NCBI GenBank assembly: GCA_903840415.1
Contig: CAIMFY010000102.1
Location: 1 to 64,000, forward strand
Source: an uncultured Opitutia bacterium
Lineage (GTDB): Bacteria > Verrucomicrobiota > Verrucomicrobiia > Opitutales > Opitutaceae
Direction of reading: 5' to 3'
Length of the DNA stretch: 64,000 nt
Under the pieces are notes generated by a model. The model had not been told where the DNA came from. It saw nothing but the letters and a program-made list of their open reading frames with translations, and made no database searches. Position numbers and translations under genes: made by a program. Of this stretch, positions 1 to 64,000 are shown piece after piece; positions within the stretch are counted from its first letter, which is position 1; each line of letters opens with the position of its first letter.

Positions 1-246
1 ACTGGTGGCGAAGGCTTTGGGAAAAACTGCTCTCACCCAATCCCAACTGCAATGCAGTCGGAACCCGCCCTGTCTTCGCGTAGCGTCGCCACCAAGAAAA
101 TCACGTCAAACCCGCACTTCTATTGCATGGATACGGCTAAGCCCGCCTCCACCAGGGGGTCGGCGTTGGTTTTGAGTCGAATTGTCGCCTGCCAATCGAC
201 CCATTTTGCAATGGCTACTTTGCTGGCACCTGTGAGAGCAGGGGTT

Positions 247-745
247 TTATCCCGAATCGGCCCTCCCAATGTTAAACACCCGCTTTCCTTCCCCGAAGGA
301 TGCGGCGACGAGGAAGACGGAGGCGTGTCCCATGATAGCGCACGGGTCAGATTGAGATTGTGCTTCGTGATCTTGTAGATCGACAGAAGGTCTTCCAGAG
401 CGAGTGCGTCCCGAAGCACTTCTGGTTATAAAATCCCGCTTTTTTTAGGACCGCATGGACGATGACGTTCGCCCGGGAGCGGTTGATTCGCTCCCCATGA
501 TACCGGCTCGGGAAAAGCGGCTCGTCCACGTTCACGGGGCCGGAGCCGAAACGGGAGAAAAGATATTTTTGGAATGCGAGGGTGGCGGTTTCGTTCAGCG
601 GCACCGTGCGGGAGGTGATGCCCTTTTTGCGGCAGCCACTCCCGCCCTTCAACTTTGGGCGGCTCACCTTGAGCTCGGTCTTCACGCGGCCGTCTTCCCA
701 GATGTTGCCGACGTTTAGCTAGAGCAGTTCCAAGATTCGGAAGAC
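247..745 (-). pseudogene. Decayed tyrosine recombinase (phage integrase) remnant
   Basis: On the minus strand a broken frame reads like the catalytic half of a XerC/phage-type integrase. An in-frame stop near 720 interrupts the stretch resembling RISELLxLNVG. The following block of about 110 residues ends in GTHSLWKTF, where a live enzyme would have HSLRKTF, so the arginine of the HxxR motif appears replaced by tryptophan. The reading frame then shifts near 380-350 into LLSIYKITKHNLNLTRA and again near 315 into MGHASV, the second-histidine motif. It stops at 247-249. At least one nonsense and two frameshift changes plus a lost catalytic residue mean it is inactive. It lies beside other recombinase genes, consistent with a repeatedly used integration site. 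Outer limits are approximate. Confidence 0.7.
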
Positions 746-971
746 GCTGTTAAGTCCCTTTTTGACAAGCGCTTGAGATACACCATCACGCCGATCCCCG
801 CGACGACCATGACCCAAAAACACGTTTCGGATTTCGACTATGGAGTAGGTATGGGACTGGTGAGCAAATTTTTTGCCAGCCGTTCAGAGATGCCGCACCT
901 CCGGCACGAAGGCGACCAGCTGGCTGCCGGTGGGAAACCGACCGTTTACGGCTACGTGCTATGATCGAAGC

Positions 972-2270
972 ATGGGATATCCATTTTCCTCAAGCAGCCC
1001 AGACGAAGGCCGAGATCAAGTCCTCACCAATTTTGAGGACCCGCGTGACTGCCAAATGACAGGTCGTAAGATTGGCGGCGGCGGAACGGGCCGGCCTTCT
1101 ATCCGTGTCACCACTGGTAAACGCCGCGTCGTTATTTCTATGCTCACGCGGAATCATTTGGTCTTCGCTCGGCGCAAAAAACAATCGATTGAAATGCTCG
1201 CCGCCGGAGCGACGACGGACGAGGTGTCCGCATGGGTCAAAAATGACGAAGAGGCGGAGTGCTGCTGCCTCATTCGGCAAAGGATGGGCCGGCGCGGGCA
1301 GCCAACGGTCGGTGATGTCATCAGGCTGATCGATTCTCTTTCGGTGCTCCCGGGCCGCAAAGAGATCTCGGCTAAGCGAAAAAAAGACCAACGGTCCGCC
1401 CTTCGGCGGTTGGCGCGATACGCGATTGAATTTCGGCTGAAGCTCAATTTGCCCCCTGAAGTGAAGTTGCCTGAGGAGACATTGGATGCGACTCCCCTGG
1501 CATGGTTTACGGCCAAGGCTATTGGTGCTCGGTTGCGGGCAGTGCTAAGCGTCGGACGCAACACGCGGCAGATTTCTCTTCATCGGACATTCGGGAATCA
1601 GGTCTCTACCGCGCGGTGTCTCTTCAGCCCCGAATTTAAGTATCATCTCGCTGAGCATGGCATCACGGTGCCGCGCGAAATGCTGGATTCTCTCAATTTC
1701 CCGGTAAGGGTGCCAAAATTGACGGGGCAGTGTCAGTTAAACCTCGATCAACTCGACGCTCTGATCGACGTCATCGTTTCGGCAGTCTACGAAAAATTGC
1801 CAGGTGCGTGGATGCTGGTATATCAGTTTTATTGTCCCGCTCGAATTCGGTATTTGGCGGAAGCGAATCCATCGCGAATCTGTTCTCCTTCTTGCTTGCT
1901 TGCCCCCGCGGGTGAGGTGGAGGCCCCTCCGGAAATTGTCGCATATCTGCAACAGGCGCCGCCGTTTTCGCCAGGCAGTTTGCCGATCCCGCCCACGCGG
2001 CTGCGGAAACAAAAAGAGGATGTCCTCCGACTGCTTCGCGGACTGAGCATTCCCGGTTGGGTAAAGAATCCCCTCACCCAGCTTCGCTTGTTAGGACAGG
2101 TCAGGTTATACCGGAAGAAAACTGTGGGACCGGTCTTCCTCAAGGCTCTGGATGTGAAGACCGCCGGCGGGACGGAATTTTTTGAAAAGGGCTATCGCGG
2201 CGACGCACTCAGTCGCCTCGACCGGCTCGCGAATGAAATCGGCAAATTTGTTCTGAAAAACGCCGCATGA
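972..2270 (+). CDS. Recombinase-like protein, probably catalytically degenerate
   Basis: This is an unfamiliar protein of about 432 residues. The C-terminal 70 residues contain PLTQLRLLGQ followed by VKTAGGTEFFEKGY, which I read as a decayed version of the HxLRKxxG ... GHxxxxTTxxY end of a tyrosine recombinase, with histidine replaced by threonine and no clear nucleophilic tyrosine. The middle (about 120-200) is helical and basic and could be a core-binding domain. The stop overlaps the next gene start by four bases (ATGA), so the two are probably translated together. It may be a non-catalytic partner of that recombinase, which is inference. No clear ribosome binding site is seen. ATG at 972 is the chosen start and ATG at 1056 is an alternative. 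Confidence 0.5.
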   Translation: MGYPFSSSSPDEGRDQVLTNFEDPRDCQMTGRKIGGGGTGRPSIRVTTGKRRVVISMLTRNHLVFARRKKQSIEMLAAGATTDEVSAWVKNDEEAECCCLIRQRMGRRGQPTVGDVIRLIDSLSVLPGRKEISAKRKKDQRSALRRLARYAIEFRLKLNLPPEVKLPEETLDATPLAWFTAKAIGARLRAVLSVGRNTRQISLHRTFGNQVSTARCLFSPEFKYHLAEHGITVPREMLDSLNFPVRVPKLTGQCQLNLDQLDALIDVIVSAVYEKLPGAWMLVYQFYCPARIRYLAEANPSRICSPSCLLAPAGEVEAPPEIVAYLQQAPPFSPGSLPIPPTRLRKQKEDVLRLLRGLSIPGWVKNPLTQLRLLGQVRLYRKKTVGPVFLKALDVKTAGGTEFFEKGYRGDALSRLDRLANEIGKFVLKNAA

Positions 2271-3484
2271 ACACCGCAATTCCTAGTCCATCGATCGAAG
2301 AATGGAAGGCTGGTCGTCTTAGCCGTGCCAGAAACATCGGGCGAACCCTCGCCGAGATTCCCGACAGCGTGTTCACAGGCCTTTCGGTGTCTGAAGCTGA
2401 GTGGGGCCAGTCTGACTGGATGAATCTTTCCCCTGGGTTCAGCCCGTCGGACGACACCTGTCAGGAGCTGTCTAAGCTGAGGAGTAAGACCGTTCTCGCG
2501 GACTTTGTGCTGCCCTGGCTCGGAACTTCCCATTTGGAGTTCGAAACAAACTGTGCGGTTTTGCGCAGCTTGGTCGACGTGGTACGGGTCGGATTAAAAT
2601 CCGACACAGCGTTAGCTGGCAGAGCGCAATCGGCCTCCGAAAGACTTCGCACGACTTGCATGATTCTGGCTCTCCCGGGTGACGTGGTGAATTTCAAACT
2701 CGCCAGCACGTTTCTCACTTCGTGTCAGGTGCGCTCCGAAGTCCTGCGGAGCCAAGGGAAAGCCTTTGATGCAGATTCGATACTGCGAACTGCCAACGGG
2801 AAGCTGACGTCAGCAGGGCAGATTTTCGGGAAGAAACACCTCTGGATTTATAGCCAGTTCAAATTGCGAGTTCCCACCGATCTGGATGGTTTCCGGAGAG
2901 CTGACCGGCTGGATGTTCCGAAGGTTCGTCACGTTGCCCCACGGCCTGCCAATTTTCGCCGACTGCTCGAGAGAATGGCCGAGCTAAAAAGGACCGACTA
3001 TCCGCTCTATCGCTTTCTGGTTCTGGTCGGCTGGTGTGGGTTGCGGGCGGAGGAGGCGCTTCACGCTCGTGTTAGCTGGTTGCTGGATTCATCTTTTCAC
3101 CCGCGATTGTGCGTCCAAGGGGAGGATGACTTTCTGCCCAAAAGGACGTGGCTGCGTCGCGCATTAATTTTACAGTCAGCATTCGACATCCTGCGAGGCC
3201 AGAACACCGGAAAGTTCTTGGTCGCGGACCAACGGTCCGAACGCTGGCGCGCTTATCAAGCCGCGCTCGACTTGTTGGAGGAGGTGGGCTTCGAGGATCG
3301 GAAGCTGGTGCATTACTGTCGTCGGATCTATTTTACGTCCGTGAGTCAGTCTCAGCCCGGCGGATTAGAGGAAGCGAGGGCGTCGGTGGGACACGCAGGG
3401 AAAGATGTCGGATTGGGGCACTACCTGCTCCACGAGTTTACCGAAGAGCATCTCAACCTCTGGATCACTGGACTTGATCGTTAG
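2267..3484 (+). CDS. Tyrosine recombinase / integrase family protein
   Basis: The 405-residue protein has a tyrosine recombinase catalytic half in its last 170 residues. GWCGLRAEEAL carries the first arginine. A basic segment PKRTWLRRA could hold the beta-hairpin lysine. HYCRR supplies HxxR, and GHAGKDVGLGHYL supplies the second histidine and a candidate nucleophilic tyrosine. The expected order and spacing are kept, so it may be active. It would cut and rejoin DNA at a specific site. Its ATG overlaps the stop of the preceding recombinase-like gene. It lies 75 bp left of the tRNA-Ala attachment repeat at 3559-3577 but outside the repeat-bounded island, so it probably belongs to a different element or an older insertion. 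The family is distant from XerC/D. Confidence 0.65.
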   Translation: MNTAIPSPSIEEWKAGRLSRARNIGRTLAEIPDSVFTGLSVSEAEWGQSDWMNLSPGFSPSDDTCQELSKLRSKTVLADFVLPWLGTSHLEFETNCAVLRSLVDVVRVGLKSDTALAGRAQSASERLRTTCMILALPGDVVNFKLASTFLTSCQVRSEVLRSQGKAFDADSILRTANGKLTSAGQIFGKKHLWIYSQFKLRVPTDLDGFRRADRLDVPKVRHVAPRPANFRRLLERMAELKRTDYPLYRFLVLVGWCGLRAEEALHARVSWLLDSSFHPRLCVQGEDDFLPKRTWLRRALILQSAFDILRGQNTGKFLVADQRSERWRAYQAALDLLEEVGFEDRKLVHYCRRIYFTSVSQSQPGGLEEARASVGHAGKDVGLGHYLLHEFTEEHLNLWITGLDR

Positions 3485-3530
3485 GCGATGTGAGGTCGCA
3501 TCAATGAATACGGTGTCTAGCGTATTCCGT

Positions 3531-3547
3531 CTCCCTCTAAGAGGGAG
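3531..3547. terminator. Short hairpin downstream of the recombinase pair
   Basis: A 7-bp perfect inverted repeat CTCCCTC-TAA-GAGGGAG lies 46 bp after the recombinase stop codon. It has no following T-run, so it is only a candidate terminator, or a structural element at the left side of the attachment repeat. Confidence 0.3.
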
Positions 3548-3558
3548 AATACTAGTGA

Positions 3559-3577
3559 AAGTGGTGGACCCTAGGAG
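3559..3577. repeat. Left attachment repeat (19 bp, tRNA-Ala 3' end fragment)
   Basis: AAGTGGTGGACCCTAGGAG is identical to 12635-12653. It contains the CCA end, discriminator and acceptor 3' strand of tRNA-Ala on the minus strand without the rest of the tRNA, so it is the duplicated crossover site. Confidence 0.85.
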
Positions 3578-3881
3578 CGTCCTACTTTTGAGAGGTAAGA
3601 CGGGCACCGTTTGCACGTTCGTTTGTCTGTTTTAAAACTCGCGTTAGACCCCACGGGCGCCCGGCCATTTGCCCCACGTTGGACGATCTCGGTGCGTGAG
3701 GGTCAAGACCGCGGCAACGGCTTGCGGGCCGCCTGCGCGAATCTAACGCCTCTGCTTGGCCTCGGCAACGAAGGCAGCGCGGCGTTGACCGGCTTAGAAG
3801 CACCTTCCTTTGTCGATTCGGTTTTGCCATGCTGGCGTGTTCCGTGACCAGCAACCAGCAACCTCAACAGCGGAGCAAACT
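3578..3881. other. Non-coding left end of the island
   Basis: About 300 bp between the left attachment repeat and the first island gene show no convincing gene. CGTTTGTCTG at 3620-3629 matches CGTTTGTCT at 12542-12550 beside the integrase end and could be an arm-type integrase site. A short tandem repeat (CCAGCAA twice, near 3848-3861) precedes the next gene. Confidence 0.45.
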
Positions 3882-4346
3882 ATGATTAAGATCGTGTTGG
3901 AAAAAGCCGAGACGAGCAGACCCCGTGCGCACGTCTTGTTGGTGACGGTGCTAAACGAAATCGCGGCAGACCCAACTAGACTCGCATGGGAGAGCTACCT
4001 TTTCGCCGAAACTCAGCCGTTAAGTGTTACGTCAAAGCGGGGGGAGATTCAAAAATTCGAGGGCGGTGTGGAGGACCACTTTCCGGAGCGTAGCGAGTTC
4101 ACGCGGTCGGTCGCCCAGGATTGGGCAAACAAACTAGGTGCGACACTGTCCGATTTTGAGCGGGTCGAGTTTCCGCTTGGTCGCAATCCGTTCCTGCCAT
4201 TTACCAACGTCGGCACGATCAATGGTGAGTTGGAAAAGATCGCGCAATCGACGTTGTCAGGCGACCTTCGCAAAAGCATCCGCGAGGCGCTCCGCATCGA
4301 TCCTTCAAGTCCGCGAAGCATCAACGAACGGCGAAATAGCGAGTGA
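3882..4346 (+). CDS. Hypothetical island protein
   Basis: This 154-residue soluble protein is the only rightward gene in the island and faces the leftward operon tail to tail. It starts MIKIVLEKAETSRPR and is rich in charged residues, with no signal peptide, membrane segment or recognised motif. GGAG at 3872-3875 precedes the ATG, so 3882 is preferred over an upstream in-frame start at 3810. An oppositely oriented gene at the far end of an integrated element is a common place for cargo such as defence or superinfection genes, but nothing in the sequence shows a function. Confidence 0.5.
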   Translation: MIKIVLEKAETSRPRAHVLLVTVLNEIAADPTRLAWESYLFAETQPLSVTSKRGEIQKFEGGVEDHFPERSEFTRSVAQDWANKLGATLSDFERVEFPLGRNPFLPFTNVGTINGELEKIAQSTLSGDLRKSIREALRIDPSSPRSINERRNSE

Positions 4347-4395
4347 CAAGATAACCGCGTCTGCGCCTCAAGTCCGATTCCCGCAACACGCTAGC

Positions 4396-4932
4396 CTATT
4401 CCACGCATCCGCGCGCCAGTTCATTCGCCGCACAAACAATTTCCCGCGCGAACCAATACGCCCAGGATTCGATTTGCCGGGCCGCGTCCTTAGGTGACGG
4501 CGCGAACACGCACGGCACGTCGAAACGCACCTCCAACGCTGCCAGCGTGGCAAGGACGGCCTTTGGTTTGACGTTGCTGTGGTAGTCGCCGGCTTCGATT
4601 TGCTCGCGCGAGCCGACAATCAAAAGCCGCTTGAATCGGTAGCCGCGGAGCCGGTGCAACTCGCGGAAAAATCTTTCCCGGTTCTCGCCGACAACGCAGC
4701 CGACAAGATCCCCGACGCTCTTGCGCTCAATCGAAAACGTTTCCTCGCCTCCGCTGAAACTGTAATCGCCAGTTGTCAGTATGCCGCGCTCCGATTGCAG
4801 CCGAGCGAACACAAGTGGCGTTTGCTCGCGCGAGTCTATGACAACGACCGGCCGCACGTCAGCGAGTTTCCCGAGCCCGCGCAGCGCCGGCAGCGGCTTG
4901 AAATCCTCGGAGACGACGGGAGATTGATTCAC
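4396..4932 (-). CDS. ERCC4-fold (XPF/MUS81-type) nuclease domain protein
   Basis: The protein, about 178 residues, is almost entirely one ERCC4 nuclease domain. VVVIDSREQTPL near residue 30, GDYS at about residue 55 and FSIERKSVGDLVGCV form the V/IDxRE...ERKxxxDL metal-binding active site of XPF/MUS81 nucleases. The family cuts branched or flapped DNA. In a small replicating element it may process recombination or replication intermediates, and similar single-domain genes occur in phages. It is the last gene of the leftward island operon. The start is uncertain: GTG at 4932 is used here, with an in-frame TTG at 4947. Confidence 0.8.
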   Translation of the reverse strand: MNQSPVVSEDFKPLPALRGLGKLADVRPVVVIDSREQTPLVFARLQSERGILTTGDYSFSGGEETFSIERKSVGDLVGCVVGENRERFFRELHRLRGYRFKRLLIVGSREQIEAGDYHSNVKPKAVLATLAALEVRFDVPCVFAPSPKDAARQIESWAYWFAREIVCAANELARGCVE

Positions 4933-5078
4933 GGAAGGGGAAACCAAAAAGGCGCCGGCCCTCGCCCATGACGGCGAAAACCGGCGCCCGATTCTCGCTA
5001 AACCACGGCGCGCTCAACCTCTCTGCGAAACTTCGCCGCCGTGAAAATATAGAATTGGTTTTGCGCGAGCGGAGCGCG

Positions 5079-5606
5079 TCAGCACTCCCCGCCAACGATG
5101 GAACGCAGCGAATTGCGCGCGTTTTCAAAATCGAAATTCGCGTAGCTCACGGCGCCGGCCACCTGCGCAAGTTTTCGATCAAGCGATTCGAGCGGCCCCG
5201 TGGATTCGACCGGCTCGCCGAGGTCAGCCGAGCGGGTTGCATCCTCCGCGATTATTTTTTCCCGAGCGGCCTCCAGCGAAGTGCGTGTCTCAGCGACGGC
5301 CGCTAAGAATTTGTCGCGACCGGCCGCAATACGTTCTGATTTTTGGGCGGCGATCATCCCTTGAAATTGGTTGACGGTCAGAGCGGCGGCCTCCGTTTGC
5401 GACAAGAGCAGCATTACCTTCAAGCAGCGCGCCGGCGTGGGGTCTGCCTGCATCTCGGCGCGGGCGGCGGCCAGAAGCGTGCCGTGCTCGATCGCAGGTG
5501 CACAAGCGCCGCGAAGTTTTTCGACCGATTTTTCAGCGGCGCGGAGATGGGCACGCCACTCTTGCAACTTTGGATTCTCGTCAAATAAGCGAGTGAGGAA
5601 CGACAT
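5079..5606 (-). CDS. Hypothetical coiled-coil-prone island protein
   Basis: This 175-residue protein begins MSFLTRLFDENPKLQEW and is mainly helical, with heptad-like Ala/Leu/Glu stretches (about 25-60 and 95-130). It has no catalytic motif, signal peptide or membrane span. It sits between the repeat-containing 124-residue protein and the ERCC4 nuclease and is co-directional with both. A structural or scaffolding role is possible but not shown. The 131-162 bp between it and the nuclease gene show no other convincing gene. Confidence 0.55.
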   Translation of the reverse strand: MSFLTRLFDENPKLQEWRAHLRAAEKSVEKLRGACAPAIEHGTLLAAARAEMQADPTPARCLKVMLLLSQTEAAALTVNQFQGMIAAQKSERIAAGRDKFLAAVAETRTSLEAAREKIIAEDATRSADLGEPVESTGPLESLDRKLAQVAGAVSYANFDFENARNSLRSIVGGEC

Positions 5607-5657
5607 TTTTTTTGTGGGTTGAGGTTGAACTGAACGGAAATTTTGAGCGAAGCGCGG

Positions 5658-6032
5658 TCAGTCGCGAACGATGCCTTTCGCGCGAAGGTCCGCGGAGTAG
5701 AGGTCCGGGCGCCCGCGCATTGTCATTTTGTGCGCTTCTATGCCGGACAACGACGGGTCAGCCCTACGCGCGGCTGCCACGGCCAAAAGATACGCGCCAC
5801 CGCCAGACGGAGCAGCACGCTCGGACTCGCTTGCGAGAATCACCGCAGCGCCGTCGGGCTCCGTCCGTGCCGCGTTCGTGTCGCGTCGGCGACTGATTCC
5901 CTTCTCCGAGAGATACGCCGCGTAAGCGGCACGGCCGGCAAGTGTGCTACGGACTCTTTCATGAGCGCTAAAGACACCAAGGGAGGCGTCTGCCGTGCGA
6001 GCTGCGGCGACAAGGGCAAGATAGGAGGTCAC
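5658..6032 (-). CDS. Small protein with an internal duplicated module
   Basis: The 124 residues contain two copies of a module of about 43 residues. The first runs from SYLALVAAARTADASL to AAYLSEKGI. The second runs from AYLLAVAAARRADPSLSG through EAHKMTMRGRPDLY to LRAKGI. An Ala/Ser/Arg-rich linker joins them. The GTG start overlaps the stop of the preceding gene (GTGA), implying coupling. No known family is recognised. Duplicated small modules suggest repeated contacts with a partner or with DNA, which is inference. Confidence 0.55.
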   Translation of the reverse strand: MTSYLALVAAARTADASLGVFSAHERVRSTLAGRAAYAAYLSEKGISRRRDTNAARTEPDGAAVILASESERAAPSGGGAYLLAVAAARRADPSLSGIEAHKMTMRGRPDLYSADLRAKGIVRD

Positions 6033-6517
6033 GATGAAATCCGTTTCATCGCCGCGATCTGCTCCGCGATTTGGGTGAGCATTGGGGATTGTGTCTTCAC
6101 GAGCTGTTCGAGCGCTTCGAGCTGTCGGCCGATTTCAGCGAGTCCGGCGCGGCGAAATTCCGCATCACCTGCCGCGGCGCCGGCGGCGCGATCCTCGGAG
6201 TTCGGGGCATCTCGTCCCGCAGCCATTGCGGAAGCATGAGCGAACGTCGAACGAAGTTGGTCGCGCTCGCCGCAGTTCAAAAGCGAAGCCTTGGCCTGGA
6301 TCGCGGAGAACGAACGGGCGCGCAGTTTGTCGAGATCCGTCGACGCGTAGAAGACGAGCGATTTTCCGAGCCGCCGCGGCGTCAATTCGCGGCTGGCGAG
6401 CAAACGCCCCACGTGAGTGGGCGTCACTAAGAGCCGCTTCGCGAGCTGCGTATTGCTTCTGAATCCTTCGGTGCCGGCTGGCGCGTCGGCGTCTTCGATG
6501 GGTATAACATGGTTCAT
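6029..6517 (-). CDS. Putative HTH DNA-binding protein
   Basis: The 162-residue protein has an N-terminal segment (about 20-60) reading NTQLAKRLLVTPTHVGRLLASRELTPRRLGKSLVFY. This looks like a MerR/excisionase-type helix-turn-helix followed by a wing-like strand. A long helical tail (120-162) rich in Glu/Gln/Leu could dimerise. The preceding gene ends 33 bp upstream and the following one overlaps by four bases. GTG at 6541 is an alternative start. Packaging accessory, repressor and partition-like roles are all possible. Confidence 0.55.
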   Translation of the reverse strand: MNHVIPIEDADAPAGTEGFRSNTQLAKRLLVTPTHVGRLLASRELTPRRLGKSLVFYASTDLDKLRARSFSAIQAKASLLNCGERDQLRSTFAHASAMAAGRDAPNSEDRAAGAAAGDAEFRRAGLAEIGRQLEALEQLVKTQSPMLTQIAEQIAAMKRISS

Positions 6518-6550
6518 GACATTGTTGCCGCGAGTGTCCACGGTCGCGCG

Positions 6551-7105
6551 TCATGCGTTCCCCGCGCGAGTCGGCTGCGGCGAAGTGACCGCTGCGGCGC
6601 CATCTTTCAGCCTCCGCAAAATCCAGTCGATTGCCGCCGCGTTCATTTCCTTGCATTGGATCGCGCCGCATCCCGCATATTTGTCTGGAAGCTCAAATTC
6701 CAGCTTCGCGCGCATGTCCGCCGTGAGCCCCTGCATCATGCCGGAGATCGCGGGTTCGATTTCAGCCATCGCGACATATCCGCCGCGTTTTTTGGCCGCC
6801 TCGAACTCGCTATCCTCGACTTGAATCCTGAGTCTGCGTTCGCGGAGTCGCCGCATTTCCGCGCTGTCTCGCCCGGGCCCGTGCTCCTCGTAAAAAGTGA
6901 GAAAAGCGGCGAGCGAAAACAGTCCTCGTCCGTTCGGTGCAGGCGCTCCCGGCATCGCCAGATATTTCTGCACCGTCGTTGATGAAACGCCGCTCTGAAA
7001 ACTGATCTGCCGTTTTGATAGCCAGTCTCCGCGGCCGATTAGACGGCGACGACCGGCTTTCTTTCGCCCGCTTTCGTGAGGTGATTTTCTTTTCTGGTTT
7101 TTCAT
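6551..7105 (-). CDS. Nu1/TerS-like small terminase subunit
   Basis: The layout of this 184-residue protein resembles phage lambda Nu1. A basic leader is followed by a helix-turn-helix (WLSKRQISFQSGVSSTTVQKYL, about 28-50), a short proline/glycine loop, and a charged helix RRLRERRLRIQVEDSEFEAAKK with a following GYVAMAEIEPAISGMMQGL segment. The last part matches the Nu1 helix bundle that follows the DNA-binding domain. Such subunits recognise pac or cos sites and load the large terminase. No large terminase is present in the island, which is what packaging-hijacking satellites do. The assignment is by architecture only; an unrelated DNA-binding protein remains possible. Confidence 0.55.
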   Translation of the reverse strand: MKNQKRKSPHESGRKKAGRRRLIGRGDWLSKRQISFQSGVSSTTVQKYLAMPGAPAPNGRGLFSLAAFLTFYEEHGPGRDSAEMRRLRERRLRIQVEDSEFEAAKKRGGYVAMAEIEPAISGMMQGLTADMRAKLEFELPDKYAGCGAIQCKEMNAAAIDWILRRLKDGAAAVTSPQPTRAGNA

Positions 7106-7229
7106 GGATGGATTTTTCGTTGCGTATTACTTTGGTTTTGGACGGCCCGCGAAAAAGCTCGTGGGGTCACTGGAAACCCGAGGAAAAAAACGACGTTTTT
7201 AAGAGAGTCCTCAATAGGGGTGGGTCAGC

Positions 7230-7243
7230 AGGTTACGTAACCT
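7230..7243. promoter_or_regulatory. Perfect 14-bp palindrome, operator-like
   Basis: AGGTTACGTAACCT is a perfect palindrome in the 137-bp gap between two leftward genes, overlapping the last stop codon upstream. Its size and symmetry fit a dimeric repressor site. It may divide the replication and packaging halves of the operon. Confidence 0.4.
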
Positions 7244-7950
7244 CACGGAATCCGTTTCGGATCGCGCAGTTCGTCGATGAAGCGTGCGATGGGATCGAAG
7301 TCTGTTAACAGGCGAGCGCGTTCGTTGAGCGACAAGCCGCCGACCGGAAGACGGCGCCTCCACTTAGCGAGCCAATCACAGAAGCGATTCACGACAACGA
7401 GATGCGAAGCAGCCTTCGGGAGAATCACGTCGCCCTCTACGATATCGTGCTGCTTGGCCGGATAGAGCGCGAGTGCCAGCAACCCAGAACGCATAAGGTT
7501 CGGAGCGCGGTCAAATGAGAAGACCGTTTGCTCCTCGTGGTGTCGGGCAAGTCGGATGAATCGCTCGGCGAGTTCTTCGGGAATCGCGGTCGCATAGTTC
7601 GAGTCATACCAAATCTGCCACGTCAAATCCTTGTGCCGGACAGCGCCGGGATCGGCGGGAACACCGCTCGCTCTTGCGTTGTTGGCGGCCTCGCGGGCGC
7701 GATTGCGAATGTCGAGCAGCCAAACCTTTTCAGAGATCAACAACCGGCCGGCCTCGTGCGCGTCACGGATGGCGCCCGCCGCGGTTACCTTGACTTGCTC
7801 GGCGGCTTCTTTCGCGGCGCGAGCGTGCCGCAGAATCGCAAACCGGTTTGGCGAGACGAGACGTGCGCCGGGTTGTCGCGTGCGTTTCGCTGGCGACGTT
7901 GCGGCAGCGACGGCGCCACGTTTCGGAGTTTTGTCGGCAGGTTTTTTCAT
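7243..7950 (-). CDS. Hypothetical island protein
   Basis: This 235-residue soluble protein has a basic Lys/Pro/Arg-rich N-terminal 30 residues. A long helix follows (about 40-100) containing AIRDAHEAGRLLISEK, then a mixed region with RLARHHEEQTVFSF. The pattern recalls phage-borne helical DNA-associated proteins, but no family is secure. It is co-directional with its neighbours, 17 bp after one and 137 bp before the TerS-like gene. The ATG at 7950 is followed by AAAAAA, like other starts in this operon. Confidence 0.5.
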   Translation of the reverse strand: MKKPADKTPKRGAVAAATSPAKRTRQPGARLVSPNRFAILRHARAAKEAAEQVKVTAAGAIRDAHEAGRLLISEKVWLLDIRNRAREAANNARASGVPADPGAVRHKDLTWQIWYDSNYATAIPEELAERFIRLARHHEEQTVFSFDRAPNLMRSGLLALALYPAKQHDIVEGDVILPKAASHLVVVNRFCDWLAKWRRRLPVGGLSLNERARLLTDFDPIARFIDELRDPKRIP

Positions 7951-7967
7951 GGAGTAGAGCGGCGCAA

Positions 7968-8264
7968 CTACGCGCCGGTTTTTTCGACGGCTACCTTGCG
8001 GAGCCTCAGCCCTGCCGTCGCGAGCAGCGGGCGTGCACGGCGGGCTGCGAGCCCGAGGTGAATCAGATCGAGCGCGGCGACGGCGCAGTCGGCCGGAACC
8101 ACGAAGCCGAGACTGCGGGCGCGTTTCTCAGAAGTGGGGAGGATGCTGTCATGGTCCGGCCCGTGGCGGTCGGAGATGAACGTCGGCGCGTTGTCGCCGT
8201 CGAGCGTGAGGTAGATGCGTTCTTGGATTTGGGTTTTCATGTTTCGAGCGGATTTATTTTTCAT
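7968..8264 (-). CDS. Hypothetical small island protein
   Basis: This 98-residue protein has no recognised family. The ATG at 8264 overlaps the stop of the preceding gene (ATGA). It sits in the context CTTCCCATCCATGAAAA, nearly identical to that of the preceding gene, which supports 8264 rather than the longer frame from 8309. The sequence mixes a strand-rich N-terminal part (RIYLTLDG) and a C-terminal Ala/Leu/Arg helix. Confidence 0.45.
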   Translation of the reverse strand: MKNKSARNMKTQIQERIYLTLDGDNAPTFISDRHGPDHDSILPTSEKRARSLGFVVPADCAVAALDLIHLGLAARRARPLLATAGLRLRKVAVEKTGA

Positions 8265-8584
8265 GGATGGGAAGGCGTCTTGACGGTCTGGATCGCGCAT
8301 CGCCGGCAATCCCGCGGCGATGTGAACGACATATCGTCGAGCGGTAAGAACGGCCGTATGTGAATATCGCCAACCGAGCAGTCACACGTGGCGCCACGTG
8401 TCTTTAAGTAGCGAAGCGTTCCGGTGACGTTAGCACCCATGGCGTTTAGAACCTCGATGCTTCCTGAAAAACCATCGTGCTTGCATTTGGGAAACAGCTC
8501 GGTGAGCCGGTCGTAAAATTGGCTCCAACCTTGGCGATCTCGGGTGATGATGGGGCGATATATTCTTGTGCGATTTGTTTTCAT
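8261..8584 (-). CDS. DUF2695-like small protein
   Basis: The 107-residue protein contains CKHDGFSGSIEVLNAMGANV followed by TLRYLKTRGATCDCSVGDI. The spacing of the first Cys/His pair and the late CDC motif resembles the DUF2695 family of small proteins of unknown function. Two further cysteines (DCRRC) lie near the C-terminus, so metal binding is plausible. It is the first gene after the origin-like region and overlaps the following gene by four bases. Confidence 0.5.
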   Translation of the reverse strand: MKTNRTRIYRPIITRDRQGWSQFYDRLTELFPKCKHDGFSGSIEVLNAMGANVTGTLRYLKTRGATCDCSVGDIHIRPFLPLDDMSFTSPRDCRRCAIQTVKTPSHP

Positions 8585-8617
8585 AGATGGGAAGTTGTCT
8601 TGTTGAGTCTCGGCGGC

Positions 8618-8827
8618 ACCCGCACCCCCGCGCCTATATATATATAGGCGCTGCGGGTATGCGGGTATGCGGTGCCATGCGGGTTCATTTGCGGGTGTTT
8701 GCGGGTGTGCGGGTAATTGGTCCTAAAATGCTTTCGCCCAAAGATTCGGGGGAAAGCGGGTGATAATTTTGTGGCGCTTCATTCCGTCGAATTTTCTACC
8801 CGCAGTCCGTTCCGAGCATTTGCGGGT
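8618..8827. other. Origin-like repeat region
   Basis: GCGGGT hexamers occur at 8653, 8661, 8679, 8691, 8701 and 8709, mostly 8-12 bp apart, with one more at 8822 and inverted copies (ACCCGC) at 8618 and 8798. They lie beside a perfect AT-rich palindrome and run into the 3' end of the helicase gene. Iterons plus an easily melted segment next to a helicase gene is the usual plan of a plasmid or satellite origin. Function is inferred. Confidence 0.55.
8630..8651. repeat. Perfect 22-bp palindrome with alternating TA core
   Basis: The arm GCGCC and its complement GGCGC flank an alternating TA run of 12 bases, so the whole 22 bp is self-complementary. It is the most AT-rich spot in the neighbourhood and could be the melting or cruciform element of an origin. 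Confidence 0.6.
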
Positions 8828-10210
8828 AGTTTCGATGGCTGAAATCAGGTCCGAAAACCGGAGGCTTGAACGCTCCCCGAATACGTCGGCGGCGAGTTCG
8901 CGGAGTGCTTCGACTTCGGCCGATTCCTTCGCGCTCCCCTTCGTTTGTTCAAGGGAGAGGTGCATCTCGGCTTTGCTATCCCACGAGAAACGCGGCCCGT
9001 CTTTTTCAAAGATTGGCGCGTGCCGTGCGCTGGCGGTGAAGATTGTCGTCACGCCGTCCGCGTCTTTGACTAGCCGGAGGTCAGTTTCGCATTTTCGCTC
9101 AAGCTGCGATCCGAGATGCCCGCGGGATTTCGTCGGCTGGTTTGCCGGCGCTGGGTTGAGATGCAATACGGCAACGAGGCTGCAATCAAAGTCAGTGGCA
9201 GCGGATTCCAAATCGGTCACGAACGGGTTGCATTCTTTCGCGTCGTTAGTGTCGCTCACGAAGTCCGCCACGCCGTCGAGCAACACGAGATAAACGCCAC
9301 CGTGCGCGCGTTTCAGCTCGCGAAGGAGTCGCGGCAGCATCCGGCGCAGTTGCTCGGCAGAAACTCCTTTTACGCCGTAGGAAAAGAGCCAGGGCGGCAA
9401 TTGCTCGGTGTCGGCCCGGCGCTTCGCCACAGCGATCAATGCCTCGTGGTCCTTTGGCGATTGCTCAGTGTCGAGATGCAGGACGGCGTGCGCGTGTTGG
9501 TTATGCGCCCGAAATCCGAGCGAGTCGCCGCGTGGGTTTGGCCCCGCGATGATGGCACCAAGGATCGCGCCGCCGGCGGCCGACTTGCCGCTTTTCTGAA
9601 GCGCCGTCAGCACGCCGAGATTGCCGCGGTTGAAAACCGGGACGTCGCGAAGATAGATCGTCGGCAGTTCTTCTCTGAGGACGCGGCCGAACCCGGCCCG
9701 ACGCGATGCCCACTCCGCGATTGCCGACGGTGCCGAGTTCGTGTCCGCCAGCGAGTGCAAGCGTTCCTCGCTCGTGGCGAGAAAGTCATCGATGCCACCC
9801 GAAAACCCGTAGGCGTCTTCAACGATCCCGGTCGCGGAGCGAATCACGGCGCGGAGCAGCGACTGCTCACGCACTTTGTCGATGAAGTAACCCGCCTGCG
9901 CCGTCGTCGGGATGCGCGAGGAAACTTGCGTCAGAAACGCGTAGCCGCCGATGGCGTCGAGTTGCTTCGACGTTTTCAATTCCTCTGCCACAACCGAAAC
10001 GTCCATCGGCGCCTGCCGGTTGTAGAGTTCGAGGATCCGCTCAAAGATGATTCCGTGCGCCGCGACGTAAAATGACTCCGGCCGGATGCGCGCTTCAAGG
10101 CAGCGTGAAATCACGTCCGCACCGTCGAGCAGACAGCACGAGAGCAGGTATTCCTCCGCCTCGATGCTGTGCGGCAGCGGGCGGCCTGCGCCGGCGTTGG
10201 ACGCGCTCAC
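8723..10210 (-). CDS. Replicative helicase: DnaB N-domain fused to RepA-like ATPase
   Basis: The protein has 495 residues. The first 110 match the DnaB N-terminal domain (PHSIEAEEYLLSCCLLDG, then DAIGGYAFLTQV). Residues about 195-400 form a RecA-fold ATPase of the RepA/AAA_25 type with Walker A LQKSGKSA, Walker B VLLDGVADF and the downstream HLNPAPANQ...RGHLGSQLERK region seen in mobilisable-element helicases. A C-terminal winged-helix-like tail follows. It would unwind DNA at the island origin just downstream. I prefer the GTG at 10210, which overlaps the previous stop (GTGA), to the ATG at 10240. It probably makes replication of the excised island partly independent of host DnaB. Confidence 0.85.
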   Translation of the reverse strand: MSASNAGAGRPLPHSIEAEEYLLSCCLLDGADVISRCLEARIRPESFYVAAHGIIFERILELYNRQAPMDVSVVAEELKTSKQLDAIGGYAFLTQVSSRIPTTAQAGYFIDKVREQSLLRAVIRSATGIVEDAYGFSGGIDDFLATSEERLHSLADTNSAPSAIAEWASRRAGFGRVLREELPTIYLRDVPVFNRGNLGVLTALQKSGKSAAGGAILGAIIAGPNPRGDSLGFRAHNQHAHAVLHLDTEQSPKDHEALIAVAKRRADTEQLPPWLFSYGVKGVSAEQLRRMLPRLLRELKRAHGGVYLVLLDGVADFVSDTNDAKECNPFVTDLESAATDFDCSLVAVLHLNPAPANQPTKSRGHLGSQLERKCETDLRLVKDADGVTTIFTASARHAPIFEKDGPRFSWDSKAEMHLSLEQTKGSAKESAEVEALRELAADVFGERSSLRFSDLISAIETTRKCSERTAGRKFDGMKRHKIITRFPPNLWAKAF

Positions 10211-10347
10211 TTGCCACCCCCACGCAAGTAACGTTGCCATGCGGCGAAGTCGCGTCGGCGCAGCGCGGCCTCAAAAACCGCGACACGCTTTGCGATCTTC
10301 TGCCGGCCGCTCCCGCTGATTCGTCGCCAGCGAAATGCCGTCTTCAC
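10207..10347 (-). CDS. 46-residue basic protein
   Basis: The short frame begins GTG and encodes VKTAFRWRRISGSGRQKI, ending in a WQRYLRGGGK tail; about a third of its residues are Arg or Lys. Its start overlaps the upstream stop (GTGA at 10344-10347) and its stop overlaps the helicase GTG (10207-10210). This double coupling is the main support that it is translated. It is probably nucleic-acid binding. Confidence 0.45.
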   Translation of the reverse strand: MKTAFRWRRISGSGRQKIAKRVAVFEAALRRRDFAAWQRYLRGGGK

Positions 10348-10544
10348 GAGGCACGCTCGCTTTTCTTTGCGGTGCGGTCGCCGGCCAGTGATTTGCCGCT
10401 CGGCTCGGTGAATCGGTGCGCGCCGCGTTCGCGCTGCGCGATCTGCGCATAGTGGGCGGCCGTCCGGTGTTGGGCGTCGAGGTGATTGACGCGAGAGGCG
10501 GCGGCGTCGGAGTCTGCGGCGGCGACTGGTTGCGGCGTGCTCAT
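10344..10544 (-). CDS. Hypothetical 66-residue protein
   Basis: It begins MSTPQPVAAADSDAAASR and is hydrophilic with a basic C-terminus (GDRTAKKSERAS). It starts 2 bp after the excisionase-like gene and its stop overlaps the next GTG, so position supports it more than sequence. No family is recognised. Confidence 0.45.
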   Translation of the reverse strand: MSTPQPVAAADSDAAASRVNHLDAQHRTAAHYAQIAQRERGAHRFTEPSGKSLAGDRTAKKSERAS

Positions 10545-10546
10545 GG

Positions 10547-10786
10547 TCAAACCAATTTGAGCAGCTCGGCGCCAAGGATGCGGAACGGGCGGCCCTGCCC
10601 GCGGATGCGACCGGATCGGACTGCCTGACGAATGGTCGAGGGTTGAACGCGACAAAGTTTCGCGGCTTCGTTCGTCAAATAGATCGCGCCGGAGAGAATC
10701 TGCTCGCGCGGCGCAGCCGATTTGTCGCTCGGAATAACTGCGATTGAACCGGGGTCGGCTGGCAATGGTGACGGGTTGGCGTTCAT
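10547..10786 (-). CDS. Excisionase-like small HTH protein
   Basis: This 79-residue protein has a disordered N-terminal 35 residues and then YLTNEAAKLCRVQPSTIRQAVRSGRIRGQGRPFRI. This is the helix-turn-helix plus wing of the MerR/excisionase (helix_turn_helix_17) family. Such proteins bend attachment-site DNA and direct the integrase towards excision, or act as regulators. Its place two genes after the integrase fits. ATG at 10786 is chosen; an in-frame codon at 10795 is possible. Confidence 0.7.
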   Translation of the reverse strand: MNANPSPLPADPGSIAVIPSDKSAAPREQILSGAIYLTNEAAKLCRVQPSTIRQAVRSGRIRGQGRPFRILGAELLKLV

Positions 10787-10854
10787 TAACGCCACAAGAC
10801 CGTCCCGCCTCCGCGCGTAAACCGCTTTTAATCCACCTGACTAGCCAGATGGAA

Positions 10855-11328
10855 TTATTTCGCTATTTCGCCGGAGAAGCCTGCGCAGAAAGCCGAATAC
10901 CCGATTGTCGAGATTCCGCTTTTCTCGCGCGTCTCACTCCAAAGTTGTTTCTTGTTCGGAGGAGTGGGCAATTTCCACTCGTCGAGAATCTTCCGCGCGG
11001 TCTCCATGAACTTTTCCTTCAATATGCGTTTACGAGCGACCTGCTTCGCTTGGCCGCGTTTCAATCCGCCGCGCTTCACCTGAAAATCCGCCAGATACAT
11101 TGACACGGCCCCAGCCTCGAATGCCGCGGATGCCGCTGCGTCCCAGTTGCCCGCAGCCCAAGCCCGATCAAAGTTATCGCAGTGTTGCAGACAGACGTTC
11201 GCAAACGACTTTTCAACTGCGCCGGAAAATAGGGGGAGGCGAAGATTCTGCGTCACGGTCGTGCGCGCGGCATCGATGCGAATTTGCGCCTGCGTCTTCT
11301 GCTGTGCCTGTGGGCGCCGTTTATTCAC
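10855..11328 (-). CDS. Hypothetical island protein
   Basis: The 157-residue protein starts at a GTG that overlaps the integrase stop (GTGAATAA at 11321-11328). It is rich in Lys/Arg and helices, with a compact block FDRAWAAGNWDAAASAAFEAGAVSMYLADFQ (about 53-83) and a basic helix after it. There is no known family. Coupling to the integrase suggests control of integration or excision, but this is inference. Confidence 0.5.
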   Translation of the reverse strand: MNKRRPQAQQKTQAQIRIDAARTTVTQNLRLPLFSGAVEKSFANVCLQHCDNFDRAWAAGNWDAAASAAFEAGAVSMYLADFQVKRGGLKRGQAKQVARKRILKEKFMETARKILDEWKLPTPPNKKQLWSETREKSGISTIGYSAFCAGFSGEIAK

Positions 11329-12538
11329 TGCCGGCCTTTCCCTTTGGCGGAGTGATGGCAAAATACGCGTTCCCGTCCGGCTGCGTCGCGATCCCGCGGT
11401 AAGTGTCCCAAAGCAGTTGCGCGCTTTTGTGGCACAAGACGACGGAGGTTGCCGCGGGGTTCTTGTAAGCGGCGACGTGATACGACGCGAATCCGTGGCG
11501 CAGGCAGTTGTGCGGGTGCGGCACGTCGGCGCGGGTGAATGCGTCTGCCTTCGCTTCGGCATACTGCCGCTGCGTCATCGCCCACTCTTCCGGCCGCGAC
11601 CACTTGAGCCACGCGTGCAAGTTCTTCGGCAGTCCGTCGAGAAACTGATCCTTTCGCGTCTTTATCTTGGCCGCGGGAATGCGCAGCCCGTCCTTCTGAA
11701 TCTCGGCGGCAACGATCTGACCGGCCGTGTCATTGCGCAGCCCGGCGAACGCTTCTAGCGCAAGCCGTCCGAGCATTTCCCGCCGCTCCTGTGAGATAGG
11801 CGAGCCGTCTTCATTCGTGGAGCTTTTTGAGAAAAGAGACTTCGATTGCGCGATGCTCAAAATCTCGACTTCCTTCGCTGCGACCTTTGGCGGCTTCATG
11901 CCGGCGAATGGTGTGCTGCTGATTCTTTTCGATTCGAGCAACCAGTTGAACAACGCACGGCAACGAGCAAACCGACTGCGCCGGGTGTGTTCCGATCCGA
12001 CCTGCGCGGCCATGAACGCGGCGATCTCTTCGCCCGTCACGTCTCCTACGTTCCGCTCTCCCATCGCTGCCTCTAGGCGGTCAAAAATAGGGCCGTAGTG
12101 GGAAATGGAGGCGGCGTCTACGCCCTCCGCTGTTTTTGCTGCCGTGTAAAGGGCCACGGCCTCGCGAACGGTGAGCGGCGAGACCGCCACGGCCTTGTTC
12201 CTCTCCCAACAAGCCGCGACGGCCTCTAGGTTGGCGTCGGCACCGATGAGCGCGCGGAATGCACGCCACTCCCGAGCCTCGTCCGTATTGAGCCGCAGGG
12301 CGGCGAGCCCGTCCCGCTTCGTGTCGCCCGCGAGCGCCTTGGCAAACTCGATTTGCTTTTCCTGCGTCTGAAACGTCTTCGTCTTCCGCTGGCCATCGAT
12401 GCGCCATTGCACGCCATACGGGCGATCCGGCCGATGGGCGAACGCGATCAGCCGGATGCCGCGCGGCGGCGCCCATTTCGCGGACCTTGCCGCGGTTCCG
12501 CCGTTGGATTCCTCGCCGGTTTGCCCTCGTTTGTTCAT
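11321..12538 (-). CDS. int: Tyrosine recombinase integrase of the island
   Basis: This 405-residue phage-type integrase inserts the island at tRNA-Ala. A core-binding domain (about 115-220, with SRFARCRALFNWLLES) precedes a catalytic domain carrying FAGLRNDTA (first Arg), HNCLRHGFASYH (HxxR) and LCHKSAQLLWDTYRG (second His and nucleophilic Tyr). AKIKTRKDQ may hold the catalytic Lys. Glutamate is usual after the first Arg; here it reads R-N-D. The gene starts about 100 bp from the tRNA, the normal place for an integrase using that tRNA as attachment site. CGTTTGT repeats overlapping and upstream of the start are candidate arm sites and may let the protein repress itself. Confidence 0.9.
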   Translation of the reverse strand: MNKRGQTGEESNGGTAARSAKWAPPRGIRLIAFAHRPDRPYGVQWRIDGQRKTKTFQTQEKQIEFAKALAGDTKRDGLAALRLNTDEAREWRAFRALIGADANLEAVAACWERNKAVAVSPLTVREAVALYTAAKTAEGVDAASISHYGPIFDRLEAAMGERNVGDVTGEEIAAFMAAQVGSEHTRRSRFARCRALFNWLLESKRISSTPFAGMKPPKVAAKEVEILSIAQSKSLFSKSSTNEDGSPISQERREMLGRLALEAFAGLRNDTAGQIVAAEIQKDGLRIPAAKIKTRKDQFLDGLPKNLHAWLKWSRPEEWAMTQRQYAEAKADAFTRADVPHPHNCLRHGFASYHVAAYKNPAATSVVLCHKSAQLLWDTYRGIATQPDGNAYFAITPPKGKAGSE

Positions 12539-12567
12539 TCCCGTTTGTCTCGGTTTGTCGTTTGTAT
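12529..12567. repeat. CGTTTGT repeats beside integrase start (arm-site candidates)
   Basis: CGTTTGT occurs at 12529, 12542 and 12559, with a GGTTTGT variant at 12552, all in the same direction and overlapping the integrase start codon. A matching CGTTTGTCTG is at 3620 near the opposite end, as expected for integrase arm-binding sites. Confidence 0.4.
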
Positions 12568-12634
12568 GTCAAATCAACAAACAATGACTCAGCCTTGACT
12601 AACATTCTACCTCTGAAACCGGATTTACCGGGCG

Positions 12635-12653
12635 AAGTGGTGGACCCTAGGAG
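12635..12653. repeat. Right attachment repeat (19 bp) within tRNA-Ala
   Basis: It is identical to 3559-3577. It covers the CCA end, acceptor 3' strand and the edge of the T stem of tRNA-Ala, so insertion kept the tRNA whole. Confidence 0.85.
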
Positions 12654-12713
12654 GTTCGAACTCCTGACCTCCTCAATGCCATTGAGGCGCTCTACCAACT
12701 GAGCTAAGAGCCC
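12638..12713 (-). tRNA. tRNA-Ala(GGC)
   Basis: The minus strand folds into a full 76-nt cloverleaf. The acceptor GGGCTCT pairs with AGGGTCC (two G-T pairs). The D stem is GCTC/GAGC. The anticodon stem CCTCA/TGAGG encloses loop ATGGCAT with anticodon GGC, and the T stem AGGAG/CTCCT encloses TTCGAAC. CCA is encoded. Its 3' end is the integration site of the 9.1-kb island. Confidence 0.96.
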
Positions 12714-12851
12714 TTCGCACTTGCGAGAGGTGAGGAAAATCGAAGTTCTCTTGACGAACGCAAGGACTTTTTGGTGCGGCGCCGGGTGATAGGATTTGAG
12801 GTCAGGCGGAGTTTGTCCCCGTCGTTTCGGTCATAAAACCCGACCTGCGAT

Positions 12852-13619
12852 CTAGGGCGCCAATACCGGCGGATCCTCGGCGGGCGGCGGCGTCAGACTG
12901 GCGGCATAGGCCCGGGCGAGGACGGCGCGCCAATGGGCGTCCTCAATTTCCCGGCGCCGCACTGCACGATATTCCATCTCACCGGCGTAGAAGATGAATG
13001 CAAACAGCACGGCCGTGAGCCATGTGTGAAAGAGGAAAAGCGCGCCAAGGGCACCAATCACTGCCAAAACTTTGCCCACACTCGCGGCCCAAAATGTCGC
13101 ACGCAAATACTGCATCCGAGTCGCCAGCAGCGCGCGGAGGATGCGGCCACCATCCATCGGGAAGACCGGGACCAGGTTGAAGCAGCCCATGATCAGGTTC
13201 CAGTGCAGGAGCAGTTGGGCGAAGCCCGTCGCATCAGCAGTAAAATCTGACAACGGCCAGCCAGCCGGGAACCCCACCGCGATCCACAGCACAGCCACGA
13301 TGAGGAAATTCACCGCCGGCCCGGCGAGCGTAATGAGCAGCTCGCGCGATGGTTGCCGCGGGATGTCGTCAAACTCCGCCATGCCGCCGATGGGCATCAG
13401 CAGGATGCGGCGCACGCCGATGCCAAAATGCATCGCCGTAAATGAATGCCCCAGTTCGTGCAGCACGACACAGGTGAAAAACGCAACGAGCGTCCCGACG
13501 CCCCAAAGCAGCCCCGACCAGCCATCGTCCTGCCAGCCTTCCTGCGCGGCGAAGGCGAGGAGCAGGAAAAACGAGAAATGCACCGCGAGCTGGATGCCGC
13601 GGATGCGGAAAAGGTTCAT
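12852..13619 (-). CDS. Site-2 protease family zinc metalloprotease (M50)
   Basis: This 255-residue integral membrane protein has about six hydrophobic segments. VLHELGHSFTAMHF carries the HExxH zinc motif, and NLVPVFPMDGGRILRALL carries the second N/DG motif whose Asp completes the zinc site. It is the short SpoIVFB-like form, with no PDZ or CBS domain visible. Such enzymes cut substrates inside the membrane, often releasing regulators. ATG at 13619 is chosen because the hydrophobic N-terminus starts there; ATG at 13634 is possible. It is divergent from the NtrC-type regulator across about 90 bp. Confidence 0.85.
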   Translation of the reverse strand: MNLFRIRGIQLAVHFSFFLLLAFAAQEGWQDDGWSGLLWGVGTLVAFFTCVVLHELGHSFTAMHFGIGVRRILLMPIGGMAEFDDIPRQPSRELLITLAGPAVNFLIVAVLWIAVGFPAGWPLSDFTADATGFAQLLLHWNLIMGCFNLVPVFPMDGGRILRALLATRMQYLRATFWAASVGKVLAVIGALGALFLFHTWLTAVLFAFIFYAGEMEYRAVRRREIEDAHWRAVLARAYAASLTPPPAEDPPVLAP

Positions 13620-13634
13620 TGACCAACTTAGCAT

Positions 13635-13691
13635 AGAGTGAAAGTGAAAGTGAGAGGGAAACCGAGCGTCGGCAATCCACACTTTCACTCT
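13635..13691. promoter_or_regulatory. Inverted purine/pyrimidine repeat between divergent genes
   Basis: AGAGTGAAAGTG (13635-13646) and its exact complement CACTTTCACTCT (13680-13691) flank a 33-bp spacer. GTGAAA-type repeats continue outside both arms. The element fills the divergent promoter region and could bind a dimeric regulator or form a hairpin. Confidence 0.4.
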
Positions 13692-13712
13692 CCCTTTCTC
13701 TTTCACTCTTTC

Positions 13713-15179
13713 ATGTCTGATCCCGTTGCCAAACCTCCCTTGATTCTCGTGGTCGATGACGATGCCGAGATTCGGTATTCGCTGACCCGCGTGCTGTCGT
13801 CGCGCAAATATCAAGTCATCGAGGCGCCGAGTGGCGAGCAGGGCGTTGCGATGGTCAAGAAAGGGCCGCCGCCGGATCTGGTGTTTCTCGACGTGCGGAT
13901 GGGCGGGATGGGTGGGATCGAGGCGCTTCAGCACATGCGGTCTGCAAATCCGAAGCTCCTCATCGTGTTGATGACGGCGTTCGGCACCGCGCAGACCGCG
14001 ATCGAGGCGATGAAATACGGGGCCTTCGATTACGTGATGAAACCCTTCGATCCGGCGAAGGTGCTGTCGCTCGTCGATAACGCGCTCAAGGCCCACGCCG
14101 ATCTGCGGGCCGTCGGCGATTACAAGCCGACAATCAACGCCGAGGATTACCGCGAGGGCATCGTCGGCAGCTCCACGTCAATGCAGGAAGTGTTCAAGAC
14201 CATCGGCCAGGTAACAGCGAGTGATGTGACCGTGATGATCACGGGCGAGAGTGGCACGGGCAAGGAACTGGTCGCGCGGTCGATTTGGAAACACAGCCAC
14301 CGCGCCACAAAGCCTTTCGTCGCCGTCAACTGCGCCGCGATTCCCGACAATTTGATCGAGAGCGAACTCTTCGGCCACGAAAAGGGATCGTTCACCGGCG
14401 CGACCGCCCAGCGGATCGGCAAGTTCGAGCTTTGCGATGCCGGGACGATCTTCCTCGATGAAATCGGCGACATGGCGCTCGCAACGCAGACAAAAATCTT
14501 GCGCGTGCTCCAGGCCGGCGAGATCCAGCGCGTCGGCGGCACTGAGACGATCAAAGTAGACGTCCGCATCCTCGCGGCGACAAACAAGGATCTGGAGGAG
14601 ATGGTGAAGGTGAAGTTGTTCCGCGAAGATCTTTATTACCGGCTCAACGTCGTGCGGATCAGAATGCCGCCCCTGCGGGAGCGCGGCGACGATGTGCCGC
14701 AGATCGTGGATTTTTGCCTGCAAAATCTGGTGAAGCAGAAGAAGGCGCGCGTCACCAAAGTATCGCCCGAGGCCATGACCGTGCTCACCCGCCATACTTG
14801 GCCGGGTAACGTGCGTGAACTCGAAAATGTGATCTACCGCAGCGCGGTCATTGCACAGGGCGATGCGATCCTTGTGAAGGATTTGCCGGCCGAGATTCGC
14901 GGCGGCGCTGGCGAAACCAGCGCGACTCTGCCGATAAGCGGAAGTAGCGAATCCGTGGGCGCACCGGCGGAGGCGCCGCCGCGTGCGGCGCTCACCCTCG
15001 AGGCCGCGTTCGATTTTCTGTTTGCCGAGCTCGCGACGAGCGGTGAGCCGATGCTGCCCCGGGTCGAGCAGGCGTTTGTCTCGCGCGCGTTGGCGGCTGA
15101 AAAGTCCGACGACGCGAAGGTCGCGAAACAGCTCGGCCTAACCAAGGCCGCACTGCAAAAGCGCCGCAGGGGCAGCTGA
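13713..15179 (+). CDS. NtrC-family sigma-54-dependent response regulator
   Basis: The protein has 488 residues in three parts. A receiver domain (about 9-125) has acidic residues DDD at 15-17, phospho-acceptor Asp60 in LVFLDVR and Lys110. An AAA+ activator domain (about 150-385) has Walker A GESGTGKE and the sigma-54 contact loop GSFTGA in place of the common [18 protein letters not shown] marks its end. A Fis-like DNA-binding tail ends the protein ([16 protein letters not shown]). It activates sigma-54 promoters after phosphorylation. No sensor kinase gene is adjacent. Confidence 0.93.
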
Positions 15180-15216
15180 GTTTTCCTTGCGCCTCGTTTG
15201 CACTGAATTTTCGCCC

Positions 15217-16971
15217 ATGAAAATTATCTTCCTTTTAGCGCTGCTCGCACTTACCGCGCTGCTCCTGCCCGCCGCCGACGACTACGTGCCCGGCCCAGAC
15301 TCAAAAGTGCAACCCGGCGTGCCGCAGGGCGAATTGATCAAGTTTGAATTCGCGGCGTCGAAAATTTTTCCCGGCACCACGCGCGACGTGACCGTTTACG
15401 TGCCGAAACAATTCGACCCGGCGAAGCCCGCTTGTGTCTACGTAAATCAGGATGGCGTGCAGTGGAACGCGCCGTCGGTGTTCGACAATCTCATCGCGCG
15501 CGGCGAACTGCCGATCATTATTGGTGTGTTTGTCACCCCCGGCGTCGTGAAAGCACGCGACCCCGCCACGCAGCAGGATCGGTTTAACCGCAGCTTCGAG
15601 TATGACGGACTCGGCGACGCCTATGTGCGGTTTCTCCTCGATGAACTGCTACCAGCCGTGGAAATGAAGACAACGGCCGACGGTCGCGCGATAAGGCTTT
15701 CGCACGCCGGCAACGACCGCGCCATCGGCGGATCGAGCAGCGGGGCGATTTGCGCGTTCACGGCGGCTTGGGAGCGGCCGGAGGCGTTTTCGCGGGTGTT
15801 CAGTTGCATCGGCACCTATGTCGGCCTGCGCGGCGGCAATGTCTATTCGACGCTCATCCGCAAATACGAACCGAAGCCGATTCGCGTTTTTCTCCAAGAC
15901 GGGGCGAACGATAACAACCATTACGGCGGCGACTGGTGGATGGCCAATCAGGCGATGGAACGCTCGCTGGCGTTTGCCGGCTACGAGGTCAATCACGCGT
16001 GGGGCGATGGCGCGCATAGCGGCAAGCAGGGCACGATGCTTTTCCCCGATGCGATGCGCTGGCTCTGGCACGACTGGCCGCAACCCGTGAAAGGCACGCC
16101 AACGAAAAATGCGCTACTCACCGAGTTACTAATTCCCGGCGAGGATTGGCAACTCGTCGGCGAGGGTTACAAGGGCACCGAGGGTCCGGCGGTCAACGCC
16201 CATGGGGAAGTGTTTTTCAACGACGTCACCGCGAGCAAAACCTACAAGATCGGACTTGATGGCAAGGTGACGCTCTTGAACGCCGACTCGAAAAAGTCCA
16301 ACGGCGAAGCGTTCGACGCCAATGGCCGGCTCTACTCGGTGTCGATGCGCGATCCGCGCGTGCTGCGTTATAGCAACGATGGCAAAGCCACCGTTCTCGC
16401 CGACGACATCGCGGGCAACGACATCGTAGTAGCCTCAAGCGGCAATGTTTACTTCACCAATCCGCCGCCTGACCCCAGCAACGATCCCAGCAAGCTCTGG
16501 CTCATCCGGCCTGACGGCACCAAGCAAGTCGTCGATACCGGTGCCGTGAAATACATGAACGGCGTCACGCTCTCGCCCGACCAGTCATTGCTCTATGTCG
16601 CTGACTACCGCTCGCACTGGGTTTACAGTTATTCGGTGCAGCCCGACGGCACGCTCCTCAACAAGCAGCGCTACACTTGGCTGCATGTGGCCGACACCGA
16701 CGATCAGAGCAATGCCGACGGTATCCGCTGCGATCGCGATGGGCGGCTCTACGTCGCCACGAAGCTTGGGGTGCAGGTCTGCGATCAACCCGGGCGCGTC
16801 AACGCGATCATCCCCACACCGAACCGCCGGATCGCGAACCTCGTGTTCGGCGGCGAGAAATTCGACACGCTTTTCGCGACGTGCGGCGACAAAGTTTTCA
16901 AACGCAAACTAAAGACCACCGGCTCCAACGCGTGGGACACCCCCAGCAAGCCACCGAAGCCACGGCTTTGA
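15217..16971 (+). CDS. Secreted esterase/SMP-30-like two-domain hydrolase
   Basis: The 584-residue protein starts with a signal peptide (MKIIFLLALLALTALLLPAA). Residues about 25-290 are an alpha/beta-hydrolase of the enterochelin-esterase/esterase D type, with nucleophile region GGSSSGA and a later GDGAHSGKQ segment likely holding the catalytic His. Residues about 305-575 form a six-bladed propeller of the SMP-30/gluconolactonase type (EGPAVNAHGEVFFNDV, NGVTLSPDQSLLYVADY, NADGIRCDRDGRLYVAT). It probably degrades a sugar ester or lactone in the periplasm. The fused combination is known in Verrucomicrobia and Planctomycetes; the substrate is not evident. Confidence 0.8.
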   Translation: MKIIFLLALLALTALLLPAADDYVPGPDSKVQPGVPQGELIKFEFAASKIFPGTTRDVTVYVPKQFDPAKPACVYVNQDGVQWNAPSVFDNLIARGELPIIIGVFVTPGVVKARDPATQQDRFNRSFEYDGLGDAYVRFLLDELLPAVEMKTTADGRAIRLSHAGNDRAIGGSSSGAICAFTAAWERPEAFSRVFSCIGTYVGLRGGNVYSTLIRKYEPKPIRVFLQDGANDNNHYGGDWWMANQAMERSLAFAGYEVNHAWGDGAHSGKQGTMLFPDAMRWLWHDWPQPVKGTPTKNALLTELLIPGEDWQLVGEGYKGTEGPAVNAHGEVFFNDVTASKTYKIGLDGKVTLLNADSKKSNGEAFDANGRLYSVSMRDPRVLRYSNDGKATVLADDIAGNDIVVASSGNVYFTNPPPDPSNDPSKLWLIRPDGTKQVVDTGAVKYMNGVTLSPDQSLLYVADYRSHWVYSYSVQPDGTLLNKQRYTWLHVADTDDQSNADGIRCDRDGRLYVATKLGVQVCDQPGRVNAIIPTPNRRIANLVFGGEKFDTLFATCGDKVFKRKLKTTGSNAWDTPSKPPKPRL

Positions 16972-17017
16972 GGGAGCCAGCGCTGGTTTGCCGGACATAC
17001 TCCGTTGGCTTGTGAGT

Positions 17018-17932
17018 TCAGGCGGCGGGCACCACGCCTAGCTTTTTCTTCGCCTCGGCGGGAACATCGAACTTGGTCGCGCCGATGTTCTTGATTTCCG
17101 TGGTTGCCGTCTCGTGGACGGTCACTTCGTGCCGGTCGCCATTCGTCTTTACCGCCAGCGTGCCCTCGAGCTTCACTTCGTATTTTAGAATTACGCCGTC
17201 TTTGACCCAAAGGCGGAAGGTGCCACTGCCCGTGAGCGGCGTGATCTCTTTTTGGCCGGCGTGAACGAGCAGAAGTTTCGCAGCGGTTTCAGAAAGGGTG
17301 CCGCTAACTGTGTCGCCGTCCATTTTGATATCGGTGTAGCCGGCGACGATGATGCCGAGTTCCTCGTGGGGGCGGCTCAGCATTAACTGGAGGTTGCTGT
17401 AGGCGGCGGGTAGCCGGCTGCTATTGGTCTGTTCGTTGCTAGTCGGGTATCCGCTTCCACCCATCCCGCCCATGCCGCGGCGACCGCGCCGTCCCATCAT
17501 CGGGCCCATTCCACCGCCCCATCCAGAGGGCGGCGTATTGGGATTGGAATCGGAACTTGATGTCAATTGCTCGGGCTTGCGCCAGCCGTCGGCGGTTTGG
17601 ATGACAACCTTTTCGTCGCCGGAATAAGCTGCGGTCATCATGTTATCGGAGTTGGCGGTGCTTCGCGCCAGTCTGCGCCGAACCGATGCCACCATGGGAA
17701 GGTTGACGAGCGACAAGTCACCCTTGTCGGCGAGGTTGGTCTGCCCATCTATTGCATAAGTGCGGGCGTCGTCATCCACGGTGGTGGTCCAGCAATAATT
17801 AGAAGCCTCTGAAAGTTTCATCGCTGCAACCGTGGCAAGTTCCGCCTGTCCGGCGTAACAGGCCGCGACCGCGAGGAACGAGGCGATCCCAGCGAGCGTA
17901 ATGAACTTCGTGGAGCCAGTCGAAGGAAACAT
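17018..17932 (-). CDS. Secreted hypothetical protein, paralogue of its neighbour
   Basis: It has 304 residues with an N-terminal hydrophobic segment (ITLAGIASFLAVAACYA) that looks like a signal peptide. The mature part aligns by eye with the next upstream gene: ATVAAMKLSEASNYCW, then HEELGIIVAGYTDIK and GTLSETAAKLLL. A Gly/Met/Arg-rich insert (about 139-162) is unique to this copy. The C-terminus VPAEAKKKLG is shared too. No enzyme motif is visible; the fold may be a lipoprotein-carrier-like beta sheet. Convergent with the esterase gene. Confidence 0.6.
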   Translation of the reverse strand: MFPSTGSTKFITLAGIASFLAVAACYAGQAELATVAAMKLSEASNYCWTTTVDDDARTYAIDGQTNLADKGDLSLVNLPMVASVRRRLARSTANSDNMMTAAYSGDEKVVIQTADGWRKPEQLTSSSDSNPNTPPSGWGGGMGPMMGRRGRRGMGGMGGSGYPTSNEQTNSSRLPAAYSNLQLMLSRPHEELGIIVAGYTDIKMDGDTVSGTLSETAAKLLLVHAGQKEITPLTGSGTFRLWVKDGVILKYEVKLEGTLAVKTNGDRHEVTVHETATTEIKNIGATKFDVPAEAKKKLGVVPAA

Positions 17933-17991
17933 CTCGAACGAATGACTGAAACCGGCACCCAATAGTTACGGAAAATTTCTCCCAACTCCGG

Positions 17992-18729
17992 CTAGCCGCC
18001 AAGTTTTCGCTTCGCCTCGTCCGGGACATTGACGACAGTCCGGCCGACCAGAGTGAGCTCAGTGATGAGCACGCGACGCTGGGGCGGCGATTCCTTTTCC
18101 TCACCGGGTGGACCGGTGAGAACCGTGCCGGAAAGATCGACCGCGTATTTGGTCAAGACGCCGTCCACGATGCCGAGGACGAACGACCCGGTCGCGGTCA
18201 CCGCGGGCGCCTTCATCGAACCGAGCAACTGCCTAGCCCCGTCTTCGCTCAGCGTGCCCGCTACACCGCCCAGAACGACGTGCAGTTCAGTGTAACTGCC
18301 GATGATGATTTCAAGCTCCTCGTGTGGCACTTGCAGCGAGATCCAGTAGTCCGAGCCACCAGTGCTGCCGCGGCGACGCGGCCCGAGCGGTGGTAACTCA
18401 GAGCCTGTTTTCCAACCATCGGAAGTTTGAAACACGAAATTGTCCGCGCCGCGGAAAACGGCGGTCGCCACCCCGTCGTTCAGCCGCGCAATCTGCCGCA
18501 ACATCGGCGACTGCGGCTCCACGAACGTCACAAGGGTAAAGCCGTCCTTTTCGGACTTGCCCTCCCGCACCACGAGGGTCCGGCCAGCCGAAGGCACCGA
18601 ACACACCCAAGTGTAGTTCGGCGCCTCAACGATCTTCATCGCTGCGACGATGGCCTGATCGGTGGGCGCGGCGCACGCGATCCCGACACCGAGTGCGGCC
18701 GCAAAAACGGTGGAGCAGAATCTGATCAT
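17992..18729 (-). CDS. Secreted hypothetical protein, paralogue of its neighbour
   Basis: This 245-residue protein has a signal peptide (MIRFCSTVFAAALGVGIACA). It shares with the following gene the blocks AIVAAMKIVEAPNYTW, VPHEELEIIIGSYTEL, GTLSEDGARQLL and VPDEAKRKLGG, so the pair arose by tandem duplication. It lacks the Gly/Met-rich insert. ATG at 18729 fits the signal peptide better than longer frames. The function is unknown. Confidence 0.6.
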   Translation of the reverse strand: MIRFCSTVFAAALGVGIACAAPTDQAIVAAMKIVEAPNYTWVCSVPSAGRTLVVREGKSEKDGFTLVTFVEPQSPMLRQIARLNDGVATAVFRGADNFVFQTSDGWKTGSELPPLGPRRRGSTGGSDYWISLQVPHEELEIIIGSYTELHVVLGGVAGTLSEDGARQLLGSMKAPAVTATGSFVLGIVDGVLTKYAVDLSGTVLTGPPGEEKESPPQRRVLITELTLVGRTVVNVPDEAKRKLGG

Positions 18730-18751
18730 GGCGGAGCGCCTCCGCGGCGTT

Positions 18752-20026
18752 TTAGGGGAACAATCCGCGAGCCGCCTTCGCATCGGCGACACGCTGGATG
18801 CCGAGTGTGAGCGCGGCGAGCCTGCGGCTGAAACCGAATTTCTTCTTCTGCGCGTCGACTGAGGCCTTGGCCTTGTCGAGGATGCCGTAGAGTTTTTCCA
18901 TCACTTCGTCGCGGCCCCAGTAGAAACTCGATAGGTTCTGCAACCATTCGAAGTAGGAAACGATGACGCCGCCGGAGTTACAGAGGACATCAGGGATGAG
19001 TTCGATATCACCGCGGGCCTCGATGATCTTGTCGGCGGCATTCGTCGTCGGGCCGTTGGCGGCTTCGGCCAGCAGGCGGCATTTCAGCTTATGGGCATTC
19101 TTGTCGGTGATGACGCGCTCGAGTGCCGCTGGTGCGAGCACCGTGCATTTCAGCTCCAGCAAATCTTCGTTGGTGATGTGTTCGCCGCCACCGAAGTCCT
19201 TCAGCACGCGCTGCGACGATATATACGTGAGCGCCTTCTGCACATCGATGCCCTTGGCGTTGTGGATGCCGCCCGTGTAATCGGAGATCGCGATGATCTT
19301 CGCGCCGTAGCCGACAAGGGCGAGGGCGGTTTCGCTGCCGACGTTGCCGAAGCCCTGAATCACGACCGTCGCCTTGTTGATGGGAATCTTCAGATCTTCG
19401 AGATACTTTTTGACGAGATAGGCGACGCCTGCGCCGGTCGCTTCTCTGCGACCTTGCGAACCGCCGAGTGAAAGCGGCTTGCCGGTGACAACGGCCGGCG
19501 AGAGGTGCCCTACGTGGTTGGAATACGTGTCCATCATCCAGCCCATGATTCTTTCGTTGGTGCCGACATCGGGGGCCGGGACGTCAGTGTGCGGCCCGAG
19601 GAAGCTGACCATTTCCTGCATGTAACGGCGGGAGAGGTGCTCGAGTTCGGCCTGCGAGAGTTGATTCGGATCGACGATCACGCCGCCCTTGGCGCCACCA
19701 TAAGGCAAGCCGACGAGCGAGGTCTTCCAACTCATCCACATCGCGAGCGCGGCGACTTCACCGAGCGTCACGCTCTGGTGAAAGCGGATGCCGCCTTTCG
19801 ACGGACCAGTGGAGAGATTATGTTGGACGCGGTAGCCCTCGAAGACCGTCACACTTCCGTCGGTGCGCCGCACCGGCAGCGAAACGGCGAGGCAGCGCCG
19901 CGGGTATTTCGTGCGATCACGGATCGCCTCCGGAAGGTTGATCGCGTCGGCGGCCTTGTCGAACTGACGGCAGGCCATGCGGAACACGTCGGAATCGTAG
20001 AGCGAGGAGACAATTGCTTTTGACAT
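18752..20026 (-). CDS. gdhA: Glutamate dehydrogenase (Glu/Leu/Phe/Val family)
   Basis: The 424-residue enzyme catalyses reversible oxidative deamination of glutamate to 2-oxoglutarate. The dimerisation and substrate domain contains GYRVQHNLSTGPSKGGIRFH and the catalytic-lysine block LPYGGAKGGV. APDVGTNERIMGW follows, then a Rossmann domain with VVIQGFGNVGSE binding NAD(P). The length matches the small hexameric form. It is followed on the same strand by the two secreted paralogues and is divergent from an AIM24-like gene. Confidence 0.93.
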   Translation of the reverse strand: MSKAIVSSLYDSDVFRMACRQFDKAADAINLPEAIRDRTKYPRRCLAVSLPVRRTDGSVTVFEGYRVQHNLSTGPSKGGIRFHQSVTLGEVAALAMWMSWKTSLVGLPYGGAKGGVIVDPNQLSQAELEHLSRRYMQEMVSFLGPHTDVPAPDVGTNERIMGWMMDTYSNHVGHLSPAVVTGKPLSLGGSQGRREATGAGVAYLVKKYLEDLKIPINKATVVIQGFGNVGSETALALVGYGAKIIAISDYTGGIHNAKGIDVQKALTYISSQRVLKDFGGGEHITNEDLLELKCTVLAPAALERVITDKNAHKLKCRLLAEAANGPTTNAADKIIEARGDIELIPDVLCNSGGVIVSYFEWLQNLSSFYWGRDEVMEKLYGILDKAKASVDAQKKKFGFSRRLAALTLGIQRVADAKAARGLFP

Positions 20027-20133
20027 GGGGACAAACAGGTAGGGTTAAGCCAAGGGTTTGGCAGGTTTGAATGCCGCACTCTGGTCAGGCGCCATGGCTT
20101 TAGCAATTGGCTTCCACTAACCAGCCGCCTTCA

Positions 20134-21615
20134 ATGACGGCCGCTTATTCCGCGGAAACGCGGCGTGATAACATGTTCCTCGTTCTCGCTAAATTTCTTC
20201 GCTGGATCTTCGAAAAATTCGCCGCCGCCGCGCTCATTGTGACGCTCGGGCTGGCCGCGTGCGGATTGTGGCTGTTCCTGAAGGATAATGTCGATTTCGA
20301 CCAATGGCGCCAGGAGCTTGTGCGATCGATTAATGGCGAGCGGACGAGGACCAAGGCGGCAGTCGACGACGTGCGTCAGCGGATGGATCGGATCTCGACT
20401 GAAATCGCGACCGAGCAGGGCCGGGCCAAGCAGGCCGACAAAGTCATCACCGAACTCAAGGCACTCGAAAGCACTTGGGATCGGATGGTCGGCAATCCGG
20501 CACAGCAAAAGGCCAACGCGGAGCAACTGGAGCGAGTGTCGGCCTTGCGGGCCACCATGATGGCGAAGGTCGCCGCGCTGACGCAGGAATTCACTCGCAC
20601 GACCTGGGAGCGCGACGGTCTTGAGATTGCGCTCGGCAAACTCGACGCCCGATTGAAGGTCGCCGAGGAGAACCAGTCGAAACTGCTGCACTATCTGGAG
20701 CGCGCCTGGAATCACCCGATGGGGCGGCCGCCGCTGCGGATGCCGGTTAAATATTGGGTGTTCGCGTTTCTCGGTTTATATTTTCTCGGCCCAACCGCGG
20801 GTAAGATCGGGATGTATTTTTTTGTCGCCCCTCTCATCGCTCGCGGCCGGCCAGTGCGGCTCGCGGAGAGTCTGGCCGTGTTGCCCGAAGTGGGACCGAG
20901 CGCTGTGTCCGCCGAAGTGTCGCTGCGGCCCGGGGAGCGTTTGTGGGTGAAGGAAAAGTTCCTGCAGGCGTCCGACGAAAGCTTGCAGAAGAAAACCCGC
21001 TACGTGCTCGACTGGCGGATTCCGCTTACATGCCTTGCAACCGGTCTGATCGAACTGATCGAACTACAGCACGGCGGTGGGGAGGGCGAAGAGAAGCTCA
21101 CGCTGTCCAACCAGAGCGATCCGCACAGCGAGTTGGCGATGATCACGCTGGCCCCGGGATCGTCGCTGGTGCTGCGGCCGAGTTTCCTCGCCGGCGCAGT
21201 CGTAGGAGACGGCGCGAGGTTGTCGATCCGTCGGCGCTGGCAGTTATTTCGCTGGCAGGCGTGGGTGACGCTGCAATTTCGGTTTTTCGAATTCATCGGA
21301 CCGTGCCGGCTCGTGGTCGCCGGCAGCCGCGGAGTGCGCGTGGAAGATCTAAGCACCCGGATGGGCGACGCGACGCCCGCGCGGCGCACGAACCAGGATG
21401 CGACCATGGGTTTCACACCTAACCTCGACTATCGGCCGGCGCGAGCGGAGACGTTTTGGAGCTACTATCGGGGGATGAACCCGCTCTTCGACGACGTGTT
21501 TGCGGGGCGCGGAATCTTCCTATGCCAGCAGGTGTCCACTGGCGGCGACGCGCGCAAGGCCCGCCGCTTCTGGTCGGGCGTATGGGGAGGCGTGATGAAA
21601 CTTTTCGGATTGTAG
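20134..21615 (+). CDS. Membrane-anchored coiled-coil protein with AIM24-like domain
   Basis: This protein of about 493 residues has a transmembrane helix near its start (AAALIVTLGLAACGLWLF), a coiled coil (about 45-190, Gln/Glu/Lys/Arg-rich), a second hydrophobic stretch (YWVFAFLGLYFLGPTAGKIGMYFFV) and a C-terminal beta-rich domain. The C-terminal part (RPGERLWVKEKFLQ ... LVLRPSFLAGAV) resembles the AIM24/DUF124 double-stranded beta-helix family. The role is unknown. Starts at 20134 and 20173 are both plausible; neither has a strong ribosome binding site. Confidence 0.55.
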   Translation: MTAAYSAETRRDNMFLVLAKFLRWIFEKFAAAALIVTLGLAACGLWLFLKDNVDFDQWRQELVRSINGERTRTKAAVDDVRQRMDRISTEIATEQGRAKQADKVITELKALESTWDRMVGNPAQQKANAEQLERVSALRATMMAKVAALTQEFTRTTWERDGLEIALGKLDARLKVAEENQSKLLHYLERAWNHPMGRPPLRMPVKYWVFAFLGLYFLGPTAGKIGMYFFVAPLIARGRPVRLAESLAVLPEVGPSAVSAEVSLRPGERLWVKEKFLQASDESLQKKTRYVLDWRIPLTCLATGLIELIELQHGGGEGEEKLTLSNQSDPHSELAMITLAPGSSLVLRPSFLAGAVVGDGARLSIRRRWQLFRWQAWVTLQFRFFEFIGPCRLVVAGSRGVRVEDLSTRMGDATPARRTNQDATMGFTPNLDYRPARAETFWSYYRGMNPLFDDVFAGRGIFLCQQVSTGGDARKARRFWSGVWGGVMKLFGL

Positions 21616-21662
21616 CGGCGAGCGCTGTTGCGGATTTGCCCGCGCTGCGCTTCGGTTGGTCG

Positions 21663-23702
<2,040 letters not shown>

Positions 23703-23709
23703 GCCGGAG

Positions 23710-24279
23710 TTAGGCGGGCAACTTCTGTTTTGCGGGCTTGAGCACGCCGATATTCGTGAGGTTACGGTAGCGTTCGGCAAAATCGAGGCCGTAGCCCACG
23801 ACAAACTTGTCGGGAATTGCGAAGCCGACGAGATCGGCTTCGAAGGGCACTTGGCGGCGGCCCTTCTTGTCGAGCAACACGCAGACACGCAGGCTGGCGG
23901 GTCTCATACCGCGAATCATGCTCGAGATGAGCGAGAGAGTTTTGCCGGTGTCGAGGATGTCGTCGACGAGCAGCACGTGTCGGCCGGTGACGTCGAGCGT
24001 GAGCCCGTGGATAAGTTTGGGAGTGCCGTGTGACTCGGTGGAAGCGCCGTAGCTAGTGGTGCGGACGCAGTCGAGGCGGACCGGGTTGTCGATCGTGCGC
24101 ATCAGGTCGGCGGTGAACAGCAACGCGCCATTCATGATGGCGACGACCGTAATTTCCTCCTCGCCATAACAACGCTTGAGTGCGGCGCCGAGTTGCTTCA
24201 CGCGGCGTTGGATTTGCGCCTTCGTAAGGAGGATACTTTCGAGATCGGGGTGGATGGCGGAAGTTTTTTTGGCGGGCAT
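23710..24279 (-). CDS. hpt: Hypoxanthine phosphoribosyltransferase
   Basis: The 189-residue enzyme converts hypoxanthine or guanine plus PRPP to IMP or GMP in purine salvage. The PRPP-binding loop VLLVDDILDTGKTL, the earlier VVAIMNGALLF and the late DKFVVGYGLDFAERYRNL are characteristic. It converges with uvrB with 7 bp between stops and is divergent from the ABC ATPase gene across 140 bp. Confidence 0.92.
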   Translation of the reverse strand: MPAKKTSAIHPDLESILLTKAQIQRRVKQLGAALKRCYGEEEITVVAIMNGALLFTADLMRTIDNPVRLDCVRTTSYGASTESHGTPKLIHGLTLDVTGRHVLLVDDILDTGKTLSLISSMIRGMRPASLRVCVLLDKKGRRQVPFEADLVGFAIPDKFVVGYGLDFAERYRNLTNIGVLKPAKQKLPA

Positions 24280-24419
24280 AGGAGGCCGCCCAGATAGGAC
24301 AGGCGCGGTGGGCGTGGCAACACGTTACGCCAGCATCGGCCACTTTCCTGACGACCGAGAGGGCAAATACCTTTGACTAAAATGACGGTGAAAACTTGGT
24401 TCGGGCGCGGTTCCGCGGT

Positions 24420-25490
24420 ATGATTTCCATTCGCATCCAGAAACTAACCAAGCGCTTCGGCGCGGTCACCGCGTTGCACCAACTCGACCTGACAATCGCG
24501 CCGGGTGAGTTGTTTTTCCTGCTCGGACCGAGTGGTTGCGGCAAGACAACGCTGCTGCGAAGTCTGGCAGGGTTTTATGTGCCAGACGAGGGGCAGATTT
24601 TTTTCGGCGAGGAGGACGTGACGCACCTCGCGCCCCACAAGCGAAACACCGGCATGATGTTTCAAAGCTACGCGCTCTGGCCGCATATGACGGTCGCGGA
24701 GAACGTGGCGTTTGGGCTCGAGGAGCGGCACGTGGCGCGGCCCGACATCACGCGCCGGGTCGCCGAAGCGCTGGAATCCGTGCGGATGGGAGAGTATGCC
24801 GCCCGCCGGCCGAATGAACTGTCCGGCGGTCAACAACAGCGGGTGGCGCTGGCGCGCGCACTCGTCATCCGGCCGCGCTGCCTATTGCTCGATGAACCGC
24901 TGTCGAATCTCGACGCAAAGCTCCGGCTCGAAATGCGCACGGAAATCCGGCGCGTGTGCAAGGAATTCAAACTGACCACCGTCTACGTGACTCACGATCA
25001 AAAGGAGGCGCTATCGATCTCGGATCGGATGGCGATTCTCGATGGTGGACGGATTCGGCAGGTGGGGACGCCACGGGAGGTTTACCGGCGACCGACCTGC
25101 CAACTCGTAGCTAATTTCATCGGGGAAACGGATTTCATCGCCGGAAAAATTATTTCTACGACGGGCTGCGCAGCAGTGGTCGAGACGGCGTGCGGCTGTT
25201 TCGAGGGCGTGCTCGGCGACCCCGCCGCAGTGCTCGCCGTGGGCGCAAACGTAACGGTTTCGGTGCGACCGGAAGCATGGAAACTCGGACGCGACAGATC
25301 CACGCGCAACGCGGTCCGCGGACAAATCGGCGAAGCAGTTTACCTCGGAGAATCGGCGCAGTATGACTTTATTGCAGGCGGACAGACGCTGAAGATTCTT
25401 GAACTCAATCCGCGATTCATCGAAGCGACGACGCGCGGAGAATTGTTCGCAAGCGCCGATCCAGACGACGTCGTGGTGCTGGCGGAGTAA
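24420..25490 (+). CDS. ABC transporter ATP-binding protein (PotA/FbpC type)
   Basis: The protein has 356 residues: a nucleotide-binding domain (1-235) with Walker A GPSGCGKTT, Q-loop, signature LSGGQQQRVALARAL, Walker B CLLLDEPLSNLD and H-loop VYVTHDQ, then a C-terminal TOBE/OB-fold (about 270-356). The TOBE extension and GMMFQSYALWPHMTVAENVAFG place it with polyamine, iron(III), sulfate and thiamine importers. It is followed 9 bp later by a solute-binding protein, but no permease gene follows. The start at 24420 gives the usual MISIRIQKLTKRFG opening. Confidence 0.9.
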   Translation: MISIRIQKLTKRFGAVTALHQLDLTIAPGELFFLLGPSGCGKTTLLRSLAGFYVPDEGQIFFGEEDVTHLAPHKRNTGMMFQSYALWPHMTVAENVAFGLEERHVARPDITRRVAEALESVRMGEYAARRPNELSGGQQQRVALARALVIRPRCLLLDEPLSNLDAKLRLEMRTEIRRVCKEFKLTTVYVTHDQKEALSISDRMAILDGGRIRQVGTPREVYRRPTCQLVANFIGETDFIAGKIISTTGCAAVVETACGCFEGVLGDPAAVLAVGANVTVSVRPEAWKLGRDRSTRNAVRGQIGEAVYLGESAQYDFIAGGQTLKILELNPRFIEATTRGELFASADPDDVVVLAE

Positions 25491-25499
25491 AGGCACGCC

Positions 25500-27092
25500 A
25501 TGGCCAAGCGGGCGATCATTCTCGTGGCGCTGGCGGCGACGGTCGCGCTGCCGTTTGCGTTGCGGCCACGCCAGCCGGCGCTCGCTCCGGCCGACGATAC
25601 GGTCGTGATCATCACGCCACACAACGAGGCGATCCGGACGGAATTTGGGCGGGGGTTTCAAGCGTGGTATCGAGCACGCACGAACCGGACGGTAACGGTT
25701 GACTGGCGAGTCGTGGGTGGCACGAGTGATATTACGCGGTTTCTCGAATCGGAATATGTGGCGGCGTTTCGGAATTTATGGACGGGAAAACTTCACCGCG
25801 AATGGAGCGCAGAAGTGCAAGTCGGGTTCGCCGATCCGAAACTGGCGGCGGCGGCACCGGTCGCAGCGCGCGAGGCGAGGGCGGCATTTCTCGCTTCGGA
25901 GGTGAGCTGCGGGATGGATTTGTTTTTCGGCGGTGGCAGCTATGATTTTGTTCGACAGGCGCAGGCAGGGCGCATCGTGCCGTCGCGGGTGCGAAAGACG
26001 CATCCCGAGTGGTTCACGGACGCGATCATTCCGCGGCGTTTCACGGGGGAACAATACTGGGACGACGAAGGTTGCTGGTATGGAAATGTCGTCAGCAGTT
26101 ATGGAATTCTCTACAACGTCGACGCCCTCCAGCGTCTAGGCCTCACGCCGCCGCGTGAATGGAACGATCTTGCGGACCCGCGTTATGCGCGGGCGCTGGC
26201 GCTGTCCGATCCGACAAAGAGCAGCTCGATGGCGAAGGCATTCGAAAACATCATCCAGCAGCAAATGCAGCGACGACTCGCAGCCGTGGGCGCGGCCAAC
26301 GAGGCGCAGGCGGTGCGCGAAGGCTGGGAAGCAGGCATGAAACTTATCCAGTTACTCGCGGCGAATGCGCGCTACTTTACCGACTCGTCGCAAAAACCGC
26401 CGATCGATGTCGCCCAAGGAGATTGTGCAGCCGGCATTTGCATTGATTTCTATGGCCGTGCAGAGGCGGAAGCGGTGGGCCGTCGCGGCGCGACGCGGTT
26501 GGAATTCGTCACGGCGCGCGGTGGCACCGTCAATTCCGTCGATCCGATCGCGGTGCTGCGGGGCGCGCCGCACCGCGAAGTGGCGGAACTGTTTTTGGAA
26601 TACACGCTCACGATGGAGGCGCAGAAACTGTGGAATTTTCGACCCGGCACGCCGGGCGGACCGGAGCGGTTTGCCTTGCGCCGGATGCCCGTGCGGCGGG
26701 ATTTTTATGCACACACCGAGTGGAAATCGCTCCGCAGCGATCCTGAAGCCGATCCGTTTTCCGATCCGAGTCCGTTGATTTACCGACCGGAGTGGACGAG
26801 CGGGTTGTTTCGCGAATTGGCATTTGTGGCGCGGGTGATGTGTCTCGACGCGCACGCCGAACTCGCCACGGCGTGGCGCGCGATCAATGCCGCACCCGAG
26901 CCGGCGAAGGCGCAGGCGATGGCGCGAATGCAGAATGTGGCGGCGGTGGATTACGCGCAGGTCAACGGCGCGATCCGGGCGACGTTGGCGTCGAAAAACC
27001 GTGTCGATGAGGTGAGGTTGGCCAGCACACTCGGGGCGCAGTTTCGGCAACAGTATCGCGACGCGGAAGCGTTGGCGCTCGGAGCAAAATAG
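25500..27092 (+). CDS. Extracellular solute-binding protein (iron(III)-type)
   Basis: The 530-residue protein opens with a signal peptide or anchor (MAKRAIILVALAATVALPFAL). A family-1 binding-protein fold follows: VVIITPHNEAIRTEFGRGF, GTSDITRFLE, DLFFGGGSYDF, then YGILYNVDALQRLGL and WNDLADPRYARALALSDPTKSSS. These segments resemble iron(III) or phosphonate-like binding proteins, although this one is longer than the usual 330-380 because of a C-terminal helical region (about 440-530). It lies 9 bp behind the ABC ATPase gene and ends flush with the next gene on the other strand. The transporter's permease must be encoded elsewhere. Confidence 0.8.
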   Translation: MAKRAIILVALAATVALPFALRPRQPALAPADDTVVIITPHNEAIRTEFGRGFQAWYRARTNRTVTVDWRVVGGTSDITRFLESEYVAAFRNLWTGKLHREWSAEVQVGFADPKLAAAAPVAAREARAAFLASEVSCGMDLFFGGGSYDFVRQAQAGRIVPSRVRKTHPEWFTDAIIPRRFTGEQYWDDEGCWYGNVVSSYGILYNVDALQRLGLTPPREWNDLADPRYARALALSDPTKSSSMAKAFENIIQQQMQRRLAAVGAANEAQAVREGWEAGMKLIQLLAANARYFTDSSQKPPIDVAQGDCAAGICIDFYGRAEAEAVGRRGATRLEFVTARGGTVNSVDPIAVLRGAPHREVAELFLEYTLTMEAQKLWNFRPGTPGGPERFALRRMPVRRDFYAHTEWKSLRSDPEADPFSDPSPLIYRPEWTSGLFRELAFVARVMCLDAHAELATAWRAINAAPEPAKAQAMARMQNVAAVDYAQVNGAIRATLASKNRVDEVRLASTLGAQFRQQYRDAEALALGAK

Positions 27093-27551
27093 TCAGGCCG
27101 GCGGCGCGGCGCGGCGGTAGGCGTCGGGATCGCGTTTCTCCATGTGTCGATCGGCGTGCCCGAGCGGAGTGAAGCCAAACTGTGAGTAGAGCCCGTGGGC
27201 ATCTTGGGTGACGAGGTGCTGACGACGGAGATTTTGGAGACGGGGATGGGTGGAGTAGGCGCGCAGGGCGGCCTTGGCGAGGCCGTGGCCGCGATGGGCT
27301 TCGAGCACGTAAACGTCGCACAAGTAGGCGAAAGTCGTGAAATCAGTGATCACTCGAACGAGACCGACTTGCGCACCGGCAGGATCGTAAATTCCAAGGC
27401 AAAGCGAATGCGCGAGCGAGCGGGCGACAACGTCGCGCGGAATACCGGCGGCCCAATAACTGCGACTGAGAAACGCGTGCACCGCGTCGACATCCAGTCG
27501 CGCCGAATCGTCGGAGATGAGGTAGGCGGCGTGGCGGAGTTCGTGGGGCAT
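27093..27551 (-). CDS. GNAT family acetyltransferase
   Basis: The 152-residue protein fits the GNAT fold. GLVRVITDFTTFAYLCDVYVLEAHRGHGLAKAAL holds strands 4-5 and the acetyl-CoA pyrophosphate loop (R-G-H-G-L-A). LYSQFGFTPLG is the usual late strand and aromatic block. The acceptor substrate is unknown. It is 48 bp downstream of rpe on the same strand, and its stop abuts the stop of the convergent binding-protein gene. Confidence 0.85.
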   Translation of the reverse strand: MPHELRHAAYLISDDSARLDVDAVHAFLSRSYWAAGIPRDVVARSLAHSLCLGIYDPAGAQVGLVRVITDFTTFAYLCDVYVLEAHRGHGLAKAALRAYSTHPRLQNLRRQHLVTQDAHGLYSQFGFTPLGHADRHMEKRDPDAYRRAAPPA

Positions 27552-27599
27552 GGCGCGCGGGTCGGATCAAATTCCGCCAAGTCGGACGTGAGCTCCAGC

Positions 27600-28265
27600 C
27601 TACAGTTTCGCGAAAGCGGCGACGAAGGCGGACTTGTCGGGTGCTTTGAAAAAAGAGGTGCCGGCGACGAAAGTATCCGCACCGGCGGTGCGGCACTCGG
27701 CAGCAGTGGCGACGTCGATTCCACCATCGACTTCGAGGCGAAAATTCAACTCGCGGGCGGTGCGCCAGTCGCGGAGTTGGGAAATCTTCGGCAGCATGTC
27801 GCGGCGGAAACTTTGCCCACCGAAGCCAGGTTGCACCGTCATCACGAGCACGAGATCGACGAGGGGTAGAAATCTTTCGACGGCGCGCGCCGGTGTGCCA
27901 GGGTTGAGGACGATACCGCATTGGCACCCGAGAGCACGGATGCGGGCGAGGGTGGCGGCATGATCGTAGTCAGGCTCAATGTGGATGCTGATAAGATTGG
28001 CACCGGCTTTCGCGAACGGTTCGATGTAATGGTGCGGTTCGCTGAGCATCAAGTGCGTGTCGAAGAAAAGCTTGGAGCCGGCGCGGCGGAGGGCGGCGAG
28101 AGTCTCAGGGCCGAAGGAAAGGTTCGGCACAAAATGGCCATCCATGATGTCGCAGTGCAGCCATGGCAGACGCAGTTCATCGACGATGCGAGCGCTGGCG
28201 GCGAGGTTCGCGTGGTCGCCGGCAAGGAGCGACGGATTGAGGAGCGGGGCGGGCGGCGGAGGCAT
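27600..28265 (-). CDS. rpe: Ribulose-phosphate 3-epimerase
   Basis: The 221-residue TIM-barrel enzyme interconverts ribulose-5-phosphate and xylulose-5-phosphate in the pentose phosphate pathway. Metal and catalytic residues appear in LHCDIMDGHFVPNLSFG, FDTHLMLSEP, VLVMTVQPGFGGQSF and LEVDGGID; the final phosphate loop is ADTFVAGTSFFKA. The gene follows the LptE-like gene by 60 bp. Confidence 0.95.
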   Translation of the reverse strand: MPPPPAPLLNPSLLAGDHANLAASARIVDELRLPWLHCDIMDGHFVPNLSFGPETLAALRRAGSKLFFDTHLMLSEPHHYIEPFAKAGANLISIHIEPDYDHAATLARIRALGCQCGIVLNPGTPARAVERFLPLVDLVLVMTVQPGFGGQSFRRDMLPKISQLRDWRTARELNFRLEVDGGIDVATAAECRTAGADTFVAGTSFFKAPDKSAFVAAFAKL

Positions 28266-28325
28266 GGTCTGAGGCGAACTGAATTTTGCGCTGAGTCAGG
28301 AATGACAAACCAAAACCGCAGAGCG

Positions 28326-28865
28326 CTACCACACGTCAAGGGCGGCGTGAGTGAGTTTCGCAGCGAGGGCGTCGGCGAGAAGCGGGAGCGTCTGAAATTC
28401 GTTCTGGACCTGGCCGCTGTCGGTGAACGCCTCGCGTTGGACGCTAATCGGCCGCCGATCGAAGAGATCTTTTCCGGCGCGATTGTCGTGGAGCGTGGCG
28501 GTGGCACCGAGCGTGAGATTGAACTTACGCGCGAGGCCCGTGTCGTTTTCGCGCACCGAGGCGACATCGCGGTGGTAGTCAATCAGCACGACTGTGAGGG
28601 TCGCTTCGGCGGCCTCGGGCGAGTTTGCCAGCACAACGCGAGCGTCGTGAGCGAAGGCTTCGCGCACCTGAGTGCTGACGATTTCACGCACTTGCGGCAG
28701 GGGTGTTTTGTTTTCCACTGGTGCCACGTAGAGCGTGTGAAATGGCAGTTTCACCTCGGTGCCCAATTGGTAGTGCGAACAGCCCGTGCAGAGGACGAAG
28801 GTGACCAGCGACCAGAGGCGTGACCGGAGAGATCGCAAGCCGGACAATTTAACCGTGAAGTTCAC
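28326..28865 (-). CDS. lptE: LptE-like outer-membrane lipoprotein
   Basis: The 179-residue protein has a lipoprotein signal ending in VLCTGC, so Cys28 or a nearby Cys is lipidated. The mature part (LPFHTLYVAPVENKTPLPQVREIVSTQVREAF) matches the LptE/RlpB pattern, in which the lipoprotein plugs LptD and helps insert LPS in the outer membrane. The gene starts with GTG 9 bp after the BamD-like gene, so the two envelope-assembly genes are co-transcribed. Confidence 0.75.
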   Translation of the reverse strand: MNFTVKLSGLRSLRSRLWSLVTFVLCTGCSHYQLGTEVKLPFHTLYVAPVENKTPLPQVREIVSTQVREAFAHDARVVLANSPEAAEATLTVVLIDYHRDVASVRENDTGLARKFNLTLGATATLHDNRAGKDLFDRRPISVQREAFTDSGQVQNEFQTLPLLADALAAKLTHAALDVW

Positions 28866-28874
28866 GGCGCGGGT

Positions 28875-29942
28875 TTAGAACAACCAGAAACGCTTTTTCT
28901 TGGGCTGCGCATCTCCCGGCGCCCGACCCTCGGGGGCGATGGACTTGCCGGTGGCTTTCGCTTCGACGTCAGCGAGGCGGAGCTTGGCCCGCTTGGCGAC
29001 TTCGGACTCGGGATAGGAAGTGATGGCCTCGTTATAAAAGACCTTCGCGGCGGTGAAGTTGTTGCGCTTGTAGAAATAGAAGTCGCCGATCTTCATTTTG
29101 CTTTCGGCGAGCATCGTTTTCATTTTGTCCAAGCCCTTTTCGGCGGCGACGACGTTGGCGTCGCTCGGGAAAAGGAGCATGAAATCCGTGAAGTAGGTGA
29201 TCGATTCCTTGGTCGAGGCTTGGTCGTAGTAGGGACCGTCGACAAGGCTGGCATGGGCCTGCGCGAGCTTCAGATAGGCGTCGGGCGCTAGGAGGCTTTG
29301 CGAATAATTGTTAATCATCCGATCTAGGGCATCCATTTCGTCTTCGGGCTGCTTCAACACTTGGTGACCGTGCGCGATGTTCATCAGCGCGAGCGGTGCG
29401 TAGTCGCTGAACGGCGCGTTCGCGAGAATGGTCTCGAAATACTCGACCGCTTTGTCGCGGCTGACGAAACCAGGGAGGAGTCCGTAAAACATCCGGCCGC
29501 GGGCGCCGTCGAGCAGAGCGCTGGCGATCCGGTATTGCTCACCAATGATCTCGTTGAAGCGCTTGGTGTTTGGGTAGCGGCTGATGATCTGCTGAAAATT
29601 TTCGAAGGCCTTGTTGTATTCCTTGCGGACCACCTGGAGCTTGGCCGTGCGGTAAAACGCCTCGGGCGCGTAGATCGAGTTGGGATAGCGTTTGGTGATC
29701 GCGGTGTAGACCTTGATCGCGGAACGGTTGCTGCCCTTGTCCTCGTCGGTGCGGGCCTCGTTCATCAGGTCGAGCGCCTTGCGACCCTCGGGGCCAGCGA
29801 GACCGGAGAGGGCGCCGCCTTCGACGCGCCAGCCGGTTTCACGGCTCCAAACCAGATCGGCGCGCGCAGTGGTGCCGAGCCACCAGAGACTGGCAACGAG
29901 GGCAAAAAGGAGTCGGGTAACGCGGGCGGAAAATGGTCGCAT
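28875..29942 (-). CDS. bamD: BamD/YfiO-like TPR outer-membrane assembly protein
   Basis: This 355-residue secreted protein has a signal peptide (LLFALVASLWWLGTTARA) and at least five TPR-like repeats, such as SAIKVYTAITKRYPNSIYAPEAFYRTAKLQ, KAFENFQQIISRYPNTKRFNEI and AAKVFYNEAITSYPESEVAKRAKLR. Such repeats are typical of BamD and YbgF. A Lys-rich tail ends the protein. There is no evident lipobox cysteine, unlike classical BamD. It lies between fabH and the LptE-like gene. Confidence 0.7.
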   Translation of the reverse strand: MRPFSARVTRLLFALVASLWWLGTTARADLVWSRETGWRVEGGALSGLAGPEGRKALDLMNEARTDEDKGSNRSAIKVYTAITKRYPNSIYAPEAFYRTAKLQVVRKEYNKAFENFQQIISRYPNTKRFNEIIGEQYRIASALLDGARGRMFYGLLPGFVSRDKAVEYFETILANAPFSDYAPLALMNIAHGHQVLKQPEDEMDALDRMINNYSQSLLAPDAYLKLAQAHASLVDGPYYDQASTKESITYFTDFMLLFPSDANVVAAEKGLDKMKTMLAESKMKIGDFYFYKRNNFTAAKVFYNEAITSYPESEVAKRAKLRLADVEAKATGKSIAPEGRAPGDAQPKKKRFWLF

Positions 29943-29954
29943 CGAAAAAATGGT

Positions 29955-30947
29955 TCACCAGCGAATCAGGGCGCTTCCGTAGGTCAAGCCCGCCCCAAAC
30001 GCCACGAGCAGCGTGAGGTCGCCAGCCTGGATGCGACCCGAACGCCGGGCTTCGTCGAGCGCGATCGGAATGGAGGCGGCGGAGGTGTTGCCGTAGCGGT
30101 CGACGTTGACGAAGAAGCGATCCATCGGAAGCTCGAGGTATTGGGAAATCGCCTCTATGATACGGAGGTTGGCCTGATGCGGAATCACGAGCGAAATCTG
30201 ATCCGCGCGGAGGTGGTGTTGTTCCAATATATCCCGCGCTGCCTCGTCCATGACGCGCACCGCGAGCTTAAACACTTCCTTGCCCTTCATCTTCATGAAG
30301 TGGCCGCCGGCCGTGATCGAATCCGGCGTGGCGGGCGCGGCGCTGCCGCCGCCAGGGATGCACAACAGGTCAGCGCTTTCGCCCATCGCACCGAGTTTTG
30401 TGCCAAGTAGGCCCACACCCGGTTGTTCGGAAAGTCCGACGACGATTGCCCCGGCGCCGTCACCGAAGAGGACGCAAGTGGTGCGATCATTCCAGTCGAC
30501 GACGGACGAGAGTCTTTCCACTCCGACGACGAGCGCCTTGTGGTAGCGGCCGGAGGTGAGCATCGCGCACGCGGTGTCCAGCGCGTAGATGAAACCGGAG
30601 CAGGCCGCGTTGAGATCGAAACACGCGGTCGCACTAGGCAGGCCGAGCTTGCGCTGCATCAGGCACGCCGCGGCTGGCATCGGCATGTCGGGGGTAAACG
30701 TAGCGACGACGAGCAGGTCGATCTCAGATGGGCTGACGCCGGCGGCATCCAGTGCGCGGCGGGCAGCGGCCGCACCCATGTCGGAGGTGTTTTCGTTGGG
30801 CCCGGCGATCCGGCGTTCGCGGATGCCGCTGCGGGTGCGAATCCACTCGTCGGAGGTTTCGACCGTGCGGGAGAGTTCTTCGTTAGTGACGACGCGCTCA
30901 GGAGCGTAGGAGCCGGTGCCGAGAATGACCGTAGAGCGCAATGTCAT
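29955..30947 (-). CDS. fabH: Beta-ketoacyl-ACP synthase III
   Basis: The 330-residue condensing enzyme starts fatty acid synthesis by joining acetyl-CoA to malonyl-ACP. The catalytic triad is visible: Cys116 in [12 protein letters not shown], His in [13 protein letters not shown] and Asn in [10 protein letters not shown]. The length and the end motif [16 protein letters not shown] are standard. It sits 25 bp after plsX, the common plsX-fabH arrangement. Confidence 0.96.
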
Positions 30948-30972
30948 GCAGTAAAGTGGGCGAGACAGTGGG

Positions 30973-32031
30973 TCAGGCGGCGCCGGATTCGCCGATAACG
31001 TCGTTGGCGCGGGCGATGTCGGTGATGATGCGCTGGTTCATGTCGGCCTTGATCATAAGACCGGCAGCGAGGATCGCGTTCTTGATGGCGTGGCGGTTCG
31101 AGGAACCGTGCGCCTTGAGGATGTTGCCGTTGAGACCGAGAAGTGGGGCGCCGCCGTAGCGCTCGGGGTTGATGCGCTCCTTTAGCGCGTTGAACGCGCC
31201 TTTCGAGAGCAGGGCACCAGTCGCCCGCATGGGGTTCGACTGGAGTTCCTCACGCAGCATATTCGAGAAGAACCGCACGAGCGATTCCCAGCTTTTGAGC
31301 ATAATGTTGCCGACAAAACCATCGCAGACGACAACGTCGACGTGTTCGGCAAAAACGTGAAAGCCTTCGATCGGGCCGGCGTAGTTGATGATGCCGTCGA
31401 TACGGCGCAGCAGGAGGTTGGTCTCGGTGATGAGCGCGTTGCCTTTGCCGTCCTCGGTGCCAATGGTCATCAGCCCGACGCGCGGTTTGGCCACCCCGAG
31501 CATCACGCGGCAATAGTGGCTGCCGAGAATGGCGTTGTGGACCAGATGCTCGGGCTTCGAGTCGGGATTCGCGCCGGCATCAATAAGCACGAATTGGCCG
31601 CCTTCGCGCGGGCACACCGCCGCGAGGGCGGGACGGGCGATGCCTTCCATGGGTCGGAGCCGCAACGTGCCGCACGCCATCAGGGCGCCGGTATTGCCGC
31701 AACTGACCACCACGCCGGCCTCGCCGCTCTTCACGAGTTCGACGGCCCGGACCATCGAGGCGTCTTTTTTCTTTTTCAGCGCGTTGAGCGGCTTGTCCTC
31801 CATCGTGATCACTTCGGAGGCGTGAAACACCGAGAGCCTCTCGTTGCGGCTCAGTCCCGCTTGGGAGATCAGCGGCTTTAGCACCGCTTCGTCGCCGACG
31901 AGCGTGATCGGGTTGAGCGCGCTGTGCTGGTGCAGGGCAAGTTTGAGCGCAGCAACCACCTCGGACGGACCGAGGTCGCCACCCATGGCATCGACTGCAA
32001 TGCGCCCGATGGCGCCGGAAGATGTGACCAT
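30973..32031 (-). CDS. plsX: Phosphate acyltransferase PlsX
   Basis: The 352-residue enzyme makes acyl-phosphate from acyl-ACP for phospholipid synthesis. Family motifs include [16 protein letters not shown] near the N-terminus, [30 protein letters not shown] and [17 protein letters not shown]. It lies between rpmF (34 bp upstream) and fabH, the conserved rpmF-plsX-fabH order. Confidence 0.96.
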
Positions 32032-32065
32032 CGCTCGGATGGCGAAATTCAGGAACCCCGCGGAC

Positions 32066-32245
32066 TCAGACCTCGACGTTGAGGATCTGGCGGCCGCGAT
32101 ACATGCCGTTCTTGGGATTCACGCGATGGGGGCGGAAAGCGCTGCCATCCGTCGGATCCTTGGCGAACTCAGGAGCGATAAAAGCATTGCCGGCACGGCG
32201 GTTAGCGCTGCGGCGTTTGGACTGTTTGCGTTTCGGATTGGCCAT
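32066..32245 (-). CDS. rpmF: Ribosomal protein bL32, cysteine-free form
   Basis: This 59-residue ribosomal protein begins MANPKRKQSKRRSANRR and ends GMYRGRQILNVEV. Many bL32 proteins have two CxxC pairs binding zinc. Here the positions read RPHRVNPKNGMYRGR and contain no cysteine, so it is the zinc-independent form. The position directly before plsX is conserved across bacteria and confirms the call. Confidence 0.93.
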   Translation of the reverse strand: MANPKRKQSKRRSANRRAGNAFIAPEFAKDPTDGSAFRPHRVNPKNGMYRGRQILNVEV

Positions 32246-32361
32246 GGGAGTGAGTGTGTCGGAGTGCGGGCAACGGTTGGCCGAGGCTCGCGGGAGTTGT
32301 GAAAGGGTCGGAGTAAAGAGCGAGGGAATGGCGCGTCAAGCGTCATAATCGCCGCGCGTTT

Positions 32362-33375
32362 TCAGAGGTAAAAAACGACGGCGAGCACTGCCGCCATCGC
32401 CAGCCGGTAATAGGCGAAGACAGCAAGCCCGTGACGGGTCAGCCAGCCGACCAGCCAGCGCACGCACAGGGCCGCGACGACGGCGGCCACAATCGCGCCG
32501 AGCAACACATGCGGCCACCCGAACACTTGAATCATCGCGGCGCCGTGCGTGACACTCTTCAAGAGCGTCGCCGCCGTGAGCGTGAGGAAGCCGAGCAGAA
32601 AACTGAATTCCGCCGCCCGTTTCGGATCGAGGCCCGCGAAATAGCCGCCCACAATGGTCGTCATCGAGCGGCTCATACCGGGCCAGAGCGCGAGCACTTG
32701 CAACGCACCAATGCCGGCGGCGTGATGCGGCGGCATGTGATCCAGACCGTCGTCCGCTGGGCTGACCTTGTAGTTTCGCCGCCGCCAACTTTCGGCGTAG
32801 AGCATCAGGCCCGCGCCCAAGACCTGGGCGATGATCACGATGCCAACGGAAAACAACTTTGCGTCGATCCAATTTTTAAGCGCCAAGCCGACAACGGCCG
32901 CCGGGATGAAGGCAATGATGAGGTTGATGAGCAACCGCCGGCCGGCCGGATCGCGTCCGATCAGCCCGAGCACGAGCGAGACCAACTGCGGCCAGTAAAG
33001 CAGCGCCACCGCGGCGATCGCGCCGAACTGAATGACGACGTTGTAGGTGTCCGCGGCGAGTTTGAGGGTCAGCGGTTCACCCTGTGGTTGCTGCGTGGAA
33101 GGCCGGTGATACCACAGCGGCTGGCCGTCGCGACCGATGAGTGGCGCTTCCGTTTCGAGGCCCAGCACGCGCGATGCAATAACGAGATGTCCCGTGGAGG
33201 AAACCGGCAGAAATTCGGTCACGCCCTCGACCACGCCGAGCACAACGGCATCGACGATGCTAAGTTCGGCAGCCGGCGCTGCCGGGGCGGAATTGGGCCG
33301 CGCGACGCTCGGCTGGGCAAGCGCCAACGACGCGGAGACGGCGAGAATGGCAACGGCAGAGAACAGGGAACGCAC
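32362..33375 (-). CDS. uppP: Undecaprenyl-diphosphatase (BacA/UppP)
   Basis: The 337-residue membrane enzyme recycles the undecaprenyl carrier lipid for peptidoglycan synthesis. The first signature is VVEGVTEFLPVSSTGHLVIA and the second is WPGMSRSMTTIVGGYFAGL with the PGxSRS-like catalytic segment. A cleavable-looking N-terminal segment of about 25 residues (LFSAVAILAVSASLALAQ) and a loop insert near 75-100 make it longer than the usual 265-280 residues. The start is GTG. It is divergent from trpD. Confidence 0.92.
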   Translation of the reverse strand: MRSLFSAVAILAVSASLALAQPSVARPNSAPAAPAAELSIVDAVVLGVVEGVTEFLPVSSTGHLVIASRVLGLETEAPLIGRDGQPLWYHRPSTQQPQGEPLTLKLAADTYNVVIQFGAIAAVALLYWPQLVSLVLGLIGRDPAGRRLLINLIIAFIPAAVVGLALKNWIDAKLFSVGIVIIAQVLGAGLMLYAESWRRRNYKVSPADDGLDHMPPHHAAGIGALQVLALWPGMSRSMTTIVGGYFAGLDPKRAAEFSFLLGFLTLTAATLLKSVTHGAAMIQVFGWPHVLLGAIVAAVVAALCVRWLVGWLTRHGLAVFAYYRLAMAAVLAVVFYL

Positions 33376-33454
33376 ACGGTCTTGCTTTCAGTTTTGCATC
33401 GACTGAGCAATTTTATTTGCGGAGCGCGGCGGCCCCGGCTCACTCAGTGCGCCG

Positions 33455-34501
33455 ATGTCACCGCTTGCCGACTTCACCGCCCAACTCGCCGCAGGCCGTG
33501 ATCTCGCTCCGGCCGATATTGAGTTCGTCGCGGCGGCCCTAGCTGCGACTGCGGAATCGGATGAGGGCAAGGCAGCGTTCCTGACCGCGCTAGCAGTGAA
33601 AGGAGAAACGGCCACCGAAGTCGCGGGTTTTGCGACGGCGTTTCGGGCGCGCGCACTGAATCCCGGTGTAGAGGCGTGGGCGCCGCGTGCGATCGACATC
33701 GTCGGCACAGGCGGCGATCACGCGGGCGGCTTCAACATCTCGAGTCTCGTCGTGCTCGTCCTCGCGAGCGCCGGCGTGACGGTGATGAAGCACGGCAACC
33801 GTGGCATCACCTCGAAATGCGGCAGCGCCGACTTGCTCGCGGCGCTCGGCGTGGATCTCGAGGCGCCGCCGGAAAAACTGCGGCGGGCGCTCGATGAACT
33901 CGGCTTCGTCTTTTTTTTCGCGCCGGCGTATCATCCGACTTTCAAACACATCGCCCCGGTCCGCAAGGCGCTCGCAGCCCGAGGCCAGCGGACGATCTTC
34001 AACATCCTCGGACCGCTGATCAATCCGGGCCGGCCGGCGCACCTCCTGTTGGGCGTCTTTGCGGAAGCGTGGGTGGACACACTCGCCACGGCGCTCGATT
34101 CGCTCGGCACGCAAGCCGGACTTGCAGCACACGGCGTGATCGCGCCGGGTCGCGGTATTGATGAACTGACCACCGCGACAATGAACCGCGTGCAGGGATT
34201 TGGCCGCCTGCGCGACACCCGCGAGGAGTGGCGAGCGAGCGATTTCGGCCTCGCGCCAGCCCCATTCGAGGACCTCGTCGGCGGCGATCTCATGGCCAAC
34301 CTGACGATCGTCGATGCATTGCTCGCGGGCCGTGGTCCCGCGGGATTGGTCGACACCATCGTGCTCAACACCGCCGTCGCGTTGTGGATCGTCGGCCGGA
34401 CGGCGTCGGTTCGCGAAGGCGTGCCGCTTGCGCGGGAATTGCTGATCGGTGGCGCGGTGAAAAGGAAGATCGAGGCGACACGGGAATTTTATCACTCATG
34501 A
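33455..34501 (+). CDS. trpD: Anthranilate phosphoribosyltransferase
   Basis: The 348-residue enzyme couples anthranilate to PRPP in tryptophan synthesis. IDIVGTGGDHAGGFNISS is the PRPP loop; KHGNRGITSKCGSADLLAALG is the conserved phosphate/anthranilate block, with GIT where SVS is commoner. NILGPLINPGRPAHLLLGVF completes the signature. Its stop overlaps the ATG of glmM. No other trp genes are in the window. Confidence 0.93.
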   Translation: MSPLADFTAQLAAGRDLAPADIEFVAAALAATAESDEGKAAFLTALAVKGETATEVAGFATAFRARALNPGVEAWAPRAIDIVGTGGDHAGGFNISSLVVLVLASAGVTVMKHGNRGITSKCGSADLLAALGVDLEAPPEKLRRALDELGFVFFFAPAYHPTFKHIAPVRKALAARGQRTIFNILGPLINPGRPAHLLLGVFAEAWVDTLATALDSLGTQAGLAAHGVIAPGRGIDELTTATMNRVQGFGRLRDTREEWRASDFGLAPAPFEDLVGGDLMANLTIVDALLAGRGPAGLVDTIVLNTAVALWIVGRTASVREGVPLARELLIGGAVKRKIEATREFYHS

Positions 34502-35820
34502 GTCGGAAATATTTCGGCACCGACGGAGTCCGTGGCCTCTACGGCGGGCCGGTCATCAACGAGAATTTTGCCGCGCGGCTCGGCCGGGCGGCGGCATCGT
34601 GGATGCCCGCCAAGAGTCGCGTGCTGATCGGACGCGATACTCGCGCTTCCGGTGAATCGCTGGTCGCGGCGATCGCGAGCGGCTTGCGCGCCGGTGGAGC
34701 CGAGCCGATCTCGCTCGGCGTAGTGCCAACTCCCGCGGTAGCGCGCGCGGTGCGCACCACGGGAGCAGTCTTCGGAGTCGTCATCACTGCTTCGCACAAT
34801 CCGGCAGCGGACAATGGCATCAAATTTTTCGGGCCTGGCGGCGTGAAGCTAACCGACGACCAAGAGGAGCAAATCGAAGCGCTGTTAGGCGCAAACGTTC
34901 CGGTGGACTCACCGGCTGAGGGATCGGTTGATGCGCGCGGTGACTATATGACTGCGGCGCTTGCCTTGCTGCCGCCGGGTGCGTTGCGCGACTGGCGCAT
35001 CGTGGTCGACACGGCTAATGGCGCGACGTGCGCCACGAGTCCGAGCGTGCTGCGAACGCTCGGGGCCGAAGTCATCGCCATCGGCGATGCGCCGGACGGG
35101 AAAAATATCAACGCTTCCGTCGGCAGCGAGCATCCGGCGCTGCTCGCCGCCCGGGTTCGCGCGACCGGTGCGCGGCTCGGCATCGCACATGACGGCGATG
35201 GTGATCGCTGTGTCTTTTGCGACGAACTCGGCGACGTGCTCGATGGAGACGAAGTGCTGACGATCCTCGGGATTCACGCGCTGGAGTGCGGCGCGCTCGT
35301 AAAAAATACGCTCGTCGTCACCGCGCAGAGCAATCTGGGCGTGGACGCCGCGATCGCCGCGGCGGGAGGACGGGTGGTGCGCACCGCAGTCGGCGACCGC
35401 TACGTGATCGAACGGATGCGGTCGGAAGGCGCGACGCTTGGCGGCGAGTCGAGCGGACACATCATTCACTCGGAGATTTCACCGACGGGCGACGGACTGG
35501 TCGCGGCGTTGAAAATGATCGGGGTGATGCTTGCGACCGGAAAACCGCTGTCGGTTTTGCGGCGCGCGCTGAAAAAATTTCCGCAACTCACTGCTGCGCT
35601 CACGGTGCGCGCGAAGCTTCCGCTGGAAATGCTTCCGCGCCTGACCGCAGCCATCGCCGCACTCGAAGGCGAACTTGGCGCACGTGGCCGCGTGCTCGTG
35701 CGCTATTCGGGCACGGAGGCCAAACTGCGCCTGCTCGTCGAGGGACCGACCGACGCAGTCGTGTGTGCCGGACTTGCCCGACTCACCGATGCGGCGCGGG
35801 CCGAGTTGGAAATCGTCTGA
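34498..35820 (+). CDS. glmM: Phosphoglucosamine mutase
   Basis: The 440-residue enzyme converts glucosamine-6-phosphate to the 1-phosphate for UDP-GlcNAc and hence peptidoglycan and LPS. The N-terminus MSRKYFGTDGVRG, the phosphoserine loop TASHNPAADNGIKFF, the metal loop DGDGDRC, GGESSGHII and the C-terminal phosphate loop VRYSGTEAKLRLLVEG are all present. The ATGA overlap with trpD implies translational coupling. Confidence 0.95.
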   Translation: MSRKYFGTDGVRGLYGGPVINENFAARLGRAAASWMPAKSRVLIGRDTRASGESLVAAIASGLRAGGAEPISLGVVPTPAVARAVRTTGAVFGVVITASHNPAADNGIKFFGPGGVKLTDDQEEQIEALLGANVPVDSPAEGSVDARGDYMTAALALLPPGALRDWRIVVDTANGATCATSPSVLRTLGAEVIAIGDAPDGKNINASVGSEHPALLAARVRATGARLGIAHDGDGDRCVFCDELGDVLDGDEVLTILGIHALECGALVKNTLVVTAQSNLGVDAAIAAAGGRVVRTAVGDRYVIERMRSEGATLGGESSGHIIHSEISPTGDGLVAALKMIGVMLATGKPLSVLRRALKKFPQLTAALTVRAKLPLEMLPRLTAAIAALEGELGARGRVLVRYSGTEAKLRLLVEGPTDAVVCAGLARLTDAARAELEIV

Positions 35821-35836
35821 AGGCGCGCGCGGCGGT

Positions 35837-38080
35837 TCAATCCGGCCGGTTCGATCCGCGCAGTTCCTCCTGGGCGTGCGCGAGATTTTCGCGGGCGGAC
35901 AGGTAGTTAGGCGCGAGTCTCACCGCAGCCTCGAAATGACCGAGCGCTTCGCGCACACGGCCGAGGCGCGCGAGAGCGAGGCCGAGGTTGTTGTGCGCGG
36001 TTGGATTTTCGGAATTCAAGCTCACCGCCGCTTCATAATGAGCGACGGCCTCCTCGGTGCGGTTTAGCGCGAGGAGCGTGTTTCCCCAGTTATCTTGCGC
36101 CGCGGCAAGATCAGGTTGGTCGCGCACCGCTGCGGCGAACTGAGGCAGCGCGTCTTCGAGGCGCCCGGCCGCGGCGAGCGCGCTGGCATAGTTGTAGCGG
36201 GTCGTCGCTGAGCCGGGTTGCAACTGCAGCGCGGTTTCATAATGCGCGAGTGCTTCGGGCAGGTGTCCGATCGCGAGCATCACGCTGGCCCAGTGATCGT
36301 GCGCTTCGGCGCGGTCGGGCCCAAGGCGAAGTCCCGCGTCAAATTCCGCCGTGGCTTCGGGATGCCGGCCCGCGCGGGCGAAGGCCGCCGCGAGATTGAG
36401 GTGCGCGTCGCGATATTCCGGCTCGAGTTGCAATGCCTCCTTCAAATGCGCGATGCCTTCCGCGTGCCGGCCCGCGCGCGACAACGCGTCGCCGAGATTG
36501 TTAAGCGTGCTCGGAACGGCGGGCTTCAGTCGCAAGGCGGCCTCGTATTGCGCCAGCGCCGCGGCATTTTGCTTCAGCCGATCGAGGGCGACGCCCAGGT
36601 TGAGGTGCGCCGTGGCATGATCCGGCTTAAGATGCAGTGCCGTCTCCAGCGGCATCAACGCTTCCGCCGGCCGGCCCGCCTGGGTCAGCGCGATTCCAAG
36701 ATTGCTGAGCGCGTCGACATTGCTCGGCTGCAGTTTCAGGGCCGCGCGATCCTCGGTGATGGCGGCGGAAAATTGTCCGGCCGCGGCCAGTGCGCTGCCG
36801 AGCCCAGCGTGGGCGATCGCGTTGCCGGGTCGTTTCACCACGGTGTCTCGCCAGAGGCCAACGGTGCTCCTATAGTCAGCGTTACGCACGAACGTGAGGA
36901 CGCCGAGACCAGTCGCCAGCGCGGCAAACACCACGGAATTCGGTCGCCCGCTCACCAAATAAATTCCAATCACGACCAAGACCACGACTGGCGCGAGTGG
37001 CAGATACATGCGATGCTCGACGATCATCTGCGTCGTGCCCGGCAGCAGCGACGTGGGCGCGAGGACGGCAATGAAGATCGCTCCGAGGAATCCGAGTGCT
37101 GGCCTCCTCCGCAACGCCCAAAGCGTGGCGCCGAGTAGCCCCGCGACGACGCACGCGTGCGGCAAAATGTCCGCCGGATGCGCGATCCAAAATGTGCCGT
37201 AGTCGAAGATCAACGGGTGCGGCCAGAGCGACAGGCGGACGTAGCGCACGATCGCCGGGAATTGCGTCAGCACGTAGGCCCCCCACGAGGTGCCGACGTC
37301 GAAACCGGCCGAGCCGCCGCGATTGCCGCCGGTGCTGAGCAAGAGTGCGGCGAGCAGAATCCATGAGGCCGCGAGACCAAAATAAAAACGCCACCGCTGT
37401 CGCCAAGCCGCAGCGAAATTTCCCGCGACGAACGCCCGATCGAACAGCAGCACGAGCAACGGTGCCGAAACCATGTTCTCCTTCGTCGCCATGCCGAGCA
37501 AGCACGCGACGATCGACAGTGCCAGCCAGCAGAACGGCGTGGCCGATTGCGCGCTGCGGAGGAAAAAATACAGCGTCAGCAGGTAAAACAAACTCATCAA
37601 TGACTCCGCGCGCTGCACGGAGTAGGTCACGGCCTCGGTTTGAAGCGGATGCAGCAGCCACACCGCGGCGATGGAAAACGCGAGTGGCAAGGCCCCGCCG
37701 CCGAAGCGCTCGCGGAGGGCTGGTTGTTGCAAAGTGCGCCGGACGAGTCCGAAGAGCGTCAGCGCCGCGAGCGCATGAATGAGGACGTTCAACACGTGAT
37801 AGCTGCGGACATCGAGGCCGCCCCACGCGTAGTTCAGCGCAAAGCTGAGATTCAGCACTGGCCGGCCGCTGACGGTGGCGCTACCGACGGGTGGCGAGAG
37901 CACCGTCCAAATCCGCTCGAGGTGTCGCAGCGTGGGATTGTCGGTGATTGACGAATCGTCGTCATAGACGAACGGACCGCCAAAGCTGTTGGAGTAAGCC
38001 GCGACGGCAACGAACACGAGAAGCCCAGCGGCGAGAGCAACTATTCGGCCTGATCGGAGCGGCGGCGGCGGTTCCGTCAT
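35837..38080 (-). CDS. TMTC-like membrane protein with C-terminal TPR array
   Basis: This 747-residue protein has an N-terminal half (about 1-400) of roughly 10 transmembrane helices that resembles GT-C/TMTC O-mannosyltransferases. FVYDDDSSITDNPTLR in the first loop carries the acidic pair usual for GT-C enzymes. From about residue 410 to the end runs an array of some 9 TPR units with the 34-residue consensus (for example AHLNLGVALDRLKQNAAALAQYEAALRLKP). It may glycosylate proteins held by the TPR domain. ATG at 38080 fits the first hydrophobic segment. It is divergent from another TPR gene. Confidence 0.75.
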   Translation of the reverse strand: MTEPPPPLRSGRIVALAAGLLVFVAVAAYSNSFGGPFVYDDDSSITDNPTLRHLERIWTVLSPPVGSATVSGRPVLNLSFALNYAWGGLDVRSYHVLNVLIHALAALTLFGLVRRTLQQPALRERFGGGALPLAFSIAAVWLLHPLQTEAVTYSVQRAESLMSLFYLLTLYFFLRSAQSATPFCWLALSIVACLLGMATKENMVSAPLLVLLFDRAFVAGNFAAAWRQRWRFYFGLAASWILLAALLLSTGGNRGGSAGFDVGTSWGAYVLTQFPAIVRYVRLSLWPHPLIFDYGTFWIAHPADILPHACVVAGLLGATLWALRRRPALGFLGAIFIAVLAPTSLLPGTTQMIVEHRMYLPLAPVVVLVVIGIYLVSGRPNSVVFAALATGLGVLTFVRNADYRSTVGLWRDTVVKRPGNAIAHAGLGSALAAAGQFSAAITEDRAALKLQPSNVDALSNLGIALTQAGRPAEALMPLETALHLKPDHATAHLNLGVALDRLKQNAAALAQYEAALRLKPAVPSTLNNLGDALSRAGRHAEGIAHLKEALQLEPEYRDAHLNLAAAFARAGRHPEATAEFDAGLRLGPDRAEAHDHWASVMLAIGHLPEALAHYETALQLQPGSATTRYNYASALAAAGRLEDALPQFAAAVRDQPDLAAAQDNWGNTLLALNRTEEAVAHYEAAVSLNSENPTAHNNLGLALARLGRVREALGHFEAAVRLAPNYLSARENLAHAQEELRGSNRPD

Positions 38081-38230
38081 GGTCAAAAAGCGCGCGTCTC
38101 GTTCAGGGGTAGTATCACCCATGCACGATCCGCGGCGGGCGCGAAAATTCAAGAAGGGAAGGGCGGGGGGCAAGCGGAGCCGACTCTGGCGTTGACCGCC
38201 ACGGGCGCCGCGACTTCGCTCCGCTTCTGT

Positions 38231-39628
38231 ATGCCTGAAGTCTCCGTCTCCTCGCTCGATCCTCGGCACCAGAAGCTGGTTGAAAACGCACGCGTCGCGC
38301 TGGAGCGCGGCAATTTCGACTACGCACTGGAGGTGACCGCACAGGTGCTGAAAGCAGCGCCCGGCTGCCTGCCGGTGCGAAAACTCCAACGCATCGCGCA
38401 ACTTCGGCAGGTGAAGGGCCGGGGCGGATTCATGGCGAAAATGTCCAGCGGCTTGTCGATGGCACCGTTCCGGTTTGGCGGTGGGAAAAATGATCCGGCG
38501 AAACTGCTCGAATCCGTCGAGTCCTTGCTCGCAAAGGATCCGACTAATGTGCCGGCACTCAAACTGCTCGCGGAGGCGGCACAGGGACTCGGGTTGCTCG
38601 AGACGGCGGCGTTTGCTCTCGAGGCGGTGCGCGAACTCGAGCCGGCGAACCGCACCAACCTGCTCGCGTTGGGTGAGGCCTGGCTCGCGGCCGGCAAGGC
38701 GACGGAGGCGCTCAAGATTGCCGACGACATGCTCGCTGCGCGCCCCGTCGATGCCGAGGCGCAGGCGCTGATGCGCAAAGCATCGGTCGCGCAGACCGTG
38801 GTTCAAAACAAGTGGGACGCATCGTCGAACTATCGCGAGAAACTGCGCGACGAGGCGGCGTCGGTATCACTCGAGCAGTCGGCCAAAGTAGTGATCGCTG
38901 ATAGCATGACGCAGCGTCTGCTCGACGAAGCGCTTGCTCGCGCCGCGAAGGAGCCGGCAAATTTGAATCACTACCGCACGGTTGCGCAGCTCTGCCGCCA
39001 GGCCGGCGACCTTGAACAGGCGCTGGTGTGGGTGCGCAAGGCTCGCCAGCAGCCCGCGGGCGGCTCGGATGCGGCACTAGAAAAGCAGGAGTCCGAACTG
39101 GCGGCGGCCGTCATCGCGAAGCGCGTCGAATCGGCCGAATCCGCCGCCGCCGCCGCACCCACCGATACCACGGCGCAGGCGACGCTGACCGCGGCACGCG
39201 CTGAGCTCGCCGATTTTAAGCTACGCGATGCGAAGTTCTATCTGGAACGTTATCCGAACGACTACGCCGCCCGCCACGCGTTCGCAACGCTGCTGCTCGA
39301 AGCCGGCCAGATCGATGCGGCGATCGCGCAATTTCAGCAGGCACAAAAAGGGCCGCAGGTGCGCGTGCCGTCGCTCGTCGGGCTGGCGCGGTGCTTCAAG
39401 GCGAAAAAACTTTTCGATCTCGCCGTCGCGCAGCTCAACACCGCGAAGACCGAGCTCGGTGCCGCGATGGACGACGCCAAAAAGGATGTGGTCTACGAAC
39501 TTGGCACGTGCCTCAACCTCATGGGCAACAACGATCTCGCGATCGCGGAGTTCAAGGCGATTTACAGCGAGGACATCGGTTTTCGCGACGTGGCGGACAA
39601 AATCAACGCGTTTTACTCGAAGACGTAG
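38231..39628 (+). CDS. TPR-repeat cytoplasmic protein
   Basis: The 465-residue protein lacks a signal peptide. Helical repeats near the start (LVENARVALERGNFDYALEVTAQVLKAAP) and at about 90-180 (AAFALEAVRELEPANRTNLLALGEAWLAAGKATEALKIADDMLA) are TPR-like, as are those at about 350-440. An Ala-rich helical region lies between. No enzyme domain is seen. It may act as an interaction scaffold; the following metallo-beta-lactamase-fold gene starts 17 bp later and is probably co-transcribed. Confidence 0.7.
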   Translation: MPEVSVSSLDPRHQKLVENARVALERGNFDYALEVTAQVLKAAPGCLPVRKLQRIAQLRQVKGRGGFMAKMSSGLSMAPFRFGGGKNDPAKLLESVESLLAKDPTNVPALKLLAEAAQGLGLLETAAFALEAVRELEPANRTNLLALGEAWLAAGKATEALKIADDMLAARPVDAEAQALMRKASVAQTVVQNKWDASSNYREKLRDEAASVSLEQSAKVVIADSMTQRLLDEALARAAKEPANLNHYRTVAQLCRQAGDLEQALVWVRKARQQPAGGSDAALEKQESELAAAVIAKRVESAESAAAAAPTDTTAQATLTAARAELADFKLRDAKFYLERYPNDYAARHAFATLLLEAGQIDAAIAQFQQAQKGPQVRVPSLVGLARCFKAKKLFDLAVAQLNTAKTELGAAMDDAKKDVVYELGTCLNLMGNNDLAIAEFKAIYSEDIGFRDVADKINAFYSKT

Positions 39629-39645
39629 GTAAGGATTTTTATCCC

Positions 39646-40704
39646 ATGAAAAAATTCCTGCTCCTAGTCGCTGGACTCGCGCTAGCCGCGCGTGGCGATC
39701 AAAAAACCAAAACCCTCGATGTTTATTGGATCGATTCGGAGGGCGGCGGTTCGACGTTACTCGTCACCCCGGTCGGCGAATCGGTGCTCATCGACTCAGG
39801 CAATCCTGGCGGCCGCGATCCGGCGCGGATCGTTCGCGCGGCGAAAGCCGCCGGCCTGACGCGCATCGATTATTTTCTGCTGACGCATTATCACACGGAT
39901 CACTTTGGTGGCATCGCGGAGGTGGCGGAGCAGATTCCGGTCGGGACGATTTATCAGCGGGCGATTCCGGCCGGCGACCCGGACGGGCGGAAGCAATCTC
40001 CGTTTCCGAAACAGATCGCACCGTTCCGTGAAATCTCGGCGAACCGGTCGGCGCTGGCGCCGGGAGTGGTGATTTCGCTGAAGAGGGTGGCGGGTGCGCC
40101 CGCGCTGATGCTCCGCTGTCTCGCCGCCGATCAGAAATTCGTGGAGCCAACGGCGGCGCAGGCGCAGTCGAAGAATCCGTTGACGAGTTCGCCCAAAGAA
40201 ATCGCGCCGAGCGACAACGACAACAGCGCGGTGTTTCTGATCTCGTTCGGCGGATTCACCTTTTTTGTCGGCGGCGATTTGACGTGGAATTTCGAGGCCA
40301 AGCTAGTGTCGCCCTACAATCTCGTCGGCCCGGTGGATGTTTATCAGACCGATCACCACGGGCTTGAGGTGAGCAACAATCCGCTGCTGGTGCAGAGTCT
40401 CGCGCCGACGGTGGTCGTGATGACCAACGGGCCGCTGAAGGGCGGAAAGCCCGAGACGTTTGCGACGCTGAAAACGGTGGCGTCAATCCAGGCGCGCTAC
40501 CAGGTGCATAAGAGCCTTAATGTGCCGGCGGCGGAAAATGCGCCCGACGAATTCATCGCCAACCTCGTGGACGATCGCGGCGCCGATGCCACGAAGTGCC
40601 CGGCGAATCTCGTGCAGATGATCGTGGCGGCGGACGGCCGGAGCTACACGGTTTCGATTCCGGCGAACGGGCATTCGCGCACCTATCAGACGAGGGAAAA
40701 GTGA
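39646..40704 (+). CDS. Secreted metallo-beta-lactamase-fold hydrolase (ComEC/Rec2-like domain)
   Basis: The 352-residue protein starts with a short signal peptide (MKKFLLLVAGLALAARG). The fold is recognisable from LIDSGNPGG, LLTHYHTDHFGG (HxHxDH metal motif), VFLISFGGFTFFVGGDLT and VYQTDHHGLEVSNN. It is closest to the ComEC C-terminal type found as stand-alone secreted hydrolases; the substrate may be a phosphodiester or lactone. The preceding TPR gene ends 17 bp upstream. Confidence 0.8.
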   Translation: MKKFLLLVAGLALAARGDQKTKTLDVYWIDSEGGGSTLLVTPVGESVLIDSGNPGGRDPARIVRAAKAAGLTRIDYFLLTHYHTDHFGGIAEVAEQIPVGTIYQRAIPAGDPDGRKQSPFPKQIAPFREISANRSALAPGVVISLKRVAGAPALMLRCLAADQKFVEPTAAQAQSKNPLTSSPKEIAPSDNDNSAVFLISFGGFTFFVGGDLTWNFEAKLVSPYNLVGPVDVYQTDHHGLEVSNNPLLVQSLAPTVVVMTNGPLKGGKPETFATLKTVASIQARYQVHKSLNVPAAENAPDEFIANLVDDRGADATKCPANLVQMIVAADGRSYTVSIPANGHSRTYQTREK

Positions 40705-40732
40705 GAGAGTAGCGTCTCGGTCGCGTTCACGC

Positions 40733-41584
40733 CTAGATTCGCGACCATCCCTCTGCGATCCAGACGCCGAACACCATTAGCATTCCGCCGCAAGCGATTC
40801 GGAAGAGATCAGCGGATTCGCCGAAAAACACCAGTGAACACGCGACGCCGAGGGGAACTTTGACGTTGTTGAAGACGGCGAGCGTGCCGGCGTTGACGCG
40901 CGTGGCGCCGTGGTTCCACCAGAAAAAGCACGCCCCGGAGGAAAGCACACCGAGGTAAACGAGCACCCCGGCTTGCGACATAGCGAGGTGCAGCGCGGCC
41001 CAGTCGGTCGTGAACAGCGAGCCAAGGAAACTCGCGGCGAGCGCGCCCGCAAAGGGCAGGGCAAAGAGTGAGGCGTCGGAGGTGTCGGGCGGAAATTTGG
41101 GTCGCAGGCGGCGCCACGCAATTTGACCAGCGGCGAAGCAAACGTTCGAGGTCTGCATCAGAAGAAAGCCAGTGAGCAAGTCGCCATGCAGCGAACCATT
41201 GAGGACGACGACACCGCCGCCGAACAGGGCGAAGAGCGCGGCGACGGCATAGCGCGGGAGCAAGCGGCGTTCGACGAGCGCGTCGGCAAAGGTGACGTAG
41301 AGCGGCGTCGTAAGCGTGAAGAGCACGACAGCGTAGGCCGGCAGATAAACGAAGGCCCGCTGGTAGAGCAGATACATCACGCCAAACTGCACCGCGCCGA
41401 GCGCGGCGAGTTGAACGGCGAGCCGGAGCGGGAGGCGGCGCGGACGGAACCACGGCAGGAACACGAGCAGCGCAAGGCCGAGCCGCATGGTCGCAACGGC
41501 GGTGGGATCGACGCCGGCGAGCCGGCCCTTGATCAGGCCAAAGGAGAACGCCCAGATGAATGAAACGAGGAGCAGCAGCGCCAT
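40733..41584 (-). CDS. EamA/DMT-family transporter
   Basis: The 283-residue protein has about ten hydrophobic helices in two EamA halves (MALLLLVSFIWAFSFGLIKG in the first, GVLVYLGVLSSGACFFWWNHG near the second). It follows the drug/metabolite transporter plan, exporting or importing small metabolites. Pro/Gly positions in the first helix and ALxxxPL-like segment TLTTPLYVTFADALVER fit the family. The substrate is unknown. ATG at 41584 begins the first helix. Confidence 0.85.
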   Translation of the reverse strand: MALLLLVSFIWAFSFGLIKGRLAGVDPTAVATMRLGLALLVFLPWFRPRRLPLRLAVQLAALGAVQFGVMYLLYQRAFVYLPAYAVVLFTLTTPLYVTFADALVERRLLPRYAVAALFALFGGGVVVLNGSLHGDLLTGFLLMQTSNVCFAAGQIAWRRLRPKFPPDTSDASLFALPFAGALAASFLGSLFTTDWAALHLAMSQAGVLVYLGVLSSGACFFWWNHGATRVNAGTLAVFNNVKVPLGVACSLVFFGESADLFRIACGGMLMVFGVWIAEGWSRI

Positions 41585-41650
41585 CGGGGCGATGGGCTCA
41601 CAACGCGCCGGGCGTGGCAAAACAAAGTTTCCGGTTTGCGTTCGCGGCGG

Positions 41651-42379
41651 TCACCGCGGCACCGGGCCAAAGCTGAACGTCTCGGTTTCAAGCAGGATCG
41701 TTTCGTGGCCGGCGATGCGCGGTGGAACGAAGCGCCACTGTTCGACAGCCGCGAGCGCGGCCCGGCCGAGTTCGGGCGCCGAACAGTCGAGGATAATCGG
41801 AACGCGCACCCGGCCGGTTTCGTCGACGAAATATTTTACCGTGACGGTGCCGCCTGCCGTCCGCTCCGCGAGGGCGCCGGTGAGACTCGGCATCGGATGG
41901 ACGAGCGGCTTGGGCGGAGAATCGAGATCGGCGAACGATGGCAGGATGACAGGCGCGTTGTCCGGAATAGCCCGGTCCTTCGCGGCAAGGCTACCGGTGA
42001 CCGCCGAGACGATCGCGATGCCCTTCGCGGTAAAGAGAAATCGGACGATAGGAACGATCTCGCGGCCCGGCGGAGCCGGGTTGGCGGGGAGCGCAAACTT
42101 CCATTGCTCCACGGCTGTCACCGCCGCACGTGTCAGTTTCGGGTGCGTGGAATCGAGCACCAGCACGTCGGTGACCTGGCCCTCGGAATCGCGACCGATC
42201 GCGACCGTGACGACACCCTTGCTGTTGCCGCTGAGCCGGACGTAGTCAGGAAAATCCGGCAGGACAAATTTTGTCAGGCGAAGTTTTTGGACGGACGTTT
42301 CGTTATCCGGTCCCTGCGCTACAAGCGGACTGGCGAGCGCCACGAGCAACACTCCGCGGGTGAGCAGTGAGCGAAACAT
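41651..42379 (-). CDS. Secreted protein with two TonB C-terminal-like domains
   Basis: The 242-residue protein has a signal peptide (MFRSLLTRGVLLVALASPLVAQ). Two related modules follow: GVVTVAIGRDSEGQVTDVLVLDSTHPKLTRAAVTAVEQWKF (about 51-92) and GTVTVKYFVDETGRVRVPIILDCSAPELGRAALAAVEQWRF (about 175-215). Each resembles the TonB C-terminal beta-alpha-beta unit. There is no Pro-rich linker or N-terminal anchor, so it is probably a periplasmic relative and not a working TonB energiser. Confidence 0.7.
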   Translation of the reverse strand: MFRSLLTRGVLLVALASPLVAQGPDNETSVQKLRLTKFVLPDFPDYVRLSGNSKGVVTVAIGRDSEGQVTDVLVLDSTHPKLTRAAVTAVEQWKFALPANPAPPGREIVPIVRFLFTAKGIAIVSAVTGSLAAKDRAIPDNAPVILPSFADLDSPPKPLVHPMPSLTGALAERTAGGTVTVKYFVDETGRVRVPIILDCSAPELGRAALAAVEQWRFVPPRIAGHETILLETETFSFGPVPR

Positions 42380-42422
42380 GCCGGGCGACTTTAGCCGGTT
42401 TCGGTCGCAACGCACCCACAAA

Positions 42423-42929
42423 TCAAGCCGGAGTAATCTCCTCGATCTCGACGCGCACGGGCTGGCCGGGCGCGCAATCCGCCTTGAGTGCGACGAACCG
42501 ATCGCGGTGCCGGTCGTAGATCGGCCAGAGCGCCGTGCGATCGGTTTCGGGAAGCGGGAGCGAGTTGATTTTTTCTCGGGAGAAGAGTCCGAATTTGCCC
42601 TCGGCGATATCAGGCGGAAGCGCGGCGAGGGGCGATTTGCAGCGAAACAAAAACATCAGCCAGTGCGCGTGCCCCTCATAGGCTTTCTCCGCGATCATCG
42701 CGAAGAGGTGGAGGTCGGCGGCGGTGATAGTGTGGCCGGTTTCCTCATGCGTCTCACGGACGGCGCATTCGAACGGCGACTCCCCGAGCGCAGTCTCCAG
42801 TTTGCCACCGATCGGACTCCACACGCCGAGATTCGGCGCCTTGGCGCGCAGCAGGAGCAGGTGTTCGCCGGCGGCGTTTTCCAAAAACACCAGCACAGCG
42901 ATTTTGTAGGCGAGGGGAGGAGTCGGCAC
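42423..42929 (-). CDS. Nudix hydrolase
   Basis: The protein, about 168 residues, carries a Nudix box GGKLETALGESPFECAVRETHEETGH with the REx2EExG core intact; the Gly-to-Glu spacing before it is slightly longer than the textbook motif. Such enzymes cleave a nucleoside diphosphate linked to another moiety. The substrate is not evident. GTG at 42929 gives an opening typical of the family; TTG at 42959 is possible. It is 43 bp upstream of the TonB-domain gene on the same strand. Confidence 0.8.
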   Translation of the reverse strand: MPTPPLAYKIAVLVFLENAAGEHLLLLRAKAPNLGVWSPIGGKLETALGESPFECAVRETHEETGHTITAADLHLFAMIAEKAYEGHAHWLMFLFRCKSPLAALPPDIAEGKFGLFSREKINSLPLPETDRTALWPIYDRHRDRFVALKADCAPGQPVRVEIEEITPA

Positions 42930-43103
42930 GGCGAAGAACTTCCGAATTCCCCGCGCCAAGCTCCAGAGAAATCTCCTGCGGACAACACCTCGGCGGGACT
43001 CCGGACTCGCGAAGGGCGGGAAGAAATAAGATTCGCTACCGGGAACATCGCAATTCTCGGCGTGACTCCACGGCGAAAGCCACCAGTTTTCCCCGACCCA
43101 ACC

Positions 43104-43697
43104 ATGAAATTTGTCCGGTTCGCACTCGGCCTAGCGATATTTTCGGCCGCGGCCTTGGCCGCCGATGAGGTTGAGGTGAGCGCCGTGAAATTCGCCAACG
43201 TGCGCGCGCCCAATGGAGTCGTCGGCAACTGGCTCGAGGCCGACATTGCCCTCATCGTTCACCCGGCTCCCGGGGCGGCCGGTGCGATGGTATCGCGGGT
43301 GCGCGTGGGCCTGTTGCTCGGCTTCGAGTTGCCAGCGCTCGCCGGCAGCGAACGGCGGACGGAGCACTACCGCGCCGAGGCCGAGTGTGCCGCCCTCGAA
43401 GCCGGTCGCATCGACGTGCGATTTTATATACCTCCGGAAATCGTGAAACGCGACCAATTGCACACCGATCCGAAGTTCTGGCTGATCGAGGTAACGGCAA
43501 GCGGGCGGGCGCAAGCGCCGGGTCGCGTCAGTGCGTCGCCAGCGTTAGCGAATCCCGAGGCGCGAAAAAATTTCCAGCAGCGCGCGACGACGAACGCCAC
43601 CCCGAACGATGGCTTGCTCCTCCCGCAATATCTCACGCCGTTCGCCGGCGAATATCCCCGCGCCACGCCATCATTTGTGCGGCGCGAGCCCCGCTGA
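43104..43697 (+). CDS. Amuc_1102-like secreted protein of the pilus locus
   Basis: The 197-residue protein has a signal peptide (MKFVRFALGLAIFSAAALA) and a beta-rich mature part starting DEVEVSAVKFANVRAPNGVVGNWLEADIAL. Gene order with the next four genes matches Akkermansia Amuc_1102 to Amuc_1098, where the first member is a small beta-sandwich/OB-like secreted protein. The tail (170-197) is basic and proline-rich. The role is presumably structural in the pilus-like machine. ATG at 43104 is set by the signal peptide. The next gene begins 82 bp downstream. Confidence 0.65.
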   Translation: MKFVRFALGLAIFSAAALAADEVEVSAVKFANVRAPNGVVGNWLEADIALIVHPAPGAAGAMVSRVRVGLLLGFELPALAGSERRTEHYRAEAECAALEAGRIDVRFYIPPEIVKRDQLHTDPKFWLIEVTASGRAQAPGRVSASPALANPEARKNFQQRATTNATPNDGLLLPQYLTPFAGEYPRATPSFVRREPR

Positions 43698-43779
43698 AAT
43701 TTACCGCCCCATGCCCGGAGTTGAAATTGACATTGCGGCGAGTCGCCGAGTCTGAAATCGCCTTAGGCTTCCCCCGACC

Positions 43780-45489
43780 ATGCGATCCCACCGCGTCCTC
43801 GCCGTTGACATTGGAGCCGGTCATGTCGCGTGCGCAATTTTCGGCGTGAGCGCGACCGGGCGGCTCGTGCTCCAGCAATTTGCGCTGGAGACGCACAGCT
43901 CTGATCCGGCGCACGAAGCGCGCTGGGCGGTCGATCTGGCGCAGTCGCTCGGAGCGATCGCCTCGCGCGAAAAACTGGGCGGCGCCTGCGCGATCGCGGT
44001 GCCCGGCCATCTGGCGCTGACGAAGTTCATCAAGATTCCATTCGTCGAGCCAGCGAAACGCGACAAGATCCTCGCCTTCGAGGCGGCGGAAAACATCCCG
44101 CATCCACTCGAGGAAGTCGTCTGGGATCATCTGGTCGTGGCGGACGACGGGCTCGATCTCGAGGTGATGTTGACGGCGGCGAAGTTCGACGCGATGCAGG
44201 CGCTCTGCGCCGCCGCCGATTCCGCGGGTTTCACCGCCGAACGCGCGATCCCCGCCGGGCTCGCGCTGCGTCACGCGTTTCACTATAACCACCCCGGCGG
44301 CACCGAAAGCACGATCGTCGCCAACATCGGGGCGCGCTCGACCACGCTGTTGTTTTGCGAAGGCGAGCGGTTCTACCTGCGCACGCTCGCACTGGCCGGC
44401 AACGCCGTCACCCAGGCCATCGCAGAAGAACTGCGGATCGATTTCGCGCCGGCGGAGACGCTCAAGATTCAGGTGCTCTCGGGCCACTCCGATCTGCCGG
44501 CCGGATCGCCGTCACGGGCGGTAGTGCAGAAGGCAGCGGCGGCGTTTGCCGCGCGGCTCCAGCTCGAGATCACGCGCTCCGCGATCAATCACCGGCGCCA
44601 GTCCGGCGGAGCGCCGGCAACGACCCTTTATCTCACCGGCGGCGGCTCGCTCATCGCGGACTTGCCCGCTGTCCTCGCTGAAAAACTCCGGCTGCGTGTC
44701 GAACGGCATGACCCGCTACGCAACGTGGAACTTTCGTCTGACGCCCGGGCGGCTGGCGCGGAGGGCGCGGGACCGGTGCTCGCCGATCTGGTCGGTCTCG
44801 CGACGCGACTGGTCGCCAAGAATGAACCCGACGCGAGCCTGCTGCCACCCGCGTTGACCGAGGCCGTCGCGTTTCGGAAAAAGCAGCCGTATTATGTTGT
44901 CGCCGTCGCGCTGCTGGTCGCCGCGCTCCTGCCGCCGATTGTTTATTTTCACCGCGTCGCGACGGTCACGCTGGCGAAGGTCGCGCAAGTCGAGGGACAA
45001 CTCATGCCTCTTCGCGCACTCCAAATGCGCAACACCGATAATCTCGCCAGAATCGAGGACGCGAAGAAGCAAATTGCCGCGCTCAAGAGTGCCGTGGAGA
45101 CGAAGTCAAACTGGATCAATTTCTTCACCGATCTGCAGACGCGCCTCGTGAAAATCGAAGATGTCTGGCTCGACAAACTCCAGATCGTGCGTCCGGCGCC
45201 GGCCGAAACGACTGCGGCGGCGTCACCCGCAAATCCGGCTGACTCTCGGCCAGAGGGCGCCACCGTTGTGGCCCCGCTCAAGCTCATGCTCAGCGGCCGG
45301 TTGCTCGATGTGGCGAATCCGCAGTCACGCGTCAGCCCGGAGGCGCGCGAGCGGGTGAAGCAGTTGCTGGCGAGCTTCACGGGGTCGCAGTTCATCGCGT
45401 CCGTCGAAAACGAAAAGTTCGACAACAGTCAGAACGGGCTGCTGCGCTTTGATTTCACGCTGGTGATCAACCCAAGGAATCCACTGTGA
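43780..45489 (+). CDS. pilM: PilM-like ATPase fused to a PilN-like periplasmic domain
   Basis: The 569-residue protein starts with an actin/FtsA-like PilM module (about 1-350): VLAVDIGAGHVACAIFG, PHPLEEVVWDHLVV, IVANIGARSTTLLF and YLTGGGSLIADL. A single transmembrane segment (about 370-390) follows, then a coiled coil and a periplasmic PilN-like domain (about 425-569). In proteobacteria PilM and PilN are separate proteins that bind each other. Amuc_1101 of Akkermansia is the probable counterpart. The start of the next gene overlaps its stop (GTGA). Confidence 0.8.
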   Translation: MRSHRVLAVDIGAGHVACAIFGVSATGRLVLQQFALETHSSDPAHEARWAVDLAQSLGAIASREKLGGACAIAVPGHLALTKFIKIPFVEPAKRDKILAFEAAENIPHPLEEVVWDHLVVADDGLDLEVMLTAAKFDAMQALCAAADSAGFTAERAIPAGLALRHAFHYNHPGGTESTIVANIGARSTTLLFCEGERFYLRTLALAGNAVTQAIAEELRIDFAPAETLKIQVLSGHSDLPAGSPSRAVVQKAAAAFAARLQLEITRSAINHRRQSGGAPATTLYLTGGGSLIADLPAVLAEKLRLRVERHDPLRNVELSSDARAAGAEGAGPVLADLVGLATRLVAKNEPDASLLPPALTEAVAFRKKQPYYVVAVALLVAALLPPIVYFHRVATVTLAKVAQVEGQLMPLRALQMRNTDNLARIEDAKKQIAALKSAVETKSNWINFFTDLQTRLVKIEDVWLDKLQIVRPAPAETTAAASPANPADSRPEGATVVAPLKLMLSGRLLDVANPQSRVSPEARERVKQLLASFTGSQFIASVENEKFDNSQNGLLRFDFTLVINPRNPL

Positions 45490-46601
45490 GCCACCGGAGC
45501 GTTACGACAAGATATCCGCTGCTCGCCGCCGCGTTGGCGGTGGGCGGATTCATTGCGCTCGGCGAAAGCTGGTGTATTTTCGACCGGTGGCGCGCCTCGC
45601 AGGAAGCGGCCGTGGCGCTGGATAAAAAGAAGGCGGAGCTGCACGCGATGGGCGGACTCCAGCCGGCACCCACGCGTGCGGTCGCCGCAGCGATCGAGGC
45701 CGATCTGGGGAGGGGACAGCGAGCGCTGAACGCGATGCAGACCGAACTGCGAGGCCGCGGTCCGGCGGCCGAACGGCTGCGCACGGCGAAAATTCCCACG
45801 GCGCGGACCGACGCCTATTTCGATCTCGCAACGTTCGTCGAGAAGGCACGCGAACTGGCGAAGACGCAGGAGGTCGAGCTGAAGCCCGAGGCGGCGCGAC
45901 TGGGCTTCGCGCTCTACGCCAACGAAGGGCCGGAGACCGAACGGATCGCGGCGGTGTTTCGCCAGCGTCTTGTTGCCCAATATTTGGTTGAATCGCTGTT
46001 GGAGGCGAAACCGCGCTCCGTGCTTTCCATCCACCGCGAAGCACCGCTCACGAATAAGGAAAAGGAAGATCGGGAGGCTGCGCTTGTGGCTGCCGCCGGT
46101 GGCACGCCGCCTCCCGAGACCACGTTACCGACGGCGCCGGAAGGTCCGGATTACTTCGCGATCGATCCGCGGGCGAGCGCGCGGGTGCCGGGTTATCTGG
46201 AGGCGACGGCGTTTAAGCTTTCGTTCGTCGGACAGACGGCGGTATTGCGTGTGTTTCTGAACAAGCTCGCGAGTTTTGAACTGCCGGTGCTCGTGCGCGA
46301 AGTCGAAGTCGATCCGGCGACGAGCGCCGAATTGGCGACGGAATCCGTGGCGAGTAACGACGAGCCGACGGCAGCGATCGCACCGCCGGAACCGGCGGCA
46401 ACGTCGATCGTGTTGACGACTGGAGCCGCCCCGCGCGAGTCGAAACCCATCGTGAAACCGGCGCCAACGGCATCGAGCACCGCGCCCATCGTGGCGAAGC
46501 CGTGGTGCAGATTCACCGTGACAGTGGAATACATCGAGATCGTGCCGCCAGCGGGAACTGAAGCCGGTCCCGACGCTGAACCCGCGAAGCCCACCACCTG
46601 A
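45486..46601 (+). CDS. Amuc_1100-like pilus-associated membrane protein
   Basis: The 371-residue protein starts at GTG overlapping the previous stop. An N-terminal transmembrane helix (PLLAAALAVGGFIALGESW), a helical region with LDKKKAELHAMGG and REEVDL-like heptads (about 38-130), a globular domain (about 195-290, ATAFKLSFVGQTAVLRVFLNKLASFELPVLVREVEVDP) and a Pro/Ala-rich tail give the layout of Amuc_1100, a PilN/PilO-like Akkermansia membrane protein. It presumably pairs with the PilM-PilN-like protein in the inner-membrane alignment complex. Confidence 0.7.
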   Translation: MSHRSVTTRYPLLAAALAVGGFIALGESWCIFDRWRASQEAAVALDKKKAELHAMGGLQPAPTRAVAAAIEADLGRGQRALNAMQTELRGRGPAAERLRTAKIPTARTDAYFDLATFVEKARELAKTQEVELKPEAARLGFALYANEGPETERIAAVFRQRLVAQYLVESLLEAKPRSVLSIHREAPLTNKEKEDREAALVAAAGGTPPPETTLPTAPEGPDYFAIDPRASARVPGYLEATAFKLSFVGQTAVLRVFLNKLASFELPVLVREVEVDPATSAELATESVASNDEPTAAIAPPEPAATSIVLTTGAAPRESKPIVKPAPTASSTAPIVAKPWCRFTVTVEYIEIVPPAGTEAGPDAEPAKPTT

Positions 46602-46603
46602 TC

Positions 46604-47476
46604 ATGGCGACGATCGGCAAAGAAAAAATTCTCCTCGGTGCGGCTTTTTCCGTCGCGCTGACCTCCGCGCTCGCGTTTGGTGCCCTGGCCTGGCGTAACA
46701 CCCGCAGTCCACGCGGACCGGTCGCGAGGGTGACGCTCTCGGAGGTGCCCTACACACCGACTGCGACCGATGCTCCCGCGGTAAAAACCGACTTATGGAA
46801 CCAGCCGGCAGCGCAAGCGCGGGGGCGCGACTGGGTTTACGATGCGTTCACGCCGCCGGAGATTTTCTACAACGCACGTGCGAAACATTTCACCGTGAAA
46901 CCGCCGCTCGGTGCCAGCGACGAGACGCCCGAGGAGCCGTTTGGGTTGGAACTCGTCTCCGTGCGACCAGAGCCCTTTCGGTTGCAGCTCATCGGTTATG
47001 CCGGGGGCGATGGCGACTGGCGCGGGACGTTTCAGAATCTGGCCAGCGGCGAGGTGTTTCTCGCTACGGCGGGGCGGCGCGTGCCCGCGCTCGCGCTCAG
47101 GATCAAATCCCTCGACGTGCGCGCCGTGGATATCGTGCTGCCGAAAAGCATGACCACGCGGCAGCGCGTCGCGACGGCCGTGATTTATGACGAACGCACC
47201 AAGCGCGAGATCACCCTCACCCACCGTGAGCGGCAGTTCACCGGCGGGCTGACGGCGCTGGTCGCGGCGCCCGGGGAGATGGCGACGCGCGAAGTGCGCG
47301 AGCGGGAGGTTTTCAAACTGGGCCCAGCGTCCTACCGCATCGAAAAAATCTCCCTCGCACCACCCGGCATCGACGTTACCAAAGAGGCTCCCACGCTGGC
47401 GCAACCTGATCGCCGCACCCTGACCCAGCGCGAAGCCGACGAGACCGCCACTCCCTCCGACCCGCCTTCCAGCTAA
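46604..47476 (+). CDS. Amuc_1099-like pilus-associated protein
   Basis: The 290-residue protein has an N-terminal hydrophobic anchor (KILLGAAFSVALTSALAFGALAW) and an extracytoplasmic beta-rich part with WVYDAFTPPEIFYN and PFRLQLIGYAGGDGDWRGTFQNLASGEVFLA, reminiscent of PilP or of Amuc_1099. It lies between the Amuc_1100-like gene (2 bp gap) and the secretin (9 bp gap). A lipoprotein PilP that links the inner-membrane complex to PilQ is the likely functional analogue; this is inference from order. Confidence 0.65.
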   Translation: MATIGKEKILLGAAFSVALTSALAFGALAWRNTRSPRGPVARVTLSEVPYTPTATDAPAVKTDLWNQPAAQARGRDWVYDAFTPPEIFYNARAKHFTVKPPLGASDETPEEPFGLELVSVRPEPFRLQLIGYAGGDGDWRGTFQNLASGEVFLATAGRRVPALALRIKSLDVRAVDIVLPKSMTTRQRVATAVIYDERTKREITLTHRERQFTGGLTALVAAPGEMATREVREREVFKLGPASYRIEKISLAPPGIDVTKEAPTLAQPDRRTLTQREADETATPSDPPSS

Positions 47477-47485
47477 TTTTCCGCA

Positions 47486-50400
47486 ATGAAAAAAAACATG
47501 CTTTCTCCGTCGTTCCTGCTGTCAGTCGCCCTCGCACTCGTCGTGCTGGTCGCGTCGGTGGGCCGCAGTCCCGCGCAAACGCAGACGGACGTCAAAATCC
47601 GCCTGATGTCGGAAGCACTGCACGAGCGCGACGCCGGCGATCTGGTGGGGGCGCTAAAATCCCTCGATCAACTCGCCGTTCTCTCCCCGAACGATCCGGC
47701 CGTGCAACGCCTTCACCGAGAAATCGAGGCGCTGCGTAACGTCCAGATCGAGACCGCCGCCCGCCCTGAAGCGCCGCGTGCGGCGGCAGCGGTCGCGGCT
47801 CAGCAAGCTCCCGCCAACCCGCCGACGCAAAACCCGACACCGGCCGCTGAAGCGAGTGCGACGATCACCGTGCCGGCGGCCGCAGTCGCCGCCACGGAGC
47901 CGTCGCCCGCGCCGATGACGGCGTTCTCCATTCCGAGTGCGCAGCCGCCAGCCCAAGCCCCGACTGCGGCGCCGGCCAGCGCGAGCACCGCGCTCGTCGA
48001 TGTGAAGATTCCCGAGGCCGGCCCATCGTCCGCCTCGGCCGCGCCCGCAGCCCCCGCCGGCCCGACGCCGGAACAGGAAGCCGAGGCGCTCGCCCGCGCC
48101 GAGTCCGATCGCCTCAACAGTCTCATGGCCGGTGCTTCGCGCCAACTTGGTGCGGCCCGCAACTACAACCGCGACGGCCGCAACGATGACGCCATCGCGA
48201 CGCTTGACGCCGCGCTCGCCGTCTTACCGGTGAACCCGCTCACGACAAAGCTGATCGCCGATCTGAAAAAAGAAAAAGCCTCCGCGCTCGTCGCGAAGGC
48301 GCAGACGCTCGTCAAGCAAGGCGATCTCGACGGCGCCCGCGCGGCCCTTGCGGCTCGCGCGGTCCTCGCCCCGGCAGATTCGCGCACAGCCAGTGTCCAG
48401 AGCCAGATCGCGAAGATCGACGACAAGGCGGCCGAAAAGACTACCGCCACGGTCAGTGTCGAATTTGCCGCTGAGCGCGACGCCACTGCAAAGCTCGTCG
48501 CCAAGGGTCGCGCGCAATACGTTGCCGGCGACATCGATGGAGCCCAGGAGACCTTCCGCATCGTCGAAGCTCAGGAGCCGGACAACACCGTCGCGAAAGG
48601 CTTCCTCCTCCGCATCGCCAACGAAAAGGCCGAGACTGGCGCGCTGAATCGCGAGAAAACTCGCGCCCAACTCCTCGAGGAAGTCGCGAAAGGCTGGCAG
48701 CGCCCCGGCATTTATCAGGAGCGGGCACGCGACGCCGACCAGACCGCCGCCGCCGCTCCCCTCGCGAAAAAGCTCAATGAAATCGTGATGCAGAATTTCA
48801 GTTTCACCAACGCCGAGATCGGCCAGGTCGTCACCGCGCTAAGCGAAATGTCGGAGCAGTTCGACCCCGCGACGAGCGGACCGAAGGGCGTCAACATCGT
48901 TCTCCTCGATCCGACGAACAAGAAGCCCACCGTCACACTCACGTTGCGCAACGCCCCGCTCAAACGCGTGCTCGACTTCGTCACCGAGGCCATCGGTTAC
49001 CAATACGAAGTTCAGGCCGACACCGTCGTCGTGCGTCCCGGCGGCGAGACTTCAACGCTCGATACCGCCTTCTTCCCGATCACCCACTCGACGATGCTGC
49101 GGATGACCGGTATCTCCGGCGCCGTCTCCGGCAAGGATGCCGCTGGTGCGGCCGCCGGCGCCGAAAGCAATTCAAGCAGCGGCGAAGCCGCCGCTATGAA
49201 GGGATTTTTTCAACAGGCCGGCGTGAACTTCGAAGCCGTGGGCGGCTCGAGCCTCGCCTTCGACGGCTCCTCGATCATCGTCACGCAGACCGCGCGCAAC
49301 CTGGAGCGGATTCGCAACATTCTCGCCCGCTACAACGATGTCCGTCAGGTCGAGATCGAATCGAAATTCATGGAAGTGCAGGAGGGCGCGCTGGAGGAAC
49401 TTGGCGTTCAGTGGTCGCTGAGCGGGCACGGGATTCCGCAGATCAACCCCGCCACCGGTGCGCCGATTCTCGATAGCAACGGCAACCAAGTTATGTCGCC
49501 CCAGCAAATTTACGGGACCAATGGCGTCACCCGCACGCTCTCCGATGCGTTCACCCAGATCAACAACGTCTCCGGCATCCAGATCGTTGGCGGCACGACG
49601 TCGGCCACCAATGCCTCTTCGAATCTCACCACGACGACCACCGCTGGCAGCCAGAACGTCCCCTTCAACGCGCCGAGCATTCCCGGCGGAGTCTCACTCG
49701 CCGGCAGCGCGTCGCCGATCGCGAACATCACCGGCATCATCGGCAACTTTAACGTCAATGCGCTGATTTCCGCGCTCTCGCAGAAGCAGGGCACCGATCT
49801 TCTCAGCTCGCCGAAAATCACGGTGATGTCGGGCACGCCGGCCAGTATCACTGTCGCGCAGGAAATGCGGTATCCGCAGAGTTACGGCGAGATTCAGAGC
49901 CAGGTCAGCACCGGTGGCACCGGTGGGACCGGCGTCACCGTCACCGCGGGAACGCCGCAGGAATTCACGATGCGCAACGTCGGCGTCGAAATGACGGTCA
50001 CACCTACGGTCGAGGAGGACGACTACTCTATCAGCCTCGACCTCAACCCGAAGGTGACGGAGTTCGAGGGCTTCGTGGAATACGGCGGCCCGAGCGTTGC
50101 AATTTCTGGTGGCACGTCGGTCACCGTGCCCCCCGGATTTTTCCAACCGATTTTTTCCGTCCGCAACATCTCGACGAAGGTCACGGTCTGGGACGGCGCG
50201 ACGCTCGTCATGGGTGGCCTCACGCGCGAGGAGGTGAAGAAGGTCAACGACAAGGTGCCGTTCTTCGGCGATCTGCCGTTTGTCGGCCGGCTGTTTCAGT
50301 CGAAGGGCGAGAGTTCGCAGAAACGCAATCTGCTCATCTTCGTCACCGCGAACCTCGTCAGCCCCGGCGGTTCGCCAAAGAAGCAGAATCTGAAGAGCAC

Positions 50401-50491
50401 GCCCGCGAATTCGCTCTTCCAAAACCCAACGATCGTCACGCCTGCCAGCGCCGAACCCCGCACTCGCGGTGGCAACGACGCCCAGAAATAA
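47486..50491 (+). CDS. pilQ: PilQ-like secretin
   Basis: The 1001-residue protein has a signal peptide (LLSVALALVVLVASVGRSPA), a Pro/Ala-rich low-complexity stretch (about 90-200), and TPR-like helices (about 210-410). An STN-like N0 domain (FSFTNAEIGQVVTALSEMS ... LKRVLDFVTEAIGYQY) and further N-domains (RQVEIESKFMEVQEGALEELGV) follow. The C-terminal secretin ring domain (about 765-955) contains LLSSPKITVMSGTPASI, ISTKVTVWDGATLVMGGLTRE and PFFGDLPFVGRLFQSK. It forms the outer-membrane pore and matches Amuc_1098 in order and length class. Confidence 0.93.
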   Translation: MKKNMLSPSFLLSVALALVVLVASVGRSPAQTQTDVKIRLMSEALHERDAGDLVGALKSLDQLAVLSPNDPAVQRLHREIEALRNVQIETAARPEAPRAAAAVAAQQAPANPPTQNPTPAAEASATITVPAAAVAATEPSPAPMTAFSIPSAQPPAQAPTAAPASASTALVDVKIPEAGPSSASAAPAAPAGPTPEQEAEALARAESDRLNSLMAGASRQLGAARNYNRDGRNDDAIATLDAALAVLPVNPLTTKLIADLKKEKASALVAKAQTLVKQGDLDGARAALAARAVLAPADSRTASVQSQIAKIDDKAAEKTTATVSVEFAAERDATAKLVAKGRAQYVAGDIDGAQETFRIVEAQEPDNTVAKGFLLRIANEKAETGALNREKTRAQLLEEVAKGWQRPGIYQERARDADQTAAAAPLAKKLNEIVMQNFSFTNAEIGQVVTALSEMSEQFDPATSGPKGVNIVLLDPTNKKPTVTLTLRNAPLKRVLDFVTEAIGYQYEVQADTVVVRPGGETSTLDTAFFPITHSTMLRMTGISGAVSGKDAAGAAAGAESNSSSGEAAAMKGFFQQAGVNFEAVGGSSLAFDGSSIIVTQTARNLERIRNILARYNDVRQVEIESKFMEVQEGALEELGVQWSLSGHGIPQINPATGAPILDSNGNQVMSPQQIYGTNGVTRTLSDAFTQINNVSGIQIVGGTTSATNASSNLTTTTTAGSQNVPFNAPSIPGGVSLAGSASPIANITGIIGNFNVNALISALSQKQGTDLLSSPKITVMSGTPASITVAQEMRYPQSYGEIQSQVSTGGTGGTGVTVTAGTPQEFTMRNVGVEMTVTPTVEEDDYSISLDLNPKVTEFEGFVEYGGPSVAISGGTSVTVPPGFFQPIFSVRNISTKVTVWDGATLVMGGLTREEVKKVNDKVPFFGDLPFVGRLFQSKGESSQKRNLLIFVTANLVSPGGSPKKQNLKSTPANSLFQNPTIVTPASAEPRTRGGNDAQK

Positions 50492-50510
50492 CCGAGCCGC
50501 TCGAACCCGC

Positions 50511-53500
50511 ATGAAACGTTTTCTCCGACTCCTCGTGCTCGGCGTCGCGGTGGCGATCACGGCGCGCGCCCAGACTGTCGTCATCACCGGGCCGTCGAGC
50601 CCGGTCAACGTCGCGGCCGGCACAATCACGACGACAGGCACCGTCAGCCCGTCGGCGGCTGTCAGCGTAACCGTTACGAATAGCGTGACTGGAATCGCCG
50701 TCGTGACTTCCGCGGCCGCAACCGTTACCGGCACGACTTGGTCGCTGGCGTGGACACCGCCTGCGGTAGGCACTTATTCGATTCGGGCCGTGGACGGCAG
50801 CGCTTTTTCGACCACGACGCTCGTCATTAACAGCATCGCCCCTACGATCACGCTCGCGCTCACCGGCGGCGGCACTTCGATCCCGGCCGGCTCGGCACGC
50901 TATCTGGCGGCCACTGCAACCGACGATGGCGCGATCACCAAGGTTGAATTTTATTTCGACGGCGCGCTGCTCGGCACGGTGAGCACCCCCGGGAGCGGTT
51001 CGATCTACAGTCTGGCGTTTACCGCACCGTCGGTCACAGGCACGCACCAGCTCTCCGCCATCGCCTACGACAATTCGGGCAACACCACCGCCACCCCCGT
51101 CACGCCCATTGAGATCACTGCGCCGGTGGGCAGCGCTCCGACGGCGGGCATGAGCACGCCGAGCAGCGGCGTCTTTTTGCCGGTCGGAGTAGCCACGACG
51201 ATCACTGGCACGGCCGCAAACGCCGACGGCACGACCAGCACTGTCGTCGTCTTCATGAACGGCGTGAACCTCGGCAATGCGACGGTGACGGCGGGGACTT
51301 GGTCGCTGGCGTGGACGCCGACGTTGCAGGGCGTCGTTTCGCTTTCGACGATCGTCACCGACGATCGGGGCAACGCGGTGCTCGCGCCCGCGGTCGCCGT
51401 GAACGTCACCGACAACACTTCGCCGGTTGTCACGCTTTCGCTTTCGCCCAACACCTCCACGGTCGCCGCGAGCACGACACTGCCCGCCGGCGCCACGCGC
51501 AACATCGTCGTCAACGCCACGCCCGCCACCGGCCGCGCCATCGTGCGCGTCGAGTTTTTTATCAATGGCACCAAAGTAGGGGAGGACAACATCGCCCCCT
51601 ACACCTATCGTTACACCGCGCCCACGGCGACCGGCCAGTATGTCTTCTCCGCGCGCGCCACCGACAACACCGGCCTGGCCCGCGATGCGCAGCTCACGTT
51701 CACCATCAGCTCGGCGGTTGGACTGCCGCCGACCGTCAATGTCCTCACACCCACCAACGGCACATCCGTCGTGCCCAACACCGCGGTAAGCCTCGCCGCC
51801 GCGGCCTTCGCGACCGGTGGCACGATCTCGAACGTGCAGTTTTATGTGAACGGTAATCCCGCAAACGTGAACAGTGGCAACGGCCTTACCGCTGCGCCCT
51901 ATATCGCGCAGTTCACGCCGACCGCACCGGGCACCTACGTCATCGATGCCATCGCCACCGACGACCGCGCCAACACCACGATTTCCAACTCCGTGACGAT
52001 CACCGCGGCGTTCGGCACGCCGACGATCGCGATCACTTCGCCCAGCGGCACGACTACTCGCGCGACGCCCAACGTCCCGCTCACCATCACGGCCACGGCG
52101 CAGGGCGGCAGCGGCGCGGCGGTGTTGCTCGTCGAGTTCCTCCTCGATGGCGTGCAGATCGGCACCAAGACCGCGCCCACCGTCACCGGCGGCAGCATTT
52201 ATTCATTTGCTTGGACGCCCACGACTGCGCAGCTCGGCGCGCACTTGCTGACGGCGCGCGTCACCGATACGAATTCTCTCACGGTTACATCCGCGCCCGC
52301 CATCACTGTGACGGTGGCCAACGTCGTCGGCACGCCGCCCACCGTCACGATCACCGCGCCAGCCGCGGCCGGCACCGCGGGCTCCACGGCGAGCACGCTC
52401 CAGACACTTTCGACCGTCAATTTCGTGGCGAATGCGTTTGCCTCGGGCACGGGCAACACACTGTCGAGCGTGGAATTTTTCCTCAACGGCACCAGTGCAG
52501 GCCTAGCGGCACGCGAACAGACGACCAACACCTTCCGCCTCGCCTACAATTTCGGAAACTATGATTTTACCCAAATCACCCCGGTGATTAACGGCATCAC
52601 CGGCGCCACCACGTTTCCCCTCTCACTCTACGCCATCGCGAAGGATAGCAGCGGCAACCAAACTATCTCGGCCACCGTTAACCTCACTCTGACTACCTCG
52701 AGCAGCGCCCCGCCGACGGTCGGCTTGACTTCGCTCGGTCTCCCCTCGGTCGCGCAGGGCACGGCCTTTTTGATGACCGCGACGCCAGCTGACTCCGACG
52801 GCACCGTCACGACGATGCAGCTCTACGTGAATGGCGCCGCCTCGGGCGCGGCGATCGTCAACCCGCCGGCTCAGACCACGGTCACCTACACACCGACGGC
52901 CGCCGGTAACTACAACCTCTACGTCGTCGCGACCGATGACACCCTGAACACCGCCATTTCCACACCTTCGATTGTGTTGAATGTCACTGCGACTAATCCT
53001 CCCAACACCGCCCTCATCACGCCGGCGGATGATTCGACCGTGACGACGATCGGTGCGCCGGTGTTCTTGGTGGCCACGGCCAGCGGCTCCAACATCACCC
53101 AGATTCCGACGGTGAGTTTTATTGCCACTGGTAGCGGCGGCGCCCGGACCACCATCGCCGCCACACGGGTCGGCACGACGACCACGTATCGCGCCACTTG
53201 GACGCCGATTGCCGCCGACACCTACACGATCGTCTCCTCCGCCACGCTCGGCACCGTCTCAGCCAACAGCACTGTTTCACACCGAGTCCTCGTCAACAAC
53301 GTCGTGGGCTTCGCGCCAGTAGTGAGCGGCCTCGTCTTTCCCGCCACCGCGACGTCGGCCTCCACCGCGGTGCTCTCAGCCACGGCGACTTCCGCTTCCA
53401 GTTCGATCGTGTCGGTGGAGTTCTTCGTGAACCTCGCGAGCGTCGGCCTCGGCACGCGCGCTCAGCAAACCAACCTCTGGAGCATCGCCACTAACTTCGG

Positions 53501-55793
53501 CAGCCTCGCCGCCGGCAGCTATCCGATCGTCGCCATCGCGCTCGACGCCTCGGGCAACTACGCCCCGTCCGCCACGGGCACTATGACGATCACGGCCGCG
53601 ACTACCGCCGCGCCGACCGTCTCCATCGCGGCTTCGCCGACGACGGTGGCTTTCAGTCAGCCGGTGCAGCTTTCCGCCAACGCCATCTCGGCCACCGGCA
53701 CCGTCAGCTCCGTGCAGTATTTCGCCAACGGCGCCAGCGTCGGCACCAGCACTGCCGCGCCGCTCTTCACGCTCAACCTGACTCCCACGCTCTCCGGCAC
53801 CTACAGCGTTTACGGCGTCGCTACCGACAATACCGGCAATACCGCCGTCTCGCCGACGATTCAAGTCACCGTGATGCCCAACAATCCTATCTTAGTGACC
53901 GACGCCTTTATTCTCCAGACCTACACCGACATCACCAACGCCGCGCCCAGCTCCGTGCAACTCGCCGCCTACGATGCGCAGTTCGCCGCCGGCACCCTGA
54001 CGCGTTCCCAACTCGTTTCGACTCTCGCGACCGGCAACACCAACTTCGGCAACATCGTCAACGCCCTCGCTGCCTATTACGTCATCATGGGCCAGTGGCC
54101 GACGACGGCGAATTACACCACGCTCTTTAACCAGCGCGGCAATCTTGCGGCCGCCTGTGGCACCATCCTCGCCTCGCCAGAGCATTTCGTGAAATACGGC
54201 GCCACGCCCACCGCCGCGACACTCAACGCCAGCTACGCCACCTTCACCACGTTCGCGACGACCCTCTGGCAAAACGCCGGCCTCGGCACGCCCTCCACGC
54301 TGCAACTCTTCCAGTTTCAAAACAACGACACTGCCGTCGCGACCCTCGGCCGCGGTTACGCCGCGCTCGACGTGAATTCGACCGCCACGCCCCAGACACC
54401 CGTCGGAATCAATCAGTCGCTCGCCGAATTCGTCACGTTGACCAACTCGACCAACACCGCGCTCCTCAAACTCGCGACGGCCGCCGCTCTCTACTACCAA
54501 CTCGACAAACCCGCCGTCGTTGCCCCGCTCGATCCAGCCGCTGGCACCGGTGTCAATACTACCACTACGGCGGTCGCTGCCCGCATCCAGGCGATCGCCG
54601 CTCTCGCCGATCTCCCGACGATGGCGGATGCCGTCCTGAAGGACGTGCTCTACACCTACCGCTTCGTCACCATCACCGGCCAGCCTCAGTCGCTCACCGT
54701 CGCGGCTAAATCCGGCGCGCTCTTCCGCGTCGTCGCCACCGGCCAGCCGCCGCTCAGCTACCAATGGCTTTTTAACGGCGTCCCGATCGGCGGTGCGACC
54801 AGTCCGCTCCTCAGTCTGACCAACCTCAGTTCGGCAAACACCGGTAACTACACCGTGAGTATCACCTCCGCGGTGGCCTCGGCGGTCAGCAGCCCCGCCA
54901 CGCTCACGCTCTCCACCGCGCTCACGAAACTCGGCAACATCTCCACCCGCGGCACCACCGGCGCCGGCGGCGCGCAGTCTCTCATTGCCGGCTTCGTTGT
55001 CACTGGTCCCGCCAACCAGACGCGCCAGATGCTCATCCGTGTGATCGGCCCGGGCTTGGCCGCTGCACCGTTTAACGTTTCCGGCTTCCTCGCCGATCCG
55101 CGCCTCGAAGTTTACGGCAGCGCCTCCAGCTCCGTCCCGATTCTCACCAACGATAACTGGGGCACGCAGACCGGCGGTGCGGCCGCGGTCACCGCGATCC
55201 AGCAGGCCGCCACCCGCTCCGGCGCCTTCGCGTTGACCAACACCGCCTCCCTCGACGCCGCCGTTCTCGCCACCCTCGCTCCCGGCAGCTACACCGTGCA
55301 GGCCAAGGGCCCGAACACCTCTGGCACCGGCATCGTGCTCATCGAAGTTTACGACGCCACACCGACTTCAACCGCCACCACGCCCAAACCGATCAACGTC
55401 TCGACACGCGGCACCGTCGGCACCGGCGCCAACACCATGATCGCCGGCTTCGTGATCAGCGGCACCGTCTCGCGCCGCATCTTGATCCGCGGCGTCGGCC
55501 CCACGCTCGCCAATTTCGGCCTCGCTGGCGCGGGCCTCCTCGCCACTCCGCAGATCGAACTCTTCGACTCGAACAACGTCAGCCTCCGCGCCAACAGCAA
55601 CTGGGCCAGCGGCGACGATGCCGCCGTCATCGCTGCAGCATCGACTGCCGCCGGCGCGTTCCCGCTCACCAACGGCAGCAGGGATGCCGCCATGCTCCTG
55701 ATGCTCGCGCCCGGTGGCTACACAGTGCAACTCACCGGCGTCAGCAACACGACCGGCCTCGGCCTCGTCGAAGTTTACGACGTCGATCCGTAG
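50511..55793 (+). CDS. Giant secreted Ig-repeat protein with DUF4214-like domain
   Basis: The 1760-residue protein has a signal peptide (MKRFLRLLVLGVAVAITARA). About 11 Ig-like modules of roughly 95-105 residues follow (to about 1120), each with the PPTVxxTxPxxG start, VEFFxNGxxxG core and TDNxGN end. A helical DUF4214-like region (about 1120-1385), one more Ig module with SYQWLFNGVPIGGA (about 1390-1470), and two related C-terminal domains (about 1475-1615 and 1628-1760, each with ISTRGT, IRGVGP or IRVIGP, and VEVYD) complete it. It starts 20 bp after the secretin. It could be an adhesin or surface structural protein exported with the pilus; this is inference. Confidence 0.8.
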   Translation: MKRFLRLLVLGVAVAITARAQTVVITGPSSPVNVAAGTITTTGTVSPSAAVSVTVTNSVTGIAVVTSAAATVTGTTWSLAWTPPAVGTYSIRAVDGSAFSTTTLVINSIAPTITLALTGGGTSIPAGSARYLAATATDDGAITKVEFYFDGALLGTVSTPGSGSIYSLAFTAPSVTGTHQLSAIAYDNSGNTTATPVTPIEITAPVGSAPTAGMSTPSSGVFLPVGVATTITGTAANADGTTSTVVVFMNGVNLGNATVTAGTWSLAWTPTLQGVVSLSTIVTDDRGNAVLAPAVAVNVTDNTSPVVTLSLSPNTSTVAASTTLPAGATRNIVVNATPATGRAIVRVEFFINGTKVGEDNIAPYTYRYTAPTATGQYVFSARATDNTGLARDAQLTFTISSAVGLPPTVNVLTPTNGTSVVPNTAVSLAAAAFATGGTISNVQFYVNGNPANVNSGNGLTAAPYIAQFTPTAPGTYVIDAIATDDRANTTISNSVTITAAFGTPTIAITSPSGTTTRATPNVPLTITATAQGGSGAAVLLVEFLLDGVQIGTKTAPTVTGGSIYSFAWTPTTAQLGAHLLTARVTDTNSLTVTSAPAITVTVANVVGTPPTVTITAPAAAGTAGSTASTLQTLSTVNFVANAFASGTGNTLSSVEFFLNGTSAGLAAREQTTNTFRLAYNFGNYDFTQITPVINGITGATTFPLSLYAIAKDSSGNQTISATVNLTLTTSSSAPPTVGLTSLGLPSVAQGTAFLMTATPADSDGTVTTMQLYVNGAASGAAIVNPPAQTTVTYTPTAAGNYNLYVVATDDTLNTAISTPSIVLNVTATNPPNTALITPADDSTVTTIGAPVFLVATASGSNITQIPTVSFIATGSGGARTTIAATRVGTTTTYRATWTPIAADTYTIVSSATLGTVSANSTVSHRVLVNNVVGFAPVVSGLVFPATATSASTAVLSATATSASSSIVSVEFFVNLASVGLGTRAQQTNLWSIATNFGSLAAGSYPIVAIALDASGNYAPSATGTMTITAATTAAPTVSIAASPTTVAFSQPVQLSANAISATGTVSSVQYFANGASVGTSTAAPLFTLNLTPTLSGTYSVYGVATDNTGNTAVSPTIQVTVMPNNPILVTDAFILQTYTDITNAAPSSVQLAAYDAQFAAGTLTRSQLVSTLATGNTNFGNIVNALAAYYVIMGQWPTTANYTTLFNQRGNLAAACGTILASPEHFVKYGATPTAATLNASYATFTTFATTLWQNAGLGTPSTLQLFQFQNNDTAVATLGRGYAALDVNSTATPQTPVGINQSLAEFVTLTNSTNTALLKLATAAALYYQLDKPAVVAPLDPAAGTGVNTTTTAVAARIQAIAALADLPTMADAVLKDVLYTYRFVTITGQPQSLTVAAKSGALFRVVATGQPPLSYQWLFNGVPIGGATSPLLSLTNLSSANTGNYTVSITSAVASAVSSPATLTLSTALTKLGNISTRGTTGAGGAQSLIAGFVVTGPANQTRQMLIRVIGPGLAAAPFNVSGFLADPRLEVYGSASSSVPILTNDNWGTQTGGAAAVTAIQQAATRSGAFALTNTASLDAAVLATLAPGSYTVQAKGPNTSGTGIVLIEVYDATPTSTATTPKPINVSTRGTVGTGANTMIAGFVISGTVSRRILIRGVGPTLANFGLAGAGLLATPQIELFDSNNVSLRANSNWASGDDAAVIAAASTAAGAFPLTNGSRDAAMLLMLAPGGYTVQLTGVSNTTGLGLVEVYDVDP

Positions 55794-55833
55794 ACCAATC
55801 GCTGACGCGGATGAATCGCGCCGTCCGCGCGAT

Positions 55834-57126
55834 TCAAACTAGCAGCAGAGCCGGCGACTCGAGCAGCAGTTTCAACGCGTTCAGATATTGCGCTCCGACC
55901 GCCCCGTCGACGACGCGGTGATCGCACGAGAGTGTCAGCGTCATCGTTTGCCCAACCACGATCTGACCGCTTTTGACGACGGGTTTCTGAACGATTGTGC
56001 CGACGGCGAGGATGGCGCCATTCGGCGGGTTGATGATCGCGGAGAAACGCGGGATTCCCATCATGCCAAGGTTCGAGACGCAGAACGTGCCGCCGGTGAA
56101 TTCCTCGGGCTTCAGTTTCTTTTCCTTAGCGCGCTTGCCGAGCGCCTTCGCCTCGGCGCTGATTTGGAAAACCGACTTGAGATGAGTATCGCGGATGACC
56201 GGCGTGATCAAACCATCGTCGATCGCCACTGCGAACGAGACGTGCGCCGCGGCAAAGTAACGAATCTGTGTGCCTTCCCACGAGCCGTTGACGGCGGGCA
56301 CACGGCGGAGCGCCTCGGCGGCGGCCTTCAGGACGAAATCGTTGACGGAGAGTTTGACGGCTTCCTTCTCCAAGCCGGTGTTGAGCTGCTCGCGGAGCGC
56401 GAGGAGCGGGGCGGCGTCGATTTCGATTTCGACGTAGAAGTGCGGGAGCTGTGTCTTCGACTCAACGAGCCGACGGGCGATGGCACCGCGCATGTTGGAA
56501 ACTGGCACCGTGCGCTCCTCTTGAATCGGACCTTTGGCGAACGCGCTCGGGCCGGTTGGTAACGCCACCCCGGTCGCCGTCGGTTTAGTCGCGCTGGATT
56601 TTTCGCCCGCGAGAACATCGGCGCGAACGATCCGGCCACCCGGGCCAGAGCCAGCGAGCCGTGAAGGATCGACACCTTTTTCGGCCGCGAGTTTTTTCGC
56701 GAGTGGAGAAATTTTTACGCGTTCCCCAGCTTTGCGCTCGGACGCTGCGGGCGCGACGACAGCTACGGGTGGCGGAGTCGGAACGGGCAACGGGGTGAAT
56801 GCGGCGGGGACCGCCGTCGTCGATGGCGGCATCGCGGGAACAGCTGCGGCCTTCGGCGCTGGCGCCGCGGGCGCGTCGACTGTCTCACCGGGCTTGCCGA
56901 TGGCGCAGAGCGCCGCGCCGATGACGACTTGCGAGCCAGCAGGCGAAAATATTTTCAGTAACGTGCCGTCGAAGAAACTCTCGAGTTCCATCGTGGCCTT
57001 GTCGGTTTCGACTTCAGCGAGCATGTCGCCGGACTTCACGGCGTCGCCTTCCTTCTTCAGCCACTTGACCAGTGTGCCCACCGTCATGGTGTCGCTCAGC
57101 TTCGGCATTTCGATATTTTGGGCCAT
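55834..57126 (-). CDS. pdhC: Pyruvate dehydrogenase E2, dihydrolipoyl acetyltransferase
   Basis: The 430-residue E2 component has a lipoyl domain (1-80, lipoyl-lysine in VETDKATMELE), a Pro/Ala linker and an E1/E3-binding domain (about 140-180, VKISPLAKKLAAEKGVDPSRLAGSGPGGRI). The catalytic domain (about 205-430) has the active-site His in DHRVVDGAVGAQYL. It transfers the acetyl group to CoA. With E1 alpha and E1 beta upstream, the order is E1alpha-E1beta-E2 on one strand; E3 is not in the window. Confidence 0.95.
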   Translation of the reverse strand: MAQNIEMPKLSDTMTVGTLVKWLKKEGDAVKSGDMLAEVETDKATMELESFFDGTLLKIFSPAGSQVVIGAALCAIGKPGETVDAPAAPAPKAAAVPAMPPSTTAVPAAFTPLPVPTPPPVAVVAPAASERKAGERVKISPLAKKLAAEKGVDPSRLAGSGPGGRIVRADVLAGEKSSATKPTATGVALPTGPSAFAKGPIQEERTVPVSNMRGAIARRLVESKTQLPHFYVEIEIDAAPLLALREQLNTGLEKEAVKLSVNDFVLKAAAEALRRVPAVNGSWEGTQIRYFAAAHVSFAVAIDDGLITPVIRDTHLKSVFQISAEAKALGKRAKEKKLKPEEFTGGTFCVSNLGMMGIPRFSAIINPPNGAILAVGTIVQKPVVKSGQIVVGQTMTLTLSCDHRVVDGAVGAQYLNALKLLLESPALLLV

Positions 57127-57134
57127 GGCGAAAA

Positions 57135-58112
57135 TTATTTTACGGCCTCGAGCGCGGCTTTGATTATGCGCTGCGGATTTGGGAGCTGTTCGGCTTCAAC
57201 CGGCGGACTGTAGATCGCCGGCGCGTCAATGGTTGCGACGCGGTGGATCGGGCCGTCGAGTTCGTCGAAGGCCTCACGCTGGATCATGAACGCCAGCTGC
57301 GAACCGACGCTCGCAAACGGCTTCTGTTCCTCGACGATCAGCACGCGGTGCGTCTTGGCGACGGAGGCGAGCACGGTGTCGATATCGAGCGGGCGAATTG
57401 TCCGGAGGTCGACCACTTCAACCGAGATTTTGTGTTCCTTTTCCAACACCTCCGCGGCGGCGAGCGAATGCAGCACGCAGCGCCCGTAGGTGACGATCGT
57501 GAGATCGGTGCCGACGCGTTTCACGTCGGCCTTGCCAAGCGGAACGAGGTATTCGCCCTCGGAAACTTCGCCCTTTTCGCCGTAGAGAATCGTATTCTCC
57601 AAGAAAAAGACCGGATCGTTGTCGCGGATGGCGGACTTGAGGAGGCCCTTCGCGTCGGCGGCGGTAGCGGGGACGACGACTTTCACCCCGGGGTGATTCG
57701 CCAAAACATTTTCGGGCGTGTGCGAGTGCGTCGCGCCAACGTTGGTGCCACCGTTCGCGGGTCCGCGGATGACGATCGGGCAACAGATCTGGCCGCCGGA
57801 CATGTAGCGAACATTGGCCGCGTTGTTCAGAATTTGATCAAACGCGACCGAGTAGAACGACCAGAACATCAACTCCATCACTGGACGAATACCGAGCATC
57901 GACGCACCCACACCCATACCGATAAAACCGGCTTCGCTGATCGGCGTGTCGACGATCCGTTTCGGGCCGAACTTGGCGAGGAGGCCTTCGGTGACTTTGT
58001 AGGCACCGTGGAACTGCCCGACTTCTTCGCCGAGGACGACGACGTTGGCGTCGCGCTCAAGTTCTTCAGCGAGGGCGTGGCGGATGGCTTCGCGGTAAGT
58101 GATAACGGGCAT
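57135..58112 (-). CDS. pdhB: Pyruvate dehydrogenase E1 beta subunit
   Basis: The 325-residue protein matches E1 beta length. It has VVLGEEVGQFHGAYKVTEGLLAKFGPKRIVDTPISEAGF at the start, a thiamine-interface Glu within it, and VEVVDLRTIRPLDIDTVL near the C-terminal half. It starts 26 bp after pdhA and ends 8 bp before pdhC. Confidence 0.95.
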   Translation of the reverse strand: MPVITYREAIRHALAEELERDANVVVLGEEVGQFHGAYKVTEGLLAKFGPKRIVDTPISEAGFIGMGVGASMLGIRPVMELMFWSFYSVAFDQILNNAANVRYMSGGQICCPIVIRGPANGGTNVGATHSHTPENVLANHPGVKVVVPATAADAKGLLKSAIRDNDPVFFLENTILYGEKGEVSEGEYLVPLGKADVKRVGTDLTIVTYGRCVLHSLAAAEVLEKEHKISVEVVDLRTIRPLDIDTVLASVAKTHRVLIVEEQKPFASVGSQLAFMIQREAFDELDGPIHRVATIDAPAIYSPPVEAEQLPNPQRIIKAALEAVK

Positions 58113-58138
58113 CGCGGAAAAAATTTGAACTTTGAAAC

Positions 58139-59236
58139 TCAGTCGAAGAAGAGGCGGCCCTGAGATTTGCGTTCGGCGGGATGGTCGGCCTCCCAGTAGA
58201 CGTCGGTCTGGATGTCGCCGGCGGTCGGGTAGGGGCTTGCCTCAGCAAACGCGGCGGCGTTCTCAGATTCCGCGCGCGCTTCCTCGTCGATCTTCGTGGC
58301 GGTGGCCTCGGTCAGCACGCCCTCAGAGAGAAGCGTGTTTTGGAATAGCTGAATCGGATCCTTCGTCCGGCGGTATTCCTCGATCTCGGCTTTCGTGCGG
58401 TAGGTATTGTCAGGGTCGGCGACGGAGTGGCCGCGATAGCGGTAGGTGTCGATCTCGACGGTGCTCGGGCGCGACTGCTCACGGGCGAGGGTGAGAAATT
58501 TATCCATCGTCGCGCGGACTTCATAGACGTCGGCACCGTTGCATTGGCCCCACGGCATGTCGTAGCCCTCGGCCCGTTTGGCGAGCTCGCCGGCGGACGA
58601 GCGCGCCTGACTTGTGCCCATCGAGTAACCGTTATTTTCGATCACAAAGACGACCGGAAGATTCCAGAGAGCTGCGAGATTGTAAGCCTCATGTACAGCG
58701 CCCTGATTAACCGCGCCGTCGCCCATGAACGCCATCGCGGCGCCTTTCTTACCTTGGTATTTCAACGCATAGGCGAGGCCGGTGCCGAGTGGGATCTGGC
58801 CGCCAACGATACCGTGACCGCCCCAGTAATTTTTGTCGGGCGCGAAATAGTGCATCGAGCCGCCTTTGCCCTTCGAGCAGCCGGTGGCCTTGCCGTAAAG
58901 CTCGGCCATGAGCGGCTTCAGGTCCATGCCGACCGCGATCGCGTGGCCGTGATCGCGATAGGCGGTGATGACGTGATCGTCTTTGCCCATGAGCGAACAG
59001 CACCCGACCGCGACCGCCTCCTGGCCAATGTAGAGATGGAGAAAGCCTCCGATCTTTTTGCCCTGATAGGCGCGCAGCGATCGCTCCTCGAAACGCCGGA
59101 TGCGCACCATCGTGCGGAAAAGATCAATTTTTTGAGCGACCGACAGGGCGACGTTCACCGGCGCCTGACTGAACCCTGCGGGTGCGGCGGAAACGGTGGT
59201 GGTGGGCTCGGCAGTGGTGCTAGGCTTCTTGGTCAC
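58139..59236 (-). CDS. pdhA: Pyruvate dehydrogenase E1 alpha subunit
   Basis: The protein, about 365 residues, carries the thiamine diphosphate motif GDGAVNQGAVHEAYNLAALWNLPVVFVIENN and the phosphorylation-loop-like segment RYRGHSVADPDNTYR. It catalyses decarboxylation of pyruvate with E1 beta. The N-terminal 30 residues are Thr/Ala/Pro-rich. GTG at 59236 is the assumed start, with a TTG at 59293 as alternative. The promoter is probably in the 153 bp shared with the divergent exonuclease gene. Confidence 0.93.
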   Translation of the reverse strand: MTKKPSTTAEPTTTVSAAPAGFSQAPVNVALSVAQKIDLFRTMVRIRRFEERSLRAYQGKKIGGFLHLYIGQEAVAVGCCSLMGKDDHVITAYRDHGHAIAVGMDLKPLMAELYGKATGCSKGKGGSMHYFAPDKNYWGGHGIVGGQIPLGTGLAYALKYQGKKGAAMAFMGDGAVNQGAVHEAYNLAALWNLPVVFVIENNGYSMGTSQARSSAGELAKRAEGYDMPWGQCNGADVYEVRATMDKFLTLAREQSRPSTVEIDTYRYRGHSVADPDNTYRTKAEIEEYRRTKDPIQLFQNTLLSEGVLTEATATKIDEEARAESENAAAFAEASPYPTAGDIQTDVYWEADHPAERKSQGRLFFD

Positions 59237-59389
59237 AGTGAGTCGTTGGAACGTGGGAAGATGAAAAATCCCGTTGGACTCTCCCGATGGCAAGCGAGAT
59301 TCATGGCGGCCATTGCAGCCATTAGATCGCTAGACCGGCGGGCGTCACGCTCGCTTGACCGGGTAATCGGCCCACGCTCTGCTCGGCTC

Positions 59390-60271
59390 ATGTCGAAATG
59401 GCTCCTCGTCGACGGCTACAACCTCGCCTACCGCTGCTTTTTTGCGCTGCCTGAACTCACGCGCGCTGATGGTTTTCCGACCGGCGCGTTACACGGCTGG
59501 GTAAAGTCACTTTGGAAACTCGCCGATCAGGAGCAGGTTGAGGCCACACTCGTGTTTTTCGACCTCGGCGGTGCGCAGGACCGGCTCGCACTGCATCCGG
59601 AATACAAGGCGCAGCGCGCGGAAATGCCAGACGCGTTGCGGAAACAGATCGAGCCGATCAAGCAGCTCACGCGGGCAATGGGGCTCGTTGGCATCGAGCA
59701 GGAAGGAGTCGAGAGCGACGATTTGCTCGCGGCGCAGGCGGTGGCATTTGCGCGCGCCGGGCACGAAATCATCATCGTCAGCTCCGACAAGGATTTCGCG
59801 CAGATCGTCTGCGACCGAATTACGATCATGCTGCCGCCACCGTCGGCGAACCCGAAGCTCGGTTGGCGTCGGCTCGACGCGGCGGGCGTGCAGGAGAAGT
59901 TCGGCGTGCCCCCGACTCAAATCGCGGACTACCTCGCGTTGATCGGCGACACGTCGGACAACATCCCGGGCATCGACGGCGTCGGCCCGAAGACGGCGGC
60001 AAAATGGCTGGTGGAGTTTGCCACGCTCGAGGGCGTGATCGCCCACGCCGCGGAATTGAAACCCGAGCGATTCCGCGCGGCGGTGGCGACGGAAGCAGAC
60101 AGATTGCGGCTCAACTTGAAGCTTACGACGCTCAATCTTTCACTACCGACCGTGGCCGCGGAAAAAACGGCGCCGCAGGTGGCCGAGCTGCTCCGGTTGA
60201 TCGAATCCTTCGAAATGCGCAGCACGCTCGTGGAGGCGCGAGCCCGCTACACGCAGCCGGAGCTTTTCTGA
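59390..60271 (+). CDS. 5'-3' exonuclease (FEN/PIN-like, Pol I N-terminal type)
   Basis: The 293-residue protein is a stand-alone version of the DNA polymerase I 5'-nuclease domain. LLVDGYNLAYRCFFALP starts the metal site. GVESDDLLAAQAVAFARAGHEIIIVSSDKDFAQIV carries the acidic cluster, and IADYLALIGDTSDNIPGIDGVGPKTAAKWL is the helix-hairpin-helix that contacts DNA. It removes RNA primers or flaps. Whether the host also has a full-length Pol I nuclease is unknown from this window. Confidence 0.9.
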   Translation: MSKWLLVDGYNLAYRCFFALPELTRADGFPTGALHGWVKSLWKLADQEQVEATLVFFDLGGAQDRLALHPEYKAQRAEMPDALRKQIEPIKQLTRAMGLVGIEQEGVESDDLLAAQAVAFARAGHEIIIVSSDKDFAQIVCDRITIMLPPPSANPKLGWRRLDAAGVQEKFGVPPTQIADYLALIGDTSDNIPGIDGVGPKTAAKWLVEFATLEGVIAHAAELKPERFRAAVATEADRLRLNLKLTTLNLSLPTVAAEKTAPQVAELLRLIESFEMRSTLVEARARYTQPELF

Positions 60272-60337
60272 TCGGCTGGAATCGCGGCTTGTTTCCGACG
60301 CCCCACCGCGTATCAATCGCTCAACCCAATCCTTCCT

Positions 60338-60553
60338 ATGGAAAAAAATACCAGCATGAAGAAAATTTCGGACAAGGTCGGCCGGGACAAAGCCATTGAA
60401 CTCGTGTTGAACGCTTACAACACCGAACTCGTCGCGAGCTGGTTGCGCCACATTGAAGCCAGCCAGAGCGGCAAGAACGTCCGGTTGGAGCGCCGCGATC
60501 ATCTCGCAAATGCGATCGCCCGCGTGACCGAGGTGTGCGATTTAAGCGAATAG
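60338..60553 (+). CDS. Small hypothetical protein
   Basis: The 71-residue, soluble, mostly helical protein begins MEKNTSMKKISDKVGRDKAIELVLNAYNTELVASWLRHIEA. It has no signal peptide or motif; the second Met (60356) is an alternative start. It may be a small regulatory or nucleic-acid-associated protein; neighbours give no clue. Confidence 0.5.
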   Translation: MEKNTSMKKISDKVGRDKAIELVLNAYNTELVASWLRHIEASQSGKNVRLERRDHLANAIARVTEVCDLSE

Positions 60554-60578
60554 CCCGGCTGCCAACCAGCTGCCGCTC

Positions 60579-61349
60579 TTACGATAGTCCCTCTTTCGAC
60601 AAGCCCTTCGGATCAAAAATGTAGCCGATGCCGTGGACGGTGCGGAAGCTAGCGAGGTTCAGGCCTTGCGACTCGAATAGTTCGCGGACTTTGACGACAT
60701 ATTGATCGAGCGAGCGGCTCTTCACGTCGGCGTGGACGCCCCAGACGGAATGGATGAGTGCCTTGCGGGTGATGACCTGCCCGGCGTGTGCATTGAGGTA
60801 GGCGAGGATACCGAGTTCCTTGCGGCCGATAGTTTGCACCCCACTTTTCGGGAATGTGATTTCGAGTCGCACCGGATTGACGCGTGCTCCGCAGAAATCG
60901 AAAGGTCCGTCACTGATTTTGACGTTCTTCGTGACATTCTGATCAGCGTTCGACTCCGTGCGGCGGAGGACAGCGTTAATGCGGGCGACGAGTTCGGTAT
61001 AGCTGAACGGCTTCGTGACGTAGTCGTCGCCGCCCATGTTGAGACCGCGAACTTTACTCGTCTCCTCGATGTTGCCGGTGACAAAAATGACCGGCACGGA
61101 AATGTCCGCGGCCTTCAAATCTGCAATGACCGCAAACCCCGACCGATCGGGCAATGTGATGTCGAGCAGCATCAGATTGGCGAAATTTTTCTTCAGAAAC
61201 CGAACCGCATGTTCGCCGCGGCTGCATATCTGCGTATGCATGCCCGCCTTCTCCAAGTGAAGCGCGATCAAGGCTGCAAGTTCCGCCTCGTCTTCGACGA
61301 TCACGATGAGCGGTTTGGGTTCGTTGCGAGTTGGGAGCGTGGTAGCCAT
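60579..61349 (-). CDS. OmpR/PhoB-family response regulator
   Basis: The 256-residue protein has a receiver domain (about 12-130, acidic pair VEDE at 18-21, phospho-acceptor Asp63 in LLDITLPDRSG, conserved Lys in DDYVTKPFSYTEL) and a C-terminal winged-helix domain. In the latter TIGRKELGILAYLNAHAGQVITRKALIHSVWG and KSRSLDQYVVKVRELF are the usual DNA-recognition blocks. No kinase gene is adjacent. It is divergent from hisG. Confidence 0.93.
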   Translation of the reverse strand: MATTLPTRNEPKPLIVIVEDEAELAALIALHLEKAGMHTQICSRGEHAVRFLKKNFANLMLLDITLPDRSGFAVIADLKAADISVPVIFVTGNIEETSKVRGLNMGGDDYVTKPFSYTELVARINAVLRRTESNADQNVTKNVKISDGPFDFCGARVNPVRLEITFPKSGVQTIGRKELGILAYLNAHAGQVITRKALIHSVWGVHADVKSRSLDQYVVKVRELFESQGLNLASFRTVHGIGYIFDPKGLSKEGLS

Positions 61350-61471
61350 GCCGAACAACTGAAGGCGTATGAGGTTAGGACCCGGGTTGTCAACCTAGGC
61401 GCTGGAAATTGCTTGAAGGAGTCCTCGTCGCCGTGTGCCGTGTCGGCGTGTCCGACCGCGCGCCACTTCTC

Positions 61472-62332
61472 ATGCTCGGGTTGCCGAAGGGCAGCCTCGA
61501 GGATTCTACCAAAGCCCTATTTGCCAAAGCCGGGTGGAAAATCACCACCAGCTCCCGCAGCTACCGTCCGTCCATCGACGATCCGGAACTCGACGGCCGC
61601 TTCATCCGTGCGCAGGAGGTCAGCCGCTACGTCGAGCATGGCTTCTTCGACTGCGGCCTGACGGGCCACGACTGGATTCTGGAAAACGCTTCCGACGTCG
61701 TCGAGGTGTGCGATCTGATTTACAGCAAGGCCTCGACTCTGAAATCCCGCTGGGTGCTGTGTGTGCCCGAGGCGTCATCGGTCAAGTCGGCCGCCGACCT
61801 GGCGGGCAAGCGGGTAGCGACTGAACTCATCAACACCACGAAGAACTACTTTGCCAAAAAGGGCGTGAAGGTGGACGTGGAGTTTTCGTGGGGCGCGACC
61901 GAGGTGAAGGTGCCCGACTTGGTCGATGCGATTGTCGACATCACGGAGACGGGATCGTCGCTGCGCGCGAACAAGCTGCGCATCGTCGATACGCTGCTGG
62001 AGACGAACACCAAGCTCATCGCCAACAAGAAGAGCTGGGCCAATCCCGCGAAGCGAAAAAAAATCGAGACTATCGCGCTGCTGCTCAAAGGGGCGCTCGA
62101 GGCCGAGAGCAAAGTTGGCCTCAAGATGAATTTGCCGAAAGCGTCGCTCAAGGCGGTCGTGATGGCGTTGCCGGCGTTGCGCAATCCCACGATCTCTCAG
62201 CTGAGCACGCCAAAGTGGATCGCGCTCGAAACGATCATCGACGAGAGCGTCGTCCGCGAAATCATCCCGCAACTCAAGGCGCTCGGCGCCGAGGGCATCG
62301 TCGAATATCCGCTCAACAAAGTGGTTTACTGA
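61472..62332 (+). CDS. hisG: ATP phosphoribosyltransferase, long form
   Basis: The 286-residue enzyme catalyses the first step of histidine synthesis (ATP plus PRPP). [21 protein letters not shown] is the family start, [10 protein letters not shown] and [13 protein letters not shown] belong to the catalytic core, and [23 protein letters not shown] is the PRPP loop. A C-terminal ACT-like regulatory domain (about 215-286) is present, so this is the long form feedback-inhibited by histidine and needs no HisZ. ATG at 61472 gives the standard N-terminus. Confidence 0.93.
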
Positions 62333-62355
62333 CGCGTCGCCGCGTCCGCCGCGCC

Positions 62356-63231
<876 letters not shown>

Positions 63232-63233
63232 GC

Positions 63234-64000
63234 ATGGCTGCCGTGCGATCGCCAACGCCCGCCGCACTCGGCTTTCGGATGCCAGCCGAGTGGGAGCCGC
63301 AAACTGCGGTGTGGCTATCGTGGCCGCATCGGCAGGCGACGTGGCCCGGTCATTTCCGACCAATCCCGAAAAAATTCGCCGAGATCGTCGCGACGATCAG
63401 CCACTTTGAAAACGTGCACATCAACTGCGCGGCAGCTCTGCAGCCGCGTGCGAAGCGACTATGCGCTCAGTCCGGTGCGGACCTGGCGAGAGTGGAGTTT
63501 TTCGATCATCCGACGAATGATGCGTGGTGCCGCGACCACGGCCCGATTTTCGTGAAGCACGATGCCACGGGCGAGGTTGCGCTCACCGACTGGGTCTTCA
63601 ACGCGTGGGGCGGCAAATATCATCCGTATGACGCCGACAATGCTATCCCATCGCGCATCAGCCGCGCGCTTGGGCTTAGGCGCTTTCCGAAAAAAATGGT
63701 GCTTGAAGGCGGTTCGATCGACGTGAACGGCGCCGGCCTGCTCCTCTCGACCGAGGCGTGCCTGCTCAACCCGAACCGCAACCCAACGCTCTCGCGCACC
63801 AAAATCGAGCAGGCGCTGCGTGACCTGCTCGGCGTCAGCACGGTGCTTTGGCTGGGCGCCGGCATCGTTGGCGACGATACCGACGGGCACGTCGACGATC
63901 TCAGTCGATTTTTCGCGGCTGATGGAATTGTAACCGCGGTCGAGAAGAACAGGCGCGATGTGAATTATCCCATGCTCACGGAGAATCTCGCGCGACTCCG
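63234..64000 (+). CDS. aguA: Agmatine deiminase, cut by the right edge
   Basis: The first 255 residues are visible. MPAEWEPQTAVWLSWPH opens the fold, DAWCRDHGPIFVKHD and VLEGGSIDVNGAGLLLSTEACLLNPNRNP are conserved pentein blocks, and GDDTDGHVDDLSRFF carries catalytic His/Asp residues. The catalytic Cys near the C-terminus lies beyond the window. It converts agmatine to N-carbamoylputrescine, the substrate of the preceding enzyme. Confidence 0.95.
   Translation, partial: MAAVRSPTPAALGFRMPAEWEPQTAVWLSWPHRQATWPGHFRPIPKKFAEIVATISHFENVHINCAAALQPRAKRLCAQSGADLARVEFFDHPTNDAWCRDHGPIFVKHDATGEVALTDWVFNAWGGKYHPYDADNAIPSRISRALGLRRFPKKMVLEGGSIDVNGAGLLLSTEACLLNPNRNPTLSRTKIEQALRDLLGVSTVLWLGAGIVGDDTDGHVDDLSRFFAADGIVTAVEKNRRDVNYPMLTENLARL

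Follow-up and report, generated by a model that had tools for sequence, protein, structure and literature searches.

A 9.1-kb insertion at a tRNA-Ala gene of an uncultured Opitutaceae bacterium carries a DnaB-N/AAA_25 replication protein and a TerS homologue: a probable PICI-like phage satellite

Results

Ends of the unit and its target

The window, a stretch of 64,000 nucleotides that starts at base 1 of its contig, holds the 19-bp repeat AAGTGGTGGACCCTAGGAG at 3559–3577 and, in the same orientation, at 12635–12653 (both on the plus strand). The repeat search of the window found the copies to be identical, and they are the only exact copies in the 4.9-Mb assembly; by chance, 5.5e-7 copies would be expected per 64 kb, counting both strands. 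From repeat start to repeat start, the unit measures 9,076 bp. The right copy covers the 3′ end, including CCA, of an intact tRNA-Ala (GGC) gene found by ARAGORN (12638–12713, minus strand), which is the integration target and is identical to the same-genus copy at 76/76 bases. The empty site is present in a same-genus genome, where similarity begins exactly at 12635. Both the position of the repeat at the CCA end of an intact tRNA-Ala and the empty-site comparison that the original prediction had called for are thereby confirmed, and the data support a site-specific insertion of 9.1 kb at tRNA-Ala with precise ends. The exact circular junction had no match in viral contigs.

The precise ends that had been proposed hold for this one unit and not for the whole insertion, which is a tandem array. 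The DNA to the left of 3559 is another element rather than ancestral chromosome, and the repeat copy at 3559–3577 is a middle att copy on the border between the two. In the genome itself, the left flank of the chromosome is found on a different contig, behind a third att copy of altered sequence; the 9.1-kb unit is therefore stacked beside an older element at tRNA-Ala, and a junction of the island with the chromosome at its left end was rejected. The older element has a G+C content of 0.559, as compared to 0.602 for the unit. Its two overlapping ORFs at 873–3484 (873–2270 and 2267–3484, plus strand) we take, from their motifs, to be tyrosine-recombinase-like; both are without a PHROG match and without a meaningful Pfam match. 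A PF00589 fragment is also located in the older element.

Gene content

All listed ORFs of the island lie on the minus strand, except that at 3810–4346. The tyrosine recombinase (integrase; 11321–12538) matches phrog_1 (1.1e-13), whereas Pfam gave no match to an integrase domain up to E 0.5. When aligned, it shares conserved R, LRH, H and Y motif positions with four of five relatives. The next ORF, at 10855–11321 (minus), is an uncertain gene formed by the C-terminal part of the 10855–11562 ORF; it was not picked by the coding score and has no family above chance. An HTH_17 excisionase/AlpA-like protein (10547–10795, minus) matches PF12728 at 3e-6 (27.8 bits, cut-off 27) and TIGR01764 at 0.0016, under that model's cut-off; it may be the excisionase, a regulator or both. 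The replication protein (8723–10240, minus) and a putative origin (8618–8714) follow. Beyond them lie a small, uncertain ORF (8261–8584, minus; not picked by the coding score, no family above cut-off), a small protein (7968–8309, minus; coding score 23.4) with no family in Pfam or PHROGs, and a 235-residue protein (7243–7950, minus; coding score 37.4) with sub-threshold similarity to prophage proteins. Identification of the latter as the prophage protein found upstream of TerS was rejected, since the best E was 0.013 and iterating the search gained no further members. The homologue of the small terminase, TerS (6551–7105, minus), matches phrog_57 at 3.1e-7 and has no Pfam match. A 170-residue HTH-like/coiled-coil protein (6029–6541, minus; coding score 34.8) reaches HTH_17 at E 0.14 only, and is followed by a 175-residue protein (5079–5606, minus; coding score 32.7). 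The protein at 4396–4947 (minus) has an ERCC4/Hef-type nuclease domain (PF02732 2.3e-11, above cut-off; NF010337 3.4e-12, under that model's cut-off). The one ORF on the plus strand (3810–4346) encodes 178 residues and has a coding score of 20.8. We regard this score as supportive rather than decisive, as it missed an M50 peptidase gene and the ORF at 2267–3484.

No structural or large-terminase gene was found in the island ORFs with Pfam, a TerL profile and, for 10 of the ORFs, PHROGs. The adjacent integrase, the excisionase-like protein (just above the cut-off) and the absence of structural genes thus agree with what had been read from the letters alone. No known interference gene was found in the island. 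PADLOC gave no match better than E 0.015; together with NCBIfam, it added no function beyond ERCC4, DnaB-N and the weak matches to XerC/D and an excisionase. The integrase, the 235-residue protein, TerS and the ERCC4 protein have no relatives in the viral-contig scans. Seven island proteins besides TerS have no relative among the loci compared (designated by L numbers below).

The replication protein

The protein described originally as a private replication helicase can be specified further, as a chimera. Its N-terminal domain is a DnaB domain of host type (residues about 20–170; PF00772 6.3e-23) and is joined to an AAA_25 ATPase (PF13481 2.9e-7), and the gene lies beside an origin-like region with iterons. 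Over 158 positions, the N-terminal domain is 76.6% identical to the DnaB of the host itself. In DnaB, this domain mediates the interaction with DnaG, according to PMC2761005. No primase gene or domain was found in the island. The N-terminal modules of AAA_25 relatives include Prim-Pol (L158) and Toprim (L166 above cut-off, L163 just under), and DnaB-N serves as the module in the island, L121, L155 and L169. L155 is a viral contig with TerL. L121, the closest chimera-bearing island (tRNA-Gly, 23-bp repeats), shares the integrase and the replication gene with our island and does not share TerS, which the profile used did not find there. Further AAA_25 relatives (26–34% identity) occur in eight plasmid records of Bacteroidales genera. 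The DnaB tree was built without L056, which gave no match, and L169, whose match was short. As 19 of its 36 inner branches are open, it does not establish that the domain was captured separately. The predicted model of the chimera has a mean pLDDT of 49.9; its Foldseek matches are DnaB chains with TM about 0.25, which we do not count as evidence for the C-terminal fold, and a phmmer search with the C-terminal part returned no solved structure.

The origin-like region

The putative origin is located directly 3′ of the replication gene. Seven ACCCGCA iterons surround the AT-rich palindrome GCGCCTATATATATATAGGCGC (8630–8651), six on one side and one, inverted, on the opposite side. Seven of the 19 copies of ACCCGCA in the window fall in this region, a count reached by 0/300 block shuffles; the palindrome was reached by 0/500. 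The same iteron/AT-hairpin layout follows 11 of 15 related replication genes, as compared to 6 of 694 control ORFs, under a criterion written once the sequences had been inspected and with L163 (no sequence past the stop) and L156 (duplicate of L155) left out. L155, L165, L167 and L169 failed the criterion; a hairpin is visible by eye in L167 and L169. Among the six control hits, one duplicates the gene of the positive L158 and another duplicates the L160 hairpin. The L160 hairpin, with its C-run/G-run stem, could be a terminator. A separate 7-mer test used shuffles of 2-base blocks (300 per locus, 15 loci). In six loci, no more than one shuffle reached the observed count; in five loci two to eight did, and in four 32–300 did (L121 99, L155 300, L165 45, L169 32). 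As 99/300 shuffles reach its count, the iterons of L121 are regarded as degenerate, and its origin rests on a 6-mer count and a palindrome (reached by 15/500 shuffles). The layout also occurs behind replication genes in loci that contain genes of phages or prophages (L158/L056 and L161). Since it does, and since L155 has the DnaB-N/AAA_25 fusion, neither feature marks satellites.

TerS and its partner

TerS matches were found in 18 of 322 genomes of the order, the own genome included. We fetched 20 of the 25 match places outside the own genome, and 17 of these 20 loci have a TerL of the GpA type. Ten of the 20 loci supplied the sequences for the TerL profile; seven of the other ten have TerL. 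By Pfam, GpA_ATPase is the next ORF after TerS in eight of ten scanned. In L067, a helicase and TerS lie directly before TerL. The island TerS is only 18–29% identical to the others, and its alignment with prophage TerS spans the HTH and continues through the C-terminal region, which suggests that the packaging role has been kept. Against the PDB, the TerS profile gave E 0.04 or weaker, with two terminase small subunits at 0.19 and 0.46, and tblastn found no TerS in phage records. The Nu1/TerS-like protein of the original prediction is thus supported, in an island where the TerL profile, Pfam and PHROGs detect no TerL. The helper prophage sought elsewhere in the genome was not found: PF05876 and phrog_2, the two families used, gave no TerL in the own genome, and the L067 TerL protein as query gave no match there.

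Discussion

We propose that the 9.1-kb unit is a PICI-like phage satellite of Opitutaceae, which inserted into the 3′ end of tRNA-Ala next to an older element and uses a chimeric replicon that docks the host primase. We give this reading a probability of roughly 0.58. Upon induction, the integrase and the HTH protein would excise the island as a circle. The chimeric ATPase would load at the iterons, the hairpin region would open, and the host-like DnaB N-terminal domain would recruit the host DnaG. TerS would then redirect the GpA-type TerL of a helper phage to package the satellite. Of the satellite plan first suggested, the tRNA-Ala integration and TerS stand; the satellite reading itself we infer, no helper TerL (PF05876, phrog_2) and no exact circular junction having come to light in the genome and the viral contigs, respectively.

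For the satellite we counted the exact ends, the empty site, TerS homologue loci with GpA-type TerL next to an island lacking TerL, the location of the listed ORFs on one strand (apart from 3810–4346), iterons around an AT-rich palindrome 3′ of the replication gene, priming-type N-terminal modules in AAA_25 relatives, and the part that the DnaB N-terminal domain plays in the DnaG interaction of DnaB. Against it we counted the lack of a helper TerL in the genome (PF05876, phrog_2), L121 without TerS, the origin layout in prophage loci, the fusion in the TerL-bearing L155, the lack of primase and interference genes, the small size of 9.1 kb, and a TerS that is only 18–29% identical and finds a PDB terminase at E 0.19 at best. 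An unlikely alternative, in our view, is a reduced prophage, whose ancestor had an int–rep–ori–TerS early region and lost TerL and the late genes, leaving a fossil or an element that only integrates and replicates. Within the taxonomic order, TerS and the AAA_25 replication gene are each found in loci that contain prophage genes, and L067 shows helicase and TerS directly before TerL; however, the island has precise ends with identical repeats, its main genes have uninterrupted reading frames, most of them coding by the imperfect score, and the profiles used detect no late-gene remnant.

We consider it rather improbable that the unit is a plasmid-like integrative element, with an int, xis, rep and ori core, TerS as cargo or as a re-used DNA-binding regulator, and transfer by transformation or general transduction. 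The shared integrase and replication gene of the TerS-free L121 and the Bacteroidales plasmid relatives speak for such an element, whereas the alignment with prophage TerS from HTH to C-terminal region speaks for packaging. That the repeat and the gene cluster are a coincidence, with no mobile unit, can be dismissed almost entirely: it is refuted by the same-genus empty site, only 5.5e-7 chance copies are expected in the window, and no point supporting it was found.

The satellite reading sets the island among known systems with clear differences. As in PICIs, it has att repeats, its own integrase and site-specific integration, and Pfam, the TerL profile and PHROGs (10 ORFs) detected neither structural nor lytic genes. 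As compared to the Gram-negative PICI lineage of PMC6092414, it has a DnaB-N/AAA_25 chimera and not a primase-rep gene, the replication module expected of a PICI. It is smaller (9,076 bp, typical PICI size ~12–15 kb), and no PICI-specific genes were detected in it. The one HTH_17 protein, just over the cut-off, may be the master regulator (stl, alpA or merR type in PICIs), the excisionase or both. A PICI att site is never used by prophages; here, tRNA-Ala is also occupied by the older element. The iterons that flank the AT-rich palindrome correspond to the PICI origin described in that paper, as a sequence layout only; in the island, the AT core forms a palindrome, with the iterons split six to one. 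The PICMIs of Vibrionaceae (PMC10803314) are likewise small, with an integrase, an AlpA-type HTH protein, a replication gene and short direct repeats. Their prototype has 6,110 bp and no terS homologue identified in it, they insert at fis, and their model requires a DUF3987/DUF5906 primase and accepts PF12728. Our island is located at tRNA-Ala, has terS and lacks that primase, which places it outside the PICMI definition. Within the same order, prophages that carry a GpA-type TerL (among L054–L073) share the TerS family with the island, and one of them (L056/L158) has an AAA_25 replication protein with the same origin layout. Unlike them, the island has no TerL, and no late genes were found; the large terminase, portal and capsid genes of a complete prophage were not detected with the Pfam, PHROGs and TerL profiles.

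New here is the apparent fusion, read from sequence, that joins a DnaB N-terminal domain of host type with an AAA_25 ATPase; a region with iterons and an AT hairpin that resembles an origin comes after it. We suggest tentatively, and with less than even confidence, that islands and phages of Verrucomicrobiota share one replicon, consisting of the AAA_25 ATPase, the iteron/AT-hairpin origin and a swappable N-terminal priming module, which in some islands would be a copy of the DnaB N-terminal domain of the host, held close to the host sequence, so that the element captures the host primase and need not encode its own. If so, any member of the family that carries TerS would represent a new type of satellite and, to our knowledge, the first described in Verrucomicrobiota; the titles and abstract openings of the literature searched contained no paper about satellites in this phylum. 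The primase of the PICI type would have been swapped for a piece of the host helicase already recognised by the host primase. Such replisome mimicry would be testable, and it suggests why these elements would be bound to one host family. An AAA_25 gene followed immediately by iterons and a palindromic AT core would offer an origin signature for finding more islands and prophages. The RSF1010 RepA/oriV system may share with the island a hexameric RecA-fold helicase and an origin with iterons and hairpins; unlike the island, it uses its own primase and iteron-binding protein.

Integration site and gene content

The island is bounded by an exact 19-bp repeat (att) at 3559–3577 and 12635–12653 and is 9,076 bp long. 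An intact tRNA-Ala(GGC) gene (12638–12713, minus strand) has its 3′ end within the right copy. The repeat and its position at the tRNA end, both taken from the original prediction, are real; the 4.9-Mb assembly holds these two exact copies and no more, with 5.5e-7 chance copies expected per 64 kb. Codon scoring, with 28 window ORFs as the training set, supports as coding the integrase, HTH_17, replication protein, TerS (small terminase homologue) and ERCC4 genes, a 178-aa plus-strand ORF and the genes for the 113-, 235-, 170- and 175-aa proteins. The 124-aa ORF at 5658–6032 scores low, and 10855–11562 and 8261–8584 were not selected; the score is imperfect, and the M50 peptidase gene and 2267–3484 escaped it as well.

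The integrase matches PHROG 1 and has no match in Pfam. Matches (E 0.001 or better) occur in 118 of the 322 genomes of the order, its own included. The closest outside its own genome is in G019 (52% over residues 23–276, at a contig start), followed by G016 (39% over residues 19–402); neither TerS nor an AAA_25 gene is seen at these two loci. Relatives of the integrase adjoin tRNA-Val, tRNA-Pro and tRNA-Ala genes in L099, L100 and L101, with no TerS or AAA_25 gene within the fetched stretches, the L099 stretch being truncated by the start of its contig.

The predicted ends were compared with G001 (locus L022), the sole same-genus genome among the relatives, whose site lacks the island. There, the tRNA-Ala is followed by an M50 peptidase gene, whose window counterpart matches PF02163, and directly preceded by two genes that we take, from their sequences, to be exbD-like and tonB-like. 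Similarity to the window starts exactly at 12635, and the 76-base tRNAs are identical. In the island's own genome, the left-flank genes are best matched close to where contig C97 ends (L031; 74% and 70% identity). After the tonB-like gene, C97 carries ...TTTGAAATTGGTGGACCCTGCTAGGAGG..., an old, altered att copy whose core has three additional bases; beyond it lies unrelated DNA of 48% G+C up to the contig end. The window starts at base 1 of contig C102, and we infer the C97–C102 junction from the empty site. With the altered copy on C97, the middle copy at 3559 and the copy in the tRNA, the tRNA thus carries three att copies. The first two enclose an older element, broken by an assembly gap and visible at 1–3558, with a G+C content of 55.9% as compared to 60.2% for the island. 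The island is the tRNA-proximal unit of this tandem and, if accretion followed its usual order, would be the younger one. Between the altered and middle att copies (window 347–3484 and L031 9446–9873), the older element carries a PF00589 fragment on one strand and, on the other, a pair of overlapping recombinase-like genes for which neither Pfam nor PHROGs gave a meaningful match; its G+C is low to either side of the gap.

Replication protein and origin-like region

The domains of the predicted private replication helicase (8723–10240, minus strand) are DnaB-N (6.3e-23) and AAA_25 (2.9e-7), with no DnaB C-terminal domain in Pfam up to E 0.5. In contigs of 84,980 species, it matches 19 loci. 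Only L121, from the Verrucomicrobiia MAG VER2, matches over the whole length (57%, residues 19–501); in the other 18, the best segment lies within residues 3–173 (54–78%). The N-terminal part has matches in 53 of 54 relatives' genomes (E 1e-20 or better); identity is highest with the DnaB of its own host (78%) and falls to 31%. The DnaB-type domain of the island is 76.6% identical to its own host's DnaB and 65.1% to L121, and that of L121 is 75.3% identical to DnaB from the same MAG. In the DnaB tree, both fall inside a 19-row clade (97/87) of mostly host-family DnaB, with an unsettled inner order. The C-terminal parts of the two proteins are 54% identical.

The C-terminal part has relatives in 13 of the 322 genomes of the order, counting its own; two of the 13 match only above E 1e-4. 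In a phylum sample of 387 genomes, overlapping the 322, 6 have such a relative. The N-terminal modules of these relatives are Prim-Pol (L158), Toprim (L166, with L163 just below the cut-off), BT4734-like_N (L164) and DnaB-N (L155 and L169); none was recognised in L157, L159, L160, L161, L162, L165 and L168, and the scan left out L167. L160 has no AAA_25 match, and in L157, L158 and L159 it falls short of the Pfam cut-off; all four were included on similarity to the island protein. L155, a viral contig, carries a large terminase (phrog_979, 8.5e-7) together with a DnaB-N/AAA_25 fusion.

The L121 island lies between tRNA-Gly(CCC) (7738–7811) and a 23-bp copy of the 3′ tRNA end (18438–18460). The order is integrase, an HTH-like ORF (a visual assignment, with no match in Pfam or PHROGs), the chimeric gene, degenerate iterons and a near-identical palindrome, GCGCCTATATAGATAGGCGC; TerS was not detected. 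ORFs in 7738–18460 include, by eye, collagen-like repeat proteins. A second C-terminal relative in the island's own genome (L157) also lies beside a tRNA-Gly(CCC), with an integrase (phrog_1, 3.9e-9), an 80-aa protein and an AAA_25-type gene that is without DnaB-N and interrupted by the contig end. This second island-like locus (13988–18308) has an iteron/hairpin region with ACGCCCC and GGCCATATATGTATGGCC.

Directly 3′ of the island replication gene are seven ACCCGCA iterons (7 of the 19 copies in 64 kb), six on one side of GCGCCTATATATATATAGGCGC and one inverted on the other. No shuffle reached the iteron count (0/300) or the palindrome (0/500). Within 200 nt downstream, an AT-core hairpin together with a recurring 6-mer, a criterion fixed after inspection of the sequences, is found for 11 of 15 AAA_25-set genes and for 6 of 694 control ORFs; two of these six coincide with features of positives. 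A less tailored 7-mer test gives weaker support: the count was reached in no more than 1 of 300 shuffles for six of the 15 loci and in 32 or more for four, including L121. PMC6092414 places PICI origins directly downstream of rep, where an AT-rich region lies between two sets of iterons, and describes this layout as common to all PICIs identified there and to no other known replicon. Here the layout also occurs in phage-gene loci, namely L158/L056 (TerS and TerL, the large terminase) and L161 (TerL of phrog_2, a large-terminase family). The layout therefore backs the island's replicon and does not, alone, say satellite.

TerS and the satellite reading

The island TerS (6551–7105, minus strand) matches PHROG 57, terminase small subunit (3.1e-7), and has matches in 18 of 322 order genomes, own included (E 0.001 or better). 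Its alignment runs from the HTH to the C-terminal region, at 18–29% identity to the others. Twenty of the 25 match places outside its own genome were fetched, ten of which supplied a TerL profile. TerL is present in 17 of the 20 stretches (7 of the 10 outside the profile), on the opposite strand in L065, L070 and L071; the profile found none in the fetched stretches of L055, L057 and L066. The Nu1/TerS-like assignment is supported by the PHROG match and by homologues mostly accompanied by TerL. At 12 of the 20 loci, TerS is followed on the same strand within 1.5 kb by an ORF 300 aa or longer; ten of these were scanned, giving eight GpA_ATPase, one Roc-COR-TIR (L056) and one Fic (L066).

A large terminase inside the island would speak against a satellite, and the TerL profile found none there. 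The helper prophage looked for elsewhere in the genome did not emerge: neither PF05876 (positive in 3 of 54 genomes searched and 3 of 14 control genomes) nor phrog_2 (positive in 11 of 14 control genomes) detected a TerL.

Integration, the gene set, the domain fusion and the origin-like DNA are directly observed. The island would be excised and would replicate using host DnaG, which the DnaB-type domain would dock; in DnaB, the N-terminal domain serves DnaG interaction, according to PMC2761005. Packaging may use TerS with a helper's TerL. Because no helper was found, the sister island L121 lacks a detected TerS and the replicon is common with phages, we make no firm satellite claim. Judging by titles and abstract openings, none of the papers that searches on verrucomicrobial satellites and opitutal prophages turned up is about such an element.

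Some TerS loci hold additional genes. In L066 (9706–19900), the TerS homologue is followed by the Fic gene and type III-B CRISPR genes (Cmr2, Cmr3 and RAMPs). The Roc-COR-TIR gene of L056 (4942–10442) lies between TerS and TerL, and L068 (9576–18297) and L069 (1261–10616) have TerS–TerL gaps of 6–7 kb with other genes. In L056, L068 and L069, the TerS–TerL interval looks as if it were a cargo or defence spot.
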